DNA from: Okeania sp. KiyG1
GTDB lineage: Bacteria > Cyanobacteriota > Cyanobacteriia > Cyanobacteriales > Microcoleaceae
NCBI RefSeq assembly: GCF_014132355.1
Contig: NZ_BLZO01000089.1
Coordinates: 62,001 to 126,000 of the forward strand
Reading direction: 5' to 3'
Length of the DNA stretch: 64,000 nucleotides
Below, one piece after another: positions 1-64,000 of the stretch. The notes under the pieces are model-generated. The model saw only the letters and a program-made list of their open reading frames with translations. It did not search any database and was not told where the DNA came from. The translations under genes were made by a program, and so were the position numbers. Within the stretch, counting starts at the first letter, position 1; every line of letters starts with the position of its first letter.

Positions 1-1
1 T

Positions 2-898
2 GTTGAGCTGTATCAAACTACAGAAGATAATACTATTACTCTGGCAGACCGTTATGGAGTAAGTAGTTCTACTATTAGACGTATATTGCAAAGTAACATA
101 CCAGAAGATGAATATAAAGAGCTAGTTCAACAGAAGCAAAAACGTCCATCTCGTTCCCAAAAAAATAATATTGACCAGGATACAACAGATGATTTGGATG
201 AGTTAAAAGTCAAGGAAGACTTAGATCGAGAAGTATTGGATGATGGGGAAGATGGATCGGGTGAAGTAGTCAAAAAAAGACGACGACGGTCTTCTTCATC
301 TAATAATCCTGAGATTTATCGGCCAACAGAAGCTCCTAAATTATCTTTAAATTCTCAAGAAAAGCAAAAATCAAGCGATCGCTTTGAGAATAGTTACGAT
401 TTGCCAAAGGAAGAAATAGAAGAGATTTTAGCAGCAGACCTACTAGAGCAAACCCAGAACCTAGATGATTTTGAGGATGATGATTTAGAAGATTTCGGCC
501 AGGAATTTGAAGATGAAGATAAGTTTGACGAAGAAGAAGAGGATGTAGAAACATCCTACAATCTGTCTATTCAAAATCCCAGTTACTCTCAAGTTAAAAT
601 TTATCCTCTCACAGAATCTGCTCTGCCAAAAATTTGTTACTTAGTAGTAGATAAATTTACAGAGTTAGTGACTAAACCTTTGATGGCCTTTGGTGAACTA
701 GGACAAATACCTATGGAAGATTCTCAAGAGAGAACTTTACCAGTTTTTGACAATCACCGAGTAGCTCATAGATTTTCTACCCGCAACCAAAGAGTGCTGA
801 AAGTGCCTGATGGTAGAATGTTGCAAAAAACTTCAGTATATTTACAAGCAAAAGGAATTACTCGACTACTAATTGATGGTCAAGTATACAAGTTGTAG
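2..898 (+). CDS. HTH protein with acidic linker, 5' end cut by window
   Basis: The reading frame is open from base 2, so the gene begins upstream of the window; the TTG at 86 is only an internal codon. The visible N-terminus reads like a helix-turn-helix (ITLADRYGVSSSTIRRIL), typical of transposase-like or resolvase-like HTH folds. A long charged low-complexity linker follows, with a basic KKRRRRSSSS patch and a run of Asp/Glu. A compact C-terminal part of about 100 residues ends ...ITRLLIDGQVYKL. I infer a DNA-binding role from the HTH only. I do not recognise the C-terminal domain. It resembles conserved cyanobacterial proteins often labelled as HTH proteins. No partner gene is visible. Confidence 0.7.
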   Translation, partial: VELYQTTEDNTITLADRYGVSSSTIRRILQSNIPEDEYKELVQQKQKRPSRSQKNNIDQDTTDDLDELKVKEDLDREVLDDGEDGSGEVVKKRRRRSSSSNNPEIYRPTEAPKLSLNSQEKQKSSDRFENSYDLPKEEIEEILAADLLEQTQNLDDFEDDDLEDFGQEFEDEDKFDEEEEDVETSYNLSIQNPSYSQVKIYPLTESALPKICYLVVDKFTELVTKPLMAFGELGQIPMEDSQERTLPVFDNHRVAHRFSTRNQRVLKVPDGRMLQKTSVYLQAKGITRLLIDGQVYKL

Positions 899-1003
899 TA
901 ACTACTATAATCTCCAGAAAAGAGGGAGTAGGGAGTAGGGGAAAAAAATTGATAATTTCTGTGCTATATGGGCACAGGTTATTTTCCATAATCGAAAATA
1001 AAA

Positions 1004-1249
1004 TCAAAAATCTTCTTGATGCTCTTTCGTTTGTCCAATACCAAACAGAGGTGGTAGGAGAATGGAACTAATAATAACTCCTACACTCACACTAAAAGCC
1101 AAAATTACTCCGATAGGCATCTGGATGGACTGGAAAGCCATAAATTTCAAAGATATTGGGGCAGAATTCTGGACTGAGAAGATTGCAATACCACTCACCC
1201 ACAATGCCAGAATTATACTACTGAGAATTGGCGAAATGAATTTTTGCAT
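1004..1249 (-). CDS. LapA-domain-like small membrane protein
   Basis: Eighty-one residues with two hydrophobic segments: one near residues 7-25, then a short amphipathic stretch ending in SAPISLKF, then a second from about 45 to 67. This two-helix layout, with a FSVQNSAPISLKF-like junction, is characteristic of the LapA/DUF1049 family of inner-membrane proteins, found in most cyanobacteria. The function in cyanobacteria is not established; in proteobacteria LapA takes part in envelope assembly. It stands alone between the HTH gene and a tnpB remnant, on the opposite strand to both. Confidence 0.65.
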   Translation of the reverse strand: MQKFISPILSSIILALWVSGIAIFSVQNSAPISLKFMAFQSIQMPIGVILAFSVSVGVIISSILLPPLFGIGQTKEHQEDF

Positions 1250-1318
1250 TAAAAAATCAGCTTGGTAAACGGGATATAACTAATTATCACCTTACCATGA
1301 ATTACCTAAATAACACGG

Positions 1319-1440
1319 GAGCATGAAAGCCATCGTCTTTTAAGCGATGGATGAAAGGCAACTCGTCGGATTTTAATCCGAAGTATTTTATTTTACCGAA
1401 AAGCAACGTTGAAGGCCCCCGTGTTTGAACCAAGGGGATG
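1319..1440 (+). repeat. Left-end hairpins of IS200/IS605-type element
   Basis: Two inverted repeats lie here: CCATCG...CGATGG near 1331-1351, and TCGGATT/AATCCGA near 1367-1382. A motif ACCGAAAA...GTTGAAGGCCCCCG then leads into the tnpB remnant. The latter motif recurs, mostly inverted, as solo repeats elsewhere (about 11.5, 17.05, 27.04, 32.35, 41.1 and 44.8 kb), which suggests it is the element's end and that the solo copies derive from it. Confidence 0.5.
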
Positions 1441-1526
1441 AAAACAAGGTAGTCGTTTGGACTAGACAACTAAAGTTTTCCTCTGTTACTATGATTGACA
1501 ATAACTTTTCGGTCCACCCGTTTCAA

Positions 1527-2825
1527 ATGTACTCTTGTCAGCAAGTTTTAGTAAATAAAAATCCTGAATTAATTGCTATCTTAACATTCTTATGTGAACA
1601 GTCTCACAAGCTAACTAACATGGGAATATATTATGCCAGACAATTATATTTTAAGTCTCACAAAACTCTGGGTAAGTATGACTTGGAAAAAGTTTACAAA
1701 AAGAACAACCACTATAAAGTTTTATATTCGCTCTTCAGCACAACAAATATTGAGAACTGTAGCCGAATCATTTCACTCTTATTATGGTCTAATTAAAGCC
1801 TATAGTGAAGGTAAAATCACAAATAGACCAAGGATTCCTAACTATAGAAAGAAAGGAGGATTAGCTACAGTTAGTTATCCGGCTCAAGCATTAAAACTCA
1901 AAGGTAATCAAATCAGAGTGCCACTAGGCAATACCTGTAAGCGCTGGTTTGGTCTAGATTGCTTCTTAATTCCCATTCCTAGTAATCTAGCATTTTCTGC
2001 TATTAAAGAACTGAGAATATTACCAAGAAATAGATGCTTTTATTGGGAATTTGTTTATGAAAAAGAAGTAGTAGTTAAACCTCAATTAAATCAAGAAAAT
2101 GTCTTAGGAATAGACCATGGTGTAAATAATTGGTTGACCTGTGTATCCAATGTAGGTACGAGCTTAATTGTAGATGGTAAACATCTCAAATCAATGAATC
2201 GTTGGTACAACAAACAAGTATCAACTCTTAAAGAAAATCAACCGACTGGATTTTGGTCAAATAGGCTAGCTGCCATTACAGAAAAGCGTAACCGCCAAAT
2301 TCGTGACGGTATTAATAAAGCAGCCAGAATAGTCATTAACCATTGCTTAAAAAATCAGATTGGTACAATAGTTTTTGGTTGGAATCAAGGTCAGAAAAAT
2401 CAAATAGAATTAGGAAAAAAAGTAATTCAGAATTTGTACCAATTCCTACAGCTAGACTGAAAGAAAGAATATCTCAATTGTGTGAAGAGTATGGGATTAT
2501 ATTTATAGAAACTGAGGAAAGTTATACAAGTGTTGCTTCATTTTTAGATGGTGACAATCTTCCTATTTATGGTGAGAAACCCAATGATTGGAAACCATCA
2601 GGAAAAAGAATAAAGCGTGGTTTGTATAGAACAGGTAATAATTGGTTGATTAATGCAGACTGTAATGGGGCTACAAATATAATCGCAAAAGTAAGCAGAA
2701 AGCTAGGGTTAAACTTAAGCCGACTGTGTAGGGGCACTTTGACTTGTCCCCAGAGAATATATCTTTGGTCAGCTAAGAACAGACGGAGCAACATGGATTT
2801 ATCCTGTTGCGTAGTATCTGCTTAG
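1527..2825 (+). pseudogene. tnpB: TnpB (IS200/IS605 OrfB) RNA-guided nuclease, two frame breaks
   Basis: One TnpB-like protein is split over three frames. The first break, near 1727, needs one base removed. The second, in the A7 run 2415-2421, is repaired by adding one A. The RuvC-like residues are all present: Asp in GIDHGVNNW, Glu in FIETEESYTS and Asp in NADCNGATNI. The TEESYTSVASFLDGD signature places it in the subfamily without the CxxC...CxxC ribbon, the same as the remnant at 42.6-43.9 kb. I chose the ATG at 1527 by likeness to that family; ATG 1491 is also possible. No tnpA is nearby, so it would be a non-autonomous element. TnpB proteins are RNA-guided DNA endonucleases using a right-end RNA. 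Confidence 0.85.
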
Positions 2826-2828
2826 AAT

Positions 2829-2858
2829 CCCCGTGACTTGAGTCCGGGGAGTAGTCAA
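2829..2858 (+). other. Right-end hairpin of the tnpB element
   Basis: CCCCG (2829-2833) pairs with CGGGG (2845-2849), extended inside by ACT/AGT, directly after the tnpB stop. The stretch is followed by an AGTAGTCAAAA tail. This is the usual place for the element's right-end hairpin and the 3' end of its guide (omega) RNA. The role is inferred from position and family. Confidence 0.5.
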
Positions 2859-2988
2859 AAAATTCTGACTTCTGACTTTGTTAGTCCTCCTATCAAACTT
2901 CTGGCTTTTGAATTCTGACTTCTGACTTCGTTAATCATGTACTTTAGTCTAAAATTAAATCAATTCATCTAAACTTTGAAATTTATAA

Positions 2989-3675
2989 ATGCTAGTTCCT
3001 CTAACTCGTAAAACATTTGAACAACTAATTCCAACTGTAGCTACGAGCGACCAATATAAATATTATTGGGGAAAATTCTCTGATGTTTTGAAACGAGCTT
3101 TAATTTCTGCTGTTGCAGTTTTGACCATTGTTTTAATTAACGTATTTGCTCATAACGATGGAGACCCTTTATTTTTACTAATTGGTATCACAGCAGGTCT
3201 TTATTGGTTTTGGGGACCTGTTTTATTAGCTAGTCTTCGCAATATAGAATGTAGGCGATACCCATATAGTGGTCTATGGCAAGGACGAGTTTTAGATGTA
3301 TATGTTACAGAAGAAGTAGTTGGTGAAGAAGAAACAGTTAATAAGAAAGGGGAACTAATGATAGTAGAAAATTTAGAGCAACGAATTAATTTAGAAGTAG
3401 GCGATAAAACAGGATTTGTAACTGAAATTCAGGCTCCACTGCGCCGTCATCATCAAGGCGTTTCTAGAGGTCAGGTAGCTGTAATGTTAGTGATGTCTTA
3501 TCAAGAAGATTTAGGAAAAATTGTCAAAAGTTCAGATGTTTATCTTCCTACTGTAAATCTTTGGGTTAGTGATTATCCATATCTTAGAAGAGATGCTTTT
3601 ATTGAAGTAATTAATCAGGTACGCTCATCTCGTAGAAAAAGTAAACAGCCTCAACCAAGTAATATAGAATATTGA
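2989..3675 (+). CDS. Conserved cyanobacterial two-helix membrane protein
   Basis: A 228-residue protein with two predicted membrane spans close together (about residues 35-54 and 60-80, the second rich in Trp/Phe: GLYWFWGPVLLASL). A soluble C-terminal part of about 140 residues follows, with EVGDKTGFVTEIQAPLRRHH and a basic tail. It looks like a cyanobacterium-wide family sometimes labelled a phosphate transporter permease; I see nothing that supports transport. Function is unknown. The start ATG follows a long non-coding stretch with TTCTGACTTCTGACT repeats, and the gene appears monocistronic. Confidence 0.6.
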   Translation: MLVPLTRKTFEQLIPTVATSDQYKYYWGKFSDVLKRALISAVAVLTIVLINVFAHNDGDPLFLLIGITAGLYWFWGPVLLASLRNIECRRYPYSGLWQGRVLDVYVTEEVVGEEETVNKKGELMIVENLEQRINLEVGDKTGFVTEIQAPLRRHHQGVSRGQVAVMLVMSYQEDLGKIVKSSDVYLPTVNLWVSDYPYLRRDAFIEVINQVRSSRRKSKQPQPSNIEY

Positions 3676-3779
3676 AGTAGCACTCAGCACTCAGTTTCTC
3701 AAGGTTTATAATGGGGGTTTTAATCCCACATGAACACACACCACTGGCTTTTTCAAATATAGTGGGGGACTTAAACCCT

Positions 3780-3872
3780 TGAATTTTTAGCGCTCTAGCT
3801 AAATGCTATTTGTGGAGCATTCCGGAACGGAAAAGCTGAAAGCTGAAAGCTGAAAGCTGATAGCTGATAGCT
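3780..3872. repeat. Palindromic repeat plus GCTGAAA/GCTGATA short tandem repeats
   Basis: GGAGCATTCCGGAACGGAAAAGC is followed by four GCTGAAA-type heptamers and two GCTGATA-type copies. The same phrases occur at many other intergenic sites in this window. They resemble the short tandemly repeated repetitive (STRR) sequences known from filamentous cyanobacteria. Confidence 0.6.
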
Positions 3873-3874
3873 AG

Positions 3875-4501
3875 TTAATTACCTTGACCTTGTTGACCAT
3901 AAGCTTGCCAAGCTAAGTCCACTAAACCATTAATAATAGCCATTGCTACCACAGCACTACCCTTACGACCATCAATTCTAATATGAGGAATCATCGAATC
4001 GTATAAACGTGACTTAGCTACATCCACCCCCACAAAACCAGAAGGAGTACCAATAACCAAAGCAGGTCTAATTTCCTCAGCTTCAATTAAGTCAACAATT
4101 GCACAGAGGGCAGTTTGAGCTTGACCTATAACGAAAATGCCCTCTGGATAACGTCTAGCTAAAGTTTCAATTCCCCAAGCTGCCGTAGTTTTTTCCTTCT
4201 GGGGTCTAGTTATAGCATCCATTGAACAATAAACAGGATTAACAAAGGTACTTTGAATTACTGGCGCAATACCCACCTGAACCATTGGCACATCTACGAC
4301 AATAGTTGTACGAGCAGCTAAAGCAGCAGCTCCAGACTGTAAAGCATGGTCAGAGAAACTAATTAGAGACTTATATTCAAAGTCTGCCGTAGCATATATT
4401 ACCCGCCTCACAATTTCGTACTCCGCAGGAGAGAAGGCGTGAGGGCCTATTTCTCTGTCAATAATTCCTAAGCTTTGGGCATCTGTGATGTGCCATTCCA
4501 T
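3875..4501 (-). CDS. cobH: Precorrin-8X methylmutase
   Basis: CobH/CbiC moves a methyl group from C11 to C12 of (cobalt-)precorrin-8, giving (hydrogeno/cob)yrinate in cobalamin synthesis. The 208-residue length is normal. The catalytic His region is present as ISFSDHALQSG (His52), and the conserved VVDVPMVQVGI and GTPSGFVGVDVAKSRL stretches are intact. The start at 4501 is the first Met of MEWHITDAQSLGIID, the family's usual N-terminus. No other cob genes lie in the window and I saw no cobalamin riboswitch upstream. The C-terminus ends in a short Gln/Gly-rich tail. Confidence 0.93.
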   Translation of the reverse strand: MEWHITDAQSLGIIDREIGPHAFSPAEYEIVRRVIYATADFEYKSLISFSDHALQSGAAALAARTTIVVDVPMVQVGIAPVIQSTFVNPVYCSMDAITRPQKEKTTAAWGIETLARRYPEGIFVIGQAQTALCAIVDLIEAEEIRPALVIGTPSGFVGVDVAKSRLYDSMIPHIRIDGRKGSAVVAMAIINGLVDLAWQAYGQQGQGN

Positions 4502-4746
4502 ATTAAATTATTCCCCTGCCTGAAATAGTTAATTAAAATAAAGATTCAAAAAAATGAAAATATTAGCATTTAATAATACCCTGGAAGGGCAAAATTTTAA
4601 ATAAATCTCCACAACTGTAAATCTATACTTTACTTTATAGATATCAAATTAGCTATCAGATTTATATAGATATGTTTATTTGTTCTTTGTTGGGCCTTAA
4701 TTTATATTGGTAAGCGGTTCGCACTGGGTTAATGAAGATGACTTAT

Positions 4747-5759
4747 ATAGTCAGGAGTTAGGCATTTTTGGGTCTTAAACACTATGTATCTATAACGTTA
4801 TAGTTTTGGAACGCTATATATGATATTCAGGAGTTAGGCATTTTTGGGTCTTAAACACTATGTATCTATAACGTTATAGTTTTGGAACGCTATATATGAT
4901 ATTCAGGAGTTAGGCATTTTTGGGTCTTAAACACTATGTATCTATAACGTTATAGTTTTGGAACGCTATATATGATATTCAGGAGTTAGGCATTTTTGGG
5001 TCTTAAACACTATGTATCTATAACGTTATAGTTTTGGAACGCTATATATGATATTCAGGAGTTAGGCATTTTTGGGTCTTAAACACTATGTATCTATAAC
5101 GTTATAGTTTTGGAACGCTATATATGATATTCAGGAGTTAGGCATTTTTGGGTCTTAAACACTATGTATCTATAACGTTATAGTTTTGGAACGCTATATA
5201 TGATATTCAGGAGTTAGGCATTTTTGAGTCTTAAACACTATGTATCTATAACGTTATAGTTTTGGAACGCTATATATGATATTCAGGAGTTAAGCATTTT
5301 TGAGTCTCAAACACTATGTATCTATAACGTTATAGTTTTGGAACGCTATATATGATATTCAGGAGTTAAGCATTTTTGAGTCTTAAACACTATGTATCTA
5401 TAACGTTATAGTTTTGGAACGCTATATATGATATTCAGGAGTTAAGCATTTTTGAGTCTTAAACACTATGTATCTATAACGTTATAGTTTTGGAACGCTA
5501 TATATGATATTCAGGAGTTAAGCATTTTTGAGTCTTAAACACTATGTATCTATAACGTTATAGTTTTGGAACGCTATATATGATATTCAGGAGTTAAGCA
5601 TTTTTGAGTCTTAAACACTATGTATCTATAACGTTATAGTTTTGGAACGCTATATATGATATTCAGGAGTTTGGCATTTTTGAGTCTCAAACACTATGTA
5701 TCTATAACGTTATAGTTTTGGAACGCTATATATAGTTTCTCTGCGTAAGTCGTGATTGT
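4747..5759. mobile_element. Diverged MITE expanded by an internal minisatellite
   Basis: The outer ends match the MITE family defined at 7960, 31450 and 40786. The right end is TGCGTAAGTCGTG (5742-5754, consensus TGCGTAAGTCCTG). The left end is CAGGAGTTAGGCA (4752-4764, consensus CAGGACTTACGCA). Flanking 5-mers are ATAGT (4747-4751) and ATTGT (5755-5759), a 4/5 match to a 5-bp target duplication. Everything between is the 76-bp array. I infer that the array arose by tandem amplification inside a MITE; there is no transposase. Confidence 0.55.
4751..5738. repeat. Thirteen tandem 76-bp repeats
   Basis: Units start at 4751, 4827, 4903, 4979, 5055, 5131, 5207, 5283, 5359, 5435, 5511, 5587 and 5663, a strict 76-bp period. 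Each carries the 14-bp perfect palindrome CTATAACGTTATAG. Copies 1-6 read GTTAGGCATTTTTGGGTCTT; copy 7 has GAGTCT; copies 8-12 have GTTAAGC; copy 13 has GTTTGGC. The first six are identical over the parts compared, which points to recent amplification from the left. There are no spacers, so this is not CRISPR, and no reading frame crosses it. Confidence 0.95.
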
Positions 5760-5823
5760 GTTTCTCCTATTTTTTAACAAGTTGAGGGATACTCGACACA
5801 GCATTAATAAGCAGTATTATTTC

Positions 5824-7677
5824 CTACTCCGCATTATTCCAGCCATCAATTGAAGCCATCAAAACATTAACTGCTGGATGGTCTATCAACTCCTTAAAAG
5901 CTTCTTTTCCTCCCTGTTTTAAAGCTTCAATTATTCGAGATTTCAGAGAGGGATTTTTCTCAATTTCCTGCATTACTTCACCTACAATTATTGCATTTTC
6001 CGTAGGAGTTGCAGAATAGTCCGGTTTAGACAATTGTTGTAATAATTGTTGAATTTCTTTTGCTGCCTCAGCTAAATTTTGCTTTTGTTCTGGGGGGTAA
6101 TTATATTGATTTTGAGTTGCTGTGTATATTTTTCCTTGACCAGTAACGCTATTAATATTAGCACCATCACCAGTATTAATATAAGGGTTATTTTCGTTAG
6201 TCATATTTAATCTCCTTATTTCACTATTGACAAAAATGTTAGTACCATGAATTTGATACTCAGTAGTTGTCTGTTTAACAACCTTTTCTGAATTGTTTTC
6301 CAAATATTGGATAATGTCGTCAAACTTGACTTTTATTGCTTCATATTTATTCTGCTCCTTAGCTTCATCAACTATACTTTCCAGAGTTGAAAAGACTTTC
6401 TCTAAATATTTTGTAGACGGTTCTTTAACGGGAATTACAAGCTTTTCTTGACCAGATATTTCTGTTAAAGGTGGCAAGAATACTATGCAGGGGAGTTGGT
6501 CTTTACGGATACCTAAATCTTTTGCTATTTTGTAAGACTCATTTCTATTAAAAGGTTTTGCACAAGAAGACTCTTTAAAATAAGGGCTGAGAGGTTTAAA
6601 TCTTTCATGTAGCATTGATAAAAGCAATTCCTTCCAATACTTTTTCAATCGTTTACAATTAATTCCCTTTTTTTCTAGTACATATATGTAGCACCAATCA
6701 CCAGTTAGGTCGTCAAAATGGTCATAGTGATTATTTACATAGTCTACTATTTCTGAATTTATATCTGTGTAGAGGAAAATTCCTTTGACTAAACTAATTG
6801 AGTTGTTCTTGTTACTGAGGTTTTTGTCAGTAATTATGATGCTTTCATGTATGGTTTTATTTGTAGGGATGAAACTCAATATTTCTTGGTATAAGGCTTT
6901 GATTTTAGGTACGTGAGCTGGCTTTTTTTTAGGTTTATGATAAGAGTAGTCCATTAAAAATTGATGAATTACAGTAGTGATAAAATCTGTACTGTTCTGT
7001 TCGATTAAATTTAACTCCATTAACTCAATTAACCTTTGATATTGAGCCTTAATTAGAAAAGCAAAATCAGACTTACGATTACCTCTTAGAACAAAGAAAA
7101 TATCTCCAATTATTGTATTCTGTATTGCTCCATACATTACCTTGATTGCAAAGATAACACTTGTCCTATCACTCTGAGCTAAATTTGATTTTACTAGCCC
7201 CACTAATTTTAGGTAATGTTGCTCAATTTCAATTATTGATAGAATATTTACCTCGTCCTGCGCAGCTATATCTCGCTCAATTAAAAATTCAGCTAGTTCA
7301 ATTAACTTTTTATGTACCAGCTCAATTTTAGATAAAATAGACGTATTTTCTTCGGTTGAATTTAACTCAATTAACTTAATTACTTGCTGATTGACTGCCT
7401 CAAGTAGAGACTCAATTATAGAAACACTGCTAGTTGTTTTATTATTGGTTTCATTTAACTCTATGAATATAATAAGTGATCTAATCCGTCGTTGGTATTT
7501 TTTCTTGATTTTAGAAGTAATTTCAAAATACAACCTTTCAAAAAAATCATCTTGATCTTGCTCAGGATTTGATATCCTAAATTCATCTACATCTAATTTA
7601 AAAGATAATTTAAGACACTTTCTGAATTCGGATAACAATTTATCTACTAACAATTTATCCACATTCTCATCACTCAT
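5824..7677 (-). CDS. Large protein of unknown function, cyanobacterial conflict-type C-terminus
   Basis: ATG 7677 has a GAAGG ribosome site 8 bases upstream and is preferred to the TTG at 7692, giving about 617 residues. The N-terminal half is helical and Ile/Leu-rich, with repeated LIELNLIEQ-like segments (HEAT/TPR-like in feel, not assignable). The middle holds WCYIYVLEKKGINCKRLKKYW and LPCIVFLPPLTE. A Gly/Asn stretch (YINTGDGANINSVTGQG) leads into a C-terminal region, AAKEIQQLLQQLSK...NPSLKSRIIEALKQGGKEAFKELIDHPAVNVL. That C-terminal module recurs in cyanobacterial pentapeptide, CHAT and NTPase proteins of predicted conflict systems. Function is unknown. A gene fragment ends 15 bases upstream. 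Confidence 0.75.
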   Translation of the reverse strand: MSDENVDKLLVDKLLSEFRKCLKLSFKLDVDEFRISNPEQDQDDFFERLYFEITSKIKKKYQRRIRSLIIFIELNETNNKTTSSVSIIESLLEAVNQQVIKLIELNSTEENTSILSKIELVHKKLIELAEFLIERDIAAQDEVNILSIIEIEQHYLKLVGLVKSNLAQSDRTSVIFAIKVMYGAIQNTIIGDIFFVLRGNRKSDFAFLIKAQYQRLIELMELNLIEQNSTDFITTVIHQFLMDYSYHKPKKKPAHVPKIKALYQEILSFIPTNKTIHESIIITDKNLSNKNNSISLVKGIFLYTDINSEIVDYVNNHYDHFDDLTGDWCYIYVLEKKGINCKRLKKYWKELLLSMLHERFKPLSPYFKESSCAKPFNRNESYKIAKDLGIRKDQLPCIVFLPPLTEISGQEKLVIPVKEPSTKYLEKVFSTLESIVDEAKEQNKYEAIKVKFDDIIQYLENNSEKVVKQTTTEYQIHGTNIFVNSEIRRLNMTNENNPYINTGDGANINSVTGQGKIYTATQNQYNYPPEQKQNLAEAAKEIQQLLQQLSKPDYSATPTENAIIVGEVMQEIEKNPSLKSRIIEALKQGGKEAFKELIDHPAVNVLMASIDGWNNAE

Positions 7678-7692
7678 AATAATTACCTTCAA

Positions 7693-7878
7693 TTAATCCA
7701 ACTTCTTAACAACCAACAACTCATTCCCTTGATCGTAGATCGCCTTAACTACTATTTCCCAATACTCCCCTGGTTCAAACGGTGCGCTGGTAGTACCTGC
7801 CAAATGTTCCAACACCGAATCTTCATAACTACTTTTCAATTCTTTCTTGATACTATCCCAAACATTTGTCCTCTGACT
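7693..7878 (-). pseudogene. C-terminal fragment of an unknown gene
   Basis: About 60 codons read ...VWDSIKKELKSSYEDSVLEHLAG...PFEPGEYWEIVVKAIYDQ... and stop 15 bases before the ATG of the 617-residue protein. The frame is closed upstream by a TGA within a run of CTTCTGACTT repeats, so the 5' part is lost. The tight spacing suggests the two were once co-transcribed. I do not recognise the family. Confidence 0.4.
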
Positions 7879-7954
7879 TCAAACTTCTGACTTCTGACTT
7901 CAAATGAGCGATCGCCTCTTGATAACTTTTATCTAAATTTCAGGAGACATTGAT

Positions 7955-8055
7955 AGTAACAGGACTTACGCAAAGACACTGTGTATAGAGTCCAGTAACT
8001 ATTGGACAATAGTTATGAGTACTATATATAGCGTATCTGCGTAAGTCCTCAGTAA
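7955..8055. mobile_element. MITE with CAGGACTTACGCA inverted ends, TSD AGTAA
   Basis: The element at 7960-8050 has ends CAGGACTTACGCA and TGCGTAAGTCCTC. It is flanked by the perfect direct repeat AGTAA (7955-7959 and 8051-8055). An internal imperfect palindrome (AACTATTGGACAATAGTT) occurs. At 91 bp it is the shortest of the family here, and it has no coding capacity. Confidence 0.85.
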
Positions 8056-8141
8056 TGAAAAACCAGCTCAATTAACTTATAAATTCTAAATTCTAAATTC
8101 TAAATTCTGAATTCTCAATTCCCAATTCTAAATTCTGAATT

Positions 8142-8771
8142 CTAAATTCTACATTCCAAGTTTCCTTTATTTAAAGTCCAACATTTATCAGCTATGGGTA
8201 AAAGGTCACTAGCATCATGGGTAACAATCAATAAACTCCAATGATTTTTCAATTTAGCCAGTAAATTGACAAGTTGTTTTCGCATTGACCAATCTAATCC
8301 TGCTGTTGGTTCGTCTAACATTAATAGATGAGGTTGCCTAATTAGTTGTACTGCTAAAGCGAGGCGACGTTGCTGACCTCCACTTAAAGCATGAGGTGAT
8401 GTACTTAATAATAGGTCCTGAAGTCCTACTTCTTCCAGAGCAGAGGATATTTGTTCTGGCCGTATTTCTGGATGGCCTAATCGTAATTCTTCGAGAATAG
8501 TAGCACCACAAAAATGTCTCTCTGGGAATTGAAATACTAAACCACCGAGTTGTTGTAGATGTTCGGAGGTTAATTTTTGGTCTCGCCAGCAAATTTCTCC
8601 TTTAGAACATTCAGCTAAACCAGCTAATATTTCTAATAATGTAGTTTTGCCGGAACCGCTACGACCGATAATTAGTCCCATTTGTTGAGGTGCTAGTTCC
8701 AGATTTATATTTTTGAGAATAGGGGTGGTACTAGCTGCTGGATGATAATGTAGGTTTTTGAGATAAAGCAT
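8142..8771 (-). CDS. ABC transporter ATP-binding protein
   Basis: A 209-residue ABC ATPase. Walker A is GRSGSGKT (about residues 36-43), the signature is LSGGQQRRLA (about 129-138), and Walker B is LLMLDEP followed by TAGLD, with the switch His in LLIVTHDASDLL. It is short, with little beyond the nucleotide-binding domain. It looks like the CbiO/energy-coupling-factor-like group found as solitary genes in cyanobacteria and plastids. No permease gene is adjacent, so the substrate cannot be assigned. The ATG at 8771 is just downstream of a GAAGGAA repeat tract. Confidence 0.88.
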   Translation of the reverse strand: MLYLKNLHYHPAASTTPILKNINLELAPQQMGLIIGRSGSGKTTLLEILAGLAECSKGEICWRDQKLTSEHLQQLGGLVFQFPERHFCGATILEELRLGHPEIRPEQISSALEEVGLQDLLLSTSPHALSGGQQRRLALAVQLIRQPHLLMLDEPTAGLDWSMRKQLVNLLAKLKNHWSLLIVTHDASDLLPIADKCWTLNKGNLECRI

Positions 8772-9411
8772 TGATGAAAAAGGAAAAAGGAAGAAAGAAG
8801 AAGGAAGAAGGGAGAATTTAATTTTCTGTATTTACCAAAAAATGAGGTCTAAAACCTCCCATTTCAAGGAGATGAAAAAAAAATAAACTTCAATATTTCA
8901 ATCCCAATACTTCAAGCAGAGGTACTGATAACTGATAACTGATAACTGAAATGACCCCTTGTTCTTTTAAATATCTTTTTTATTGTTTCTACTCAGAAAT
9001 TTTTCTGAGTTTGGGTTAAAACGTTTTCTGGATTTAGATGAAAATTGTCTAAAAATTTATATATAATCTAGCTTAGATAATAACATAGAACGTAAGCATT
9101 CAGCTATTAGTCATCAGCTAGCCTCCTCCGGAGGAACTGCGTTAACAGCAATAATATCCTGTGCTTAAGAAAGAGGTTTACATGAATATAGACTTTGGAA
9201 CTGACTTTTGTAGTAAGATTTTTTGTTTCTCAATTAAGAAAGCTTTGATCACTAACTAAAAGCAATAGCTGATAGCTGATAGCTGACGGCTGTTTGCGCA
9301 GCATTCCGCAGGAAATGCTTACTATAGAACATCACAAAATCAACTCTAGTAGTAAATTTCTCTATTAACAACCTAACCAGCCTAAAAATCTAATTAGTCT
9401 CAAAATAACTT
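8772..9411. repeat. Intergenic repeats, no gene seen
   Basis: Contains a GGAAGAA tract (8778-8815), three TGATAAC heptamers (about 8929-8949), AGCTGATAGCTGATAGCTGA (about 9266-9285) and the GCAGCATTCCGCAGGAAATGC palindromic phrase (9299-9319). I find no convincing reading frame. The promoter of the downstream TPR gene must lie in the last 100 bases, but I see no clear boxes. Confidence 0.5.
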
Positions 9412-10419
9412 ATGCTAAAAACTTCATTGATTTGGTGTAAAGAAATTCCATTTTTGAAACAAATATCAGTTCTTTCTAGTGCTACTTTAATCTGTTTAAA
9501 TCTATTAGTAAATCCAGCAATAGGAGACCCATTTCGCAAAAAAAATCCTATTGAAATAGGAGAAAAAACTGAAGCTGCTTTTAAAGCAATGTTTGAGGAA
9601 GGAGATTATAAACAAGCAAAAGATTATCTTAAAATAGCTGAATCTGAAGAGATAAGTGAGCCACTTGTTTATGCAATGATATCTTCCTTACATTACTTAG
9701 ATGAAAATTGGGAATCGTTAAAATTGTATGCCCAGAAAACTACTGAAGTAGCAGAAAATTTAATTGCAATAAATCCAGTTCGCGGTAATATTTATGCTGC
9801 AACTGGTCAATTTCTAGAAGGTGCTTATATTATATCTACTGAAGGTACATTAAAAGGCGCTCCAAAAGCTCTGGAGAAACTTCGGAAAGCTTTGAATCAT
9901 TTTGAAACAGCAGAGAGAATAAATTCATCAGATCCAGAGTTAAATTTGCTCAAAGGATATATGGATTTAATGTTGGCTGTTAATTTACCATTTTCTGACC
10001 CGGAAAAGGCAATAAAAACATTGCAAGAAAAAGCTTATCCTCATCATTTAGCTTATCGAGGAGTGGCAGTAGCTTATCGAGATTTAGACAAACTTGAAAA
10101 AGCTTTGGAATATGTGGATAAAGTTTTGTTAGAAGTTCCAGATAATCCCGAAGTACATTACCTAAAAGCACAAATTCTAGTTGCTCAAGCTCGAGATAAA
10201 GATAATGATTTATCAATGAGAAAAAAAGCTAGGGAAAACTTTGATATGGCTTTGGAAAAGTCAGATAAAATGCCAAGACGTTTGGTAGCACAAGTATTTT
10301 TTGAACAGTGTAAAAATATTAATAATATAGATGATGGTAAACGACCTTGTGACCCAATGCGAGATGCTATTAGGGATGGTTCGGGGACATGGGGACCAAC
10401 AGAATTACCACTGCTTTAA
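9412..10419 (+). CDS. Exported TPR-repeat protein
   Basis: A 335-residue protein. A hydrophobic stretch at residues 20-38 (SVLSSATLICLNLLVNPAIG) looks like a signal peptide or anchor. TPR-like helical pairs run from about residue 50 to 290: FKAMFEEGDYKQAKDYLKIA, KALNHFETAERINSSDPELN and KALEYVDKVLLEVPDNPEVH. The C-terminus ends in CDPMRDAIRDGSGTWGPTELP. It matches my recollection of the Sll0314/Alr1548-type TPR family conserved in cyanobacteria, whose role is unknown. TPRs usually hold protein partners; none is suggested by neighbours. An A8 run inside the gene is in frame, unlike others in the window. Confidence 0.8.
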   Translation: MLKTSLIWCKEIPFLKQISVLSSATLICLNLLVNPAIGDPFRKKNPIEIGEKTEAAFKAMFEEGDYKQAKDYLKIAESEEISEPLVYAMISSLHYLDENWESLKLYAQKTTEVAENLIAINPVRGNIYAATGQFLEGAYIISTEGTLKGAPKALEKLRKALNHFETAERINSSDPELNLLKGYMDLMLAVNLPFSDPEKAIKTLQEKAYPHHLAYRGVAVAYRDLDKLEKALEYVDKVLLEVPDNPEVHYLKAQILVAQARDKDNDLSMRKKARENFDMALEKSDKMPRRLVAQVFFEQCKNINNIDDGKRPCDPMRDAIRDGSGTWGPTELPLL

Positions 10420-10834
10420 AGTAGCAGTTAGCGATCGGCAATCAGGAATCAGCACTCAGCAGTAAATGTTTAGAAGGGGATTTAAACCCCAAGTAGGGGC
10501 TAATGGCCATTTGCTGACGCAAAGCTGCGCTTTATATGTTGCGGAGCAAAACGCCCCTACAAGTTTATAGCTGTTTGCGGAGCATTCCGGTATGGAAACG
10601 CTAATAGCTAATAGCTAGTTAAATTGCTAATTCAAAAGTATAAATTTTTAACTAAAGTTAATTTTTTCTATAACAATTCTTGAGGTGGCTATAGAGAAAA
10701 TATCTGGGAATTAAGAGAAAAATGTCAGGATTAATAGTTTTTTATCCTGGAAATTTTTGATAATTTATACTCAGATTGTTATATTGATAAATCACTCGAG
10801 TTAGTCTAAACAAAATCAGGCATGAAAAATATTT
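10420..10834. repeat. Intergenic palindromic repeats
   Basis: Holds GCACTCAGCAG-type short repeats, a GGGGCTAATGGCCATTTGCTGACGC stretch ending in AACGCCCCTAC (about 10495-10550), and the GTTTGCGGAGCATTCCGGTATGG phrase near 10573. These are common intergenic motifs of this genome. No gene is seen. Confidence 0.45.
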
Positions 10835-11287
10835 ATGGAAATACAATTTCGCGAATTTAATCCTTTTGATGTGTGGATTTGGTTAGAGTTTAGCACTGTT
10901 CCTTCAACAGCAGAAAAGCATTACATAGAGGAACTATTTGATTCCTGGTTTTTATTAGGAAAACTAGGTGGCTTTAATGCAGAAAATCTACAGGTTCAAG
11001 ATGCAGGAATAGAAGTTAGTTATATGGAATATAGTCAGGAAGTTGCGGGTCAAAGTATGATGGCTGTTATGCACAATATGGGAGAAGTAGAATATGAAGG
11101 ATTTTGGGGTCGTTGTTGGTTTGATTTGGGAACTAGCGATGCTTTAGCAATAGATATTTTGACTAATAGTTTTCAACGATTAGATGAAGAGTTTGTCAAA
11201 ATAGAAAAGCTTATTATTGGGGGGCAAAATGAGGATTGGCCTGTGCCAGAAAATAATGATGAAATGGGTTTTTATGATAATAATTGA
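10835..11287 (+). CDS. DUF3531 family protein
   Basis: A 150-residue soluble protein with the hallmarks of DUF3531, which is conserved in cyanobacteria and plant plastids: an N-terminus MEIQFREFNPFDVWIWLEF, a central FWGRCWFDLGTSDALAIDIL and VKIEKLIIGGQNEDWPV near the end. Length is normal for the family. Its biochemical role is not known. The start ATG at 10835 gives the family's standard N-terminus. It is transcribed alone and ends just upstream of an inverted repeat insertion. Confidence 0.85.
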   Translation: MEIQFREFNPFDVWIWLEFSTVPSTAEKHYIEELFDSWFLLGKLGGFNAENLQVQDAGIEVSYMEYSQEVAGQSMMAVMHNMGEVEYEGFWGRCWFDLGTSDALAIDILTNSFQRLDEEFVKIEKLIIGGQNEDWPVPENNDEMGFYDNN

Positions 11288-11289
11288 TG

Positions 11290-11668
11290 TTCAAAAATTA
11301 AGAATTTAGAATTAAGAATTTAGAATTACCTCTTCTTATAAATAAGAGGATTGGATAAAAGGATTTTTTTTCTTTTCTTGGTCTCATGGATATGGCGCAG
11401 GTTTCCTCGCCATCCCACCCAACGGGTGCGCTGCGAAGATCGACCGCTTTTTTCTCCATGAATGGAGAGGCTTTATACCTGAATTTTTCGGTAATTTTCT
11501 ATTTTTCTATATTGTTAAAAATTAACCAAATTGCTCTTTTTTACCGAAAAATTGTGGTTGAAAGCCTCCTCTTTTAAGAGGGTAAAAAGAAAAATTTTCC
11601 TTTGAGTCAATCCTATCTGTTTTAAAGGAGAGGTAATTCTAAATTATAAATTCTAAATTATAAATTCT
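11290..11668. mobile_element. Inverted pair of tnpB-end-derived repeats
   Basis: Two copies of one unit face each other. The left (about 11290-11505) runs TTTAGAATTACCTCTTC...GGAGAGGCTTTATACC...TTTTTCGGTAA. The right (about 11537-11668) is its inverse, TTACCGAAAAA...GAAAGCCTCCTC...GAGAGGTAATTCTAAA. The left copy carries about 80 extra GC-richer bases (CTCATGGATATGGCG...GATCGACCGC). The long form recurs at 44.82-45.01 kb. The hairpin and ACCGAAAA motif match the left end of the tnpB element at 1.4 kb, so I read these as palindrome-associated IS200/IS605-derived MITEs. Confidence 0.6.
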
Positions 11669-11719
11669 TGAATGACTTATCTTTCCAAGTTACCCTTGAT
11701 ATTTATCTGAGAAAATTAT

Positions 11720-12151
11720 ATGAGTAAGAAGAATAAAATTAGGGTCTTAGCTTTGGGTTTAATTAGAGATGGCGATCGCTTGTTTATTTCTCAAGGTTAT
11801 GACTCTGTAAAACAGGAATTTTTCTATCGGGTTATGGGTGGGGGTGTTGATTTTGGAGAATACAGTCGTGATGCTTTACAAAGAGAGTTTCAAGAAGAGA
11901 TTCAAGCTGAATTGACTAATATTAAATATCTGGGTTGCATGGAAAACATTTTTATATTTAATGGGGAGGAAAGACATGAGTTAATTCAATTATATAAATG
12001 TGATTTTGCCGATAAAAAGTTTTATCAAAGAAAAGAATTAACTTTTTGGGAGAAGGAACGAAAGAAAACCGCACTTTGGATTTCAATAGATAGATTTAAG
12101 TCTGGAGAATTGAAAATAGTTCCAGAAAATTTTTTAGAGTATTGTGATTAG
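11720..12151 (+). CDS. NUDIX hydrolase
   Basis: A 143-residue NUDIX protein. The Nudix box runs at about residues 41-63: GGVDFGE, then seven residues, then REFQEE. The usual Gly after EE is replaced by Gln (IQAEL). These glutamates bind the divalent metal that cleaves nucleoside-diphosphate-linked substrates; the substrate cannot be read from sequence. The next gene starts 14 bases after the stop, so the two are probably co-transcribed. The ATG at 11720 gives [15 protein letters not shown], a normal first strand. Confidence 0.88.
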
Positions 12152-12164
12152 GAGAATCATTAAA

Positions 12165-12536
12165 ATGGAGATTAATATTCCTGATGTAGTTACAGAAGTA
12201 ACAACAGTATTTGAGGAATATGAAGCAGCTTTGATTGGTAATAATGTCAATATTTTAGATGAATTATTTTGGCATAGTCCTTATACTATCCGTTATGGAG
12301 TTAATGCAAATCTTTATGGGTATGAGGCAATAGCTGCTTTTAGGAAAGCTCGCGGAAAGGTTAATTTAGAGCGGGTATTGATGAATACTGTTATTACTAC
12401 TTATGGTCGAGATTTTGCTACAGTAAATACTGAATTTCAACGTCAAGAAACTGGAAAGGTTGGTAGGCAAAGTCAAACTTGGATGCGTACTTCTTTTGGT
12501 TGGCGAGTTGTGAGCGCTCATGTTTCTTTTTTATAG
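12165..12536 (+). CDS. AtzH-like/HpxZ-type NTF2-fold protein
   Basis: ATG 12165 follows a GGAG ribosome site 10 bases upstream and gives [20 protein letters not shown], the family's usual start; the frame's earlier codon at 12144 lies inside the NUDIX gene. The 123 residues contain [30 protein letters not shown] and [22 protein letters not shown], typical of the AtzH-like domain (DUF3225; SnoaL/NTF2 fold). HpxZ, a family member, belongs to oxalurate breakdown. Whether that role applies here is unknown, since no other hpx genes are present. Likely an operon with the NUDIX gene. Confidence 0.75.
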
Positions 12537-12649
12537 GGAAGGAAGAGGGAATATTTTTCCTTCTTCCTTCTCTCCTAGATAACTAAAGCCTTCTTCCTTC
12601 TGCTATAAAGTAAAAAATCAAATTTCTGGAGATAGGTATTTGAAGTAAG

Positions 12650-13236
12650 ATGAATCTAAATTTACAAGATAAAAAAGTTTTCAACAGGGTAATAAATCTC
12701 AAAATTATACTCCATCAAGTCAAGTCAAAAACTATTACTCGGAGTTATGGAAATCTGAAGAAAATGATGTTGATGCCATTAATAAATTAGCAGAAACTTA
12801 TTATAATCAAGGAAATTTTACAGAAGCGATCGCCCTCTGTCATAGAATTTTAAGAAATCAACCAAATTTTGCTCCAGCTTATAAAACTTTAGGCAACATA
12901 CTACAAGTACAAAATAAAGTAAATGCTGCGATTCGTGCTTATTTATTAGCGATAAAGATTAATCCGAAATTTGTTGAAGCTATTGTAAATTTGGGTAGTA
13001 TGTTTTATAAAAAAGGGCAAATTGATGAAGCAATGATTATCTATAGAAAAGCAATTAATCTCAAACCAGATATAGCAGCAGCTTATTGGAATTTAGGCAA
13101 AATTTTAGAACAAGAAGGTAGATTTTACGAAGCATTTTTTTTTCAAGAAAGAGCTTTAGAAATTCAGCCAGATTTAGTTAAAAATACTCAAAACAATCAT
13201 CAAGATAGTCTGTTTAAAAAGTGGCATAGTCAATAG
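12650..13236 (+). CDS. TPR-repeat protein with one frame break near its start
   Basis: The start ATG 12650 (MNLNLQDKK) is out of frame with the rest. Adding one A to the A6 run 12671-12676 gives a continuous frame, MNLNLQDKKSFQQGNKSQNY..., through YYSELWKSEEND and four TPR-like units (GNFTEAIALCHRIL; VNAAIRAYLLAIKINP; GQIDEAMIIYRKAINLKP; GRFYEAFFFQERALEIQP). The unbroken part alone starts at 12991. It is paralogous to the TPR half of the FkbM protein at 28-29 kb but lacks any methyltransferase domain, ending ...DSLFKKWHSQ. It is either a short TPR protein or a truncated relic. Confidence 0.7.
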
Positions 13237-13690
13237 AATTAAATAGGATATCCTGAATATTTTTTTGGCAAAGGTAGTTCAACAATTAATAATTAATAAT
13301 TACCTTATAGACAAGTTAATAAATTTCATAATTCTGTGCCACCTCACATAAAATTGGTATAAAACCCAATACCTAACACCTAATTCTGTGCAGCCTCAAA
13401 TAATTTTTGTATTAGACATTTATAGACATTTATTATCTGTTTTTTGTCTAGAGGCCAGCTATTAATTTTTCCAAATCACTCTAGCTATTTTTCCTTCTTA
13501 CTTGTTTTTTGTAAAAAAGTAATTGTTATCATCATAGTCATTCTTTGAATGGCAAAATTAGATGTTATCTTTACTTAATTGACCGAAAAGCACTTTTCTT
13601 TCTCCTGACTCCTGACTCCTGACTACTAAGTAATTAAAATTAATATCATACACGCGCTTCAGCAACGCCCTTATTTCTTACTTTACTTTT
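13237..13690. other. Gene-free stretch, short repeats only
   Basis: AT-rich, with TTAATAATTAATAATTA (about 13282) and three CTCCTGACT units (about 13604-13626). No supported gene or structure. The DUF3288 start follows at 13691. Confidence 0.4.
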
Positions 13691-13972
13691 ATGAAATCAG
13701 AAGAGCAACAGCATCCTCAATATCATAAAGACCGTGAAATAGTTAACACCCTGTTAACAGAAAAAGATACTCCTTACAACTTAGCAGAATTGGCAAGATT
13801 AAAAATTCGTTATCGTGGTTTTCCTGGTGCAAGAGATATTCAGAAAGACTTAGAAAAAGTATTGGCAAAGTGGGATCTAACTGAAGAAAAGCTCTATGAA
13901 AAAACTCGTGAAATTCATCGTCAAGGTCAGGTATATAAACGACAAAATAACGAACAAGAAGATTGGTTTTAG
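13691..13972 (+). CDS. DUF3288 family protein
   Basis: A 93-residue charged soluble protein matching the cyanobacterial DUF3288 pattern: HPQYHKDREIVNTLL, then YNLAELARLKIRYRGFPGAR, then DIQKDLEKVLAKWDLTEE and a final basic helix. Length is normal. No function is known. It stands alone; the ATG at 13691 is the only Met before the conserved region. Confidence 0.8.
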   Translation: MKSEEQQHPQYHKDREIVNTLLTEKDTPYNLAELARLKIRYRGFPGARDIQKDLEKVLAKWDLTEEKLYEKTREIHRQGQVYKRQNNEQEDWF

Positions 13973-14142
13973 GTCAGCATTCAACTGTCAGCTTTGGGCA
14001 ATTATAAGCACTACGCAAATAGGGAGCGAACATTTATAAATTCTTAAACTTAGTCAGAGATTACTTCTGAATTCTGAATTCTGAGTTCTAAATTCAGAAT
14101 TCTAAATTCTAAATTCAGAATTCTAAATTCAGCTATACCACG

Positions 14143-14664
14143 TTAACTATGAACATTAAGCTGTTTAGTAATAATGTTAATTGGAGGGGAACAGTAAACA
14201 CATAATTCATTAGCAATTTCTACAGCTTCTTGAGGATTTTTATCTAAATACATTGCGGTTAAGGCAAAATGTTCTCCAGCTCCAATAGCTGCAAATTCAT
14301 TAATTTTTTCCACTAAATAACTATCACAAATACGGAAAATTTCCCCCTCAATTCCAATTAAATAATCATTTCTCTTAGAAAAAGAATCATCTTTAGATTT
14401 AGCCCAAGTATAAAACTCAACAATGAAATCTAAAATAGCTTCTACGGTTGGCGCTGCAGGTTTGTGATTTCTGGCAAAAATCTGCATAAAGCTTAATTCC
14501 ATAATCAAACCAACACCACCAATAACTAAACCATTAATTTCAAAAAGTTTACCTTGTTCGTCTCCAGTAACACGATAATTTTCTTTTAAATGACCGGATA
14601 CTCGAATACTATCAGAGGCAAACATTAAGCGATCCGAATATTTTCTGGCTGCAACAACACTCAT
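14143..14664 (-). CDS. Proteasome-like Ntn-hydrolase fold protein
   Basis: A 173-residue protein whose start MSVVAARKYSDRLMFASDS resembles the first strands of HslV/proteasome beta subunits, where removal of Met exposes the N-terminal nucleophile. Here the residue after Met is Ser rather than Thr. The sequence LFEINGLVIGGVGLIMELSFMQIF fits the family's second strand, and the YLIGIEGEIFRICDSYLVE and FAAIGAGEHFALTAMYL stretches fit its later strands. The gene is far from any hslU. It could be an active protease-like enzyme or an inactive relative. Assignment rests on fold-level likeness only. Confidence 0.6.
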   Translation of the reverse strand: MSVVAARKYSDRLMFASDSIRVSGHLKENYRVTGDEQGKLFEINGLVIGGVGLIMELSFMQIFARNHKPAAPTVEAILDFIVEFYTWAKSKDDSFSKRNDYLIGIEGEIFRICDSYLVEKINEFAAIGAGEHFALTAMYLDKNPQEAVEIANELCVYCSPPINIITKQLNVHS

Positions 14665-15003
14665 AATATTTAATGAAATTTCCTCAAATTAATTATCTAC
14701 TATTTTAATAAAAAGGGAGTAGGGAGTAGAGAGTAGTTAAGAGTCAGGATAAGTGGGAATTATAGAGGAGGTTGTCTTTTATAATGGTTCCTTGATTTGT
14801 CCGCCATACTTACTCCAAAATGCGCTCCTTTTGGAACCAAGGGCGACCTAACTCCTTGTACTTTTTCCGGACATAACAAAGGCACTTACCTTTATCTGTC
14901 AATGGCTTTAGATTTAATCAGCAAGCCCTAATTATTAATTATTAATTATTAATTATTAATTATTAATTATTCCCTACTGCCTAAAATTTAACGATCGTCT
15001 ATT
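14665..15003. repeat. Intergenic repeats with a half MITE end
   Basis: Holds GGGAGTAGGGAGTAGAGAGTAG (near 14715), a TTTTGGAACCAAGGGCG stretch (14838) and ATCAGCAAGCCCTAA (about 14918-14932). The last matches the right end of the second MITE family (17.2 and 47 kb). Five AATTATT heptamers follow (about 14933-14969). No gene is seen. Confidence 0.45.
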
Positions 15004-15744
15004 TCACTTTTTGCGATAAACATGAAACTTTTTGCTTTCATCAATACTAACAAAACTAAATCCAGCTTGTTCCATAATTTCTTCTTTTTTCCATTGCTTA
15101 ATGTAATTCAACTTAAGTGTTTGTTGAGCTAATATTTCCCCATCTTTCTTAAAAAAATAACTTTTCTCAATGGATTCAATTTCATCATTTTCCCCAATTT
15201 TTTCTATCTCCTGAGAATAAACAATTCCTGTGGGAAGATTTTGTTGATGACTTTTATGTTCTCCTTGAATACTCAACAGAAATAATCCATCTTGACGCAG
15301 ATGTTTAGCAACATTAATTAATCCCTTAATATCCTCATCAATATCCTTAGTATGATTCCTTAAGTCAGTCCGATCGCCTCGTTGACTTATTACCCAAACA
15401 CCTCTACTAGAAACAGCAATATCAAAAGTTTCTTGGAGGTTCATATCATAGATATCTGCTTCTACTAACTTTCCCCACTCTCCTAATCTCTTTCTGGCAA
15501 TTTCGAGCATTGATGAAGTAATATCTACTCCTGTAAATTTAGCTTCGGGAGCAAGTGGCAATAATTTTTCAGCAAATAATCCTGTTCCTACACCTAATTC
15601 AAGTATTTTTTTCTGACCATCTTTCATCAAAGAATAGACTGCATTAGCCATTCCTTGATAATCATAATTGCCTTGAGTCATCAAAAGATCGTAATAATCA
15701 GTAAAACTATCATAATAATCGGTGATATTAGTATATTGACTCAT
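15004..15744 (-). CDS. SAM-dependent methyltransferase, copy 1 of a tandem pair
   Basis: A 246-residue class I methyltransferase. SAM motif I is ILELGVGTGLFAEKL (about residues 46-60), followed by FTGVDITSSMLEIARKRL and EADIYDMNL. Substrate is unknown. It is a close paralogue of the gene at 15941-16660; the C-terminal 70 residues are nearly identical. The N-terminus differs by an internal duplication: DYYDSFTDYYDLL where copy 2 has a single DYYDLL. Both read on the minus strand, about 200 bases apart, so this is a recent tandem duplication. The GVWVISQRGD replaces copy 2's GVWVINQRGD. Confidence 0.85.
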   Translation of the reverse strand: MSQYTNITDYYDSFTDYYDLLMTQGNYDYQGMANAVYSLMKDGQKKILELGVGTGLFAEKLLPLAPEAKFTGVDITSSMLEIARKRLGEWGKLVEADIYDMNLQETFDIAVSSRGVWVISQRGDRTDLRNHTKDIDEDIKGLINVAKHLRQDGLFLLSIQGEHKSHQQNLPTGIVYSQEIEKIGENDEIESIEKSYFFKKDGEILAQQTLKLNYIKQWKKEEIMEQAGFSFVSIDESKKFHVYRKK

Positions 15745-15940
15745 TGTTAATTTTGCAGGAGTAAAGTGCAGTCCCTAATAAATAATTTGGATTTTAGTAA
15801 CTATAACCATGATAATTTGCATGATAATTTGATTGAAAAATCCATATCAATAAATCAGCTATTTCTTTTCTCAATTTGATGCAACTTCACAGGGAATTTT
15901 TATCATGCTTAATTTGGATACAATTATTTGATTATATGTT

Positions 15941-16660
15941 TCATTTTTTACGATAAACATGAAACTTTTGGCTTTCATGGATACTAACAAAACTAAATCC
16001 AGCTTGTTCCATAATTTCTTCTTTTTTCCATTGCTTAATGTAATTCAAATTAAGTGTTTGTTGAGCTAATATTTCTCCGTCTTTCTTAAAGAAATAACTT
16101 TTCTCAATGGATTCAATTTCATCGTTTTCCCCAATTTTTTCTATCTCCTGAGAATAAACAATTCCTGTCGGGAGATTTTTTTGATAATTTTTATGTTCTC
16201 CCTGAATACTCAACAGTAATAACCCTTCTTGACACAGGTGTTTAGCAACATTAGTTAGTCCCTTAATATCTTGAGGAATCTCATTTGTATGATTTCCTAG
16301 ATCGGTCCGATCACCTCGTTGGTTTATTACCCAAACTCCGCCACTGGAAACAGCAATATCAAAGGTTTCTTGGAGGTCCATAATATAGACATCTGCTTCT
16401 ATTAATTCTCCCCATTCCCCCAATCTTTTTCTGGCAATATCGAGCATTGATGAGGTAATATCCACTCCTGTAAATTCAGCTTCAGGAGCAAGTGCTTTTA
16501 ATTTTTCGGCTAATAATCCTGTTCCTACACCCAATTCAAGTATTTTTTTGTGACCATCTTTGATGAAAGAATTGACTGCAATAGCCATTCCTTCATAGTC
16601 ATAATAACCTTGGGTCATTAAAAGATCGTAATAATCAGTAATGCCAGTATATTCACTCAT
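15941..16660 (-). CDS. SAM-dependent methyltransferase, copy 2 of a tandem pair
   Basis: A 239-residue class I methyltransferase with motif I ILELGVGTGLLAEKL, then FTGVDITSSMLDIARKRL and VDVYIMDL-type strand ends. It opens MSEYTGITDYYDLLMTQGYYDYEG, without the 7-residue duplication of copy 1. It lies upstream of copy 1 in the same direction. The shared block includes both coding ends, but the 200-base gap between the copies is AT-rich unique sequence. No partner gene suggests a substrate. Confidence 0.85.
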   Translation of the reverse strand: MSEYTGITDYYDLLMTQGYYDYEGMAIAVNSFIKDGHKKILELGVGTGLLAEKLKALAPEAEFTGVDITSSMLDIARKRLGEWGELIEADVYIMDLQETFDIAVSSGGVWVINQRGDRTDLGNHTNEIPQDIKGLTNVAKHLCQEGLLLLSIQGEHKNYQKNLPTGIVYSQEIEKIGENDEIESIEKSYFFKKDGEILAQQTLNLNYIKQWKKEEIMEQAGFSFVSIHESQKFHVYRKK

Positions 16661-17184
16661 GGTTAATTTTCCTGAAGAAATTGTTTTTTGATAACTAAGT
16701 TACTTTTAAGTGATTATATTATCATAATTTGATTGAAAAACCATGATTAATAAAATTAGGTTTTTGAATTACAGTAGTCTCAAATTTTTTTCTGGCATTG
16801 CATATTTACGAAATGATTTAGGAATTTTGAGTGCCTGGATTTTAAATTGTTGGAGTTCCTTCTGATATTGACTTTTTGCTATAATAGAAAGTTATACCAA
16901 AAGTCATTTCAGTTATCAGTTATCAGTTATCAGTTATCAGTTACCAGTTAGCCTCCTATGGTCGTAACTTTCCTATCGGAATGCTACGCAAACGTTAACA
17001 GTACCTCTGCAATAAGGAAGCAAGAAAATACGCAATTCTGTTTTTTTCATCCCCTTAAAAAGGGAGACTTTAGACTACAATTTATCGGTAAAAAAGAATG
17101 CTTTTGTGAGGTAAAACTTCAATTATTAAGTAATTAATACAGGGGCAATGACATTTTTGATAATTATTAGCTAGTTAATATTAA
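16661..17184. repeat. Intergenic repeats: CAGTTAT tract and a tnpB-end-derived repeat
   Basis: Four TCAGTTA heptamers (about 16910-16940) are followed by GCCTCCTATGG, the CGGAATGCTACGCAAACG palindromic phrase (about 16978-16996) and CAGTACCTCTGCAATAAGG. TTTTTTTCATCCCCTTAAAA...GGGAGACTTT...TTATCGGTAAAA (17041-17095) is a solo copy of the tnpB-end repeat. The same composite order recurs at 26.96 and 32.26 kb. No gene is seen. Confidence 0.5.
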
Positions 17185-17403
17185 TTAGGGCTTGCTGAAT
17201 AAATCTCAAAGCATTTACAGGTAAAGGTTTTAGACTTTTTAGGTCTTGAAAAAATACCTGATTTTCAGCTCTTCATGCTCATGCATGGAGCGTCTTTTGG
17301 GCAAGAGTTGGGCAAAAAAAATTCTCCCCTACTCCCCTACTCCCCTACTCCCCTACTCCCCCGCTCCCCTACTCGTTAAAAAAGACTTTTCAGCAAACCC
17401 TAA
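17185..17403. mobile_element. MITE of second family (TTAGGGCTTGCTGA ends)
   Basis: Left end TTAGGGCTTGCTGAA (17185) and right end TTCAGCAAACCCTAA (about 17389-17403) are inverted repeats with one mismatch. Inside lies a block of CTACTCCC tandem repeats. A second full copy is at 46.96-47.24 kb. The boundaries sit in TAATTA context, so the target duplication is unclear. No transposase is present. Confidence 0.65.
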
Positions 17404-17519
17404 TTATTCTCTTATATTTACTTCTCCCCCACTCCCACACTCCTTTACTCCCCTACTCCCCCACTCCCCCACTCCCCACTCCTCCACTCCTCCACTCCTC
17501 CACTCCCCCACTCCCTTAT
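17404..17519. repeat. Pyrimidine short tandem repeats (CCACTCCC)
   Basis: About 75 bases of CACTCCC/CTCCACTCC repeats abut the stop codon of the giant glycosyltransferase gene. An apparent plus-strand reading frame here is only repeat. Confidence 0.7.
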
Positions 17520-20500
17520 TCAAGGATTTCCCACAAATTTTTGATAATCTTCTAGTAACCATTGAGGCAATTTAGTTATATCTTCGATTCGTAATTGTTC
17601 AGAACGACAATACAACATTGCTGCTAATAAATAATTTATAGCTTTCGGCGCTTCTATTCCTTGAGAAAGTTGAGCAGCTAACTGTCGTAAAAATTCCTGT
17701 TCGCTTTCTATTAAAGATTCATTTTGAATCTTGCTATTGAGTAATACTTGATAACCTTTACCCATTTCACTCAAGTAAAAAATTTCTAGTTTTTGCGGTT
17801 CTAAATTTATCCAAAAATCAGCCATTTGTTTTCTGATTTTACGCAACTCTTGAACTACAGATTCATCAGATGGATCAATATAATAAAGATTCACACTACC
17901 CAATAATTGATTGATAAATTTTTGCTGTGAAATGTCTAAATTATCTGTTTGATTTGCTGTTAAAACTACATTTTTTTCTGGTCTAACTTCAGTAGTTGTG
18001 ACTGAAGAATTTTCTGGTATATGAGGCGATTTAGATTTAAAAGCTTTTTCCAACTTCTGGGCAACTTCTCGACTTTCAAATATCTGTTTATAATCTTCTA
18101 TCAACCACTGAGGTAAACGATTTTTAGCATCTCGGACTAACATTTTGCTTGGAGGAAAATATAACATTGCCCCTAAAAATGTATTAATAGCTTTTGGATT
18201 ATTTAAACCCATACTTGTCTCAGCTAATTCTTTGAGAAATTTTTGTTCATCTTCAGTTTGGGGTTCGTTTTGAATTCCACTTTTTAATAAAGTTTGATAT
18301 GCTTGTCTAATTTTGCCTTGATAAGTAGTTTCTAATTCTTTGGGAGCTACAGCTAACCAAAAATCAGCTATTTGTTTACGAATTTGACGTAATTCTTCTA
18401 TTAAAGATTGGTCAGTAGGGTCAATTTGATAGAGATTCACACAACCAATCAAACGGTTGATAAATTCAGCAGTTAAAGAATTTTTATCTTTTTCTTTTGG
18501 GTTTAATACCCTATCGTCTACACGGTTTTGAAAATTGGTTATGGTTTGAGTTCCTATCCACTTTTTCCCTCTTCCTTCTTCCTTCTTCCTTCTTCCTTCT
18601 TCAACTGTAGATTTTAGAGTTTTTGGCGCGTGAATATTTTGCCATTCTTGGAATAATCCTTGAAATAATTCACCTATCTCTGTAGAGTAACTAAGACTGT
18701 CTAAAAATGAAGGATTTTGCTCAATTTTTTCCAGAATTTCTTGGCGTTTTTGTTGACGAAATTCTAAATTATTGGCAAGCTGAATAGCGAGATTAATATA
18801 TTCTGCTTCGTTGTTAACTATTAGGTCTAGAATGGAGAGCGATCGCAACAATGAACTACCCATTAAGGAGCGGAATGAATTACCGTTTTTTGTAATTATT
18901 GGGATGCCTATTTCTAGGGGTTCTATGAGGGAGTTTACTCCGGCAAATGGATAGGAGTCTAAATAGATGTTACATAATTTCAAGCATTCTTTGATATCTG
19001 ACCGACTTGGTAATGTTTTGATTACTATGAGTCGTTTTTTATCAATGCCATATTTATTAAATGTAGAGCGCAGGTCGTTAACAAAATGAGTACTAGCTTG
19101 ATAAGTATTACTCCAGTTAGGATTAAAGGGATATAAAACTAGAACAGAATTTGGTACGGCAGCAATAATTTTTGCCCAAGTTTCTCTCAGTTCGGGAATA
19201 ATTTTATAAAAGTTGGCTCCGGAAACAAAGACTATATTTTTATCGGTTACTCCCCAACTTTCTCGAGTTGGTTTAACTACTGGTTTTTCTGGTTGAGTTG
19301 CATAGTAATTGAAGCAATGAGCTGTATTTTTTAAGGTAATTAATTTTTCTCGATATTGTTGTTGTGGTTGTTGTTGTGGTTCTGTTAATTTTCCAGATAT
19401 ATAATAGTCAATATGTCTCATTCCTGTTGTGACGCAAGAAGAGGTTGATGTTAGTTGAATTCTTGCTAGTCGGTGTAAAGCAAGTAAGGTAATAGGATTA
19501 GTAATAGCAGTAACATTAGTACCAATTAAGAGGATATCTAAATCGTCGGTGCGAATAGTTTCTACTTGTTTGCTTAAGTTATCTGGTAATTTTACGAACC
19601 GCTCTGCACGACTTTGACAATATTTTTCTAGGGGGTATTCAGTTAGGTTTTTGCTATATAAGATTATTTCAAATTTAGTTTTGTCTAAATGTTCAAAAAA
19701 TGGGAGGGTGGAAAAAGTTTCTGTTTGAGGAATAAAGTGACTGCTGAGAATTCCTAAACGAATTTTATTCCGGTTAGTAGGTCTTTCTGGAAAGGAATAA
19801 TTGAGTTTAAAGCCTTGAGTTTCTAAGGCAATTTCCATTATTTCGGCACGTTTAATATATATGTCTTTGAGATTTTCATTATTAAAGTAGAGGGGGATAA
19901 AGTTGGATTTTTGGGTGAAAAACCAAGCTATATCTTGCCAGATTTTTGAGTCGGAGTTACCGAATATTCTTTGATGTAGATAGTTAGTCCAGTTGAAGGT
20001 ATAACGATAAAAATTATCTGCTTCTCCTATTTCTTGAAAGTAGCTAGGAGCGTCAATCATAAATTTTATATAATCATTGATAAACCATTTAGGAATTGGA
20101 GCTTGTTCGTACCAGTTTGGTGAAAGTTGATGGGGATAATAATAGAGAGTTGCAGCTAAGAGATATTGAATAGAATTTTGTCGATCTAATCCTTGAGTAA
20201 TATGATTTTTTATTTCCTTGACTAAGGATTTTTCTGTATCTGTAATTTTTTCATATTTAAGACTACTACCAATTAACTTTTGACTAGCTCTACCAGCATC
20301 ACCTAAATAAGCACTTTCTAATTTTTCTGTAGGTAAATTTAGCCAGTAATTAGCAATTTTCTGACGGAGTTGACGGAGATTATCTAAAACTGACTGGTTG
20401 GAGAAATCTTTCTGATATTCCTCCACATATTTAGACACTTCAGAAAAGAGCTGAGTAGTATTTATTTCCAGAGTAGAATCTGAAGAAATAAACAGAGAAA

Positions 20501-23500
20501 TTATCCCCTCCTTTACTTGATTGGACTCACTACATTTTAAAGCCTCTTGAATTTGAGCGATCGCTACTTCTAGTTTTCCAACTTTCAACATTTGTCGTGC
20601 TATTTGAGTGGCAGAAATAGCATAATGTTCTCTTGCTTGAGTAGATAATTTTTTGGCTTTTTCTGGTGGGAGGTAAAATTCGGAAATTTCGATAGATTTC
20701 CGAGTATCAGCAATATTCCCACCAAACTTAATTAATCTCGTACTTTCTGATGCTGAATGTAAACGATAACAAGCAAGAGGTTGAGGTTCATAACCAACAG
20801 AATAATAAGTAGCTATTCGTTTCCACATTTCCCAATCTGCTGCGGAATTTGCCTCTGGACAAAATCCTCCTAATTTTTCATAAACGCTACGTTTTACAAC
20901 TATCGAAGCACATTGTATTCTTTGCATTACAGCAATTTTTTCTAGCCATTCAGGAATAATACCAGGAGTTTCTTTTTCTAGTGAAGAGACCATCTTTTGA
21001 TTATCATTTTCATCTATATAATAGTGGCGACAAAATGCTGCTCCTATTGTGGGATTTTCCTCAATTACACTACGGATATTTTCATAAAAATCTGGTAAGA
21101 CAAAATCATCATCATGGAGTAAATGAACCCAGTATCCTCTTGCTCTTTGCAGACAAATATTAAAAATCGGAGCTTGACCGATATCTTGTGGAAAATGTCG
21201 ATAAAAATTAACTCTTTCTCCCCCTACTTTTCGGACAATAGCTTCTATTTGAGTTTGAATTTTAGCATCAGGACAATCATTCACTACTTCTATCTGCATT
21301 TCTTCTGGAGGCAGAGCTTGTTGTACAACACTTCTAAGAGTTTGTTCTAAATATTTAACCTTTTTATAAGTAGGAATCATTATGGATAAAAATGGTCTTT
21401 TGCTACTAACAGACAAAGGAGTAATAGCTGGGAACTTACCTATAATTTGAGCAAAGTTAGAATTATTCATATCTGGATTATCTATATTTTTGTTTCTGTT
21501 TTGCAGTTGACTTTGATAATAAATTCTCTCTGTTTTTTGATGAATATTACGAATAGTATGATGAGCAAATTCAGTTAACTCTAATTGTAACTGTCTGGGA
21601 TTAGTAACCAATATTTGCTGAAATTTTTTATTCAGGTCTATGTCAAAAAAATCAGCAAAATGAATTCCCATTGTTTGCCAAAAATCGTTACTGTAATTTA
21701 GCTTATGCTTCAAATGGTAAATAACTGGAGTTACCAAGTATTTACTATTCAAACCTTTTTTTATTGCCATACTAGGAATCCATAAATCCCACCAAGGTAG
21801 ACCTAAACAAAAATTAGAAATAGGAAACTCTTCTAGCAATACTTTATCAAAAAAGAAAATATCAAAACCTCTTTGATAAACCTCACCCCCTGTTAATTCA
21901 GCACTTTCAATATCGACTCTCGAACCAAAAATTACAGAATTTTCTGCCTTTTGAGATATAAAAGATAGAAAATCTTCCCCTACTTCTAAACGAATATCTG
22001 AATTAATAATGCCACAAATTTTTGTGCCGTATTTTTTGAGATAAAGTAGTAGATCGTCAACATAAATCAGAGGTCTTCCTACTATTGCTTTAGCATCACG
22101 CTTAACTGGATAAAAAGTCACATCTTTATATATAGATTCAAGATTATTAATTTCTGCCTGATTATTTAATGAGACAACAGTAAATCCAACTTTTTGCCAA
22201 CTTTCAATCGCAGATAGCTGATTTTTTTCATTACCTGGTGCAATACTTGTAACTATTACTAAATTATTTTTAACTGGTACCTGTATTTGCTGTTTAATTA
22301 AATCAATTTCTGCTGATGTAATTTGCACAGTTTGAGGTGCTGCTTGTGAATTAGTAAACTGCTCCTTAGCAATTAAATTTAATTCTCGAACTAATATTTT
22401 TTCCACCTCCTCTAGATACTGATTTTTAAACTTTTGAGAACGTTGATTTTGATAATAACGAAATCCACCAATTAAGGTATCTATGACAAAAAGTTGTGCA
22501 TAACGAGAGAAGCGCATCCAAAGTTCAAAATCTCCAGCAAGTTGAAATTCTGTAGATAATTTAGAACCAATTTTTTCCCATAAAGAACGTTGCCAAAAAG
22601 TGCTTTCTTGTTGAATCCATTGATGATATTTTTCCCAGTCTTTATTTAATAATCCTGCACGAGACCAAGGTGGTAAATTTTGAGAAATATACTCTAATTT
22701 TCCATTTTTATTCCATTGAGTTGGTCGCCCCATTATCCATTCTATTTCTTGATTTTTCTCGAAAGCTGCAACAACTTTAAAAAAAGCATCTGGATGATAC
22801 TTATCATCAGAATTTAACCATGCCATAATTTCCCCTGTGGCTTTGTTAAATCCTAAATTAATTGCTGAATAATGACCGCCATCTGATTGACTTTGCCAAT
22901 AAGTCAAATATTTTTCATACTTTTTGATAATTTCAACAGAATTATCTGTACTCCCTCCATCCATAATTATGTATTCTAAATTGGGATAATTTTGACTCAA
23001 AATTGAATCAATACATTCTTCTAAAAATTCACCTTGATTTAAGGATGGAGTGACAATTGAAATTTTCGGTAATGGTTGTTTAACTATTAGATTATGCGAG
23101 AATAATTTTTCTGATTTTTGCCAGAGAATATTATAAGAAACTGGTTTACCAAATTCCGTATAAGGTTGTTTGGTAATTGACTGCCAATGTCGTTGATAAG
23201 CAAATTCAGACATTGCAAATAAATCTTGGTCTTGCTGCATTTTTTCAAAAGGAATTATCTGGTTTAACGTCTGAATATTTTTGAATATATATGGCAGTAT
23301 ACCTTTCGTCCAAACAAATGTTTTTTTGATGACAATATCTAAGCAGTGTAGAGAGATGCTACCTGGTTTTAATACTCGGTTAATATCATCACAGACATTT
23401 TTAAAAGTTTGCTCATCTTCTGGCAAATGTTCCAAAGTCGAAATACTAAAAACACAATCAAAATAATTGTTAGGTAGTTGGGAATTAAAATTACCTATAT

Positions 23501-25166
23501 AGTCTAAAACCAGTCGATAACCATTAATATTTTTTATCTGAGTCGGACCGTTGCCTTGACCTTCTAATTTATCAATGTTCCAACATTCATAATTCGATTT
23601 TAATGCCTCAATTATTCTGGAGTTACCCCCACCTATTTCTAATAATTTTGCACCAGGTGGTAAATTTTGAGTAATAAAATTATAGACAAGAGTATCCTGA
23701 TAAAATTTTAGGTCTGCTGCATCTGGGTGAATATTTTTGTAGAAATCAAATTGATCGAATATCTTAAAGTGACTGCGTTTTGAATAGGTAAAATCTTGAA
23801 ACTTATCCCAGGAAAGTTGCGACTTTCTTTTCTTGTTTAATACTATCTGCAATCTTTCTGTTGCCGGAGTAAAATTAGGAGCTTTACTTTCCCACGCCTC
23901 CATTTTTTCTTGAAGAGACATAGTGTGAATTTTATTATCAGTAAAGACTCCCTCAAACATGGCTTTGTCTAAAGAATTAACATTCCAGAAATGACGCTGC
24001 ATTTCTAACTGCCCATGATTTATTTGAAATTGAATTTCGCCTAAATCTTTCCTATCTTCCATAGCAGATAATTCCTTGACTTTAATCCGATTAAAAGTCT
24101 GAATAAATACATCAGTCATAATCTTAGCCATTTGAGACCAAGAAAACTTTTGAGCTTGTGCTAAACCAGCACTAATTAATTGTTGCCTAACTTCAGATTT
24201 TTGCACTTCACCCAAAGCATTTGCTAACCCATTAATATCATTATCATCTATATATAAAGCTGCTATTCCTGCCACTTCTGGAATCGAAGCATTCTGACAA
24301 GTAATAACCGGACAACCACAAGCCATTGCCTCCAAAATAGGCAATCCAAAACCCTCATATTTTGAAGGATAAACTAAAGCGATCGCTCCAGAGTAAGCTA
24401 ATTTTAATTCTTGGTCACTCAGTTGTAATAAATGAATTTTACTACCTGAAATATATTTGCTTAACTCTGGCTCTAATTTTCTATCTCCTCCTATACAAAC
24501 AATCTCAAATTCTGCGGATTTTTGGAATTTAGCAAAAGCTTGAAAGAATAAAATAGTATTTTTATAACCCAGCCAACCTATTCTCTCTCCTACTATCAAA
24601 AAGTATGGGCGATTAATCTGATATTTTAATTTAAAATTAGCAACTTCTTGAGGAGTCGCTCTAGAAAATTTAGGTTCAATTCCACAGTGAGCTACCGTGA
24701 CAGAATTTGCAGATATTTGAGGAAAATATTTTACTAAATCGCGAGCTGTATTTTCAGAAATTACAATATAAGAAATTGCCTGTCGAATACTACGATGTTT
24801 TTCTTGCCATGAAATCTTATCAAGATTTTTAGCTAAAATTTCTGGAATCATATCATAACCCATAAATATAGATGGGGTTAAAATAGGTGTTGTGTAATAA
24901 GTAGAAATGAAAATATCGGCATTTTCCTGATTACATACTGTCTGCAACATTTGACGATCTGCATCTATTTTTGCCTCGTTATATAAAGGTACAGTTCGAT
25001 ACTTGATTCCGGGAATTTTAGGCGCGGTTTTTGCTCTGTCAAGCACTAAAATATTTTCACCAAAACTATTTTTTGACCATACTTCTAACAAAGATTTCCA
25101 GACACGGGCGATACCTGTATTATTTATTTGGAAAAATACACCATCAATGAGAACCTTTAAATCCAA
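17520..25166 (-). CDS. 2548-residue multi-domain glycosyltransferase/methyltransferase
   Basis: One open frame. Domains in order (approximate residues): GT4 (1-370, donor motif EGFGLPILE at about 268-276); class I methyltransferase (480-640, LLEIGGGNSR); GT2 (700-940, SIVTPSLNQGEFLEECIDSI, WLNSDD); a GT-like domain (970-1175); a second GT2 (1240-1500, SIMIPTYKK, HDDD); an unknown helical module (1580-1710, LRQLRQKIANYWLNL); a GT41/SPINDLY-type O-GlcNAc-transferase-like domain (1795-2170, IRLGILSSHFIPQTETFS); and two more copies of the helical module (2230-2362 and 2412-2548). It probably builds or decorates a surface glycan. The KKRRGE-type insert near residue 2190 is encoded by an intergenic-type GGAAGAA repeat. 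It lies 24 bases after the upstream fusion gene. Confidence 0.9.
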   Translation of the reverse strand: MDLKVLIDGVFFQINNTGIARVWKSLLEVWSKNSFGENILVLDRAKTAPKIPGIKYRTVPLYNEAKIDADRQMLQTVCNQENADIFISTYYTTPILTPSIFMGYDMIPEILAKNLDKISWQEKHRSIRQAISYIVISENTARDLVKYFPQISANSVTVAHCGIEPKFSRATPQEVANFKLKYQINRPYFLIVGERIGWLGYKNTILFFQAFAKFQKSAEFEIVCIGGDRKLEPELSKYISGSKIHLLQLSDQELKLAYSGAIALVYPSKYEGFGLPILEAMACGCPVITCQNASIPEVAGIAALYIDDNDINGLANALGEVQKSEVRQQLISAGLAQAQKFSWSQMAKIMTDVFIQTFNRIKVKELSAMEDRKDLGEIQFQINHGQLEMQRHFWNVNSLDKAMFEGVFTDNKIHTMSLQEKMEAWESKAPNFTPATERLQIVLNKKRKSQLSWDKFQDFTYSKRSHFKIFDQFDFYKNIHPDAADLKFYQDTLVYNFITQNLPPGAKLLEIGGGNSRIIEALKSNYECWNIDKLEGQGNGPTQIKNINGYRLVLDYIGNFNSQLPNNYFDCVFSISTLEHLPEDEQTFKNVCDDINRVLKPGSISLHCLDIVIKKTFVWTKGILPYIFKNIQTLNQIIPFEKMQQDQDLFAMSEFAYQRHWQSITKQPYTEFGKPVSYNILWQKSEKLFSHNLIVKQPLPKISIVTPSLNQGEFLEECIDSILSQNYPNLEYIIMDGGSTDNSVEIIKKYEKYLTYWQSQSDGGHYSAINLGFNKATGEIMAWLNSDDKYHPDAFFKVVAAFEKNQEIEWIMGRPTQWNKNGKLEYISQNLPPWSRAGLLNKDWEKYHQWIQQESTFWQRSLWEKIGSKLSTEFQLAGDFELWMRFSRYAQLFVIDTLIGGFRYYQNQRSQKFKNQYLEEVEKILVRELNLIAKEQFTNSQAAPQTVQITSAEIDLIKQQIQVPVKNNLVIVTSIAPGNEKNQLSAIESWQKVGFTVVSLNNQAEINNLESIYKDVTFYPVKRDAKAIVGRPLIYVDDLLLYLKKYGTKICGIINSDIRLEVGEDFLSFISQKAENSVIFGSRVDIESAELTGGEVYQRGFDIFFFDKVLLEEFPISNFCLGLPWWDLWIPSMAIKKGLNSKYLVTPVIYHLKHKLNYSNDFWQTMGIHFADFFDIDLNKKFQQILVTNPRQLQLELTEFAHHTIRNIHQKTERIYYQSQLQNRNKNIDNPDMNNSNFAQIIGKFPAITPLSVSSKRPFLSIMIPTYKKVKYLEQTLRSVVQQALPPEEMQIEVVNDCPDAKIQTQIEAIVRKVGGERVNFYRHFPQDIGQAPIFNICLQRARGYWVHLLHDDDFVLPDFYENIRSVIEENPTIGAAFCRHYYIDENDNQKMVSSLEKETPGIIPEWLEKIAVMQRIQCASIVVKRSVYEKLGGFCPEANSAADWEMWKRIATYYSVGYEPQPLACYRLHSASESTRLIKFGGNIADTRKSIEISEFYLPPEKAKKLSTQAREHYAISATQIARQMLKVGKLEVAIAQIQEALKCSESNQVKEGIISLFISSDSTLEINTTQLFSEVSKYVEEYQKDFSNQSVLDNLRQLRQKIANYWLNLPTEKLESAYLGDAGRASQKLIGSSLKYEKITDTEKSLVKEIKNHITQGLDRQNSIQYLLAATLYYYPHQLSPNWYEQAPIPKWFINDYIKFMIDAPSYFQEIGEADNFYRYTFNWTNYLHQRIFGNSDSKIWQDIAWFFTQKSNFIPLYFNNENLKDIYIKRAEIMEIALETQGFKLNYSFPERPTNRNKIRLGILSSHFIPQTETFSTLPFFEHLDKTKFEIILYSKNLTEYPLEKYCQSRAERFVKLPDNLSKQVETIRTDDLDILLIGTNVTAITNPITLLALHRLARIQLTSTSSCVTTGMRHIDYYISGKLTEPQQQPQQQYREKLITLKNTAHCFNYYATQPEKPVVKPTRESWGVTDKNIVFVSGANFYKIIPELRETWAKIIAAVPNSVLVLYPFNPNWSNTYQASTHFVNDLRSTFNKYGIDKKRLIVIKTLPSRSDIKECLKLCNIYLDSYPFAGVNSLIEPLEIGIPIITKNGNSFRSLMGSSLLRSLSILDLIVNNEAEYINLAIQLANNLEFRQQKRQEILEKIEQNPSFLDSLSYSTEIGELFQGLFQEWQNIHAPKTLKSTVEEGRRKKEEGRGKKWIGTQTITNFQNRVDDRVLNPKEKDKNSLTAEFINRLIGCVNLYQIDPTDQSLIEELRQIRKQIADFWLAVAPKELETTYQGKIRQAYQTLLKSGIQNEPQTEDEQKFLKELAETSMGLNNPKAINTFLGAMLYFPPSKMLVRDAKNRLPQWLIEDYKQIFESREVAQKLEKAFKSKSPHIPENSSVTTTEVRPEKNVVLTANQTDNLDISQQKFINQLLGSVNLYYIDPSDESVVQELRKIRKQMADFWINLEPQKLEIFYLSEMGKGYQVLLNSKIQNESLIESEQEFLRQLAAQLSQGIEAPKAINYLLAAMLYCRSEQLRIEDITKLPQWLLEDYQKFVGNP
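18567..18602. repeat. GGAAGAA repeat inside the coding sequence
   Basis: About 36 bases of CTTCCTT repeats, the same phrase as in intergenic tracts, lie in frame within the giant glycosyltransferase gene. They encode [14 protein letters not shown] between the GT41-like domain and the second helical module. The linker position explains why it is tolerated. Confidence 0.85.
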
Positions 25167-25190
25167 TTGCTGCTGATTTTTTGTTTTTTT

Positions 25191-26830
25191 CTATGATTTT
25201 TTATAGTCTAGTTTAGTTAAAGTTTCTTTCCTTTTTTTAGGTTGATATCTAGGTACTCCAAATATACTTTTAAACTCGGAATTTGATAAATTTTTCTCTG
25301 TTAATAGATGCAAAGATTCCCCATCCGAGCATAAGTTAAGTTTAAACTTTTGAGCAATTACAGATAATGCTTTTTAGTAAATATAGAAATATGTTGACCT
25401 TCTTCCAGAGCATAATACCACCAATCATTAGGATGAGGATTATTAGACGGCAATAGCTGTGTACTAAATAAAATATTTCTAGTTTGTTGCAGTATTTTCT
25501 CAATTTCTGCCAGAGGATTTATGAAATGTTCAAACACTTCAAAAGCTGTAACTATTTCATATTTTTGCTCCCTATTTATTTCTCCTTCCCATCCTTGATA
25601 AAAAATATTTTGGCAATACTTATCATATCCATAAAAATCTAATCCTAAGTCACGCATCATGCGGACAAATAAACCATACCCACAACCATAATCTAGGAAT
25701 TTACCATCAGCATTAAAGAAGTTGAGAATCAAATTTTCTGTAGTCAAAGAAAAATTCTGATTTCTAGACACTAAACCCACATCACTACTAGCAATTGCTT
25801 CCCTATAAGCTTCAGCCAACCAATAAGGATTTTCCGTTTGTACAAACCCACAATTAGAACATTGAAAATAGTCAACATTATATTTATTTAAAACCTTAGC
25901 AGTATCAAATTTATAAGATATAGAACCACAAACTTTGCAATGAACATTTTGAAACTGTAAACTACCACTAAACATTGTTTTTTCTGTAAATTCGTCAGCT
26001 TGAATATTACGAATAATAGAGGGAGGATGACTTAGAGGAAAAATCATTTCCTGCACAGACATATTAGCAAACTTACTATTTACATCTTTAGTATGAGTAG
26101 CTGTTGGGCTAAAACCAATATTAGAAACTAAATTTCTCTGAGGAATAATTGTTAATTTGCCATGCACCCAACCTGTAAATAGCCAAGCATAATTCCAAGT
26201 GTTAAACCCTTGATAATTATCCTGAAAAATCTGCGACCAATATTTAACTGTCTGAGTATTTTGGAAAATATTTTCCAACCAATTACTATCCCTAAATTCT
26301 GGCCATAACTGCATTTGATTATCATAATTTTCCCATGCTCTTCGCCAAGTTGCCCAACCCCGACAATGGGGATAGCGAGAGAAATAATAACTATGTTCAG
26401 TAGTATTATTACCAAACTGAAAATTATCTCCAGATATAGCCATTACTTTATTATTATCTTGATATCTTTCTAATAACTCCTGACAAAATCGAAAAAAGCT
26501 TAGATGAGGTACGCAGTCATCTTCCAAAATAATTGCTGATTCTACTAAACTAAAAACCCAATTTAACCCACTATAAACACGCTCTCTACAACCTAAATTA
26601 ACTTCAGCATAATTAGTTAAAACTTCACACTTCCAATCAACTAAATTAATTATATTTCTTGCTGCCATACACTTCTCAACTTCTCCTGGTTTATCGAGGC
26701 GAGGAGCATCAGCTATTATCAACAATTGAGGAGGCTTTACTTGACGAATTGCCTGAAATACTTTTGCCGTTGTATCTGGTCGGTTAAATATAATTAGAAC
26801 TACAGGAGTTGTTAATTTAAATTGAGTCAT
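25191..26830 (-). CDS. Glycosyltransferase-methyltransferase fusion, 3' frame break
   Basis: The start is ATG 26830 (MTQFKLTTPVVLIIFNRPD); 26 further N-terminal codons of the frame come from a TTCTTCC repeat and are not real. Residues 1-270 form a GNT-I/GT2-like glycosyltransferase (LLIIADAPR, IILEDDCVPHLSFF with a DDC metal site). Residues about 290-545 hold a Cys pair region (CKVCGS...CSNCGF) and a class I methyltransferase (FLDYGCGYGLFVRMM). The frame stops at 25358, but adding one A to the run at 25371-25375 extends it through KALSVIAQKFKLNL to 25191. The natural C-terminus restored this way ends 24 bases before the giant gene. Probably one operon. Confidence 0.82.
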
Positions 26831-27060
26831 TTTTAGTTTAATAGAGAAGAAGGAAGAAGGAAGAGGGAAGAAGGAAGAAGGAAGAAAGTAGATAAGTCTA
26901 CAGAGCAATACAGTTCAACTAAAGATTTTTTGAAGAAGGAAGAAGGAAAAGATCATTTAAGTTATCAGTTATCAGTACCTCTGGAATAAGGAGGCTTGAC
27001 ATAAGGAATATACTCTTTTTTTATCTGCTTAAAAGGGGAGGCTTTAGACCACAATTTTTC
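26831..27060. repeat. GGAAGAA tract and composite repeat
   Basis: GGAAGAAGGAAG repeats (26843-26885 and 26933-26948) are followed by TTATCAGTTATCAG, ACCTCTGGAATAAGG and a solo tnpB-end repeat, CTTAAAAGGGGAGGCTTTAGACC...TTTTTCGG (about 27023-27062). The order matches that at 32.26-32.38 kb. Confidence 0.55.
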
Positions 27061-27965
27061 GGTAATAAAGCTGATAAATGATACCTAAGTGCTGAATGCT
27101 TATAAACTTTTAATTCTGGGAAATATCTCAATTATTTTTTCCTCCTTTCAAGGTGATAAAAGCTGATAAATTACTGCTGAGTGCTGAATGCTTATCAGGT
27201 AATAAAGCTCATAGCTGATACCTGAGTGCTGAATGCTTATAAACTTTTAATTCTGGGAAATATCTCAATTATTTTTTCCTCCTTTCAAAGTGATAAAAGC
27301 TGATAAATTACTGCTGAGTACTGAATGCTTAGAAACTTTTAATTCTGGGAAATATCTCAATTACTTTTTCCTCCTTTCAAAGTGATAAAAGCTGATAAAT
27401 TACTGCTGAGTACTGAATGCTTATCAGGTAATAAAGCTCATAGCTGATACCTGAGTGCTGAATGCTTATAAACTTTTAATTCTGGGAAATATCTCAATTA
27501 TTTTTCCTCCTTTCAAAGTGATAAAAGCTGATAAATTACTGCTGAGTACTGAATGCTTATCAGGTAATAAAGCTCATAGCTGATACCTGAGTGCTGAATG
27601 CTTATAAACTTTTAATTCTGGAAAATATCTCAATTACTTTTTCCTCCTTTCAAAGTGATAAAAGCTGATAAATTACTGCTGAGTACTGAATGCTGAAAAA
27701 CTTTTAATTCTGGAAAATATTTCAATTACTTTTTCCTCCTTTCAAAGTGATAAAAGCTGATAAATTACTGCTGAGTACTGAATGCTTATAAAGTAATAAA
27801 GCTCATAGCTGATACCTGAGTGCTGAATGCTGACAAACTTTTAATTCTGGAAAATATTTCAATTATTCTTTCTTCTACTTTTTCCTCCTTTCAAAGTAAT
27901 AAAAGCTGATAGCTGACTGCTGACCGCTAAATGCTTATAAGGTAATAAAAGCTGATAGCTGACTG
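27061..27965. repeat. Tandem repeats of a 92-bp unit with optional 45-bp module
   Basis: The anchor AAACTTTTAATTCTGG starts at 27104, 27241, 27333, 27470, 27606, 27698 and 27835. The steps are 137, 92, 137, 136, 92 and 137 bases. The 137-bp period equals the 92-bp unit plus a 45-bp module (CAGGTAATAAAGCTCATAGC...), so the array is built from two parts. It lies downstream of the FkbM gene and contains no gene. Confidence 0.9.
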
Positions 27966-27980
27966 CTGACCGCTAAATGC

Positions 27981-28319
27981 TTATGTCGCTTTATATAAAA
28001 TATCTTGATGAGACCTTTCCGGTAAAGCCTGATTTATACAATTAGATAATACTGCAACAGGTTCATATAATGGTCTTAAAAAAGAGTCAATTGCTTTTCT
28101 ATCTCCATAACGTACTTCTATCAACATAAATTTTGATTGGTATTTATCAAAATCAATACCTTGCAACACATCTAATTCAAAACCTTCAACATCCAACGAA
28201 AACAAATCTATATTTTCAACTCCATACTTGTCAAGAATTGCAGTTAATGTCCTTACTCGTACATTAATTTCATAACTATGATTAATATTTTGAACTTGAC
28301 AACCCGCTTTTAAGTGAAC
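27981..28319 (-). CDS. FkbM methyltransferase, C-terminal part after frame break
   Basis: Continues the TPR-FkbM protein when one A is added in the run 28320-28326: KVHLKAGCQVQNINHSYE, TAILDKYGVENIDLFSLDVEGFELDVLQGIDF, then RYGDRKAIDSFL. The DLFSLDVEGFELDVL stretch is the FkbM signature. The piece translated alone would start at an internal Met (28205). FkbM-type enzymes O-methylate sugars or hydroxyl groups. It joins the glycan-modification block with the two genes at 17.5-26.8 kb. Confidence 0.75.
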   Translation of the reverse strand, partial: VHLKAGCQVQNINHSYEINVRVRTLTAILDKYGVENIDLFSLDVEGFELDVLQGIDFDKYQSKFMLIEVRYGDRKAIDSFLRPLYEPVAVLSNCINQALPERSHQDILYKAT

Positions 28320-29050
28320 TTTTTTTCCTCCTCTGACTCCATCGCTCCATCAACAAAAGACATGAGATTACAATAGTACATTTTTATATAATCCTGACCA
28401 TAATTAAAAGGAACCAAAGCATAATTTTCTACCACTGACTTAGACCGATTAATTCTACATTTTTCTACTAACTCTTGTATTGCCTCTATCAAAATACTTT
28501 GCCAATTTTTGTACCTCTCAAAATATAAAGTATTACTTTGACTTATCCCATCATTTGCTCCAGCTTCAATAAAAAATCCATTTTCCCAAGTTAAGTAAGA
28601 AGTAACTTTAAGATCGAGCTGATTCAAAGCATAAGATTTTATCATTAAATCGGGTTTTATTTCTAATGCTTTTTGCTGATAAATCTTAGCCTCAAATAAT
28701 CTACCTTGTTGCTGTAAAATCTGACCAATACTCCAATATATAGCTGCCGATTTTGGTTCAAGTGTAATAACTTTTTGATAGTAAGCGATCGCCTGTTCTA
28801 GTTGACCTTTTTGGAAATAAATTTTGCCTAGCTTTGCATAAACTACTGCCAAAGTTTTATGGTAAGAACGAATAGACTTTTCAATTTGACCTTGGGAATA
28901 ACAGACATCCCCTAGTTCTTCGTAAACTTCAGCAGCATAAGGTTGATTTTTAATAGCTTCGTAACAAGCCAAAATCCGATTGTCTTGACTGTCTTGATTT
29001 TTATTTTGTCTTTTAGTAATTGCCTCACCTTCACCCAGAGAAATACCCAA
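28310..29050 (-). CDS. TPR-FkbM methyltransferase, N-terminal part
   Basis: Begins at TTG 29050 or later, as a stop lies just upstream and no ATG precedes the TPRs. At least three TPR units (AAEVYEELGDVCYSQGQIEKS, AKLGKIYFQKGQLEQAIAYYQK, IYWSIGQILQQQGRLFEAK) cover the first 130 residues. The FkbM N-terminal motif ENGFFIEAGANDGISQSNT follows. The frame then stops at ESEEEKKFT within an A7 run (28320-28326). The TPR half is paralogous to the protein at 12.65-13.24 kb. The junction EKSIRSYHKTLAVVYAKL suggests one TPR was partly deleted. Confidence 0.8.
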   Translation of the reverse strand: MGISLGEGEAITKRQNKNQDSQDNRILACYEAIKNQPYAAEVYEELGDVCYSQGQIEKSIRSYHKTLAVVYAKLGKIYFQKGQLEQAIAYYQKVITLEPKSAAIYWSIGQILQQQGRLFEAKIYQQKALEIKPDLMIKSYALNQLDLKVTSYLTWENGFFIEAGANDGISQSNTLYFERYKNWQSILIEAIQELVEKCRINRSKSVVENYALVPFNYGQDYIKMYYCNLMSFVDGAMESEEEKKFT

Positions 29051-29395
29051 ACAAGATTATTTTTAGCTTGATAATTTTATCTCTGACAAAAATCATCTCT
29101 TTCTCCTTCAACTCCAGTTGTTCTTCTTTCTTCCCCTCCACGGTCGGGGTTAGGGGTGGGTTGACTCCTGACTCCTGACTTCCCCTCCACGGTCGGGGCG
29201 AGGGGTGGGTTGACTCCTGACTCCTCCGTCATTTATTTATAACTGTTAATTCGGACATGATATTACTTGATCGCCGAACAACATTATGTACTCTAACCAC
29301 TGTGGTATTATATGAGAAATCAGTTAACATAAGTTAATATACCTGGATTAAAAAATAGTCCCAATAGTATAAAAAGATAAGAAGGAGCGACCCTA
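29051..29395. other. Intergenic region upstream of ftsH
   Basis: Contains two CCCCTCCACGGTCGGGG hairpin-like stretches (about 29134 and 29182), each followed by GAGGGGTGGGTTGACTCC. These are direct repeats of about 48 bases with an internal inverted repeat (CCCC...GGGG). The ftsH promoter is probably in the last 120 bases. AGAAGGAGCGACCC provides a GGAG ribosome site 11 bases before the GTG start. Confidence 0.5.
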
Positions 29396-31237
29396 GTGAA
29401 TAACAAAAGGTGGAGAAATGCTGGCCTATATGCCTTATTGGCAATTGTAGTCATCGCCTTAGCAACAACATTCTTCGAGCAACAATCTCAAACTCTCGAA
29501 CCCTGGAAATATAGTCAGTTCATTCAACAGATAGAAAATAATAACGTAGATAGAGTCATTATAAGTGCTGACCGGACAACAGCTAAAGTTAAAGTAGCTG
29601 ATGGCACTGTCGTCGAGGTTAATCTACCAAATGACCCTGACCTAATTAACATTCTCACTCAAAATAATGTAGATATTTCCGTAGTGCCTCAGAGTGAAGA
29701 AGGTCTCTTTATCAAAGCATTAAGCAGTTTATTCTTCCCTATCCTATTATTGGTGGGACTGTTCTTCCTACTACGTCGTGCCCAAAGTGGACCGGGTAGC
29801 CAAGCGATGAACTTTGGTAAATCCAAAGCTAGAGTGCAAATGGAACCCCAAACCCAAGTTACATTCGGCGATGTAGCAGGTATCGAACAAGCCAAACTAG
29901 AACTAACAGAAGTAGTAGACTTCCTCAAAAATGCCGATCGCTTCACAGCAGTAGGTGCAAAAATTCCCAAAGGAGTATTGTTAGTAGGTCCTCCGGGAAC
30001 AGGTAAAACCCTATTAGCTAAAGCTGTAGCTGGGGAAGCAGGAGTACCATTCTTCTCCATCTCCGGTTCAGAATTTGTAGAAATGTTTGTGGGTGTAGGT
30101 GCTTCCCGGGTCCGCGACCTATTTGAACAAGCAAAATCTAACGCTCCCTGTATCGTATTTATAGATGAAATTGATGCGGTGGGTCGTCAACGAGGTGCTG
30201 GTTTAGGTGGTGGTAATGATGAAAGAGAACAAACCCTCAACCAGCTACTTACTGAAATGGATGGCTTTGAAGGCAATACAGGTATCATTATTATTGCAGC
30301 TACTAACCGCCCCGATGTTCTAGATGCTGCCCTACTTCGACCAGGTCGTTTTGACCGTCAAGTAGTAGTAGACCGTCCAGACTATGCAGGTCGTCTCGAA
30401 ATTCTCAATGTTCATGCTCGTGGTAAGAGTCTCTCTAAAGATGTAGACCTAGAAAAAATTGCTCGTCGAACTCCTGGGTTTACTGGAGCAGATTTGTCTA
30501 ACTTATTAAATGAAGGAGCTATTCTGGCAGCTCGTCGCAACTTAACTGAAATCTCTATGGACGAAGTTAATGATGCTATTGACCGGGTATTAGCAGGTCC
30601 AGAAAAGAAAGACCGAGTAATGAGCGAGAAGCGCAAGGAGTTAGTAGCGTATCACGAAGCTGGTCATGCTTTAGTCGGAGCGTTGATGCCTGATTATGAC
30701 CCAGTGCAGAAAATTAGTATTATTCCTCGCGGTCGTGCTGGTGGTTTGACTTGGTTTACTCCTAGCGAAGACCGGATGGACTCTGGTTTGTACTCTCGTG
30801 CTTATCTACAAAATCAGATGGCTGTAGCTTTGGGTGGTCGTCTTGCTGAGGAGATTATTTTTGGTGATGAAGAGGTGACTACTGGTGCTTCTAACGATTT
30901 ACAGCAGGTAGCTCGTGTGGCAAGGCAAATGGTGACTCGGTTTGGCATGAGCGATCGCCTTGGTCCAGTTGCTCTTGGTCGTCAGAACGGTAATATGTTC
31001 TTAGGTAGGGATATTATGGCGGAGCGTGATTTTTCTGAGGAAACTGCTGCTGCTATTGATGATGAGGTGCGTAATTTGGTAGAGCAAGCTTATCGTCGGG
31101 CGAAGGAAGTTTTAGTAGGGAACCGTCATGTTTTGGATAAGTTGGCCGAGATGTTGGTTGACAAGGAGACTGTAGATTCTGATGAGTTACAGGAGTTGTT
31201 GGCAACTAATGATGTGAAGATGGCGGCTTTGATTTAG
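29396..31237 (+). CDS. ftsH: ATP-dependent zinc metalloprotease FtsH
   Basis: A 613-residue membrane AAA protease. There are two N-terminal membrane spans (about 9-26 and 108-125), Walker A GPPGTGKT (about 197-204), Walker [10 protein letters not shown] (about 251), the second region of homology through RPGRFDRQV, and the zinc motif HEAGH (about 419-423). The Asp third ligand is in ASNDLQQ. The start is GTG 29396 after GGAG. The sequence is of the cyanobacterial thylakoid type (Slr0228/FtsH2), which with a partner FtsH degrades damaged photosystem II D1. Hexamers form around the pore residue [10 protein letters not shown]. Highly conserved, with no breaks. Confidence 0.96.
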
Positions 31238-31305
31238 GCAGAAGGAAGAAGGAAGAAGGAAGAAGGAAGAAGGAAGAAGGCAGAAGTAAGAAGGCAGAAG
31301 GCAGA
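31238..31305. repeat. GGAAGAA/GGCAGAA short tandem repeats
   Basis: About nine heptamers directly after the ftsH stop: GGAAGAA repeats, then GGCAGAA variants. It is the same tract type that appears before the ABC ATPase gene and inside the giant glycosyltransferase. Confidence 0.8.
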
Positions 31306-31444
31306 AGGAAAAATCTGGCGTTGTCTGAGTTTTAAGCTTTTGATATGCCCTCACCTTTCCTTCGACTTCCATATCTTAAATTTTTTCTCTTCTTTAAATT
31401 ATTAATTTATGGCTACTTTTTGGATGATTCTAGAGTAGCCTATA

Positions 31445-31568
31445 TTTTTCAGGACTTACGCAGAGACTTTACATATAGCGAGGACTTTAGCGGAGCTTGG
31501 CGTTAGCCAATACCATTCGCCCCTTAAAGATGGTGGTTTAAAAGTCAATTTGCGTAAGTCCTGTTTTT
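31445..31568. mobile_element. MITE with CAGGACTTACGCA ends, TSD TTTTT
   Basis: The element at 31450-31563 has ends CAGGACTTACGCA and TGCGTAAGTCCTG. It is flanked by TTTTT on both sides (31445-31449 and 31564-31568). The interior carries AATACCATTCGCCCCTTAAAG and GATGGTGGTTTAAAAGTC, shared with the copy at 40.8 kb and the relic at 35.8 kb. Confidence 0.85.
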
Positions 31569-32493
31569 GCTTTGTTGGCATTGCTGTTGAAGGACTCAAT
31601 CTCAAAAACTTTTCTATGTTTTCTTGAGTGGGGGAGTGGGGAAGATGGAGAGTGGAAAAAGCTGTGAATAGGAAAGAAACCTAAATACATCCTCTTTCTT
31701 TTAAAAAGCGTTTCGGTACGGAAAATGCTGATAGCTATTTAATTGGAACTGAGGCGATCGTAGCTGACATCATTAGGTAATTTGTCCTAAGTTCAATCAA
31801 TACCATTACTGTTGCAGGACTACCGATATTGAGTGTCTGGAATTTACACCTTACTTTATCTGCTATTTGTCAATAGCTAGAATTACTTATGGTATTTATA
31901 CTTGTTCAAAATTTGTTTTTTTGAGGTTATCTAACTCTGCTGAAAATTAGCAGATTTGAGATGCAATTAACGTAAATACAAGGTTATAGCTTTCTTGAAA
32001 AGGTCTTTTTTTGAATTTAAATATAACACTGGCATCATATCTTAATGTACAGAGTATGATACAAATCGCTGAAATAACGCAAGTTCGTGAAATATTTTGT
32101 AATAATTAGCGAAAAATGAGGCGATTTTGATTAAAACAAATAATATTAAAAATAAATTTAATTAGTATAAATTATGAAAAAGGGTCGAAATTTAGTTTTG
32201 TTCTTGAAATTAATTTTGCCCTCCCTTGGAGAAAGTAGAACAGAAGGTCATTTCAGTTATCAGTTATCAGTTATCAGTTATCAGTACCTCTGGAATAAGG
32301 AGGCTTGACCTTGGCGAACATTCTCTTTTTTTTATCCCCTGAAAAGGAGAGGCGCATACCCAAAATTTCTCGGTAATGATAATTTTCTGATTACTTTGTC
32401 ATACTCTAATTGGTTGGAGCGATCGCTATAGCAGAAGGATTAATTCCTCAGAATCCAGGGTGTTTCAACCCCTTGAGATGTCAAAATAGTAAA
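31569..32493. other. Gene-free region with composite repeat
   Basis: AT-rich. It holds GGGGGAGTGGGG (about 31627), the AAGCGTTTCGGTACGG phrase (about 31706) and four TTATCAG heptamers (about 32256-32283). ACCTCTGGAATAAGGAGG and the solo tnpB-end repeat TTATCCCCTGAAAAGGAGAGG...TTTCTCGGTAA (about 32331-32376) follow. No coding frame of note. Confidence 0.45.
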
Positions 32494-32799
32494 TTAACTA
32501 TTATCCCCATCCTCAAAAAGTGCATCTAAATCTCGATATCCATTCACAACTCTTACAATTTCAATTCTTTTTTGAACCTGAAAATAAAAGATCAGATAAT
32601 CATCTACGGGAAAACTTCTTAATCCTGAAGCCAACTCTTCACGATTACGCCCCATTCCGGGAAAATCTGCTAATTGCCTGCACTTTTCTCTAATTTTTGC
32701 CTGTAATTTTCTTGCCGCTTGTGGATTTTTTTGAGCTAGATAATTATTAATTTCCTTTAAATCTAATCGTGCGGAAGAAACAAAAACATATCTACCCAT
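32494..32799 (-). CDS. RelE/ParE-type toxin
   Basis: A 101-residue toxin with the RelE/ParE fold pattern: MGRYVFVSSARLDLKEINNYLAQ, then a long helix KLQAKIREKCRQLADFPGMGRN, then LRSFPVDDYLIFYFQ and RIEIVRVVNGYRDLDALF. ParE-like members poison gyrase and RelE-like ones cut mRNA on the ribosome; the LADFPGMGR and NGYRD signatures favour ParE. Its ATG directly abuts the antitoxin's TAA, so the pair is translated together. Autoregulation by the antitoxin is usual for such pairs. No membrane segment. Confidence 0.88.
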   Translation of the reverse strand: MGRYVFVSSARLDLKEINNYLAQKNPQAARKLQAKIREKCRQLADFPGMGRNREELASGLRSFPVDDYLIFYFQVQKRIEIVRVVNGYRDLDALFEDGDNS

Positions 32800-33081
32800 T
32801 TAATTTTTCTTCCTCTGTTCCATTGCAATTTCTATCTGTCTAATATCTTCTTCTAATTCATCAAATACTGCTTCCCCATCAAATATTTCACCTCGCTTTA
32901 ATTCTTCGATGCCAATTTCTACTTCCTGTTTAAGTTGTTGGAATCTTCCTTGATAAATTCTTTCTCTGTCTGCCAATAATTGTAATCCTTCCCGAATAAC
33001 TGCTAGCGCATCCTGATAATTTCCACTCTTGATTTGCTCTTTAACAAATTGTTCTATGTCTGGCGTTAAAACAATATTCAT
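32800..33081 (-). CDS. ParD-type antitoxin
   Basis: A 93-residue antitoxin. The N-terminal MNIVLTPDIEQFVKEQIKSGNYQDALAVIREGL fits a ribbon-helix-helix DNA-binding domain of the ParD/CopG group. The acidic C-terminal tail would wrap the toxin. It is the first gene of the pair, with the toxin starting right after its stop. The promoter region upstream (33082-33200) shows no palindrome I can be sure of. Type II toxin-antitoxin role is inferred from family and order. Confidence 0.85.
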   Translation of the reverse strand: MNIVLTPDIEQFVKEQIKSGNYQDALAVIREGLQLLADRERIYQGRFQQLKQEVEIGIEELKRGEIFDGEAVFDELEEDIRQIEIAMEQRKKN

Positions 33082-33204
33082 AGTTTTACTAGGTAGCTAA
33101 ATAGTCTGTTGCTATTAATTATATCAAATCCGCTTAATTGGACATAAAAAAAATTCTCCAATTGCCATAACTACCCTCATCTTTCTTATTCTTTCTCCTC
33201 CTAA

Positions 33205-34340
33205 ATTCAGCACCAACATTTTCATTCCCTGAAGCTCCTAAAAAATCGCGACTCAAAGGAATTTCCGTTGCATCTTCACAAAAATTCTGATATCATCAGA
33301 CTTAAATGGGGTCGTTCGCCTATACACATGACTTTTTATTCAACTAAAATTCCTTGCTCAGAGGCGATGAACTATTCAGGAATTTTTTCCCAGGAGCAAT
33401 AATAGAAATATTTTCATTTTCTCAAGCTTGAGAAAATACTTGTTTTTCCCTCATCAAAAAATCTTTCCATACATGGCAATTGAGTGGAAAATCACCAATA
33501 TTCTCATCCTATGAAGCTCCAGAAAAAAACGCGACTCAAAGGAATTTCTGTTGCATCCTCACCAAAATTCTGATATCATCAGACTTAAGTGGGGTTGTTC
33601 GTCTATACGCATGACTTTTTATTCAACTAAAATTTCTGGCTCAGAGGCGATCAAACGACCTTCCGCTGCGCGATCGAATATTCAGAAATTTTTTCCCAGG
33701 AGCAATAATAGAAATATTTTCATTGTATTAAGCTCCAAAAATACTTACCCCTCATCAAATCTTTCCATCTATGACAATTGAATTGAGTGGAAAATCACCA
33801 ATATTTTCATTGTCTGAAGCTACCGAAAAAAAATCGCCGCTCAAAGGAATTTCCGTTGCATCCTCACCAAAATTCTGATATCATCAGACTTAAATGGCGC
33901 TACTCGTCTATACGCATGACTTTTTATTCAACTAAAATTCCTTGCTCAGAGGCGATGAACTATTCAGGAATTTTATTCCAGGAGCAATACTGGAAATATT
34001 TTCATTGTATGAAGCTTCCAAAAATACTTACTTTTTCCTCATCAAATCTTTCCATCCATGTCAATTGAGTGGAAAATCACCAATATTTTCATTGTCTGAA
34101 GCTACCGAAAAAAAATCGCCGCTCAAAGGAATTTCCGTTGCATCCTCACCAAAATTCTGATATCATCAGACTTAAATGGCGCTACTCGTCTATACGCATG
34201 ACTTTTTATTCAACTAAATTTCCAGGCTCAGAGGCGATCGAACATTCAGGATTTTTTCCCAGGAGCAAAACCAGAAATATTTTAATTTTGTGAGAGCTGC
34301 CTAAAAAATACTGATTTTTCCCTCATAAAATCTTTCCATA
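33205..34340. repeat. Four tandem ~283-bp repeats
   Basis: The anchor GAATTTC(C/T)GTTGCATC starts at 33259, 33542, 33847 and 34129, with steps of 283, 305 and 282 bases. The longer second unit carries about 24 extra bases (AAACGACCTTCCGCTGCGCGA) near 33654-33677. Reading frames of 72-93 codons in each unit are repeat-derived and differ in their ends, with no family likeness. The last unit decays after about 34300. Confidence 0.85.
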
Positions 34341-34542
34341 CTCATAGTTTTCCTGAGTAACGAAATACTCTTTTTATCGTAAATTATCAACTATTAAATA
34401 ATATTTATTTGATGTGATACAACCGCGAGATTACTGATAGTAAAAGCAGATATTAAAAATATCCAGCATATATTGTCAACAATATTTTTTTATGAGTTAA
34501 GCTATTAAAAATATTTCGTCAAATACAAATAATTTATTCATT

Positions 34543-35634
34543 ATGGTTCAATTTGAAGGTTTTTTTAATGGTAAATGGGGAGAACCTATTCCAGGGGAAA
34601 GTAACTCTTCTCCTGTATTTGCAGGTGTTGAAACCCACTCATTCAAATGGGGAGAAGCAGACTTTGGAACATATCCAAATGAATTGAGCTTTGTCATTAA
34701 TCCTTTCTCCACTCAACTCAATAGAAGGTTCAAAGTAGGAGATTTAACCTACTTTAATGGTACAGTTAGGACTGGTACAGAAGTTGAATCAGTACCCCTG
34801 GACATAGAACTAGAATTATATGACCCTACTAGACGTACTGAATCTTTTGAGTTTGACTTTGATATTGTTACAACACCTAATACTGGTACCCCTGAAGAAA
34901 ATGCTGATTCTGTCTTTCCTGTGAGTAGAATTAGTGATGGTAGCTTCAGATATCAAGGAGAAGACTATACCATTAGATTACTAGGCTTTAGTCAAGACAA
35001 CGGTCAAACAATTACAGAAGAATTTCGAGTATTAGAAGACGCCAGAACAACAGCAGGTTTGTACGCAAGAATAGAACGTGATAGAGGAATAGGAACTAAT
35101 AGAAGAGACACTCTTAGAGGTACTAATAGAGATGAAAGATTAGATGGCAGAGGAGGAAATGATAACCTCATAGCTAGGGGAGGGAATGATATTCTCATTG
35201 GAGGAGGTGGTAGAGACAGACTTAATGGAGGAGGAGGAAATGATGACCTTAATGGTGGAGCTGGAAATGATACTTTAATTGGTGGTGGAGGTGCAGATGC
35301 TTTTATTTATGACACAGGTCGTAATTTTCGGAGACGGGATATAGGTACAGATAGAATAGTAGACTTCGTGCCAGATGACGATATCATTGTTTTGTCTCGA
35401 ACAACTTTCAGCAGAATAGAAAGTTTAGCAGGAAGTATACTTCAAGAATTTGAGGTTGTCGATAGTATCAATGCCGCGAGAAACAGTAATGCTTTTATTG
35501 TTTACAATCAAAGCAACGGCAATTTATATTACAACCAAAATGGCAGTAATAACGGGTTTGGTAGTGGAGGTTTATTTGCCCGTTTACAAGGAAGTCCTAC
35601 ACTAGAAGCGACTGACTTTTTCATTGATAATTAG
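34543..35634 (+). CDS. Choice-of-anchor K domain protein with RTX-like Ca-binding repeats
   Basis: A 363-residue protein. Residues 1-170 match the choice-of-anchor K type (FEGFFNGKWGEPIPG, FKVGDLTYFNGTVRTGTE). Residues about 185-250 form hemolysin-type repeats of the GGxGxDxLx kind (GGNDNLIARGGNDILIGGGGRD, NDTLIGGGGADAF), which bind calcium in a beta-roll. A 100-residue domain ending LEATDFFIDN, common to cyanobacterial RTX-like proteins, follows. No cleavable signal is visible; such proteins usually leave by type I secretion with a C-terminal signal. Likely surface or exported. No secretion genes are adjacent. Confidence 0.85.
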   Translation: MVQFEGFFNGKWGEPIPGESNSSPVFAGVETHSFKWGEADFGTYPNELSFVINPFSTQLNRRFKVGDLTYFNGTVRTGTEVESVPLDIELELYDPTRRTESFEFDFDIVTTPNTGTPEENADSVFPVSRISDGSFRYQGEDYTIRLLGFSQDNGQTITEEFRVLEDARTTAGLYARIERDRGIGTNRRDTLRGTNRDERLDGRGGNDNLIARGGNDILIGGGGRDRLNGGGGNDDLNGGAGNDTLIGGGGADAFIYDTGRNFRRRDIGTDRIVDFVPDDDIIVLSRTTFSRIESLAGSILQEFEVVDSINAARNSNAFIVYNQSNGNLYYNQNGSNNGFGSGGLFARLQGSPTLEATDFFIDN

Positions 35635-35904
35635 AGTTATTAAAGATTCCATAATTAACGAATAAAAATGTAGGGGCAATCTAAACATGGTTGCTCCCTA
35701 ATATCAAAATTGTCGGTGCGAATAACCATTTTTTCCTACTAGAGTTGTTTTTCTCTCGTCAAATCTTTCCATCCTTGACATCGTTAGGGCGAATGCCATT
35801 CGCCCCTACAGATGGTGGTTTAACAGTAAATTTGCCTAAGTTCTATAAGACTAACAACTTAATCGGTACATCCGTGCCATAATCCGTGTGAGCAATCTTC
35901 TTCC
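35635..35904. repeat. Relic MITE between genes
   Basis: At 35781-35842 lie TTAGGGCGAATGCCATTCGCCCC, a GATGGTGGTTTAACAG stretch and AAATTTGCCTAAGTTCT. This is the degenerate right half of the MITE family. The left half is missing. CACGGATTATGGCACGGAT in reverse is near 35867-35888. Confidence 0.5.
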
Positions 35905-37638
35905 TTATTCCTTCCTATAAATACAATTAGTATCTAAAACAAACAAACTATCATTCTGAAAAACAGTACAAGTAGGTACAGTTGTTGCCAAAGCAGGAAT
36001 ATATCCTAACTGCAAAAAAGTCACCGCCTCCTGTGCAGATTCATATTGCATTAACCAACTATTATCCTCAACATATTCTGGCGTAAAACTACCACGATGT
36101 AACATCCAAAAATCAACTCCATACCTTTGAATAAAACTCTTCACTTCTACTAAATCTGAACTATATTGAGCAACAATTAAATCTATAATTCGTTGCCGAA
36201 ATTGACTATAATAACCAACTTGATAAGGAATAGCATACTCCCTACCCAACAAAATAGAACGTTGAGCAAATGTAGGTAATAAATTTGCCTCCTCCTCCAA
36301 AGAAGCAATCAAAATATCTTCAGGTTGTGCTTCAAAAAATCTATATAAATCTGTAGCTCTACCCACCTTATATTTAACCAAAGGAAAACCTTTAACAAAA
36401 GCAGGATATAACACCAGAGATGCCATAATTAAACTCGTTAAAACTAAAGAAATAATACCCTGAAATTTAACAGTAAATTTTTGTCTATTTTCTGCCCAAT
36501 TAAACAAAGCATCAATAATTAAAGTCAGAGCGATCGCAGTTGCCAAAGCAATAATTATGCGGAAACTTAATCCTGTATATCTACTAGGAAGATGTAACCG
36601 AAAAAGTAAAGCATGAGCAATAAAAAACATTGCCAAAGATGACAGTAATAGATGCACTAACAACCAAATTCTATTAGTAATATTTCTGATTAAAGGAAAA
36701 GCAGATTTAAAAGTCAATAAAAACGGCAATAATAACCCCGCACATTGAGTAGCTGGAGTAAATAAAGACTTAGGAAACATTCCACTACGTTTACCAGTTA
36801 ACCAAAAATCTTTTGGATGAACGTGAAAAAAAGTACTACGACCATTTGGATAAAACTCCCTTAATTCCATTGCCATTTCACGACTAATAGCAGGTCCGAA
36901 TTCTGAAGAACTTAAAGCGTAAGGTAATAAAACAAAAAATGCCGTACTTAAACCAACTCCACAAAATAGAAAGTTCCGTTTTTCTGATGATAATTGAAAC
37001 CTCCCATTTTTCCAGTAAATTAGTTGCAAAATTAGAATGCCAGAAGCAATAAATACATACTGAGGATAAAATAATCCCACCAGAGCGATCGCTATCCCCA
37101 TTTTGAGCAACGAACCTCGGAGTAAATAATATAAAAAAGCCAGAAAAAATGGATAAACAAATGCTCTAGGAGTAGCAGAAGCAACATCATCTTTCATCCA
37201 AATAGCCTGATTCATTACCAAAGCAGCAATAAATCCTGCCATTGGTACTGGTAATATTTCTAAACATATTTGAAAAATATAGTAAGTACAGATTAAACCC
37301 AAAATAAAAGGAATAATTTTAGCAAAGATAAACGGGTTAATTCCTATAGTTGCTGCACTTTTATAAAGTAAAGTATATCCCGCTGGAGCTACTGACTGAA
37401 AATAATCAGCAATTAAATCATTGGGAAATAAATCTGGATTAAAAAAACGCTGCATCCAAAAAATATGTTGTCTAGCATCATCTTGCACGCTCAGACTACT
37501 AGCAAAAGCTTTTTTCAGAGTCATCAAAGCATAAATTGTAGCAAAAGTCATGCTCAGACTAAACCAAAACATCACCCTTTTACGAGATTTTTTATCTATA
37601 GGAGCAGTTAAAAAATAATGTATATTTATCATTAACAT
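35905..37638 (-). CDS. Polytopic membrane protein, GT-C-like
   Basis: A 577-residue protein with about ten hydrophobic spans across residues 25-420 and a soluble tail of about 150 residues that ends in FLQLGYIPALATTVPTC. The first loop has SVQDDARQHIFWMQRFF, and a motif DDARQH just after the first span resembles the acidic loop of GT-C membrane glycosyltransferases (family 39 and relatives). I infer a lipid-linked-sugar-dependent glycosyltransferase or related enzyme, but cannot place it exactly. The start could be ATG 37638 or 37632 (MLMINIHYF). Its first 18 codons and upstream DNA are duplicated twice downstream (37.75-38.35 kb). Confidence 0.7.
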   Translation of the reverse strand: MLMINIHYFLTAPIDKKSRKRVMFWFSLSMTFATIYALMTLKKAFASSLSVQDDARQHIFWMQRFFNPDLFPNDLIADYFQSVAPAGYTLLYKSAATIGINPFIFAKIIPFILGLICTYYIFQICLEILPVPMAGFIAALVMNQAIWMKDDVASATPRAFVYPFFLAFLYYLLRGSLLKMGIAIALVGLFYPQYVFIASGILILQLIYWKNGRFQLSSEKRNFLFCGVGLSTAFFVLLPYALSSSEFGPAISREMAMELREFYPNGRSTFFHVHPKDFWLTGKRSGMFPKSLFTPATQCAGLLLPFLLTFKSAFPLIRNITNRIWLLVHLLLSSLAMFFIAHALLFRLHLPSRYTGLSFRIIIALATAIALTLIIDALFNWAENRQKFTVKFQGIISLVLTSLIMASLVLYPAFVKGFPLVKYKVGRATDLYRFFEAQPEDILIASLEEEANLLPTFAQRSILLGREYAIPYQVGYYSQFRQRIIDLIVAQYSSDLVEVKSFIQRYGVDFWMLHRGSFTPEYVEDNSWLMQYESAQEAVTFLQLGYIPALATTVPTCTVFQNDSLFVLDTNCIYRKE

Positions 37639-38345
37639 TTAGTTTGTTTTAGAACGACATTATTACTCAATTATTATCTCAAAATATCAGAAAAAATGTT
37701 GGGAAATATCAAAAACTTCAAACTCAGACAACGCAATATTTTTCTTTCTTCCTTCTTCCTTCTTCCTTCTTGTTTTTTTTATCTATGGGAGCAGTTAAAA
37801 AATTATGTATATCTATCATTAACATTTCGTTTATTTGAGAACGACATTATTATACCAAGCGTGATAAATGTTTGTTACAAATGGTAGGGACGTTGCATAA
37901 GGGCGTCCGTACAAAAGAAGGAAGAGGAAAGAAGGAAGAAGGGATAAATATTAAAAAAAAGGGAAAAGCAATATAAATAACTATCTAAAATGAACTGGAC
38001 TAGCTATTTTTAAGCATATCCGAGCAAGGTCTACCTTTTTGTAGCATTCTTTTTTAAAATTGGTATTACTCAATTATTATCTCAAAATATCAGAACAAAT
38101 TTTGGGAAATATCAAAAACTTAAAACTCAGACAACGCAATATTTTTCTTTCTTCCTTCTTCCTTCTTCCTTCTTCCTGATTTTTTATCTATAGGAGCAGT
38201 TAAAAAATTATGTATATTTATCATTAATATTTCGTTTATTTGAGAACGACATTATTACTCAATTATTATCTCAAAATATCAGAACAAATGTTGAGACAGA
38301 TCAAAAACTTAAAACTCAGACAACGCAATATTTTTCCTTCTTTCT
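37585..38345. repeat. Three copies of the 5' end and upstream region of the membrane-protein gene
   Basis: The gene's own start region (TTTTTTATCTATAGGAGCAG to TTAGAACGACATTATT, about 37590-37662) and AATTATTATCTCAAAATATCAG recur near 37775-37852, 38062-38100 and 38182-38290. Each unit continues into AAACTCAGACAACGCAATATTT and a TTCTTCC tract. The copies carry the N-terminal codons MLMINIHYFLTAPIDKK but are cut by TTCTTCC repeats. Confidence 0.8.
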
Positions 38346-38503
38346 TCTTTCTTCTTCCTTCTTCCTTCTTCCTTCTTCCTTCTTCCTTCTTCCTTCTTCC
38401 TTCTTCCTTCTTACTTCTTACTTCTTACTTCTTCCTTCTTACTTCTTCCTTCTTACTTCTTCCTTCTTCCTTCTTACTTCTTCCTTCTTCCTTCTTCCTT
38501 GTG
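38333..38503. repeat. TTCTTCC pyrimidine repeat tract
   Basis: About 170 bases of TTCTTCC and TTCTTAC heptamers on the plus strand, the longest such tract in the window, ending 53 bases before the dndE start. An apparent 110-codon frame here is all repeat (FFLLPSS). Confidence 0.85.
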
Positions 38504-38555
38504 ATACAATCAAACTTAATAACATTTACTCGAAGGGTAACTTTAAATACCTTTA

Positions 38556-38948
38556 ATGGAACCACCAATTGAAAGAATACGACTTTCTCAAACAGCCAAA
38601 GAACAGTTAACTAAACTGAAGCGTAATACCAAAATAGACCAATGGAATATTCTTTGTCGTTGGGCATTTTGTTGCTCTTTAGCAGAACCAAGCATTCCCT
38701 CTCCAGTACCAATCCCTACTGATAGTAATTTAGAATTAACATGGAGAATTTTCGGTGGAGAATTTTCTGACATCTTTTTATTGGCTCTCAAACAACGTTG
38801 CTATAATGATGGAATAGGCATAGAACGGGAAACTTTGGCCGCCCAATTTCGCCTACACTTGCATCGAGGTATTGGATATTTAGCTGGTAACCCAAATATC
38901 AAAAGGATAGAAGACTTAATTGTAATTGCGATTCCTTCTCTCGACTAA
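38556..38948 (+). CDS. dndE: DNA sulfur modification protein DndE
   Basis: A 130-residue DndE-family protein. It opens with PIERIRLSQTAKEQLTKLKRNTK, followed by the family's RWAFCCSLAEPSIPSP, TWRIFGGEFSDIFLLALKQRC and AQFRLHLHRGIGYLAGN. DndE binds nicked DNA and works with DndA/C/D to place a sulfur in the DNA backbone (phosphorothioation). No dndB, C or D lies in the window, and upstream is only a repeat tract. It is therefore either a stray relic, a lone gene with partners elsewhere, or a recruited protein with another job. The start ATG at 38556 gives the family's standard N-terminus. Confidence 0.88.
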   Translation: MEPPIERIRLSQTAKEQLTKLKRNTKIDQWNILCRWAFCCSLAEPSIPSPVPIPTDSNLELTWRIFGGEFSDIFLLALKQRCYNDGIGIERETLAAQFRLHLHRGIGYLAGNPNIKRIEDLIVIAIPSLD

Positions 38949-39189
38949 ATTTTAACTCCAAATATTAAAAATTTAAGTAGTTTTTGTTATAGATAGAGAG
39001 CAACTATCAGTTTATTAAGAACTATAGTTTATGTAACTAAATCGTTACATCAAATTGTAATTTAATATAATGGAAATTGAATAAATCAAGTAGAAAAGGT
39101 AAGTTAGTAATATAGAAGTATTCTTATCCTAAGTTTGAGGTTAAACAGCTAGGTAGGTTAAATAAATATTTGAACAAAGGATATATGCA

Positions 39190-39618
39190 ATGATTCAGCC
39201 TAATTCAAAAAAGAAATATCTTAATGTTATGGAACAGATGGTAACAGAAGAAGTAAATCGCCAAATTACCTTGTTGCCTCAAAAGTTAGCGAAATATATT
39301 AAGCGAGCTGATGTAGAAACTTATGCACTGAATCGTCTCCCACCATTATATGCTTCTAGTCAAGAAGGCTGGAAATTTCAAACGAAAAAAGCAGAAGAAG
39401 ATTATAGAAAGGAGATAGCAGTAGTAGTACGTCATGCTTTTGCAGCAGTGCAAAGAGACCTTTTAAAAAGTTCAACTCCTCTATTTAGAGAGGAGACCAA
39501 AAAAGTACCTTCCTCAGTGGCACAAACAGAAGGATCTACGGCAGAAAATAAACAAAGCAGTAAAAATTATAATTGGAAACATGGTCAATACTATCGTTTA
39601 GGTAGTTCTAGAAAATAA
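39190..39618 (+). CDS. ComFB-family protein
   Basis: A 142-residue protein with the ComFB core (residues 1-105): YLNVMEQMVTEEVNRQ, LPQKLAKYIKRADVETYALNRLPPLYASS, HAFAAVQRDLLKSSTPL. A polar tail of about 40 residues follows. The cyanobacterial family has been linked to cyclic dinucleotide sensing, so a signalling role is plausible; no effector is nearby. The gene is 240 bases after dndE with no shared signal, so co-transcription is unlikely. Start ATG 39190 has AAAGGA at 39176-39181 as ribosome site. Confidence 0.8.
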   Translation: MIQPNSKKKYLNVMEQMVTEEVNRQITLLPQKLAKYIKRADVETYALNRLPPLYASSQEGWKFQTKKAEEDYRKEIAVVVRHAFAAVQRDLLKSSTPLFREETKKVPSSVAQTEGSTAENKQSSKNYNWKHGQYYRLGSSRK

Positions 39619-39798
39619 GTATATTTTGAAATGGTTAATAGTAATATCATCTCAAGATAAGAGCGTGACAAAAAAACTTTCTCCTCCTAATACCTGAAAA
39701 CTCCATCTTCGTTCCCTCCTGTACGTCGTCCTACAGACGCCTCCCCACCTAAACTCCTGACTCCTGACTTATGACTTATGACTTATAACTTATGACTC

Positions 39799-40617
39799 CT
39801 ATGATATGAATAAAGGAAAAAAATGCCCCACTGGACCTTGACCATGACCAATTTCTAAAGCATAGTCCAAAGCATTTGTGACATAATTCTTACCCAATTT
39901 AACTGCAGAAAATAAATCTTTCCCTTGAGCTAAATTAGCAGCGATCGCTGCCGAGAGAGTACAACCAGTGCCATGAGTATTATTAGTCTCCACCGTAGCA
40001 GTCCTTAAAATCTCAAACTGCTCTCCATCAAACCAAACATCTACTCCTCGCAACTCATTCTTCATAGCTCCACCCTTGACTAAAACTGTTTTTGCCCCTA
40101 AAGTATAGATTTTCCTAGCAGCCATCTGCATATCATCTAGGTTATTAATCTCTAAACCCGTAAAAATCTCTGCCTCATAAATATTAGGAGTAACAACAGT
40201 CGCCTTAGGCAGCAAAACACTCTGTAGAGCTGCAACAGCCAAATCATCAATTAACTGAACCCCTGCACGGGAGACCATCACTGGATCTATTACTAATGGT
40301 TTTAAATTTAAAGCTTCTACCTCTTCAGTTACAGCCAAAATAATTTCTTGGCTCAATAGCATTCCTATCTTAGTTGCTTGTACCCCTATATCCGTAACAA
40401 CCGCTTGAATTTGTGCTTTTACCGCTGCTGGGGACAAAGCATCAACCCTATTCACTCCCAAAGTATTTTGAGCAGTGATACAAGTCAAAGCGCTAGTACC
40501 ATGAACACAATGAAAAGCAAAAGTACGCAGGTCTGCCTGAATACCAGCTCCACCACCACTGTCAGATCCAGCAATAGTCAAAGCAACAGGAATACTTGGT
40601 GCCATAAAATTAGCCAT
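39799..40617 (-). CDS. thiD: Hydroxymethylpyrimidine/phosphomethylpyrimidine kinase
   Basis: ThiD phosphorylates HMP and HMP-P for thiamine synthesis. Its 272 residues show the ribokinase-like features: AGSDSGGGAGIQADLRT (about residues 17-33), TCITAQNT, VVDPVMVS-type motif LVIDPVMVSRAG, and the C-terminal anion-hole Gly-Thr-Gly-Cys in NNTHGTGCTLSAAIA. Length is normal. The first Met at 40617 gives MANFMAPSIPVALTIAG; M5 is an alternative. No TPP riboswitch is evident upstream. It is alone on this strand. Confidence 0.93.
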   Translation of the reverse strand: MANFMAPSIPVALTIAGSDSGGGAGIQADLRTFAFHCVHGTSALTCITAQNTLGVNRVDALSPAAVKAQIQAVVTDIGVQATKIGMLLSQEIILAVTEEVEALNLKPLVIDPVMVSRAGVQLIDDLAVAALQSVLLPKATVVTPNIYEAEIFTGLEINNLDDMQMAARKIYTLGAKTVLVKGGAMKNELRGVDVWFDGEQFEILRTATVETNNTHGTGCTLSAAIAANLAQGKDLFSAVKLGKNYVTNALDYALEIGHGQGPVGHFFPLFIS

Positions 40618-40780
40618 TATTTAAGATAAAATTTAGTAGTCAGTAGTAAATAGTTATTTTTATAGAGATTTTCAAATAGATAAACTGCAATGGATCGAAG
40701 CATTCTCCTGCTGCCTACTACCTATGACCTACGGACATTGAATGCAACGTCCCTACTCCCTAAACTCCAAGAATTGTTTA

Positions 40781-40944
40781 GTATACAAGACTTACGCAGA
40801 AACTCTACTTATGGCTAGGGCGTTTTGCTACCGCATAACTCCGTTAACGCTCCGCGACATGTAAAGCGGAACTTTGGGGAGCGCAAATGCCATTCGCCCC
40901 TACAAATGGTGCTTTAAAAGTCAATTTGCGTAAGTCCTGGTATA
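40781..40944. mobile_element. MITE with CAAGACTTACGCA ends, TSD GTATA
   Basis: The element at 40786-40939 has ends CAAGACTTACGCA and TGCGTAAGTCCTG. It is flanked by GTATA on both sides (40781-40785 and 40940-40944). The interior has GCCATTCGCCCCTACAAATGG, TAAAAGTCAATTTGCG and a CGCAT...CGCGACATG stretch not found in the 91-bp copy. No coding capacity. Confidence 0.85.
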
Positions 40945-41044
40945 CTTAAATTAATTGCGCTGTAAATACATACAGCAAAGCCCGTAAATACTACATAATA
41001 TTGACAAACTCTAGCTCAATCTATAGTTTCATACTATACAGAAT

Positions 41045-41215
41045 GCTGCGCAAACATATCGCGGAGCGTTAACGTTTGCGCCCTTCATGACCAAAAAATC
41101 AAGTTTCAAGCCTCCCCTTTTAAGGAGATAATAAAGAAAAAAATTTCCTTTTAACCAATTCTATCCGTTTTTAATAATTATTAATTATTAATTATTAATT
41201 ATTAATTGTTGAACT
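41045..41215. repeat. Intergenic palindrome, tnpB-end repeat and AATTATT repeats
   Basis: ATGCTGCGCAAACATATCGC...CGTTTGCGC (41043-41080) forms a palindromic element with half-sites GCGCAAAC and GTTTGCGC. Then comes an inverted solo tnpB-end repeat (TTTCAAGCCTCCCCTTTTAAGG..., about 41103-41170). AATTATT repeats (about 41175-41207) close the stretch. No gene is seen. Confidence 0.5.
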
Positions 41216-41267
41216 ACCTCTATTTATGGTAACTTTTGCTACAGCTACATAACTATTTATTTGATAA

Positions 41268-42539
41268 TTACCTATTTGAAGGTGGAGTCCGTCGCCTTTG
41301 CAGAAAATCAGGAATATCCAATCCTGGTAATTTTTTCTCCTGCTCAATGCTTTGAGTTGGAGCTGGAGTTGGAGTTGGTATAGACCGTCTTGGCTGTGCT
41401 ATTTCCTGGGTAGGATTAATTTGTGCTTCTCCACTAAAACCAGTTGCTATAACAGTAATTTTAATTTCTCCCTGCATTTTCTCATCAATTACAGCCCCAA
41501 AAATAATATTAGCATTAGGATCGACAACTTCATAGATAGTCTCAGCAGCAGTATTAACTTCATGTAATGTTAAATCAGTTCCGCCAGTAATATTAAATAC
41601 CACCCCTCTAGCTCCTTCCACTGAAGATTCCAGTAAAGGAGAAGAAATTGCCATATTTGCTGCTTCTCTTGCCCTAGACTTCCCAGACCCCATACCAATT
41701 CCCATCAACGCGGAACCTGCATCTGCCATAACTGCTCGTACATCAGCAAAGTCAACATTCACCAACCCAGGCACAGTAATAATATCTGAAATTCCCTGTA
41801 TACCTTGACGTAATATATCATCTGCAAACTTAAAAGCCTCCTGTACCGGAGTTTGTTCATTAATTACAGATAGCAAACGATTATTGGGGATCACGATTAA
41901 AGTATCAACTCTACTTTGTAAAGCAGCAACTCCTTCATCAGCTTGAGTAATTCGACGTCTTCCCTCGAACATGAAGGGACGCGTCACAATACCCACTGTC
42001 AGAGACCCTGCTTCTTTAGCAATTTCAGCTATAACTGGTGCTGCACCAGTACCAGTGCCACCTCCCATTCCCGCAGTAATAAATACTAGGTCGGGGTGGT
42101 CTAAGGCATTAGCTATTTCATCCCTAGATTCTTCAGCCGCTTTTTGGCCAATAGCCGGATTACCCCCTGCTCCCAAGCCTCTTGTAAGTTTTTGTCCAAG
42201 TTGTAAGCGTTTAGGAGCATTGGACAGGGTTAGAGCTTGGGCATCTGTATTAACTGTCCAGAATTCTATACCAGAGACCTCACTAGCAATCATTCGGTTA
42301 ACAGCATTGCCGCCACCCCCTCCAACACCTATTACTTTAATTTTTGCTGTATTACTTGGCACAATATCATCACTCCTAGATTCTTCCTTTGGGGTAGCTT
42401 TGGGGTCATAATTTTGTTCTCCATAAAGTCCCGAGCTATTGCGAAAGGGATTAGAGACATTTTTTGGTAATGGAAAATTTCCTTGTCCGTGGGATTGGGG
42501 ACTTTCATTATTGACCCCTTGTTGATTATTCACTATCAT
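41268..42539 (-). CDS. ftsZ: Cell division GTPase FtsZ
   Basis: A 423-residue FtsZ. There is an N-terminal extension of about 60 residues before the fold. The GTP-binding loops are [18 protein letters not shown] and the tubulin signature [19 protein letters not shown]. The T7-type loop is [12 protein letters not shown] Pro/Thr linker ends in the conserved tail [11 protein letters not shown]. It polymerises at the division site. In cyanobacteria ftsZ usually follows ftsQ directly. Here 3.1 kb with two dead tnpB genes separates them, so ftsZ must have its own promoter in 42540-42640. Confidence 0.95.
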
Positions 42540-42629
42540 TAATTTGGGGATGGTAGATATATAGTATTTTTTACTTGTGAACTACCGCTCAACTAAACTT
42601 ACTCAAACTGAACGAGAAGGTCTGAAAGT

Positions 42630-43870
42630 CTAGTCAAACGCAAGTGGATCAACCACTACAGGGTTAAACGGCAAACCCTTTATTCCTTGGTCCAAGACAT
42701 CAGGAATTACTTTTTAATTATATTAAACGACCCATTTACATCTGCATTTAATAATTTATTTTCCCTGGTTTTATACAACCCTCTTGTTACTCTTTTTCCA
42801 CTAAATTTCGGTTTTTGTTCTCCATATTTCGGTAAATCATCCCCATCTAAACAGCTCGATTGAGATGTATAGGATTCTTCGGTAATTATTACTTTTATTC
42901 CTCTTAGTTGGGCTTTATACCTTAACATCTCTATTAACCTATAGTGAGGGATATTCACAAATTGTTGATTGTTCTTTTTCCTAATTTTATCTCTTGTTTC
43001 CAAGTCTGATTCTGCCCAATAATTAAGGTTCCTATTTCATGCTTGATACACCAATCTATTACCCTTTTACTTGCTGTATGGAGATAGTTTTCTACTCGAC
43101 AATTTCGTTTCGGCTAAGAGCCGACATGAATGTGAGTTAATTTTTTTAACCGATGAGAATTACTTTGATTGTGGCTGATTTTTAATTGAGATTGTAAATA
43201 AGAGCGTTGTTTATTATAAAAGGTGTTAATTGCTTTTAATGGTCTGCCTTTAATCAACAGAGGTGTAGTTCCTGTTTGATTTGTCGTTACAGCTATTAAG
43301 TTATTTACTCCTAAATCTACTCCTGCTATTTGTTGATTTTCTGTTGTTGACTCCGATTTTTCATAGACTATTTCTATTATGTAACAGCTACTTTTGGGGA
43401 TAATTCTGGTTTCTATTATTTCTGTCTGTGAAGTGTGGATTTTTATTTCACTCATTGACAGATGACAAATTCCTTTTTTTAAGGTTTTTTGTATATTGAT
43501 TCATCAGGATAGGGCAGAATATTTCGGCATGCATGTTTTCTGTTTATATTTGGGGATTTTTGGTTTCCCTAAAAATTTATTTGACTGTTTTTGCCACTCT
43601 TTTAAAGCCGCAAAATAACTACTCCAAGCTGAGTCTAATCTTCAATGATTATTTGCTTACTTACTTTGGTAGGTAAAGCTTGATCATCTTCACTTTTAGA
43701 TACCTGGTGATACAGTTGATTAAAGCTTAGTTTCTTTTTGTTTTCAAAGAAATGTTGGCGATAATAATAGTTAGCTAAATTGAATAAATTTTTCGACAAA
43801 AAGCCTTGTGGTCTATTTCTGACCACAAATAATGTGATTTGGTAATAACATGACGTTCAACTAGCTTCAT
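42630..43870 (-). pseudogene. tnpB: TnpB remnant 2, several frame breaks
   Basis: From MKLVERHVITKSHYLWSEIDHKAF (start 43870) through FLSKNLFNLANYYYRQHF, VVYEKSES, GVDLGVNN (Asp), TEESYTSQSSCLDGDDLPKYGE (Glu) and NADVNGSFNIIKK (Asp) to a tail VIPDVLDQGIKGLPFNPVV ending at 42630. Three breaks (A/T runs 43798-43802, 42975-42979 and 42711-42715) are each repaired by adding one base. A fourth is a short insertion with the hairpin TCGGCTAAGAGCCGA at 43110-43124. The 'TEESYTS' subfamily matches remnant 1 at 1.5-2.8 kb. Two internal runs (43456-43634) have more changes, so it is probably dead. Confidence 0.85.
43110..43124. repeat. Small hairpin inserted in tnpB remnant 2
   Basis: TCGGCT and AGCCGA flank an AAG loop. 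The stretch lies exactly between the codons for LTH and KRNCRVE of the TnpB sequence, so it is an insertion of roughly 20 bases into the gene. Confidence 0.55.
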
Positions 43871-44006
43871 ATCCTAATTGTAGCTGATAACGACTCAATG
43901 AATAGACAACTGAGCAAAATTACTCATTTTAGTTTGATAGCTATAATTATGAGTAAGTTTGATGAACTTTAGATAAGTTTTTGCTTTCTGTATTTACCCC
44001 AACTTG

Positions 44007-45450
44007 CTACGCTGAAGTTGGGACTTCTGAACTCACAGGGGAATGCCTCAAGACAGACTTTTGCCCACTTTTTGGTCTTACTTCCCCTCCTTCCCTACGG
44101 GACGCTGCGCGAACAGCAGCAGTCCTTCCAAGACCGTATAGTTGTCTAATGTTTTCTGCTCTTATGTTTTTACTGGCATTTTCATCTCTATCGTGGTGTG
44201 TGCCACAACTAGGACAAGTCCATTCTCTCACATCTAATGGCATTTCTGACATTTGGTAAAGACAATTACAGCAAGTTTTAGAACTAGGAAACCATCTGTC
44301 AATTTCTATTAGCAAACCTCCTTTTTGTTGTAGTTTATACTCAACAAAATTGACAAACATTCCCCATCCCAAATCAGATATTGCTTTAGCTAGTTTATGA
44401 TTACATTTGCGCAGCATGACCTAGGAAACCATACCCTTGATATTTCAATTTTCAACAACCACTACCTGATTATCGTTGACGATTTTTCTGGATAATTTAT
44501 GTAGAAAGTCTTGACTGGCATTACTAATACGTTAGTAAACTCTAGACACTAGCTTGCGTGCTTTTTATCTTGACTTACTTCCTTTTTTCTTACGAGCTAA
44601 ATTAGCTTGTTTTCTTGCTAAATTTTTCTGATGTTTTTTCAGGCGTTTCGGATTAGTATATTTTGCAGTTTTACTACCATCATGGGTAATACAGAAATCT
44701 TTTAATCCCAGATCTATACCAATAATCTTACCAGTTAACAAAACTTCCGGAGTTTGCTGTTCAGTGTCGAACAACAATGAGGCATAATAATTTCGGGTAG
44801 GCGTTTTAGTTATAGTTACCGAAAAATTCAGGTATAAAGCCTCTCCATTCATGGAGAAAAAGCGGTCGAGGGATGGCGCAATTCGGAGCGGCTCTGATAA
44901 GAGCGGTCTCCTCACCATATCCAATCGACCAAGAGAAGAAAAAAAATCCTTTTATCCAATCCTCTTAAGTTTATAAGAAGAGGTAATTCTAAATTCTAAA
45001 TTCTAAATTCTTGAAAGTTTTTAATTGACCGTCAAATAATCTATGAATTGAGGCTTTAATTACTCCGACTTGAGGGATTTTCACTCCATTGTCAACTACT
45101 TGAGTGTCTTGAGGATATTGACAGGATTGTTTCCCATGATAAGATTTGAATCTCGGGTACTTAGCCCTTTTTTCAAAAAAGTTCTTAAATGCCTTAGTTA
45201 AATTGAGGGTTATTGACTGCAAAACTTGAGAATAACATTCCTTGAGCCATACGGTTTCTTGTGACTTTTTGAGCTTGGGCAAAACTTGATTGAGAGCAAC
45301 TTGGCTTAATCCATGGCCTGTTTGTTGATAAGTTTCATTGCACAGGTTTAAGGCATAATTCCACCACCATCTAGCACACCCCATGACTTGAGTTAGTTTT
45401 TGGGATTGCTCTAATGATGGGTAGATTCTGACTTTGATGGCTCTGTACAA
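44007..45450 (-). pseudogene. tnpB: TnpB remnant 3 (zinc-ribbon type), stop codons and an insertion
   Basis: The OrfB start MYRAIKVRIYPSLEQSQKLTQ is at 45450. The RuvC Asp is in GIDLGLKDFC, the Glu in VVVVEN, and the zinc ribbon is CCNC...CPSC followed by HHDRDENASKNIRAEN (Asp). It differs from remnants 1 and 2. It is dead: TAA, TAA and TGA replace sense codons in 44433-44570. A 195-bp repeat sits between LKT and VTITKT (44819-45014). Short palindromic repeats lie at the MLRKC junction (44405-44430) and in the C-terminus (RAASRREGG). These are real decay, unlike the homopolymer breaks elsewhere. Confidence 0.88.
44819..45014 (-). mobile_element. tnpB-end-derived repeat inserted in tnpB remnant 3
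   Basis: On the minus strand it runs AATTTAGAATTACCTCTTC...AGGATTGGATAAAAGG...CCATGAATGGAGAGGCTTTATACC...TTTTTCGGTAA. It is nearly identical at both ends to the left unit at 11.29-11.50 kb, including the extra ~80-base core. The interrupted codons of TnpB are LKT and VTITKT. This shows the repeat is a unit that moves. Confidence 0.75.
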
Positions 45451-45662
45451 AATAAGGCAGAAAAACTCAGGTTAACAACAAATTATTATGGCACAAGATT
45501 TGCTGAAAGTGGTCGCTCCTGCGGATTATCCACTGGTGGCTATTTATCCCCACCATAAATAATAGAGGGATAGGAAATTCTTGCGACATTAGGTTAAATT
45601 TACTTTGGACTTTTTATAAAATTCAAGGCTATATTTTAATATACTTTGAAATTATTGTCGAT

Positions 45663-46499
45663 TTAATTCGACTGAATTTTAATTCCTCTAGATTTATTTG
45701 GTAATTGGATTAAAGGAGATTCTGGATTTTTCAAATCGATATAGGCAATTCGGCGAGCATCAATTTTATTTGGTAATTCTCGCATTTGGTCTAGAACGTT
45801 TAATTGCTCGCTAAATCGAGAGCTGTACTGTCCTAGATGAACTATTCCCAGTTCAGTTGTTAGAATTAAGTTTCTTGGATCTTGCCAATTAATCTCGAAC
45901 ACTTTAACAGGGCTACGACTTAGACTTTGGTATAAAAGATGCCAATATTTACGATATTGTTCAGTAAAACCAATTACTTTTAAAGTAGGTAAGGATTGAA
46001 TTCTTTCTAGAGCAGAAAAACTTTCTAGAGGTATCCAGTTCCCTTCGGCATCTAACCACCCCATTTTTTGTGAGTTACCAGCACCTACTTTACTTTTTAG
46101 TTGAGTAATTGCTACAGGACGTCTTTCTGTAATCTCAATCTTTAAATTCGGGGGAAATAACTGCCGACTAATTTTTGCTCGAGCAATTGGGCCGTGGGAC
46201 TCTAAATTTTTAGCTAGTACCTGTGGTTGAATTTTCCAAAGAGACTGAGGATATTCTAAAGGAATTAGTGATAATATTGCTCGGTCTGAAAGTAATTGAT
46301 TACCTTCTACGCTTAACTGCTCCTGTTTAGTTATTAGCCAAATTGGCTGAGTAATTGCCCATAGTAAAGTTCCTGCTAAACCACCAACTGCTAGTATTTG
46401 CCATATTATAACTACTAATCTTAATCGTCTTTGACGCAGCAATATTTGTCGCCGACTTGACAAGTCATCTCGAGAAACTGATGCAATACTATTAGCCAT
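45663..46499 (-). CDS. ftsQ: Cell division protein FtsQ
   Basis: A 278-residue FtsQ/DivIB. There is a basic cytoplasmic start (SSRRQILLRQRRLRL), one membrane span (about 28-50, VVIIWQILAVGGLAGTLLWA), a POTRA-like domain (LSVEGNQLLSDRAILSLI, LESHGPIARAKISRQLFPPNLKIEITERRPVA) and a C-terminal FtsQ domain (TELGIVHLGQYSSRFSEQLNVL). It bridges early and late division proteins at the septum. The next gene in its direction would normally be ftsZ, but two tnpB remnants lie between them. Confidence 0.9.
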   Translation of the reverse strand: MANSIASVSRDDLSSRRQILLRQRRLRLVVIIWQILAVGGLAGTLLWAITQPIWLITKQEQLSVEGNQLLSDRAILSLIPLEYPQSLWKIQPQVLAKNLESHGPIARAKISRQLFPPNLKIEITERRPVAITQLKSKVGAGNSQKMGWLDAEGNWIPLESFSALERIQSLPTLKVIGFTEQYRKYWHLLYQSLSRSPVKVFEINWQDPRNLILTTELGIVHLGQYSSRFSEQLNVLDQMRELPNKIDARRIAYIDLKNPESPLIQLPNKSRGIKIQSN

Positions 46500-46582
46500 T
46501 TATTTCTTTATACTTACTTACTAATTAGTTAATGTTTTTAATGCTACCCTAGTTAACGAAGTCAGAAGTCAAAAGTCAGTAG

Positions 46583-46647
46583 GGGTGGTTTCCTACGGAA
46601 TGCTCCTAATTACGCGTTTACGAAGTATTCCGGAACGGAAACCACCC
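46583..46647. repeat. Palindromic element GGGTGGTTTCC...GGAAACCACCC
   Basis: Perfect 11-base arms at 46583-46593 and 46637-46647 close a loop containing CGGAATGCTCC and GTATTCCGGAACG. The inner CGGAATGC/GCATTCCG phrase recurs at least eight times elsewhere (for example 3822, 9299, 10573, 16978 and 48904). This looks like a REP-type family. Confidence 0.65.
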
Positions 46648-46960
46648 GTACAGAAGTTATTTTTGTAACGGCGATTTGAGCAACTCTCCAAAAATATTTC
46701 GCCTTAAAAGGCGGGGTGGCGCGACCCAATTATTTTGATAATAAGGCAAAAGTCAAAAGTCAAAAGTTAAAAGTAATTCCTGACCGAGTTTTATCCTTTA
46801 TAAATGTCCGCACTCTTTGTTTCTGCTGCTATAACTGATGAATTCAAATAATAAGCTTAAATTACTGTATATTAGAGGTTTTAAGTACTTAAAATATAAC
46901 TTTTTAATTCTTACTTTTGACTTTTGAATTTAGTGAATATGACCGATGTTTGCTTACATA

Positions 46961-47241
46961 ATTAGGGTTTGCTGATTAAATATAAAAGTCTTGAGCTATA
47001 AAGGTTTTGGCCTTTTTAGGCACTGAAAAAGTACCAGTTTTTTGCCTTACGGAAAGCTCAAAAAGTGAGTATTGGCGTAAGATAGAAGCAGAACAATCTG
47101 GGAATAATTTTTCCTTTGTACGTCCTCTACAACTCCTTATTCCTCTTGACTCTTCACTACTCCCTACTCCTGTACGGGCGAATCGCGATTCGCCCCTACT
47201 CCCTACCAAGCGCAAAAAGACTTTTTCAGCAAGCCCTAATT
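46961..47241. mobile_element. MITE of second family
   Basis: Left end TTAGGGTTTGCTGA (46962) and right end TTTTTCAGCAAGCCCTAA (about 47222-47239) are inverted repeats, as in the copy at 17.19-17.40 kb. GGTTTTGGCCTTTTTAGGCACTG is shared with that copy, while the middle (AATCGCGATTCGCCCC) differs. No transposase. Confidence 0.65.
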
Positions 47242-47540
47242 ATTATTTTAGTTTTGAGATATTTGAAATGTTTAGGGAACAGAAAACAGTGAAATTATCG
47301 TTAATTCTTTATGATTTATAGATATTTCTACACCTATAGATTTCTTTAACTAATCACTCCAATTTTAGATAGAAAAAATATCTAATTTATTTTCTTCTCT
47401 GTTCGTTTTTATACTCAATTTTATCAAATATTACTATTAAGGTTTAAGTACCTAAGGGTTAATATACCTCTTGCCCATATTCAAAAAATTAAAGAGAATA
47501 AAACAGTTAAGTACGATATAATGTTATCTTTTTTTTTGTT

Positions 47541-48896
47541 ATGGGAAAATCTGTGTTAGAGGCTCTTGACTTAATTAAATTTTACAAATCCTGTAACCCT
47601 AGCAAGACCTTGATAGTAGGACATCCTGAAGATGAAAAATATTACATAGATTTTGCCAGTGTTAGAGGTAGTGACATTATTCGAGAATTAGAAAGAACAA
47701 TAACACTACTATCTGGAAATCATCCAACTTGTCAACTATTTACAGGACATATAGGTTGTGGTAAGTCCACTGAACTATTTCGATTGAAAGATAAACTAGA
47801 AAAACAAGGATATCGTGTTGTTTATTTTGAATCCTCTGAAGACTTAGATATGGGGGATGTAGACATTAGTGATATTTTACTGGCGATCGCTCGTCAAGTC
47901 AGTGAAAATATGGAGCAAGCTAAGATTCAACTCAAACCAGGCTATTTCCAAAAGCTATTTACGGAAATATCAGAGGTATTACAAACCCCCATCCAACTTT
48001 CAGGAGAGGCAGAGGTATCTGTTGGTATTGCTAAAATTACTGCTAAAACTAAAGATTCTCCCAAACTACGTTCTCAATTAAGACAATATCTAGAACCACG
48101 AACTAGCACTATTCTAGAATCAATTAATAAAGAGTTACTGGGGCGAGCTAATACTGAACTGAAACGCAGGGGTAAACAAGGACTTGTGGTGATTGTTGAT
48201 AACCTAGACCGGGTAGATAATTCACCCAAGTCATGGGGACGTACTCAACCAGAATATTTATTTGTTGACCGAGGAGAGCAACTGAAAAAGCTAAACTGTC
48301 ATGTGGTTTACACAATACCCCTCACTTTAATGTTCTCTAATGATTATGGCAGATTATCCAGTAGATTTGGAGTTAAGCCAAAAGTATTACCGATGGTGCC
48401 GGTACAAGTCAGGAGCAAAAAACCGACGATGGAACCTAATGACTATGAACCAGGAATGTCGTTGTTACAACAAATGGTTTTAGCTAGAGCTTTTCCAGAT
48501 ATATCATCTCAAGAACGTCTAGAATTAATCTCAACTCTATTTGACGCCCCTGAAACTCTTAATCGACTTTGCCGTATTAGTGGGGGTCACATGCGACGAC
48601 TATTGATGTTGCTCTATAGCTGTCTACAGCAAGAGGACCCTCCTTTTTCTCGTAAGTGTTTAGAAAATGTAATTCAGGAATATCGAGATGACTTGCTCAG
48701 AGCTATTACTTTTGATGAGTGGGAATTGTTATTTAAAGTAGTACAAAATCAAAGGGTGACAGGAGAGGAAGAATGTCAAACTTTACTGCGAAGTATGTTT
48801 GTGTTTGAATATCGAGACCGGGATGGTCATTGGTTTGGAATTAATCCGGTTTTGGCAGAAACTAAAAGGTATGCTAATTGGATTAATGATAATTAG
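47541..48896 (+). CDS. P-loop ATPase, partner of the STAND/WD40 gene
   Basis: A 451-residue P-loop NTPase of the AAA/STAND-like group. Walker A is TGHIGCGKSTELFRL (about residues 72-86) and Walker B is VVIVDNLDRVD (about 215). The C-terminal half holds RISGGHMRRLLMLL, a sensor-2/winged-helix-like stretch. The N-terminus (KSCNPSKTLIVGHPEDEKYY) is typical of cyanobacterial ATP-binding proteins that sit beside TPR-STAND-WD40 genes. The STAND gene begins about 1 kb downstream in the same direction. I infer joint action, perhaps in signalling or defence; no experimental role is known to me. Confidence 0.8.
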   Translation: MGKSVLEALDLIKFYKSCNPSKTLIVGHPEDEKYYIDFASVRGSDIIRELERTITLLSGNHPTCQLFTGHIGCGKSTELFRLKDKLEKQGYRVVYFESSEDLDMGDVDISDILLAIARQVSENMEQAKIQLKPGYFQKLFTEISEVLQTPIQLSGEAEVSVGIAKITAKTKDSPKLRSQLRQYLEPRTSTILESINKELLGRANTELKRRGKQGLVVIVDNLDRVDNSPKSWGRTQPEYLFVDRGEQLKKLNCHVVYTIPLTLMFSNDYGRLSSRFGVKPKVLPMVPVQVRSKKPTMEPNDYEPGMSLLQQMVLARAFPDISSQERLELISTLFDAPETLNRLCRISGGHMRRLLMLLYSCLQQEDPPFSRKCLENVIQEYRDDLLRAITFDEWELLFKVVQNQRVTGEEECQTLLRSMFVFEYRDRDGHWFGINPVLAETKRYANWINDN

Positions 48897-48914
48897 AATT
48901 TCCTACGGAATGCT

Positions 48915-49690
48915 TCGCAAACAGAATTCAGAATTCAGAATTCAGGAGTCAGGAGAAAAAAATAGTGGTTAATTGACTTTTAAGTTTTAATTTTTAGCTT
49001 TTAGCTTTTAACTTAAAATTGATTACTTTTGACTTTTGAATTTTGAATTTTGACTTCAGAATTCAGGAGTCAGGAGAAAAAAATAGTGGTTAATTGACTT
49101 TTAAGTTTTAATTTTTAGCTTTTAACTTTTAACTTAAAATTGATTACTTTTGACTTTTGACTTTTGAATTTTGACTTCAGGAGTCAGGAGTCAGGAGAAA
49201 AAAATAGTGGTTAATTGACTTTTAACTTTTAATTTTTAGCTTTTAGCTTTTAGCTTTTAACTTAAAATTGATTACTTTTGACTTTTGAATTTTGAATTTT
49301 GACTTCAGAATTCAGGATTCAGGAGAAAAAATAGTGGTTAATTGACTTTTAACTTCTAATTTTATAATTTATAATTTTTAACTTTTAACTTAAAATTTAT
49401 CACTTTTGACTTTTGACTTTTGAATTTTGACTTCATATCACTTTTGAATTTTGAATTTTGACTTCAGAATTCAGGAGTCAGGAGAAAAAATAGTGGTTAA
49501 TTGACTTTTAACTTAAAATTTATTACTTTTGACTTTTGACTTTTGAATTTTGACTTCATATCACTTTTGACTTTTGACTTTTGAATTTTGACTTCATATC
49601 ACTTTTGACTTTTGAATTTTGACTTCAGAATTCAGGAGTCAGGAGAAAAAATAGTGGTTAATTGACTTTTAATTTCTTCCTTTTAATTTT
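48915..49690. repeat. Six imperfect tandem repeats between the ATPase and STAND genes
   Basis: The anchor AATAGTGGTTAATTGACTTT starts at 48961, 49082, 49203, 49330, 49489 and 49650, with steps of 121, 121, 127, 159 and 161 bases. Units are made of heptamers TTTTGAC and TTTTAGC, and of TCAGGAGTCAGGAG. This separates two genes that would otherwise be neighbours. Confidence 0.85.
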
Positions 49691-49899
49691 TAACTTAAAT
49701 TTTCTTACTTTTGACTTTTGAGTTCACATGACTTTTAACTTTTAACTTTTGTACGGGCGTTAACAATAGTTATATTATATCCGGATAATTAGTGATAAAA
49801 ACTTTATCCCTTCTAATCTTTTCTTCCCTTCTGCCTTCTGCCTTCTGCCTTCTTCCTCCTTCCTTCTTCCTCCTTCCTTCTTCCTTCTTCCTTTTAACT

Positions 49900-51207
49900 A
49901 TGAAAGATTTGAAAAATCTTGAAGAAAGTATCATCTACAATCAGCGATCGTTCAAAAGATTAATTAGGTCTATAACTCTTTCTCAAGGACAATTTTCACT
50001 GATTTTAGTTTTCTGTAACTATAAATGTTTACAGCAAACAATTGTTATGCAATTAAGAGATTTACCTTCGGTAGGAATTCAAGAAATAGTATTACCAAAA
50101 ACTGTTAAAACTCTTTACACAACTATTGATAAACAACTAGATGAATCTCCCAAACCATCAGCATTAATGGTGTTTGATTTGGAAAAAGTAGAGGCAATAG
50201 ATGAGCTACTGATATCTACTAATCAGGTGAGGGATGAATTTCGGAAAAAGTTTAATTTTCCTTTGGTTTTATGGATAACAGATGAGCTGTTGGCTAAACT
50301 AATTAAACTAGCGCCTGATTTTAAAAGTTGGGCAGCAGCGACAATCAAATTTGAACTAGCAGCTTGCGATCTAATAAGTTTACTGAGACTGGAAGTAGAG
50401 AATTATTGGATAAATGAGTTTAGTGATGAAAAACAAATAATACCTTTATCAACAAATAATACAATCTCTACTTTTTTACTCTACAATTGCGATGTTCAAT
50501 GCAATTGTTCTTCTTTTCAAGGATTAGGTAAAAATAAACGTCAAGAAATTGAGTTAGCTCTCAAAGACTTAAAAAATCGCGCTCAATATTTAGAACCAAT
50601 TCTTAAGGCTAATATTGAGTTAATTCTTGGTCGAGATGACTATTACAGTGAAAAGATAGATGCTGCTATTTTTCATTATCAAGAAAGTTTAAGTTTATGG
50701 AAAAATGAGGTTAGGGAGCAATGTTATCTAGATAAATCCAAGTCTTCTGGTGTGTCAATTATTAGCAGCAGATTTATCTTGGAAAGGCAAGGAATAATTT
50801 TATATAATATAGCCCTATGTTACTATCTGAAATCTACTCAAAACTCTCCACCTAATTTTCCAGAGTTACAACAAGCAAAACTGAAACTTCAAGAATCAAA
50901 ACAGTTATTTGAAAAAGTTAATTCTTTTAGCTTAGTAGCTCAAGTTATTGCAACACTAGGGCAAGTTATAGAAAAGAAAAAAGCTTGGGGGGAATTAGAA
51001 GTTATTGCCATAGAAGGGCTAAAAATACATCAAGAATATGGAAATGATTTACAAGTAGCACAAGATTATGGTTTTCTCGCAGAAGTAGCTTTACAAAAAT
51101 CTAATTGGGAACAAGCGCTGAAGCTATCTGAAAAAGCACTTAATACTTTATTTTATGCAACGGATATAACATTACCAACAGAAAAAATAGATACTTATTT
51201 TTACTAG
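49900..51207 (+). CDS. STAND/WD40 protein, segment 1: N-terminal and TPR region
   Basis: The true start is ATG 49900 (MKDLKNLEESIIYNQRSF); the 36 codons before it are TTCTTCC repeat. It has a first region of about 130 residues resembling a P-loop-free effector or sensor domain (LILVFCNYKCLQQTIVMQ, LPLVLWITDELLAKL), then a TPR-like part (DAAIFHYQESLSLWK, WEQALKLSEKALNTL). The frame ends at 51207. Adding one T to the run 51198-51202 continues it as LLARSLKKLDRQKEAIEYLEIAEV, a further TPR. It is therefore the N-terminus of the NTPase segment. Confidence 0.8.
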   Translation: MKDLKNLEESIIYNQRSFKRLIRSITLSQGQFSLILVFCNYKCLQQTIVMQLRDLPSVGIQEIVLPKTVKTLYTTIDKQLDESPKPSALMVFDLEKVEAIDELLISTNQVRDEFRKKFNFPLVLWITDELLAKLIKLAPDFKSWAAATIKFELAACDLISLLRLEVENYWINEFSDEKQIIPLSTNNTISTFLLYNCDVQCNCSSFQGLGKNKRQEIELALKDLKNRAQYLEPILKANIELILGRDDYYSEKIDAAIFHYQESLSLWKNEVREQCYLDKSKSSGVSIISSRFILERQGIILYNIALCYYLKSTQNSPPNFPELQQAKLKLQESKQLFEKVNSFSLVAQVIATLGQVIEKKKAWGELEVIAIEGLKIHQEYGNDLQVAQDYGFLAEVALQKSNWEQALKLSEKALNTLFYATDITLPTEKIDTYFY

Positions 51208-52277
51208 CAAGGAGCCTCAAAAAACTAGACAGGCAAAAAGAAGCTATTGAATATTTAGAAATAGCTGAAGTCACAGAAAGAAATGCAATTCAAAATAGTT
51301 TAAAAACTCAAAAAGTTAGAGACCCAAAAATTTATTTAGAGATTTTAACAGAATTGCGATCGCTTTATTATTACCAAGGAAAATATCTAGAAGCTTTTCG
51401 TCTCAAAAAAACACAGAAACAAATTGGTCATCAATATGGATTGATAGCTTTTATTGGTGCATCTCAATTACAACCACAAAAGCAAGTTTATCCCAAAGAA
51501 TCACTAGATTATTATCAGAATTTACCAGAAGAATTAACTGCTTCTAGTAGGCAAAAAGATATTAATAATCTCCTAGAAAGAATTAGTCGAGATGACCACA
51601 AATTAACTATTATTCATGGTCGTTCTGGTGTTGGTAAAAGTTCTCTAGTTAAGGCTGGATTAGTACCAGCTTTAAATAATATTAGTATTTCAGCAAGAAA
51701 TACGATACCAGTAGTAGTACAAGTATATAGTGACTGGCTGGAAACATTAGCAAATTGTTTACAAAAAGCTTTAGATAACAAAAGAAAGTTTCGACTGGAT
51801 CAGAATCTCATAAAACCGGAAATAAATTATTCAGAAAATGCAGCATCAAATAACTCAAGAAAATCTGATTTAGTAACGGAAAAAATTACTCCATATTTGC
51901 GTTACATTACAGATAAATTTAAAGCGGTAGAATCATCGATTTTACAAACTTTAAAAAACAATGCAGAGAGGAATTTATTAACAGTAATAATATTCGATCA
52001 ATTTGAAGAATTTTTTTTTATTAGCAATACCAGTGAAGAGAGAGAAGCATTCTATACATTTATGCGAGATTGTCTCAATCTGCCCTTTGTAAAAATAATT
52101 TTATCCATGAGAGAAGATTATTTACATTATTTATTAGAATGTGATTTTATTAATTATCTAGATGCCATTAACAATAATATTTTAGATAAACAAATTCGTT
52201 ACCATTTAAGAGATTTTTCTAGAGAAGATGCTTACACTGTTATAGAATGTTTGACAAAAGAGCTAAATTTAATTTAG
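51208..52277 (+). CDS. STAND/WD40 protein, segment 2: NTPase core
   Basis: It starts after the break at 51198-51202 and contains the NTPase: Walker A IIHGRSGVGKSSLVKAGLVPAL and Walker B LLTVIIFDQFEEFFF, with the DEDY-type sensor stretch ILSMREDYLHYLL. This is the pattern of novel STAND NTPases (nSTAND1-like). The segment stops in TVIECLTKELNLI. Adding one A to the run 52256-52259 restores RAKFNLEPKLIDVIVDGL. The internal Met at 51354 would be the first in-frame start if the segment were read alone. Confidence 0.85.
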
Positions 52278-52702
52278 AACCTAAATTAATTGATGTAATT
52301 GTTGATGGTTTAGCAGATGAAGGAAATAAGATTCGTCCGATTGAATTGCAAGTAGTAGGAAGTCAACTACAAGAGGAAAAACCTCCCATTAAAACCTTAG
52401 ACCGATTTCAGAAAAAGTTTGGTATTAATCCACAAGAAGCTAAGGAAAAATTGATTAAAAAGTTTTTGGAGCAAGTAATTGTAGATTGTGGTAAGAAAAA
52501 TGAAGAAACTACCATGCAAATTTTGTTTGCACTGACTAATGATAATTTAACCAGAGCTAGTAGAACTCAAACAGAATTATTAGAAAGAATTGAACAATTT
52601 ACCAAACAAAATTTGCTATCTACGTCTAATCATAAATTAGATAAAGCCGCTAAAAATCAACTTGATTTTACTGAGAAAAAGAACTTAATCTGCCAGAATT
52701 AA
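52247..52702 (+). CDS. STAND/WD40 protein, segment 3: winged-helix region
   Basis: About 150 residues, NLEPKLIDVIVDGLADEGNKIRPIELQVVGSQLQEE onward. This fits the winged-helix region that follows the NTPase in STAND proteins (RPIELQVVGSQL). It overlaps segment 2 by 31 bases only because of the frame break. It ends at DFTEKKNLICQN. Adding one A to the run 52676-52680 continues it as KELNLPELILEILIDSGLLF, then a coiled-coil. Confidence 0.8.
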   Translation: MFDKRAKFNLEPKLIDVIVDGLADEGNKIRPIELQVVGSQLQEEKPPIKTLDRFQKKFGINPQEAKEKLIKKFLEQVIVDCGKKNEETTMQILFALTNDNLTRASRTQTELLERIEQFTKQNLLSTSNHKLDKAAKNQLDFTEKKNLICQN

Positions 52703-55557
52703 TATTAGAAATTTTAATAGATTCAGGGTTATTATTTGTCAGAAAAGAATCCAATGAAAAACACTATCAGCTAGTTCATGATTATTTAGTAAAACCAATC
52801 CGTCAAAGATTTAATTTAGAAGAAAGATTACTCCAAGCTGAAGTAGAAGTTAAGCAAGCAGAAATCGCTAAAAAACAGGCGGAAAGTGAAAAAATCATTA
52901 GTCAAACTCAACTAAATATTGCCTTAAAACGACAACTAGCAGTAGCAATAGTTGGAATTATTTCCATGTCACTTTCAACCATCGCCACACTAGGTTTTTG
53001 GCAGAGAACAATATTTCAAAAACAGGTGGCAGATGCTCAAAGATACCGAGCAGATATTAATAGCATGACTGCTGCTTCTGAAGCATTATTTTTTTCAGAT
53101 TATAAATTTGATGCTCTGATAGAAGGTCTTAGAGCAGGTGAAAAATGGACAAATATCAAACAATCATTAGGTGAAAATCATCTATCAAATGAAACCGAAT
53201 ATCGAATTGCAGCTTCCCTACAGCAAGCAGTTTATGGAGTCAAAGAATATAATCATTTAGAAGGACATGGTGACGTAGTTTGGAGTGTAACTTTTCAGCC
53301 TCAAGGTAATTTAATTGCTTCTGCTAGTGTAGATAAAACCATCAAATTATGGACCCACGATGGCAAATTAGAAAAGACATTAAAAGGTCATACAGATAGT
53401 GTCAGCAGAATTAGTTTTAGCTCAGATGGAAAATATCTAGCTTCTGCTTCCCATGACCGCACAGTTAAAATATGGAACCTCCAGCAAACAAAAATTAAGC
53501 CTTTGAACCTGAAAAGTCATAGGGATGAAGTAACAGCAGTTAGCTTCAGTCCAGATAGTAAAATATTAGCATCGGGTTCCCAAGACAAAACCATCAAAAT
53601 TTGGAACAAAACAGGAACACTACTCAGAACAATTAAAACCAAAGCTGTTGTCAATTCAGTTAGTTTTAGCCCAGATGGACAAGTCATTGCGGCTGCTAAT
53701 GCAAATGGCACTGTCAAACTATGGAACCTCAAGGGTAGACTATTGGCAACTTTAAAACATAGAAATGACAATAATAATTATGCAGTCTACAGTGTCAATT
53801 TTTCTCCTGATGGTCGCAGCATAGCTACAGGAGGAGGAGACCGAACAGTTAAAATTTGGCGCTTTTCTAGAAACAGAGTTACTCTGGAAACTAAACTTGT
53901 CGGGCACAAGCAAGAAGTTCTCAGCGCTAACTTTTCCCCTGATGGTCAAATAATAGCTTCCTCTAGTGCGGATAATACTATCAAAATTTGGAACCGAGAT
54001 GGAAGTATGTTGAAGACTTTTGCTGGTCATGGAGACAAAGTTACTCAGGTTAGTTTTAGCCCCAATGGTCAGACCTTGGCTTCAGCAAGTTATGACAAAA
54101 CTATTAAATTGTGGAGTCTCAAAAACAGTTCTCTCAATATTCTACGAGGACATCAACACAGAGTTCTGGGTGTGACTTTCAATGAAGATGGTAATATGTT
54201 AGCTTCTGCATCTCAAGATAACACGATTAAACTATGGAGTCCTACAGGTAAGTTACTCAAGACTCTTCAGGGACATACAGATAGAGTCGCAAGTGTAAAT
54301 TTTAGTCCTGATGGTGAAATTCTTGCTTCTGGTAGTTATGACAATACAGTAAGGTTGTGGTATCTTAACTATCCAGAGAAAATCTGGAATTCAGGATTAC
54401 TTGATTATTCCAGGTATTGGCAACCACGAGGAGGAGTTGGGGAGTGGGGGAGTGGGGGAGCGACTCACACGGATTATGGCACGGATATACGGATAGGTAA
54501 GAGAGTAGGGGACTGGGGGAGTAGGGGAGTAGGGGAGATTGGATGTTTCGTGAAAATAGGTAATTTTTGTCTAGTTCCCTTCAGCAAAATTATTACTTTA
54601 TTTCCCCATAAAATTACCCTTTTACCACAGTTCAATTTTTCTACAAATCAATATTTTGAAGAAGGAAACTATAGCAATTTGACTAATATCCCCCCAGTAG
54701 GGACGTTGCATGCAACGTCCCTACAAGTAGAATTTTTAACTAGGCTACAATGTTGTTCAAAGGATATTAGAAATATTTGTCTTGATTGGAATTGGAATAT
54801 AAATTATCATTCTGCTTATCCTATCTCTAAGAATATTAATCTTATCGGGCATAGTGATAGTGTAATGAGTGTCAGCTTTAGTCCAAACAATCAAATTATT
54901 GCTTCTGCTAGTAAAGATAAAACAGTCAAGTTGTGGAACCGCAAAGGTAAATTACTCAAAACTTTAGTTGGTCATAAAAAATGGGTCAATAGTGTTAGTT
55001 TCAGTCCTGATGGCAAAATGCTTGCTTCTGCCAGTGATGATGGTACTGTGAAACTGTGGAGTATGGATGGTGAGTTGCTCAGAACTATTCCTGCTCATGA
55101 TAATTGGGTGTTGGGGGTAAGTTTTAGTCCTGATGGTCAGGCGATCGCTACGGCTAGTTATGATAATATGGTCAAACTCTGGAGTGTAGATGGTGAGTTA
55201 TTGAAAACTTTTTTAAAAGGTTCTAGTGATAGTGTAACCAGTGTTAGTTTTAGTCCTGATGGTCAGGTAATTGCTTCATCTAGTTATGATGGTAAAGTGA
55301 AATTATGGGGTCTTAATGATGGGAATTTATTGAAAACTTTGAGCGGTCATGGAGATAGTGTGATGAGCGTTAGTTTTAGTCCTGATGGTAAATTGTTGGC
55401 TTCAGGTAGTAGAGATAACACTATTATTTTGTGGAATTTGGCATTGGATAATTTGTTAGAGAAAGGTTGTAGTTGGGTGAGTGATTATTTACATACTAAT
55501 CCTAATGTTTCTGATAGCGATCGTCAGCTATGTCAAGTCTTTAAAAGTCAAAATTAA
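52703..55557 (+). CDS. STAND/WD40 protein, segment 4: coiled coil, membrane span, 14 WD40 blades
   Basis: The frame carries HYQLVHDYLVKPIRQRFNLEER, a coiled coil (QAEVEVKQAEIAKKQAESEK), one membrane span (VAIVGIISMSLSTIATLGFW, about 52948-53007) and then WD40 repeats. I count 14 blades with the pattern GH...V..V.FSPDG..(L/I)ASAS.D.T(I/V)KLW, enough for two seven-bladed propellers. Blades 9 and 10 are separated by an in-frame ~465-bp repeat-derived insertion (54370-54835). If read alone, the first ATG is 52966. The whole protein from 49900 would be about 1,885 residues with only homopolymer breaks. It is probably membrane-anchored and could act as a signal-sensing switch. Confidence 0.88.
54370..54835. 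repeat. Repeat-derived insertion inside the WD40 coding sequence
   Basis: Contains GGGGAGTGGGGGAGTGGGGG (54436), TCACACGGATTATGGCACGG, GGGGAGTAGGGGAGTAGGGG (54513) and a perfect 28-bp palindrome made of GTAGGGACGTTGCA and its complement (54697-54724). All of these are phrases found in intergenic DNA elsewhere. They stay in frame and add about 155 codons between the ninth and tenth WD40 blades. Flanking blade sequences are normal. Confidence 0.9.
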
Positions 55558-56315
55558 AAAGCCTTTTCAAGTCAAAATTCAAAAGTCAAAAGTCAAAAGT
55601 AAGAATTAAAAATTAAGAATTTAGAATTAAAAATTAAGAATTTAGAATTACCTGTTTTATAAATGTTTGCTACGAATATGCCAAGTCAAAAGTCAAAAGT
55701 AAGAAGTAAGAATTAAAAATTAAGAATTTAGAATTACCTGTTTTATAAATGTTTGCTATGAATATGCTAAGTCAAAAGTCAAAAGTAAGAAAAAATTATC
55801 GTGGTCAATCTAAATCAAAGATTCAGTAAGTATTCATGCTTAATACTTAACTGAGAATTTGACTCCTGATCGAGATAAATGAAGATAATTTATATAGTAT
55901 AAATACCTAAGTAACCTAAAGGATTTTATACTAATTTTCATGTTATATCATGTTCGGTTGAATACTTATAAATAACTGTTGTGAGTCCTCAGGAGTCAGT
56001 CCTCAGGAGTCAGGAGGGAAGAAAGGAGAAAAAGAGGAAATATTGGAGAAAAGTAAAGATAGTTTCAGTATTTCTTTGGTACAGTCGGTATTGTCAGTCC
56101 TTAAATTTTATTTATAACTGATTATCCGAACATGATATTACAAATTGAAGTGCGGAATGTGGGATAAAATATTACTTTTAACTTTTAACTTTTGACTTTT
56201 GACTTCCGTAAATTACTGTAGTGTCAAAGTTTTGAGTCCATAAAATATTACTTTTAACTTTTAACTTTTGACTTTTGACTTTTGACTTTATTCCCTGTTC
56301 CCTATAAAAAGCGAA
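55558..56315. repeat. Intergenic short repeats, no gene seen
   Basis: Two near-identical blocks (AATTAAAAATTAAGAATTTAG...ACCTGTTTTATAAATG, about 55605-55675 and 55711-55755), then AAGTCAAAAGTCAAAAG and TTTTAACTTTTGACTTTTGA repeats (about 56175-56205 and 56253-56289). Nothing else is apparent. Confidence 0.55.
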
Positions 56316-57083
56316 ATGAATGATAATGATAACCAGATATTGCCTGAAATGAATTCTCTTTGGCAGGAAACATTAAATTGGCAACCAACAGCAGAACAAC
56401 AACAACAATTTCAGCAACTTTATCGGTTGATTCTTATTGGCAATAAAAAGTTAAATTTAACTAGAATTACTACCCCAGAAGATTTTTGGGAAAAGCATTT
56501 TTGGGATTCCCTTAGAGGCATTAAATTTATCTTAGAAAATCAGATAAACTCACAAGAAGAAAAAAAGGTTATTGATATTGGAACTGGTGCAGGTTTTCCA
56601 GGATTACCAGTTGCTATTACTTTACCTCAATATACTGTTACTTTACTAGATTCAACACGCAAAAAAATTAATTTTATTGAAACTATTTTGGCAGATTTAG
56701 CTATTAAAAATTGTTTTACTTTAACTAACAGAATTGAACAAATTGGTCGGATATTTAAACACAGAGAAATTTATGATTTTGCTCTTTTAAGAGCCGTTGC
56801 CCCTACAATAGTTTGTGCTGAATATGCTTTGCCAATGTTAAAAATAGGTGGCATGGGAATTTTATATCGGGGAAATTTTACAACCGAGGAACAGGTTAAT
56901 TTACAAAAAGTTGTCAAAATTTTAGGAGGGAAAATCCATACTATTGAGGAATTTAAAACTCCCTTAAGTCAAAGTATTCGTCACTGTATATATTTGCAAA
57001 AAGTAAATAAAACTCCGATAAATTATCCACGTCCAGTTGGCGTACCTACTCAAAAACCTTTGAATTGTTTAAATAAATTTTGA
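56316..57083 (+). CDS. rsmG: 16S rRNA (guanine-N7) methyltransferase RsmG
   Basis: RsmG (GidB) adds m7G at G527 of 16S rRNA. The 255 residues show an N-terminal RLILIGNKKLNLTRITTPEDFWEKHFWDSL, which is the family's diagnostic start, then SAM motif VIDIGTGAGFPGLPVAI, VTLLDSTRKKINFIE and DFALLRAVAPTIV. The start is ATG 56316. The C-terminal ~20 residues after HCIYLQKV are extra compared with typical members. It stands alone here; in many genomes it lies beside gidA/parA, not seen here. Confidence 0.92.
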   Translation: MNDNDNQILPEMNSLWQETLNWQPTAEQQQQFQQLYRLILIGNKKLNLTRITTPEDFWEKHFWDSLRGIKFILENQINSQEEKKVIDIGTGAGFPGLPVAITLPQYTVTLLDSTRKKINFIETILADLAIKNCFTLTNRIEQIGRIFKHREIYDFALLRAVAPTIVCAEYALPMLKIGGMGILYRGNFTTEEQVNLQKVVKILGGKIHTIEEFKTPLSQSIRHCIYLQKVNKTPINYPRPVGVPTQKPLNCLNKF

Positions 57084-57091
57084 AAAAAGCT

Positions 57092-57910
57092 CTAATATTT
57101 TCGTTTTTTCCCTAAAAACAAGCCAAAACCCAAGATTCCAATTGCCATAATAGTACTTGGTTCATCAACAGTAACTGCGCTAATACTAAGATTATTAATT
57201 CCCAAAGCACGTTCTGGTACAGAACTACTAAAAACCAGTTTTGAAATCTCTGGAATATCGCTTTTTACTCCTAAAAATACTGCTGAATTATCTAGTGCTA
57301 AGGAAGAAGTTCCATTAGCTGAAAAAGTTCCTAAAAGATTATTTTCTTTGTCAAAAGCTGAGATAAACGCTTCAAACTCAAAAGTATCATCAACAGCTAT
57401 TTGAGTACCAGCTCCTTTGACAGGAGTATCAAAATTAATAGTTATAGGTCCGGCATTTCCTACTGCTGGAAATGTTGTAGGATTAAAGCCAGTAAATAAG
57501 ATAAAATCACCATCGGCAAAATTAGTGGGAATACCAAATGGTGGGAATGATGTTTGAAAGACAAAAGGAGGAGTTATTTGCAGGGAAGATGGGAAAGGAA
57601 TTTCTACATTTATTCCTGTACCACCTGTAGATATTGCAGAAAATTTATTTGGTAAAAACGCATTGGGGTCTTCTGGTGAAAAAGGGTTGAAAATTTGACC
57701 TAAGCTTGACCAATTAAGTTGGTCATTTTCTTCCAACATTGGACGTTCAGTAATGAAGGTTATTGCTTTGACAGGTAATGTTAAAGAAGAAAGAATTAAG
57801 AAGCAATAAGTCAGAAGGAAAAAGGGAAACTTGATGAACATAATTGGTGGATTTATTGAGGATTTTTGGAAAAAATTATACAACTTTAAGACTTTATTTT
57901 CTTTTTTCAT
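57092..57910 (-). CDS. PEP-CTERM sorting-domain protein
   Basis: A 272-residue exported protein. The C-terminus DEPSTIMAIGILGFGLFLGKKRKY is a PEP-CTERM anchor: an EPS motif, a membrane span and a basic tail, which is cut by an exosortase. A signal peptide is clear if translation starts at ATG 57841 (MFIKFPFFLLTYCFLILSSL). The 57910 start adds 23 residues and looks less likely, but no ribosome site decides. The middle (NINFDTPVKGAGTQIAVDDTFEFEAF) fits the beta-sandwich common to these proteins. Likely surface or matrix protein. No exosortase gene lies in the window. Confidence 0.85.
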   Translation of the reverse strand: MKKENKVLKLYNFFQKSSINPPIMFIKFPFFLLTYCFLILSSLTLPVKAITFITERPMLEENDQLNWSSLGQIFNPFSPEDPNAFLPNKFSAISTGGTGINVEIPFPSSLQITPPFVFQTSFPPFGIPTNFADGDFILFTGFNPTTFPAVGNAGPITINFDTPVKGAGTQIAVDDTFEFEAFISAFDKENNLLGTFSANGTSSLALDNSAVFLGVKSDIPEISKLVFSSSVPERALGINNLSISAVTVDEPSTIMAIGILGFGLFLGKKRKY

Positions 57911-58871
57911 TGTTCATACTTAATTCGATCGGATATATTATATCAAGTCTGATTAATTAGTCATAATAAAAATGTTTTTCTCTAGACTTCTTGCAGAATT
58001 CAGGGAATAGGGAATAGGGAATGGGGAATAGAGAGATGAAATTGTTTATTTCATAGTCTTGAATTGATTTAATTAACACTTTTGCAAAAGGTCTTCTCTA
58101 AGCGAGAATATTTTTTAGGTCTGAATGCTGCGCAAGCCAATTTTCCCTTGTTCCCTACTATCTCTACCATTACTATGCACCACTACCCTTCTTCCTTCTT
58201 CCTTCTTTCTTCTTCCTTCTTTCTTCTTTCTTCTTTCTTCTTTCTTCTGCCATAACTGCTATGAAAAATATCTCCCGCCAGAAAATTTTCTAACGAGAGA
58301 TTCAACAAATTTATTGATAAAAATAAACTTCCGGATAGTTCATAAAAATATAGTCAAATATGACATATCCTTATTTTGCAGGAGTTACCCTGACTGGGTG
58401 AACTACAACACCACGCCAGTTGCTTTAAGTCGGGGGACCCGCCCAACGCACTGGCTCCTCTATCCCATAGTCAAAGACATAAGAGAGCTGCTTTTCTCAT
58501 TATGTTTAGAGAACTGTTCACATAACTCATTGATTAACCCAGTAACTCTGGGCCAATTTGATTATACCATTAATACAGATAGTCAAGAGTGATTAAATGT
58601 TGTCAAATATTTAGTAGCTATGCTTGTACAAATCAACGAAGATATTTGACATCACTTGACTATATATGACTATATTTATGTATAACTTTTATTATACCAA
58701 TTCACTTTAAAGATGTCACAAATAGTTTCAAACCCTATATCTGAAATAATTTCCTGAAATTACTGTGGCATCAAAGTTTCAAGTCTATAAAATCTTACTT
58801 TTGTACGAGCGAATGCCATTCAAGGGCGAATGCCATTCGCTCCTACGACTTTCGTGAAAAGGTATGAAATT
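57911..58871. other. Gene-poor region with TTCTTTC tract and GC-rich structured stretch
   Basis: A TTCTTCC/TTCTTTC tract (about 58185-58250) forms part of a 155-codon frame (58125-58592) that is mostly repeat. A GC-richer stretch (58408-58457) has arms GCCAGT (58416) and ACTGGC (58449) around GGGGGACCCGCCC. Near 58800-58850 are GCGAATGCCATTCAAGGGCG and GCGAATGCCATTCGCTCC, direct repeats. No confident gene. Confidence 0.4.
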
Positions 58872-59306
58872 CTAGTGATGATGACTATTTGGACAAGTTT
58901 GTAAGTCTTGACCCATCAATTCCTCACTCTTTTCCCTCTGGGTTTCATCTACAGCTTGTAAACCAACCCAGTTATTCACAACTTCTACATCAAATCCCAC
59001 TTCTCTACGATCGCCCACTTGCATTAGAGGACGACGGATAAGTAATGGGTCACTCAGCATCATTGTTAGAGCAGTTTCAGCATCTATTTGTTCGGGAACT
59101 ACTGCTCCAGATTTAACTTTTGGAGCAGCTTTATTAAACCACTCTACTACTGGGCGATCGCCAAAAAATAAACGCAAATTATCTTTTGTCCAAGCTTCTT
59201 TCAACAGGTTGTGAGTTTCTAATTGATGACCTGCTGCTTCTAGCAAAGTCTTTTGCTTGGTATTGTTTTTACAACCTGGTTTTTCATAAAAAATCACCTT
59301 TGCCAT
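58872..59306 (-). CDS. Nitrogenase-associated ArsC/Spx-like protein
   Basis: A 144-residue thioredoxin-fold protein of the ArsC/Spx/nitrogenase-associated type. The start VIFYEKPGCKNNTKQKTLLEAAGH is diagnostic, as is LRLFFGDRPVVEWFNKAAPKVKSG. The active-site-like Cys is in CKNN, lacking a second Cys or the CX5R of arsenate reductases. DPLLIRRPLMQVGDRREVGF follows the family's pattern. Family members are found in diazotrophs; the role is unknown. No nif genes lie in the window. A strong GAGGAG ribosome site is 8 bases upstream of the ATG. Confidence 0.85.
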   Translation of the reverse strand: MAKVIFYEKPGCKNNTKQKTLLEAAGHQLETHNLLKEAWTKDNLRLFFGDRPVVEWFNKAAPKVKSGAVVPEQIDAETALTMMLSDPLLIRRPLMQVGDRREVGFDVEVVNNWVGLQAVDETQREKSEELMGQDLQTCPNSHHH

Positions 59307-59513
59307 TGTATTATCTCCTCAGCAGTTTCTTGGTGATTTTTTCATATTAATCCCTACTTAAATAGCAAATTGTTACCAATCATCAAGAAATTTGATTGTC
59401 AAGTATGGTATAATTCAATATCTGATTTTTATCTCAGATAAAATACTTATCAAAAAGCCAACTTTTCTATATAAATACTTAATAAATACTTAAATTATCA
59501 GTTCACTAATTTT

Positions 59514-59880
59514 GATGTTCCAGTTATTTTCTTCCTCCTTCCTTCTTCCTTCTTAATCAACTCACTGAAATAATTAATCCATTAATTTTGATGTTCCAGT
59601 TATTTTCTTCCTCCTTCCTTCTTCCTTCTTAATCAACTCACTGAAATAATTAATCCATTAATTTTAATGTTCCAGTTACCTTCTTCCTTCTTCCTCCTTC
59701 CTTCTTCCTTCTTAATCAACTCACTGAAATAATTAATCCATTAATTTTAATGTTCCAGTTACCTTCTTCCTTCTTCCTCCTTCCTTCTTCCTTCTTAATC
59801 AACTCAATGAAATTATTAATCTATTAATTTTAATGTTCCAGTTATTTTTTTCCTTCTTCCTCCTTCCTTCTTCCTTCTTA
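59514..59880 (+). repeat. Five tandem repeats that include the start of the next gene
   Basis: ATGTTCCAGTTA starts at 59514, 59591, 59667, 59750 and 59833, with steps of 77, 76, 83 and 83 bases. Each unit holds TTCTTCC/TCCTTCC heptamers, then (in copies 1-4) AATCAACTCACTGAAATAA or a close variant with stops. The last copy instead reads on into the binding protein. Each earlier copy encodes a short MFQLF...-like frame ended by a stop. Confidence 0.9.
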
Positions 59881-60690
59881 ATCACCATATTTTTCATCAG
59901 TTTTCCTCTAACAACTTTGGCAGAAACTGTAGAAAAAACTGTATTAGAAAAAATTCAACAAACTAGGGTACTAAAAGCAGGATTTAGAAGTGATGCAGCT
60001 CCTTTTAGCTATATCAGCAGCGAAACCAATCAATTAGAAGGTTATTCTGTTGAATTGGTTAAATTAATTCATCAACGTCTAGAACAAGAACTTGGTAGTT
60101 CGATTAAATTGGAGTGGCAAGAAGTATCTCTAGAAAACCGTTTTCAACTAATCCAAGATGGAAAACTAGATATTGTCTGTGCTGCTACAACTATTAATAA
60201 TACTAGAGAAGAAATAGTAGATTTTTCCATTCCTTTTTTTACTACAGGTATTCAATTGTTAGTAAGAAAAACAGATGTAGAAAGATTTGACCCCATGAGA
60301 GGTACTACTGGAAAAGTATCCATAGGATTTTTAGCAAACTCAACTACTGATGAAGAATTTCGCCCTATTTATCCCAATGCAAATTGGCAGTCAGTTTCCA
60401 ACAGAGCTGAAGGTATTAGTCAATTAGATCATAGTAAAATTGATGCTGTTGCTAGTGATGGAATTTTATTACTAGGAGAAATTCGGCAACAAAATAAAAC
60501 TATTAGTGAGTTTGAATTAATACCTGAAATTCCTTTTACTTTTGAAAATTATGGTTGTATTTTACCATTACAAAATCCAGATTGGGATAAATTTGTTGAT
60601 ACTACTATTGCTAGTGATGAAAATACCCAACTTTTACATCAGTGGTTTGACCCTGAAAAAGGTAAATTTCCTTATGAAAGTTTCAGATAA
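59833..60690 (+). CDS. Extracellular solute (amino-acid)-binding protein
   Basis: A 285-residue periplasmic binding protein of family 3 (SBP_bac_3). The core runs VLKAGFRSDAAPFSYIS, LEGYSVELVKLIHQRL, QDGKLDIVCAATTINNTREEIVDFSIPFF, NRAEGISQLDHSKIDAVASDG and PLQNPDWDKFVDTTIAS. The first 20 or so residues (MFQLFFSFFLLPSSFLITIFF), which act as the signal peptide, are encoded by a tandem TTCTTCC repeat. A cleavage near ETVEK is plausible. No permease or ATPase genes are adjacent. The substrate is unknown, probably a polar amino acid. Confidence 0.85.
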   Translation: MFQLFFSFFLLPSSFLITIFFISFPLTTLAETVEKTVLEKIQQTRVLKAGFRSDAAPFSYISSETNQLEGYSVELVKLIHQRLEQELGSSIKLEWQEVSLENRFQLIQDGKLDIVCAATTINNTREEIVDFSIPFFTTGIQLLVRKTDVERFDPMRGTTGKVSIGFLANSTTDEEFRPIYPNANWQSVSNRAEGISQLDHSKIDAVASDGILLLGEIRQQNKTISEFELIPEIPFTFENYGCILPLQNPDWDKFVDTTIASDENTQLLHQWFDPEKGKFPYESFR

Positions 60691-60915
60691 TCTATGAATG
60701 AAGTTTAGTATATAGCAGTCGAAGGAAAAGGCGCGGACATATCAAAATCTTAAAACTCAGAAAACGCAAAATTTTTCCTTCCTCCTTCTTATTTCTATCC
60801 TAGATAACTAAACACCTTTTTACTTCTTCCTTTTTCCTTCTTCCTTCTGCCATAACATCCTGTTTATCTATTCTGATGGGAGTATATTTTAAAGAAAAGT
60901 TTTGATGAACATATT

Positions 60916-61584
60916 ATGAAAATAGAGGAATTATTAAGACAGTACGCAAGAGGAGAAAGAAATTTCAGTGGTGTTTATCTACATGAAGTACACTTGCTAG
61001 AAGCTGAATTAGAAGGGGCTAATCTTTTTGAAGCAGACTTAATAGGTGCCAACCTGAGTCGGGCTAATCTCAGTCGAGTAAATTTGGCCAAAGCTAATCT
61101 TAGTCGAGCTAATCTAATTGGAGCAGACCTAAGTGGGGCCAATTTATCTGGAGCTATTCTGACAGGGGCTAAACTCAACAAAGCTGACTTAACAGGAGCA
61201 AAACTTACTAGAGCAGACTTAAGTCGTTCTAATTTTAGTCAAGTTAATATGATTAATGCTGACCTCTCAAGAGCTATCCTCTGTGAAACAGACTTGCACG
61301 GGGCAAACCTATATGGCGTGAATTTCCGACGCGCTATTCTGAATGAAGCAGACTTAATTGGGGCTAACTTGACCAGAGCAGATATGGCAGGAGCTGATTT
61401 AATTGGAGCAAGTTTAATGAGAGCTGATTTAACAGAAGCTATTTTGAGTGCTGCGGACTTAAATGAAGCAAGTCTTTTGGGTGCTAATATTTCTAGCTTG
61501 AATATAGATGGAGCAGCTCTCCAAGGAGCCATAATGCCAGATGGCGCAAGTTATGAAGAGTTTCAAAGAAGTATGCAAAATTAG
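60916..61584 (+). CDS. Pentapeptide-repeat protein
   Basis: A 222-residue protein with about 30 consecutive A(D/N)LxX pentapeptides from residue 30 to 205 (EGANLFEADLIGANLSRANLSRVNL...). They would form a right-handed quadrilateral beta-helix. The start MKIEELLRQYARGERNFSGVYL is an N-terminal cap typical of cyanobacterial members. These proteins are abundant in cyanobacteria and mostly of unknown function. Alone here; the stop is followed by a hairpin. Confidence 0.92.
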   Translation: MKIEELLRQYARGERNFSGVYLHEVHLLEAELEGANLFEADLIGANLSRANLSRVNLAKANLSRANLIGADLSGANLSGAILTGAKLNKADLTGAKLTRADLSRSNFSQVNMINADLSRAILCETDLHGANLYGVNFRRAILNEADLIGANLTRADMAGADLIGASLMRADLTEAILSAADLNEASLLGANISSLNIDGAALQGAIMPDGASYEEFQRSMQN

Positions 61585-61589
61585 TACTT

Positions 61590-61629
61590 AAAGCCTGACA
61601 CCGATGCTAAATTGCATGGCCCAGGCTTT
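61590..61629 (+). terminator. Stem-loop after pentapeptide gene
   Basis: AAAGCCTG (61590-61597) pairs perfectly with CAGGCTTT (61622-61629), and the loop can fold further (ATGC/GCAT with CC/GG). It is followed by CTGATGTTTTGC, so the T-run is short. It is a probable transcription end, not certain. Confidence 0.5.
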
Positions 61630-61872
61630 CTGATGTTTTGCTCGCGAGAATGTGAGCTACTAAATCAAAATATTTAATTTTAATTATTAGGAACTATTTC
61701 TACATCTGAAATATCATAAATATGATTTTTATATTTGATTATCAATATTAATTACCTGCTTGATTTTTTTCTTTTTGCTTTTCTTTTTCCCACTTCTATT
61801 TATATACAAATTTGAAGTTTCTAATGAACCTAATTCTGAGATTAAATAAATTGATTAATAGGCAGGATAAAA

Positions 61873-62112
61873 ATGACAAGCACTGTTGATTTCAAAGATA
61901 TTGCAGCATCTTTGCCAGTATTTTTAGAAACGGAACAAAAAGAAAAAATTCTGTTTGTAATAGGTGCTTTGATGACGCGATTAATTAGTTTGAAGAAAGG
62001 TGCTGAAATTATGGGTATTGATTCTGAGGAATTATTGCATACTTTAGATTTATTAGGAATTGAATTTTCTTATCTATCCTTAGAGGATGTAGAACAGGAA
62101 CGGAAGTGGTAA
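61873..62112 (+). CDS. UPF0175-type antitoxin
   Basis: A 79-residue protein with the UPF0175 pattern: LETEQKEKILFVIGALMTRLISLKKGAEIMGIDSEELLHTLDLLGIEFSYL. This is a short helical antitoxin with a DNA-binding start in some members. Its stop overlaps the start of the PIN-toxin gene by a few bases, as in other pairs of this kind. Autoregulation is likely but unseen in the sequence. Confidence 0.78.
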   Translation: MTSTVDFKDIAASLPVFLETEQKEKILFVIGALMTRLISLKKGAEIMGIDSEELLHTLDLLGIEFSYLSLEDVEQERKW

Positions 62113-62603
62113 AAGATTTGAAAATTTTTATTGATTCATCTCCGATTATTTTTTTAGTCAGGTTGCAAGCTTTGGAGTTATTTCTTAATGCTAATGATGA
62201 TTTTTATTTAACTCCATCGGTTATTACTGAAATTCAGTCTAAGAATGATGAAATTACTCAGCAGAGTGAGCTGTTATTAGGAAAAGAAAAAGTTATGGTA
62301 CAGGCAACTAATTTAATATCCCTGTTTAATAGGCTTAATGTTAGTTTGGGAAGAGGCGAGTCAGAGACTATTGCTTTAGCTACAGAATTGCAAGCTGATT
62401 TTATTATTTTAGATGATTTAGCTGCTAGAAAGATGGCTATTAAGTTAGGGCTAAATGTTAGAGGTACTTTAGCAATTTTAAAAAAGTTAGCTCAGTCAGG
62501 AAAAATAGAAATAAATGATAAAAACGAATTTTATCAAAATCTCATCAACATCAAGTTTAGAATTTCTCGTTCTATTTTTGATTGTGTATTTTACGACTTC
62601 TAA
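62106..62603 (+). CDS. DUF3368 PIN-domain toxin
   Basis: A 165-residue PIN-like nuclease. The start is GTG 62106, overlapping the antitoxin's stop (AAGTGGTAA). The acidic residues fit the PIN site: FIDSSPIIFL (Asp), SVITEI (Glu), LGRGESETIALA (Glu), FIILDDLAARKMA (Asp pair). The lysine-rich GTLAILKKLAQSGKI follows. Such toxins cut RNA, held in check by the partner. It sits in a compact two-gene operon, away from the ParDE-type pair at 32.5 kb. Confidence 0.85.
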   Translation: MVKDLKIFIDSSPIIFLVRLQALELFLNANDDFYLTPSVITEIQSKNDEITQQSELLLGKEKVMVQATNLISLFNRLNVSLGRGESETIALATELQADFIILDDLAARKMAIKLGLNVRGTLAILKKLAQSGKIEINDKNEFYQNLINIKFRISRSIFDCVFYDF

Positions 62604-62928
<325 letters not shown>

Positions 62929-63890
62929 CTAAACATTTTCTTCACTCTCTTCTATAACTTCACAAATCTGCTTATCCACATAATCATCATCTATATTTTT
63001 AGTTATTAATTCTGCCAAAATTCCTAAAGATATTAATTGTACGGACAGAATAATACACAAAATTCCAAATAAAAATAAAGGGCGAGTACCTATAGGTCGA
63101 ATTTCCATAAACCAAAGTATAGTCAAATAACCTAAAGATGTCATTCCCAAAGCACCGAATAATAATCCTAAACTTCCAAATAAATGACCTGGTTTATGTA
63201 AATAATGAGTAGTTGCTAAAACAGTTAATAAATCGAGAAAACCACGGGTATAACGCTCTAAACCATATTTAGATTTTCCCTGTTTCCGCCGATGATGTCG
63301 CACCGCTACTTCAGAAATTTTAAATCCCAAACTATGGGCTAATACTGGAATATATCTATGTAATTCTCCATAGACTTTGATACAGTCTAATACTTCTTTT
63401 TTATAAGCTTTTAAGCCACAGTTAAAATCATGTAATTTTACTCCAGTTAAAATTGATGTTACTCCATTAAATAATTTCGATGGTAATGTTTTGGAAAAAG
63501 GGTCGTTACGATGTTTTCGCCATCCAGAAACTAAATCATATCCTGACTCTAACTTTTCCAAAAATTTAGGTACTTCTGCGGGGTCATCTTGTAAATCTGC
63601 ATCTAGAGTAAAGATAATATTTCCTGTAGCTTTTTTAAATCCAGCAGATAAGGCGGAAGATTTACCAAAGTTTCTTCTTAATCTAATTCCTTTGATTTTC
63701 TGGGGATGTTCTTTGATTAATTTATTAATTTCTATCCAAGACGAGTCGTTACTACCATCATCTATAAAAGAATTTCATAACTATTAATTTCAGCTAAATT
63801 CATTACATCCAAAATTCGCTCAAACAAGGGTTTGATTGTGGCTTCTTCGTTATAAACTGGAATGACAAAACTGAGGTATTTACTATTCAA
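62929..63890 (-). CDS. Membrane-anchored GT2 glycosyltransferase (GtrB/DPM1-like)
   Basis: The protein starts at TTG 63890 (NSKYLSFVIPVYNEEATIKPLFERIL) with a stop just upstream. The GT2 core has LFIDDGSNDSSW, GIRLRRNFGKSSALSAGFKKATG, FTLDADLQDDPAEVPKFL and RHHRRKQGKSKYG. Two membrane spans follow (about residues 240-290 of the restored protein). It transfers sugar to or from polyprenyl phosphate. The frame breaks at the A4 run 63766-63769. Adding one base joins EILF to IDDG. Read without repair, the part from 63561 lacks the donor-binding half. Confidence 0.85.
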
Positions 63891-64000
63891 GGTTCAATTC
63901 TGATTATCAAAATTATGTTGATTTGGTAAAGCTAGGCAATTTTATAATTTAACATAAACTTTTCAAACATCATCTTTGAGCGTTGAATATTTTCTTGATT

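Follow-up and report, generated by a model that had tools for sequence, protein, structure and literature searches.

An ATPase–STAND gene pair beside ftsQ and ftsZ in filamentous cyanobacteria may couple a molecular switch to cell division, though its second gene is broken in Okeania sp. KiyG1

STAND proteins have mostly been studied as immune receptors, and a STAND gene with a fixed place next to ftsQ and ftsZ raises the question of what it does there. The locus lies in a 64,000-nucleotide stretch of the genome of Okeania sp. KiyG1 (the window). An earlier note, made from the sequence alone, described an ATPase gene followed by a single gene for a STAND/WD40 protein, and proposed that the two form a module for signalling or defence. 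The pair turns out to be an old, inherited unit, which many filamentous cyanobacteria carry back to back with ftsQ and ftsZ. It may couple a molecular switch to cell division, though in this strain the second gene is disrupted. The locus contains the following features:

41268..42539, minus strand: ftsZ
45663..46499, minus strand: ftsQ, divergent from the ATPase gene (POTRA_1; FtsQ_DivIB_C slightly below the cut-off)
46500..47540, no strand: divergent intergenic region between ftsQ and the ATPase gene
47541..48896, plus strand: AAA+/STAND-type ATPase, intact, 451 amino acids
48934..49718: tandem-repeat spacer between the ATPase and STAND genes, with units of about 121 and 161 bp
49792..51207, plus strand: STAND/WD40 piece 1, with the alpha/beta domain of the N terminus (about 49900-50420) plus the TPR region
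51354..52277, plus strand: piece 2, in another frame, carrying the nSTAND1 NTPase core and its Walker A and B motifs
52247..52702, plus strand: piece 3, in the third frame, portion C-terminal to the NTPase core
52966..55557, plus strand: piece 4, back in the first frame, membrane span and 14 WD40 repeats

Both the fts neighbourhood and the break in the second gene are absent from the earlier note.

The 451-residue ATPase had been described correctly: the frame at 47541-48896 (plus strand) carries the Walker A motif GHIGCGKST and the Walker B motif VVIVDNLDRVD, and the core residues of both do not vary across 44 aligned relatives. Pfam places AAA_22 barely above and ATPase_2 barely below its cut-off on the window protein, and a profile of the ATPase had no match among PDB sequences at E 0.1. 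Identity to the AAA+ folds of ATPase_2, Cdc6-ORC, TnsC and CED-4 is 9–18% among the matches listed.

The claimed product of the second gene, one protein of some 1,885 residues, is not encoded as such here: the open reading frame list and three-frame translations divide the gene into four pieces in three frames. Its likely start codon is the ATG at 49900, and the frame of the fourth piece is open from about 52690. The proposed domain order is nevertheless right and it is the window copy that is fragmented, because sister Okeania-type genomes encode the protein in one open frame (1,873 codons in G005, 1,915 in G001 and 1,901 in G004). The STAND NTPase is matched by nSTAND1 (PF20703, E 7.3e-24) within 51354-52277 and carries GRSGVGKSS and VIIFDQFEEFFF; Walker A and B are intact in the window domain, and the G, SGVGKSS and DQFEE positions of the core are invariant across 41 aligned intact relatives. 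Fourteen WD40 stretches, the number of blades expected, were found within 52966-55557. The expected membrane span is a single hydrophobic stretch ahead of the propellers in the ortholog of locus L043, and the same sequence is present in piece 4. Of the TPR-like region, the repeat type stands, as TPR_12 in the upstream piece; its score is below the Pfam cut-off in the window and just above it in an intact ortholog.

Rare co-occurrence in related genomes, which the earlier note had named as the observation that would speak against its two-gene unit, is not what was found. The STAND gene lies downstream of the ATPase gene in 68 of the 73 named loci with room for it, and the ATPase and STAND trees contain the same linked and unlinked groups. 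A rare or accidental pairing was rejected on the count of adjacent loci. In three loci (L058, L060 and L061) the ATPase gene adjoins ftsQ, and neither a STAND gene nor its N-terminal domain was found.

In two families, the neighbour of the fts-linked ATPase is a stand-alone protein of about 160–190 residues that is related only to the N-terminal domain of the STAND protein. It adjoins the fts-linked ATPase in all six genomes of family f44 in the sample, and in G055. The N-terminal domain may be the minimal partner of the ATPase, because the stand-alone form replaces the large protein beside it, and the small ATPase/N-domain pair is suited to biochemistry. Matches of the domain to Pfam and PDB sequences are at chance level, and a whole-model structure comparison was filled by TPR matches. 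Going by predicted strand order, the domain may be a degenerate NTPase; hhalign comparisons of its profile with those of the ATPase and the STAND core found no similarity, one run being forced global and weak.

The position of the pair is widely shared. Among 80 named loci, ftsQ lies head-to-head upstream of the ATPase gene in 48, from Okeania to Nostoc and in one orientation throughout, and ftsZ is also present in 46 of these; 24 loci are without ftsQ linkage despite 5.5 kb of room, and eight are too short to tell. The family of the window has the linkage in 23 of 32 loci, the remaining nine having short flanks or contig ends. In a class sample of 135 genomes, 43 carry the ATPase; 11 of these have ftsZ in divergent orientation no farther than about 5 kb away, and 32 are not fts-linked. 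Conserved linkage to ftsQ-ftsZ, a mark of division (dcw-type) genes, thus holds for much of the family but not throughout. On the ATPase tree the linkage switches state three times, compared with a mean of 33.8 over 50 shuffles; on the STAND tree it does so once, compared with 16.9. The ATPase is carried by 37 of 67 HetR-positive and 6 of 68 HetR-negative genomes (Fisher p 3.8e-9, uncorrected for kinship), an association of which genome size may be the source.

Within the 10 kb flanks to which the comparison is limited, only ftsQ and ftsZ, of six window genes traced on the ftsQ side (35908-46499), have matches in 20 linked Nostocales loci. Matches of the gene at 39799-40617 extend to Coleofasciculus and Symploca, and those of the other three are confined to Okeania, Trichodesmium, Planktothrix and their close relatives. 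On the opposite side of the pair, rsmG is matched in five loci. The intergenic region between ftsQ and the ATPase gene contains a few conserved blocks among 18 Nostocales loci, from which no motif could be read. The 64,000-nucleotide window yielded no tRNA or tmRNA genes.

Ten Nostocales genomes bear both fts-linked and unlinked pairs. In these, the fts-linked pair diverges about as little as FtsZ and FtsQ, whereas unlinked pairs are more variable: ATPase divergence is 2.2% for linked and 3.7% for unlinked copies (FtsZ 2.6%, FtsQ 9.7%), and that of the STAND core is 8.6% versus 18.5%. STAND frames in Nostocales loci are 1685 ± 17 codons long when linked (n = 17) and 1400 ± 355 when unlinked (n = 16, split genes counted). 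Mobile defence genes are variable, patchy and mobile; the unlinked relatives are as well, and the fts-linked Nostocales copy, with its fixed place and this narrow range of frame length, is not. Relatives of the ATPase were found on seven plasmid records, three of them typed conjugative, and in one of three plasmid loci examined the pair comes after CHAT, NB-ARC and TIR genes. The plasmid-borne relatives do look conflict-like. The linked STAND gene diverges little and its relatives vary and occur on plasmids, so that a domesticated copy can be compared with a conflict-type one inside the same genome.

Profile searches bear on the defence question. The nSTAND/AVAST check proposed in the earlier note succeeded for nSTAND1 (PF20703) and found no Avs model with PADLOC in the five pieces of the pair. 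PADLOC matches to these pieces were weak (PDC-S20, mad8, ATPase-Toprim_I-B and PDC-S27), except for HEAT-ARM_XIII (E 1.8e-44), which falls on the WD40 repeats, covers about 210 of 1,972 profile positions and is read as driven by repeats. An NCBIfam scan gave no match exceeding cut-offs, and identity with a known defence system was rejected. Phage records contained no match to the pair, and Pfam found no effector domain in its pieces, which may still hold one of an unfamiliar kind.

The nSTAND1 NTPases share with the window protein an NTPase core with Walker A and B motifs and super-structure repeats of the TPR and WD40 types. However, the window protein has no recognised effector and adds an N-terminal alpha/beta domain that occurs elsewhere as a stand-alone protein beside the partner ATPase. 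The Avs antiviral STAND proteins likewise combine a STAND switch with a repeat sensor. By contrast, the window protein matches no Avs profile, has no detected N-terminal effector, ends in WD40 and not TPR repeats, and includes a membrane span; in almost every locus a protein of its type has the ATPase as its neighbour, and the pair is inherited at ftsQ-ftsZ.

The MNS clade 'Npun2340/2341 family' was reportedly defined by Leipe et al. 2004. It comprises STAND NTPases that bear the name of a Nostoc gene pair, and Npun2340/2341 is possibly the same pair as the present one. The family is named in the available part of PMC8195603. STAND conflict systems are known from multicellular bacteria (Kaur et al. 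2020; 2021 eLife PMC8195603, each in the part available), and share with the window pair the NTPase with repeats and, according to those parts, an enrichment in multicellular cyanobacteria. Unlike them, the window pair has no MoxR or vWA detected by Pfam among its five pieces and eight neighbouring window ORFs. The accessible portions of both sources do not describe a pair at ftsQ-ftsZ, and no description of one was recognised in the open-licence literature searched.

Gene order, motifs, linkage and conservation were observed directly, as was the small neighbour that stands beside the ATPase in place of the large protein. The best explanation of these observations, held tentatively and close to balance, is an NLR-like, ATP-driven switch of two proteins that filamentous cyanobacteria have inherited vertically at the ftsQ-ftsZ locus, with an output linked to division or the septum. 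The ATPase would dock onto the N-terminal alpha/beta domain of its partner, the TPR and WD40 parts would sense a signal at the membrane, and the nSTAND1 core would toggle through nucleotide exchange; the output would act on, or report, the state of the division septum. We infer a role in division- or septum-linked signalling from this arrangement, and the architecture agrees with the earlier 'signalling' reading. Conflict-type STAND pairs are the probable source of the switch, and their relatives vary to this day, some of them on plasmids. Speaking against this explanation are the many loci and genomes without fts linkage, the decay of the pair in the marine clade, the three loci where the ATPase adjoins ftsQ and neither form of partner was found, the greater divergence of the STAND pieces than of FtsQ and FtsZ within Okeania-type genomes, and the high N/S of the window ATPase. 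A more specific version is unlikely: the small ATPase and the N-domain–STAND–propeller receptor, an innate-immunity-like switch domesticated as a division or septum accessory, would watch over the septum or septal junctions, choosing between dividing, staying connected or dying. FtsQ of Anabaena is reported, in the available part of PMC7766704, to bind the septal protein SepJ.

It is rather improbable, though well worth weighing, that the pair is an antiphage or programmed-death module in which propeller and TPRs sense an invader and the STAND core oligomerises, causing division arrest or death, with the ftsQ-ftsZ site being due to chance or serving growth arrest. The combination of STAND with WD40 and TPR repeats, the plasmid-borne relatives with their CHAT, NB-ARC and TIR neighbours, and the conflict systems reported from multicellular bacteria in the partly available sources speak for such a module; the missing Avs, effector and phage matches speak against it, as do the fixed position and nearly constant length of the fts-linked Nostocales copies. 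Antiphage defence is not favoured for the window copy, and the 'defence' half of the original proposal is not supported there, given the profile and phage results, the fixed place at ftsQ-ftsZ and a divergence near that of FtsZ and FtsQ in ten Nostocales genomes. Distinctly unlikely is a regulator of physiology outside division, for example of inorganic-carbon uptake, with the ftsQ linkage an inherited accident. Many ATPase orthologs are indeed without fts linkage, and the Synechocystis WD-repeat protein Hat, reported in a partly available source to control inorganic-carbon transport, would be an analogue; however, ftsQ and ftsZ are the only ones of the six ftsQ-side genes to stay in the 20 linked Nostocales loci within 10 kb flanks.

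The two-protein switch is probably off in this strain or was recently lost, provided that the sequence is correct, because three frame changes interrupt the large gene. The window copy reflects either recent decay or indel errors. That nothing works in this strain, the STAND gene being a recent pseudogene through ordinary decay of an accessory pair, is a serious but somewhat doubtful possibility that fits any of the other readings. A single gene holding all three frame changes and losses that recur in the marine clade argue for it. However, the N/S of the STAND gene in the window lineage (42/70) is inside the range of three sisters, and its pieces are still 91–92% identical to G005. Within Okeania-type genomes these pieces diverge more than FtsQ (96%) and FtsZ (98%). 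Relaxed selection on the window STAND copy was rejected on the N/S range. The N/S of the ATPase is highest in the window among four lineages (7/22; others 3/17, 2/28 and 2/13). When 23 ORFs of G005 were matched over 124 kb of the window's contig, the STAND gene and one other changed frame and one more contained a stop; because further ORFs change frame, sequencing indels may explain the break. A short ORF at 15124 was flagged as well in an earlier run of this comparison.

Hydrocoleum L045 has the pair in broken form, Trichodesmium L049 has no STAND gene within 5.4 kb beside its ATPase, and G003 has just the first half of the ATPase gene, riddled with stops, before the contig ends, its genome containing no STAND relative closer than 42%. 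Together with the window, these cases (L045, L049 and G003) show the pair decaying in the marine clade, where it is therefore dispensable. The fts-linked copy, fixed in place in Nostocales, has nonetheless been lost in part of this clade.

The ATPase gene and the STAND/WD40 gene downstream of it lie beside the division genes ftsQ and ftsZ.

41268-42539, ftsZ, divergent from the ATPase
45663-46499, ftsQ, divergent from the ATPase
47541-48896, ATPase ORF, intact
49792-51207, 51354-52277, 52247-52702 and 52966-55557, pieces of the STAND/WD40 gene in three frames

The pieces carry a weak TPR_12 match, an nSTAND1 domain (E 7.3e-24) and 14 WD40 stretches (Pfam). The downstream gene of the earlier note is thus present, but the single continuous protein described there is split in the window into four pieces in three frames. 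The gene is unbroken in the sister genomes G005, G001 and G004, with open frames of 1,873, 1,915 and 1,901 codons.

The pairing of the two genes is real. Of the named loci that the ATPase search retrieved (the best 80 of 196), 73 have at least 2.3 kb of downstream sequence, and 68 of these 73 carry a STAND relative there in the same orientation. The five loci without an intact downstream STAND gene are L045 from Hydrocoleum, which holds broken remains, L049 from Trichodesmium, and L058, L060 and L061. The nearest relatives of the window ATPase among the 80 are from Okeania, with 95–96% identity, and further pairs in the same order are present on contigs C57 and C109 of the window's own genome. 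Tree distances of the ATPase and STAND protein correlate at 0.96 in 41 linked loci and 0.86 in all 66, although shared descent alone would also give a high value. In an even class sample of 135 genomes, including the window's own, the ATPase was found at E <= 1e-100 in 43. Of the 135, 67 encode HetR, taken as marking filamentous cyanobacteria; the ATPase occurs in 37 of these 67 versus 6 of the 68 genomes lacking HetR, counts that are uncorrected for kinship and genome size.

At 48 of the 80 named loci, ftsQ is positioned head-to-head upstream of the ATPase, including those of Okeania, Trichodesmium, Planktothrix, Kamptonema, Oscillatoria, Coleofasciculus, Symploca, Nostoc, Iningainema and others; it is absent from 24 loci despite 5.5 kb or more of room; eight are too short to judge. 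Within the window's family, f1, ftsQ accompanies 23 of 32 further loci, the other nine having short flanks or contig ends, and the linkage also occurs in genome G013 (L136). Divergent ftsZ lies within about 5 kb in 11 of the 43 ATPase-bearing class-sample genomes and not in the other 32. The linkage requires three changes on the tree of the ATPase (111 rows, 103 labelled), where 50 shuffles average 33.8, and one on the STAND tree (61 labelled; 16.9 shuffled), gain and loss being indistinguishable in both. Other neighbours are conserved less far. Six window genes were traced on the side of ftsQ, and ftsQ and ftsZ are the only two with matches in the linked Nostocales loci (n = 20); rsmG (56316-57083), beyond the other end of the pair, has matches in five loci. 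Short ORFs between ftsQ and ftsZ (44007-45450, minus strand), one of which (44989-45450) matches HTH_OrfB_IS605, are probably a broken IS605-type element.

Twelve Nostocales genomes contain one linked and one unlinked pair. In the ten compared, the ATPase diverges on average by 2.2% for linked versus 3.7% for unlinked copies, a direction shared by 42 of 45 genome pairs, with 2.6% for FtsZ and 9.7% for FtsQ in the same genomes; the STAND core differs by 8.6% versus 18.5% (30 of 45). Linked copies in Nostocales have a STAND-bearing frame of 1685 +/- 17 codons (n = 17), unlinked ones a frame of 1400 +/- 355 (n = 16, split genes included). Among genomes of the Okeania type, divergence is faster in the STAND protein than in FtsQ. 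Relatives of the ATPase occur on seven plasmid records from Nostoc, Acaryochloris and Calothrix, and the neighbourhoods of three were inspected. On Acaryochloris pMB06 (L210 1-15400), typed as conjugative, CHAT, NB-ARC, TIR, NB-ARC and TPR genes on one strand precede an ATPase/WD40 pair. Phage records gave no match at E 1e-5. Conflict-like relatives therefore exist, but the fts-linked copy studied here behaves more like a division-locus gene. The partner on Calothrix NIES-4101 plasmid4 (L211 11594-15499) has two tandem copies of the N-terminal alpha/beta domain of the STAND protein (N-domain), and a similar tandem is found at G162:C20.

The N-domain also occurs on its own. In f44, a family from another order, a stand-alone protein of ~160–190 residues is encoded after the linked ATPase in six of six class-sample genomes. 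This protein is homologous to the N-terminal ~150 residues of the STAND protein, with 32–34% identity to the intact ortholog L043 (two aligned); in the two genomes with long stretches (L207, L208), no STAND core was detected next to it. Genome G055, from the window's order, has a stand-alone N-domain beside the linked ATPase (187-residue ORF, L139:8017-8580) and, on another contig, an N-domain-STAND protein; the 15 kb examined there contain no ATPase. The stand-alone arrangement suggests that the N-domain is the working partner of the ATPase; at L058, L060 and L061 neither STAND nor N-domain was found beside the ATPase. The N-domain is predicted to form a five-stranded alternating alpha/beta fold (pLDDT near 88). 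Its resemblance to a P-loop NTPase without Walker A is only a suggestion, because profile searches with the N-domain gave it no support. Short-frame N-domain genes or remnants without a listed strong ATPase match nearby occur at G000:C12:1988-2452, G171:C51:22091, G183:C1:5228964, G015:C185:49950 and G162:C78:64931.

Because of its STAND class membership, the pair would act as an ATP-driven switch. Beyond the established gene order, fts linkage, conservation and small stand-alone neighbour, the linkage and constraint point to a task that may concern division or the septum. No description of the pair at ftsQ-ftsZ was recognised among the matches listed from open-licence literature. Passages in two papers on cyanobacterial division describe ftsQ-ftsZ without it (PMC7766704, PMC7714070), and a survey of WD40 proteins in prokaryotes, published in 2017, reported no WD40 gene with broadly conserved neighbours across its seven cyanobacteria (PMC5587647). 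The family may correspond to the MNS clade 'Npun2340/2341', which is named in PMC8195603.

Parts of the pair are lost or broken in the window strain, Hydrocoleum, one Trichodesmium bin and G003, a genome of the same genus; therefore, the pair is not needed everywhere. G003:C201 (L190) retains ftsQ-ftsZ; of the ATPase it has just the first half, interrupted by stops, near a contig end, and the best STAND match in that genome has 42% identity. When 23 ORFs across 124 kb of the window's contig were matched to G005, one ORF besides the STAND gene changed frame and one more contained a stop; a short ORF at 15124 was also flagged as disrupted in the first comparison run. The contig is thus not free of disruptions, yet three frame changes within one gene stand out. 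Single-base codon changes specific to one lineage, counted over the STAND pieces (N/S), number 42/70 in the window, 20/29 in G005, 42/55 in G004 and 46/79 in G001. This comparison gives no indication of prolonged decay; the breaks are therefore either recent or indel errors. The N/S of the window ATPase is slightly high, at 7/22 versus 2/13, 3/17 and 2/28 in the other lineages, with small counts.

The coding linker between WD40 blades of the window gene contains a short tandem repeat (54503-54537) and a perfect 18-bp palindrome (54702-54719), and the frame stays open at both. The palindrome has 65 sites genome-wide. It occurs at another position of the STAND gene in the sister locus L044 (11983-12000), which suggests in-frame insertion of repeats at this gene.
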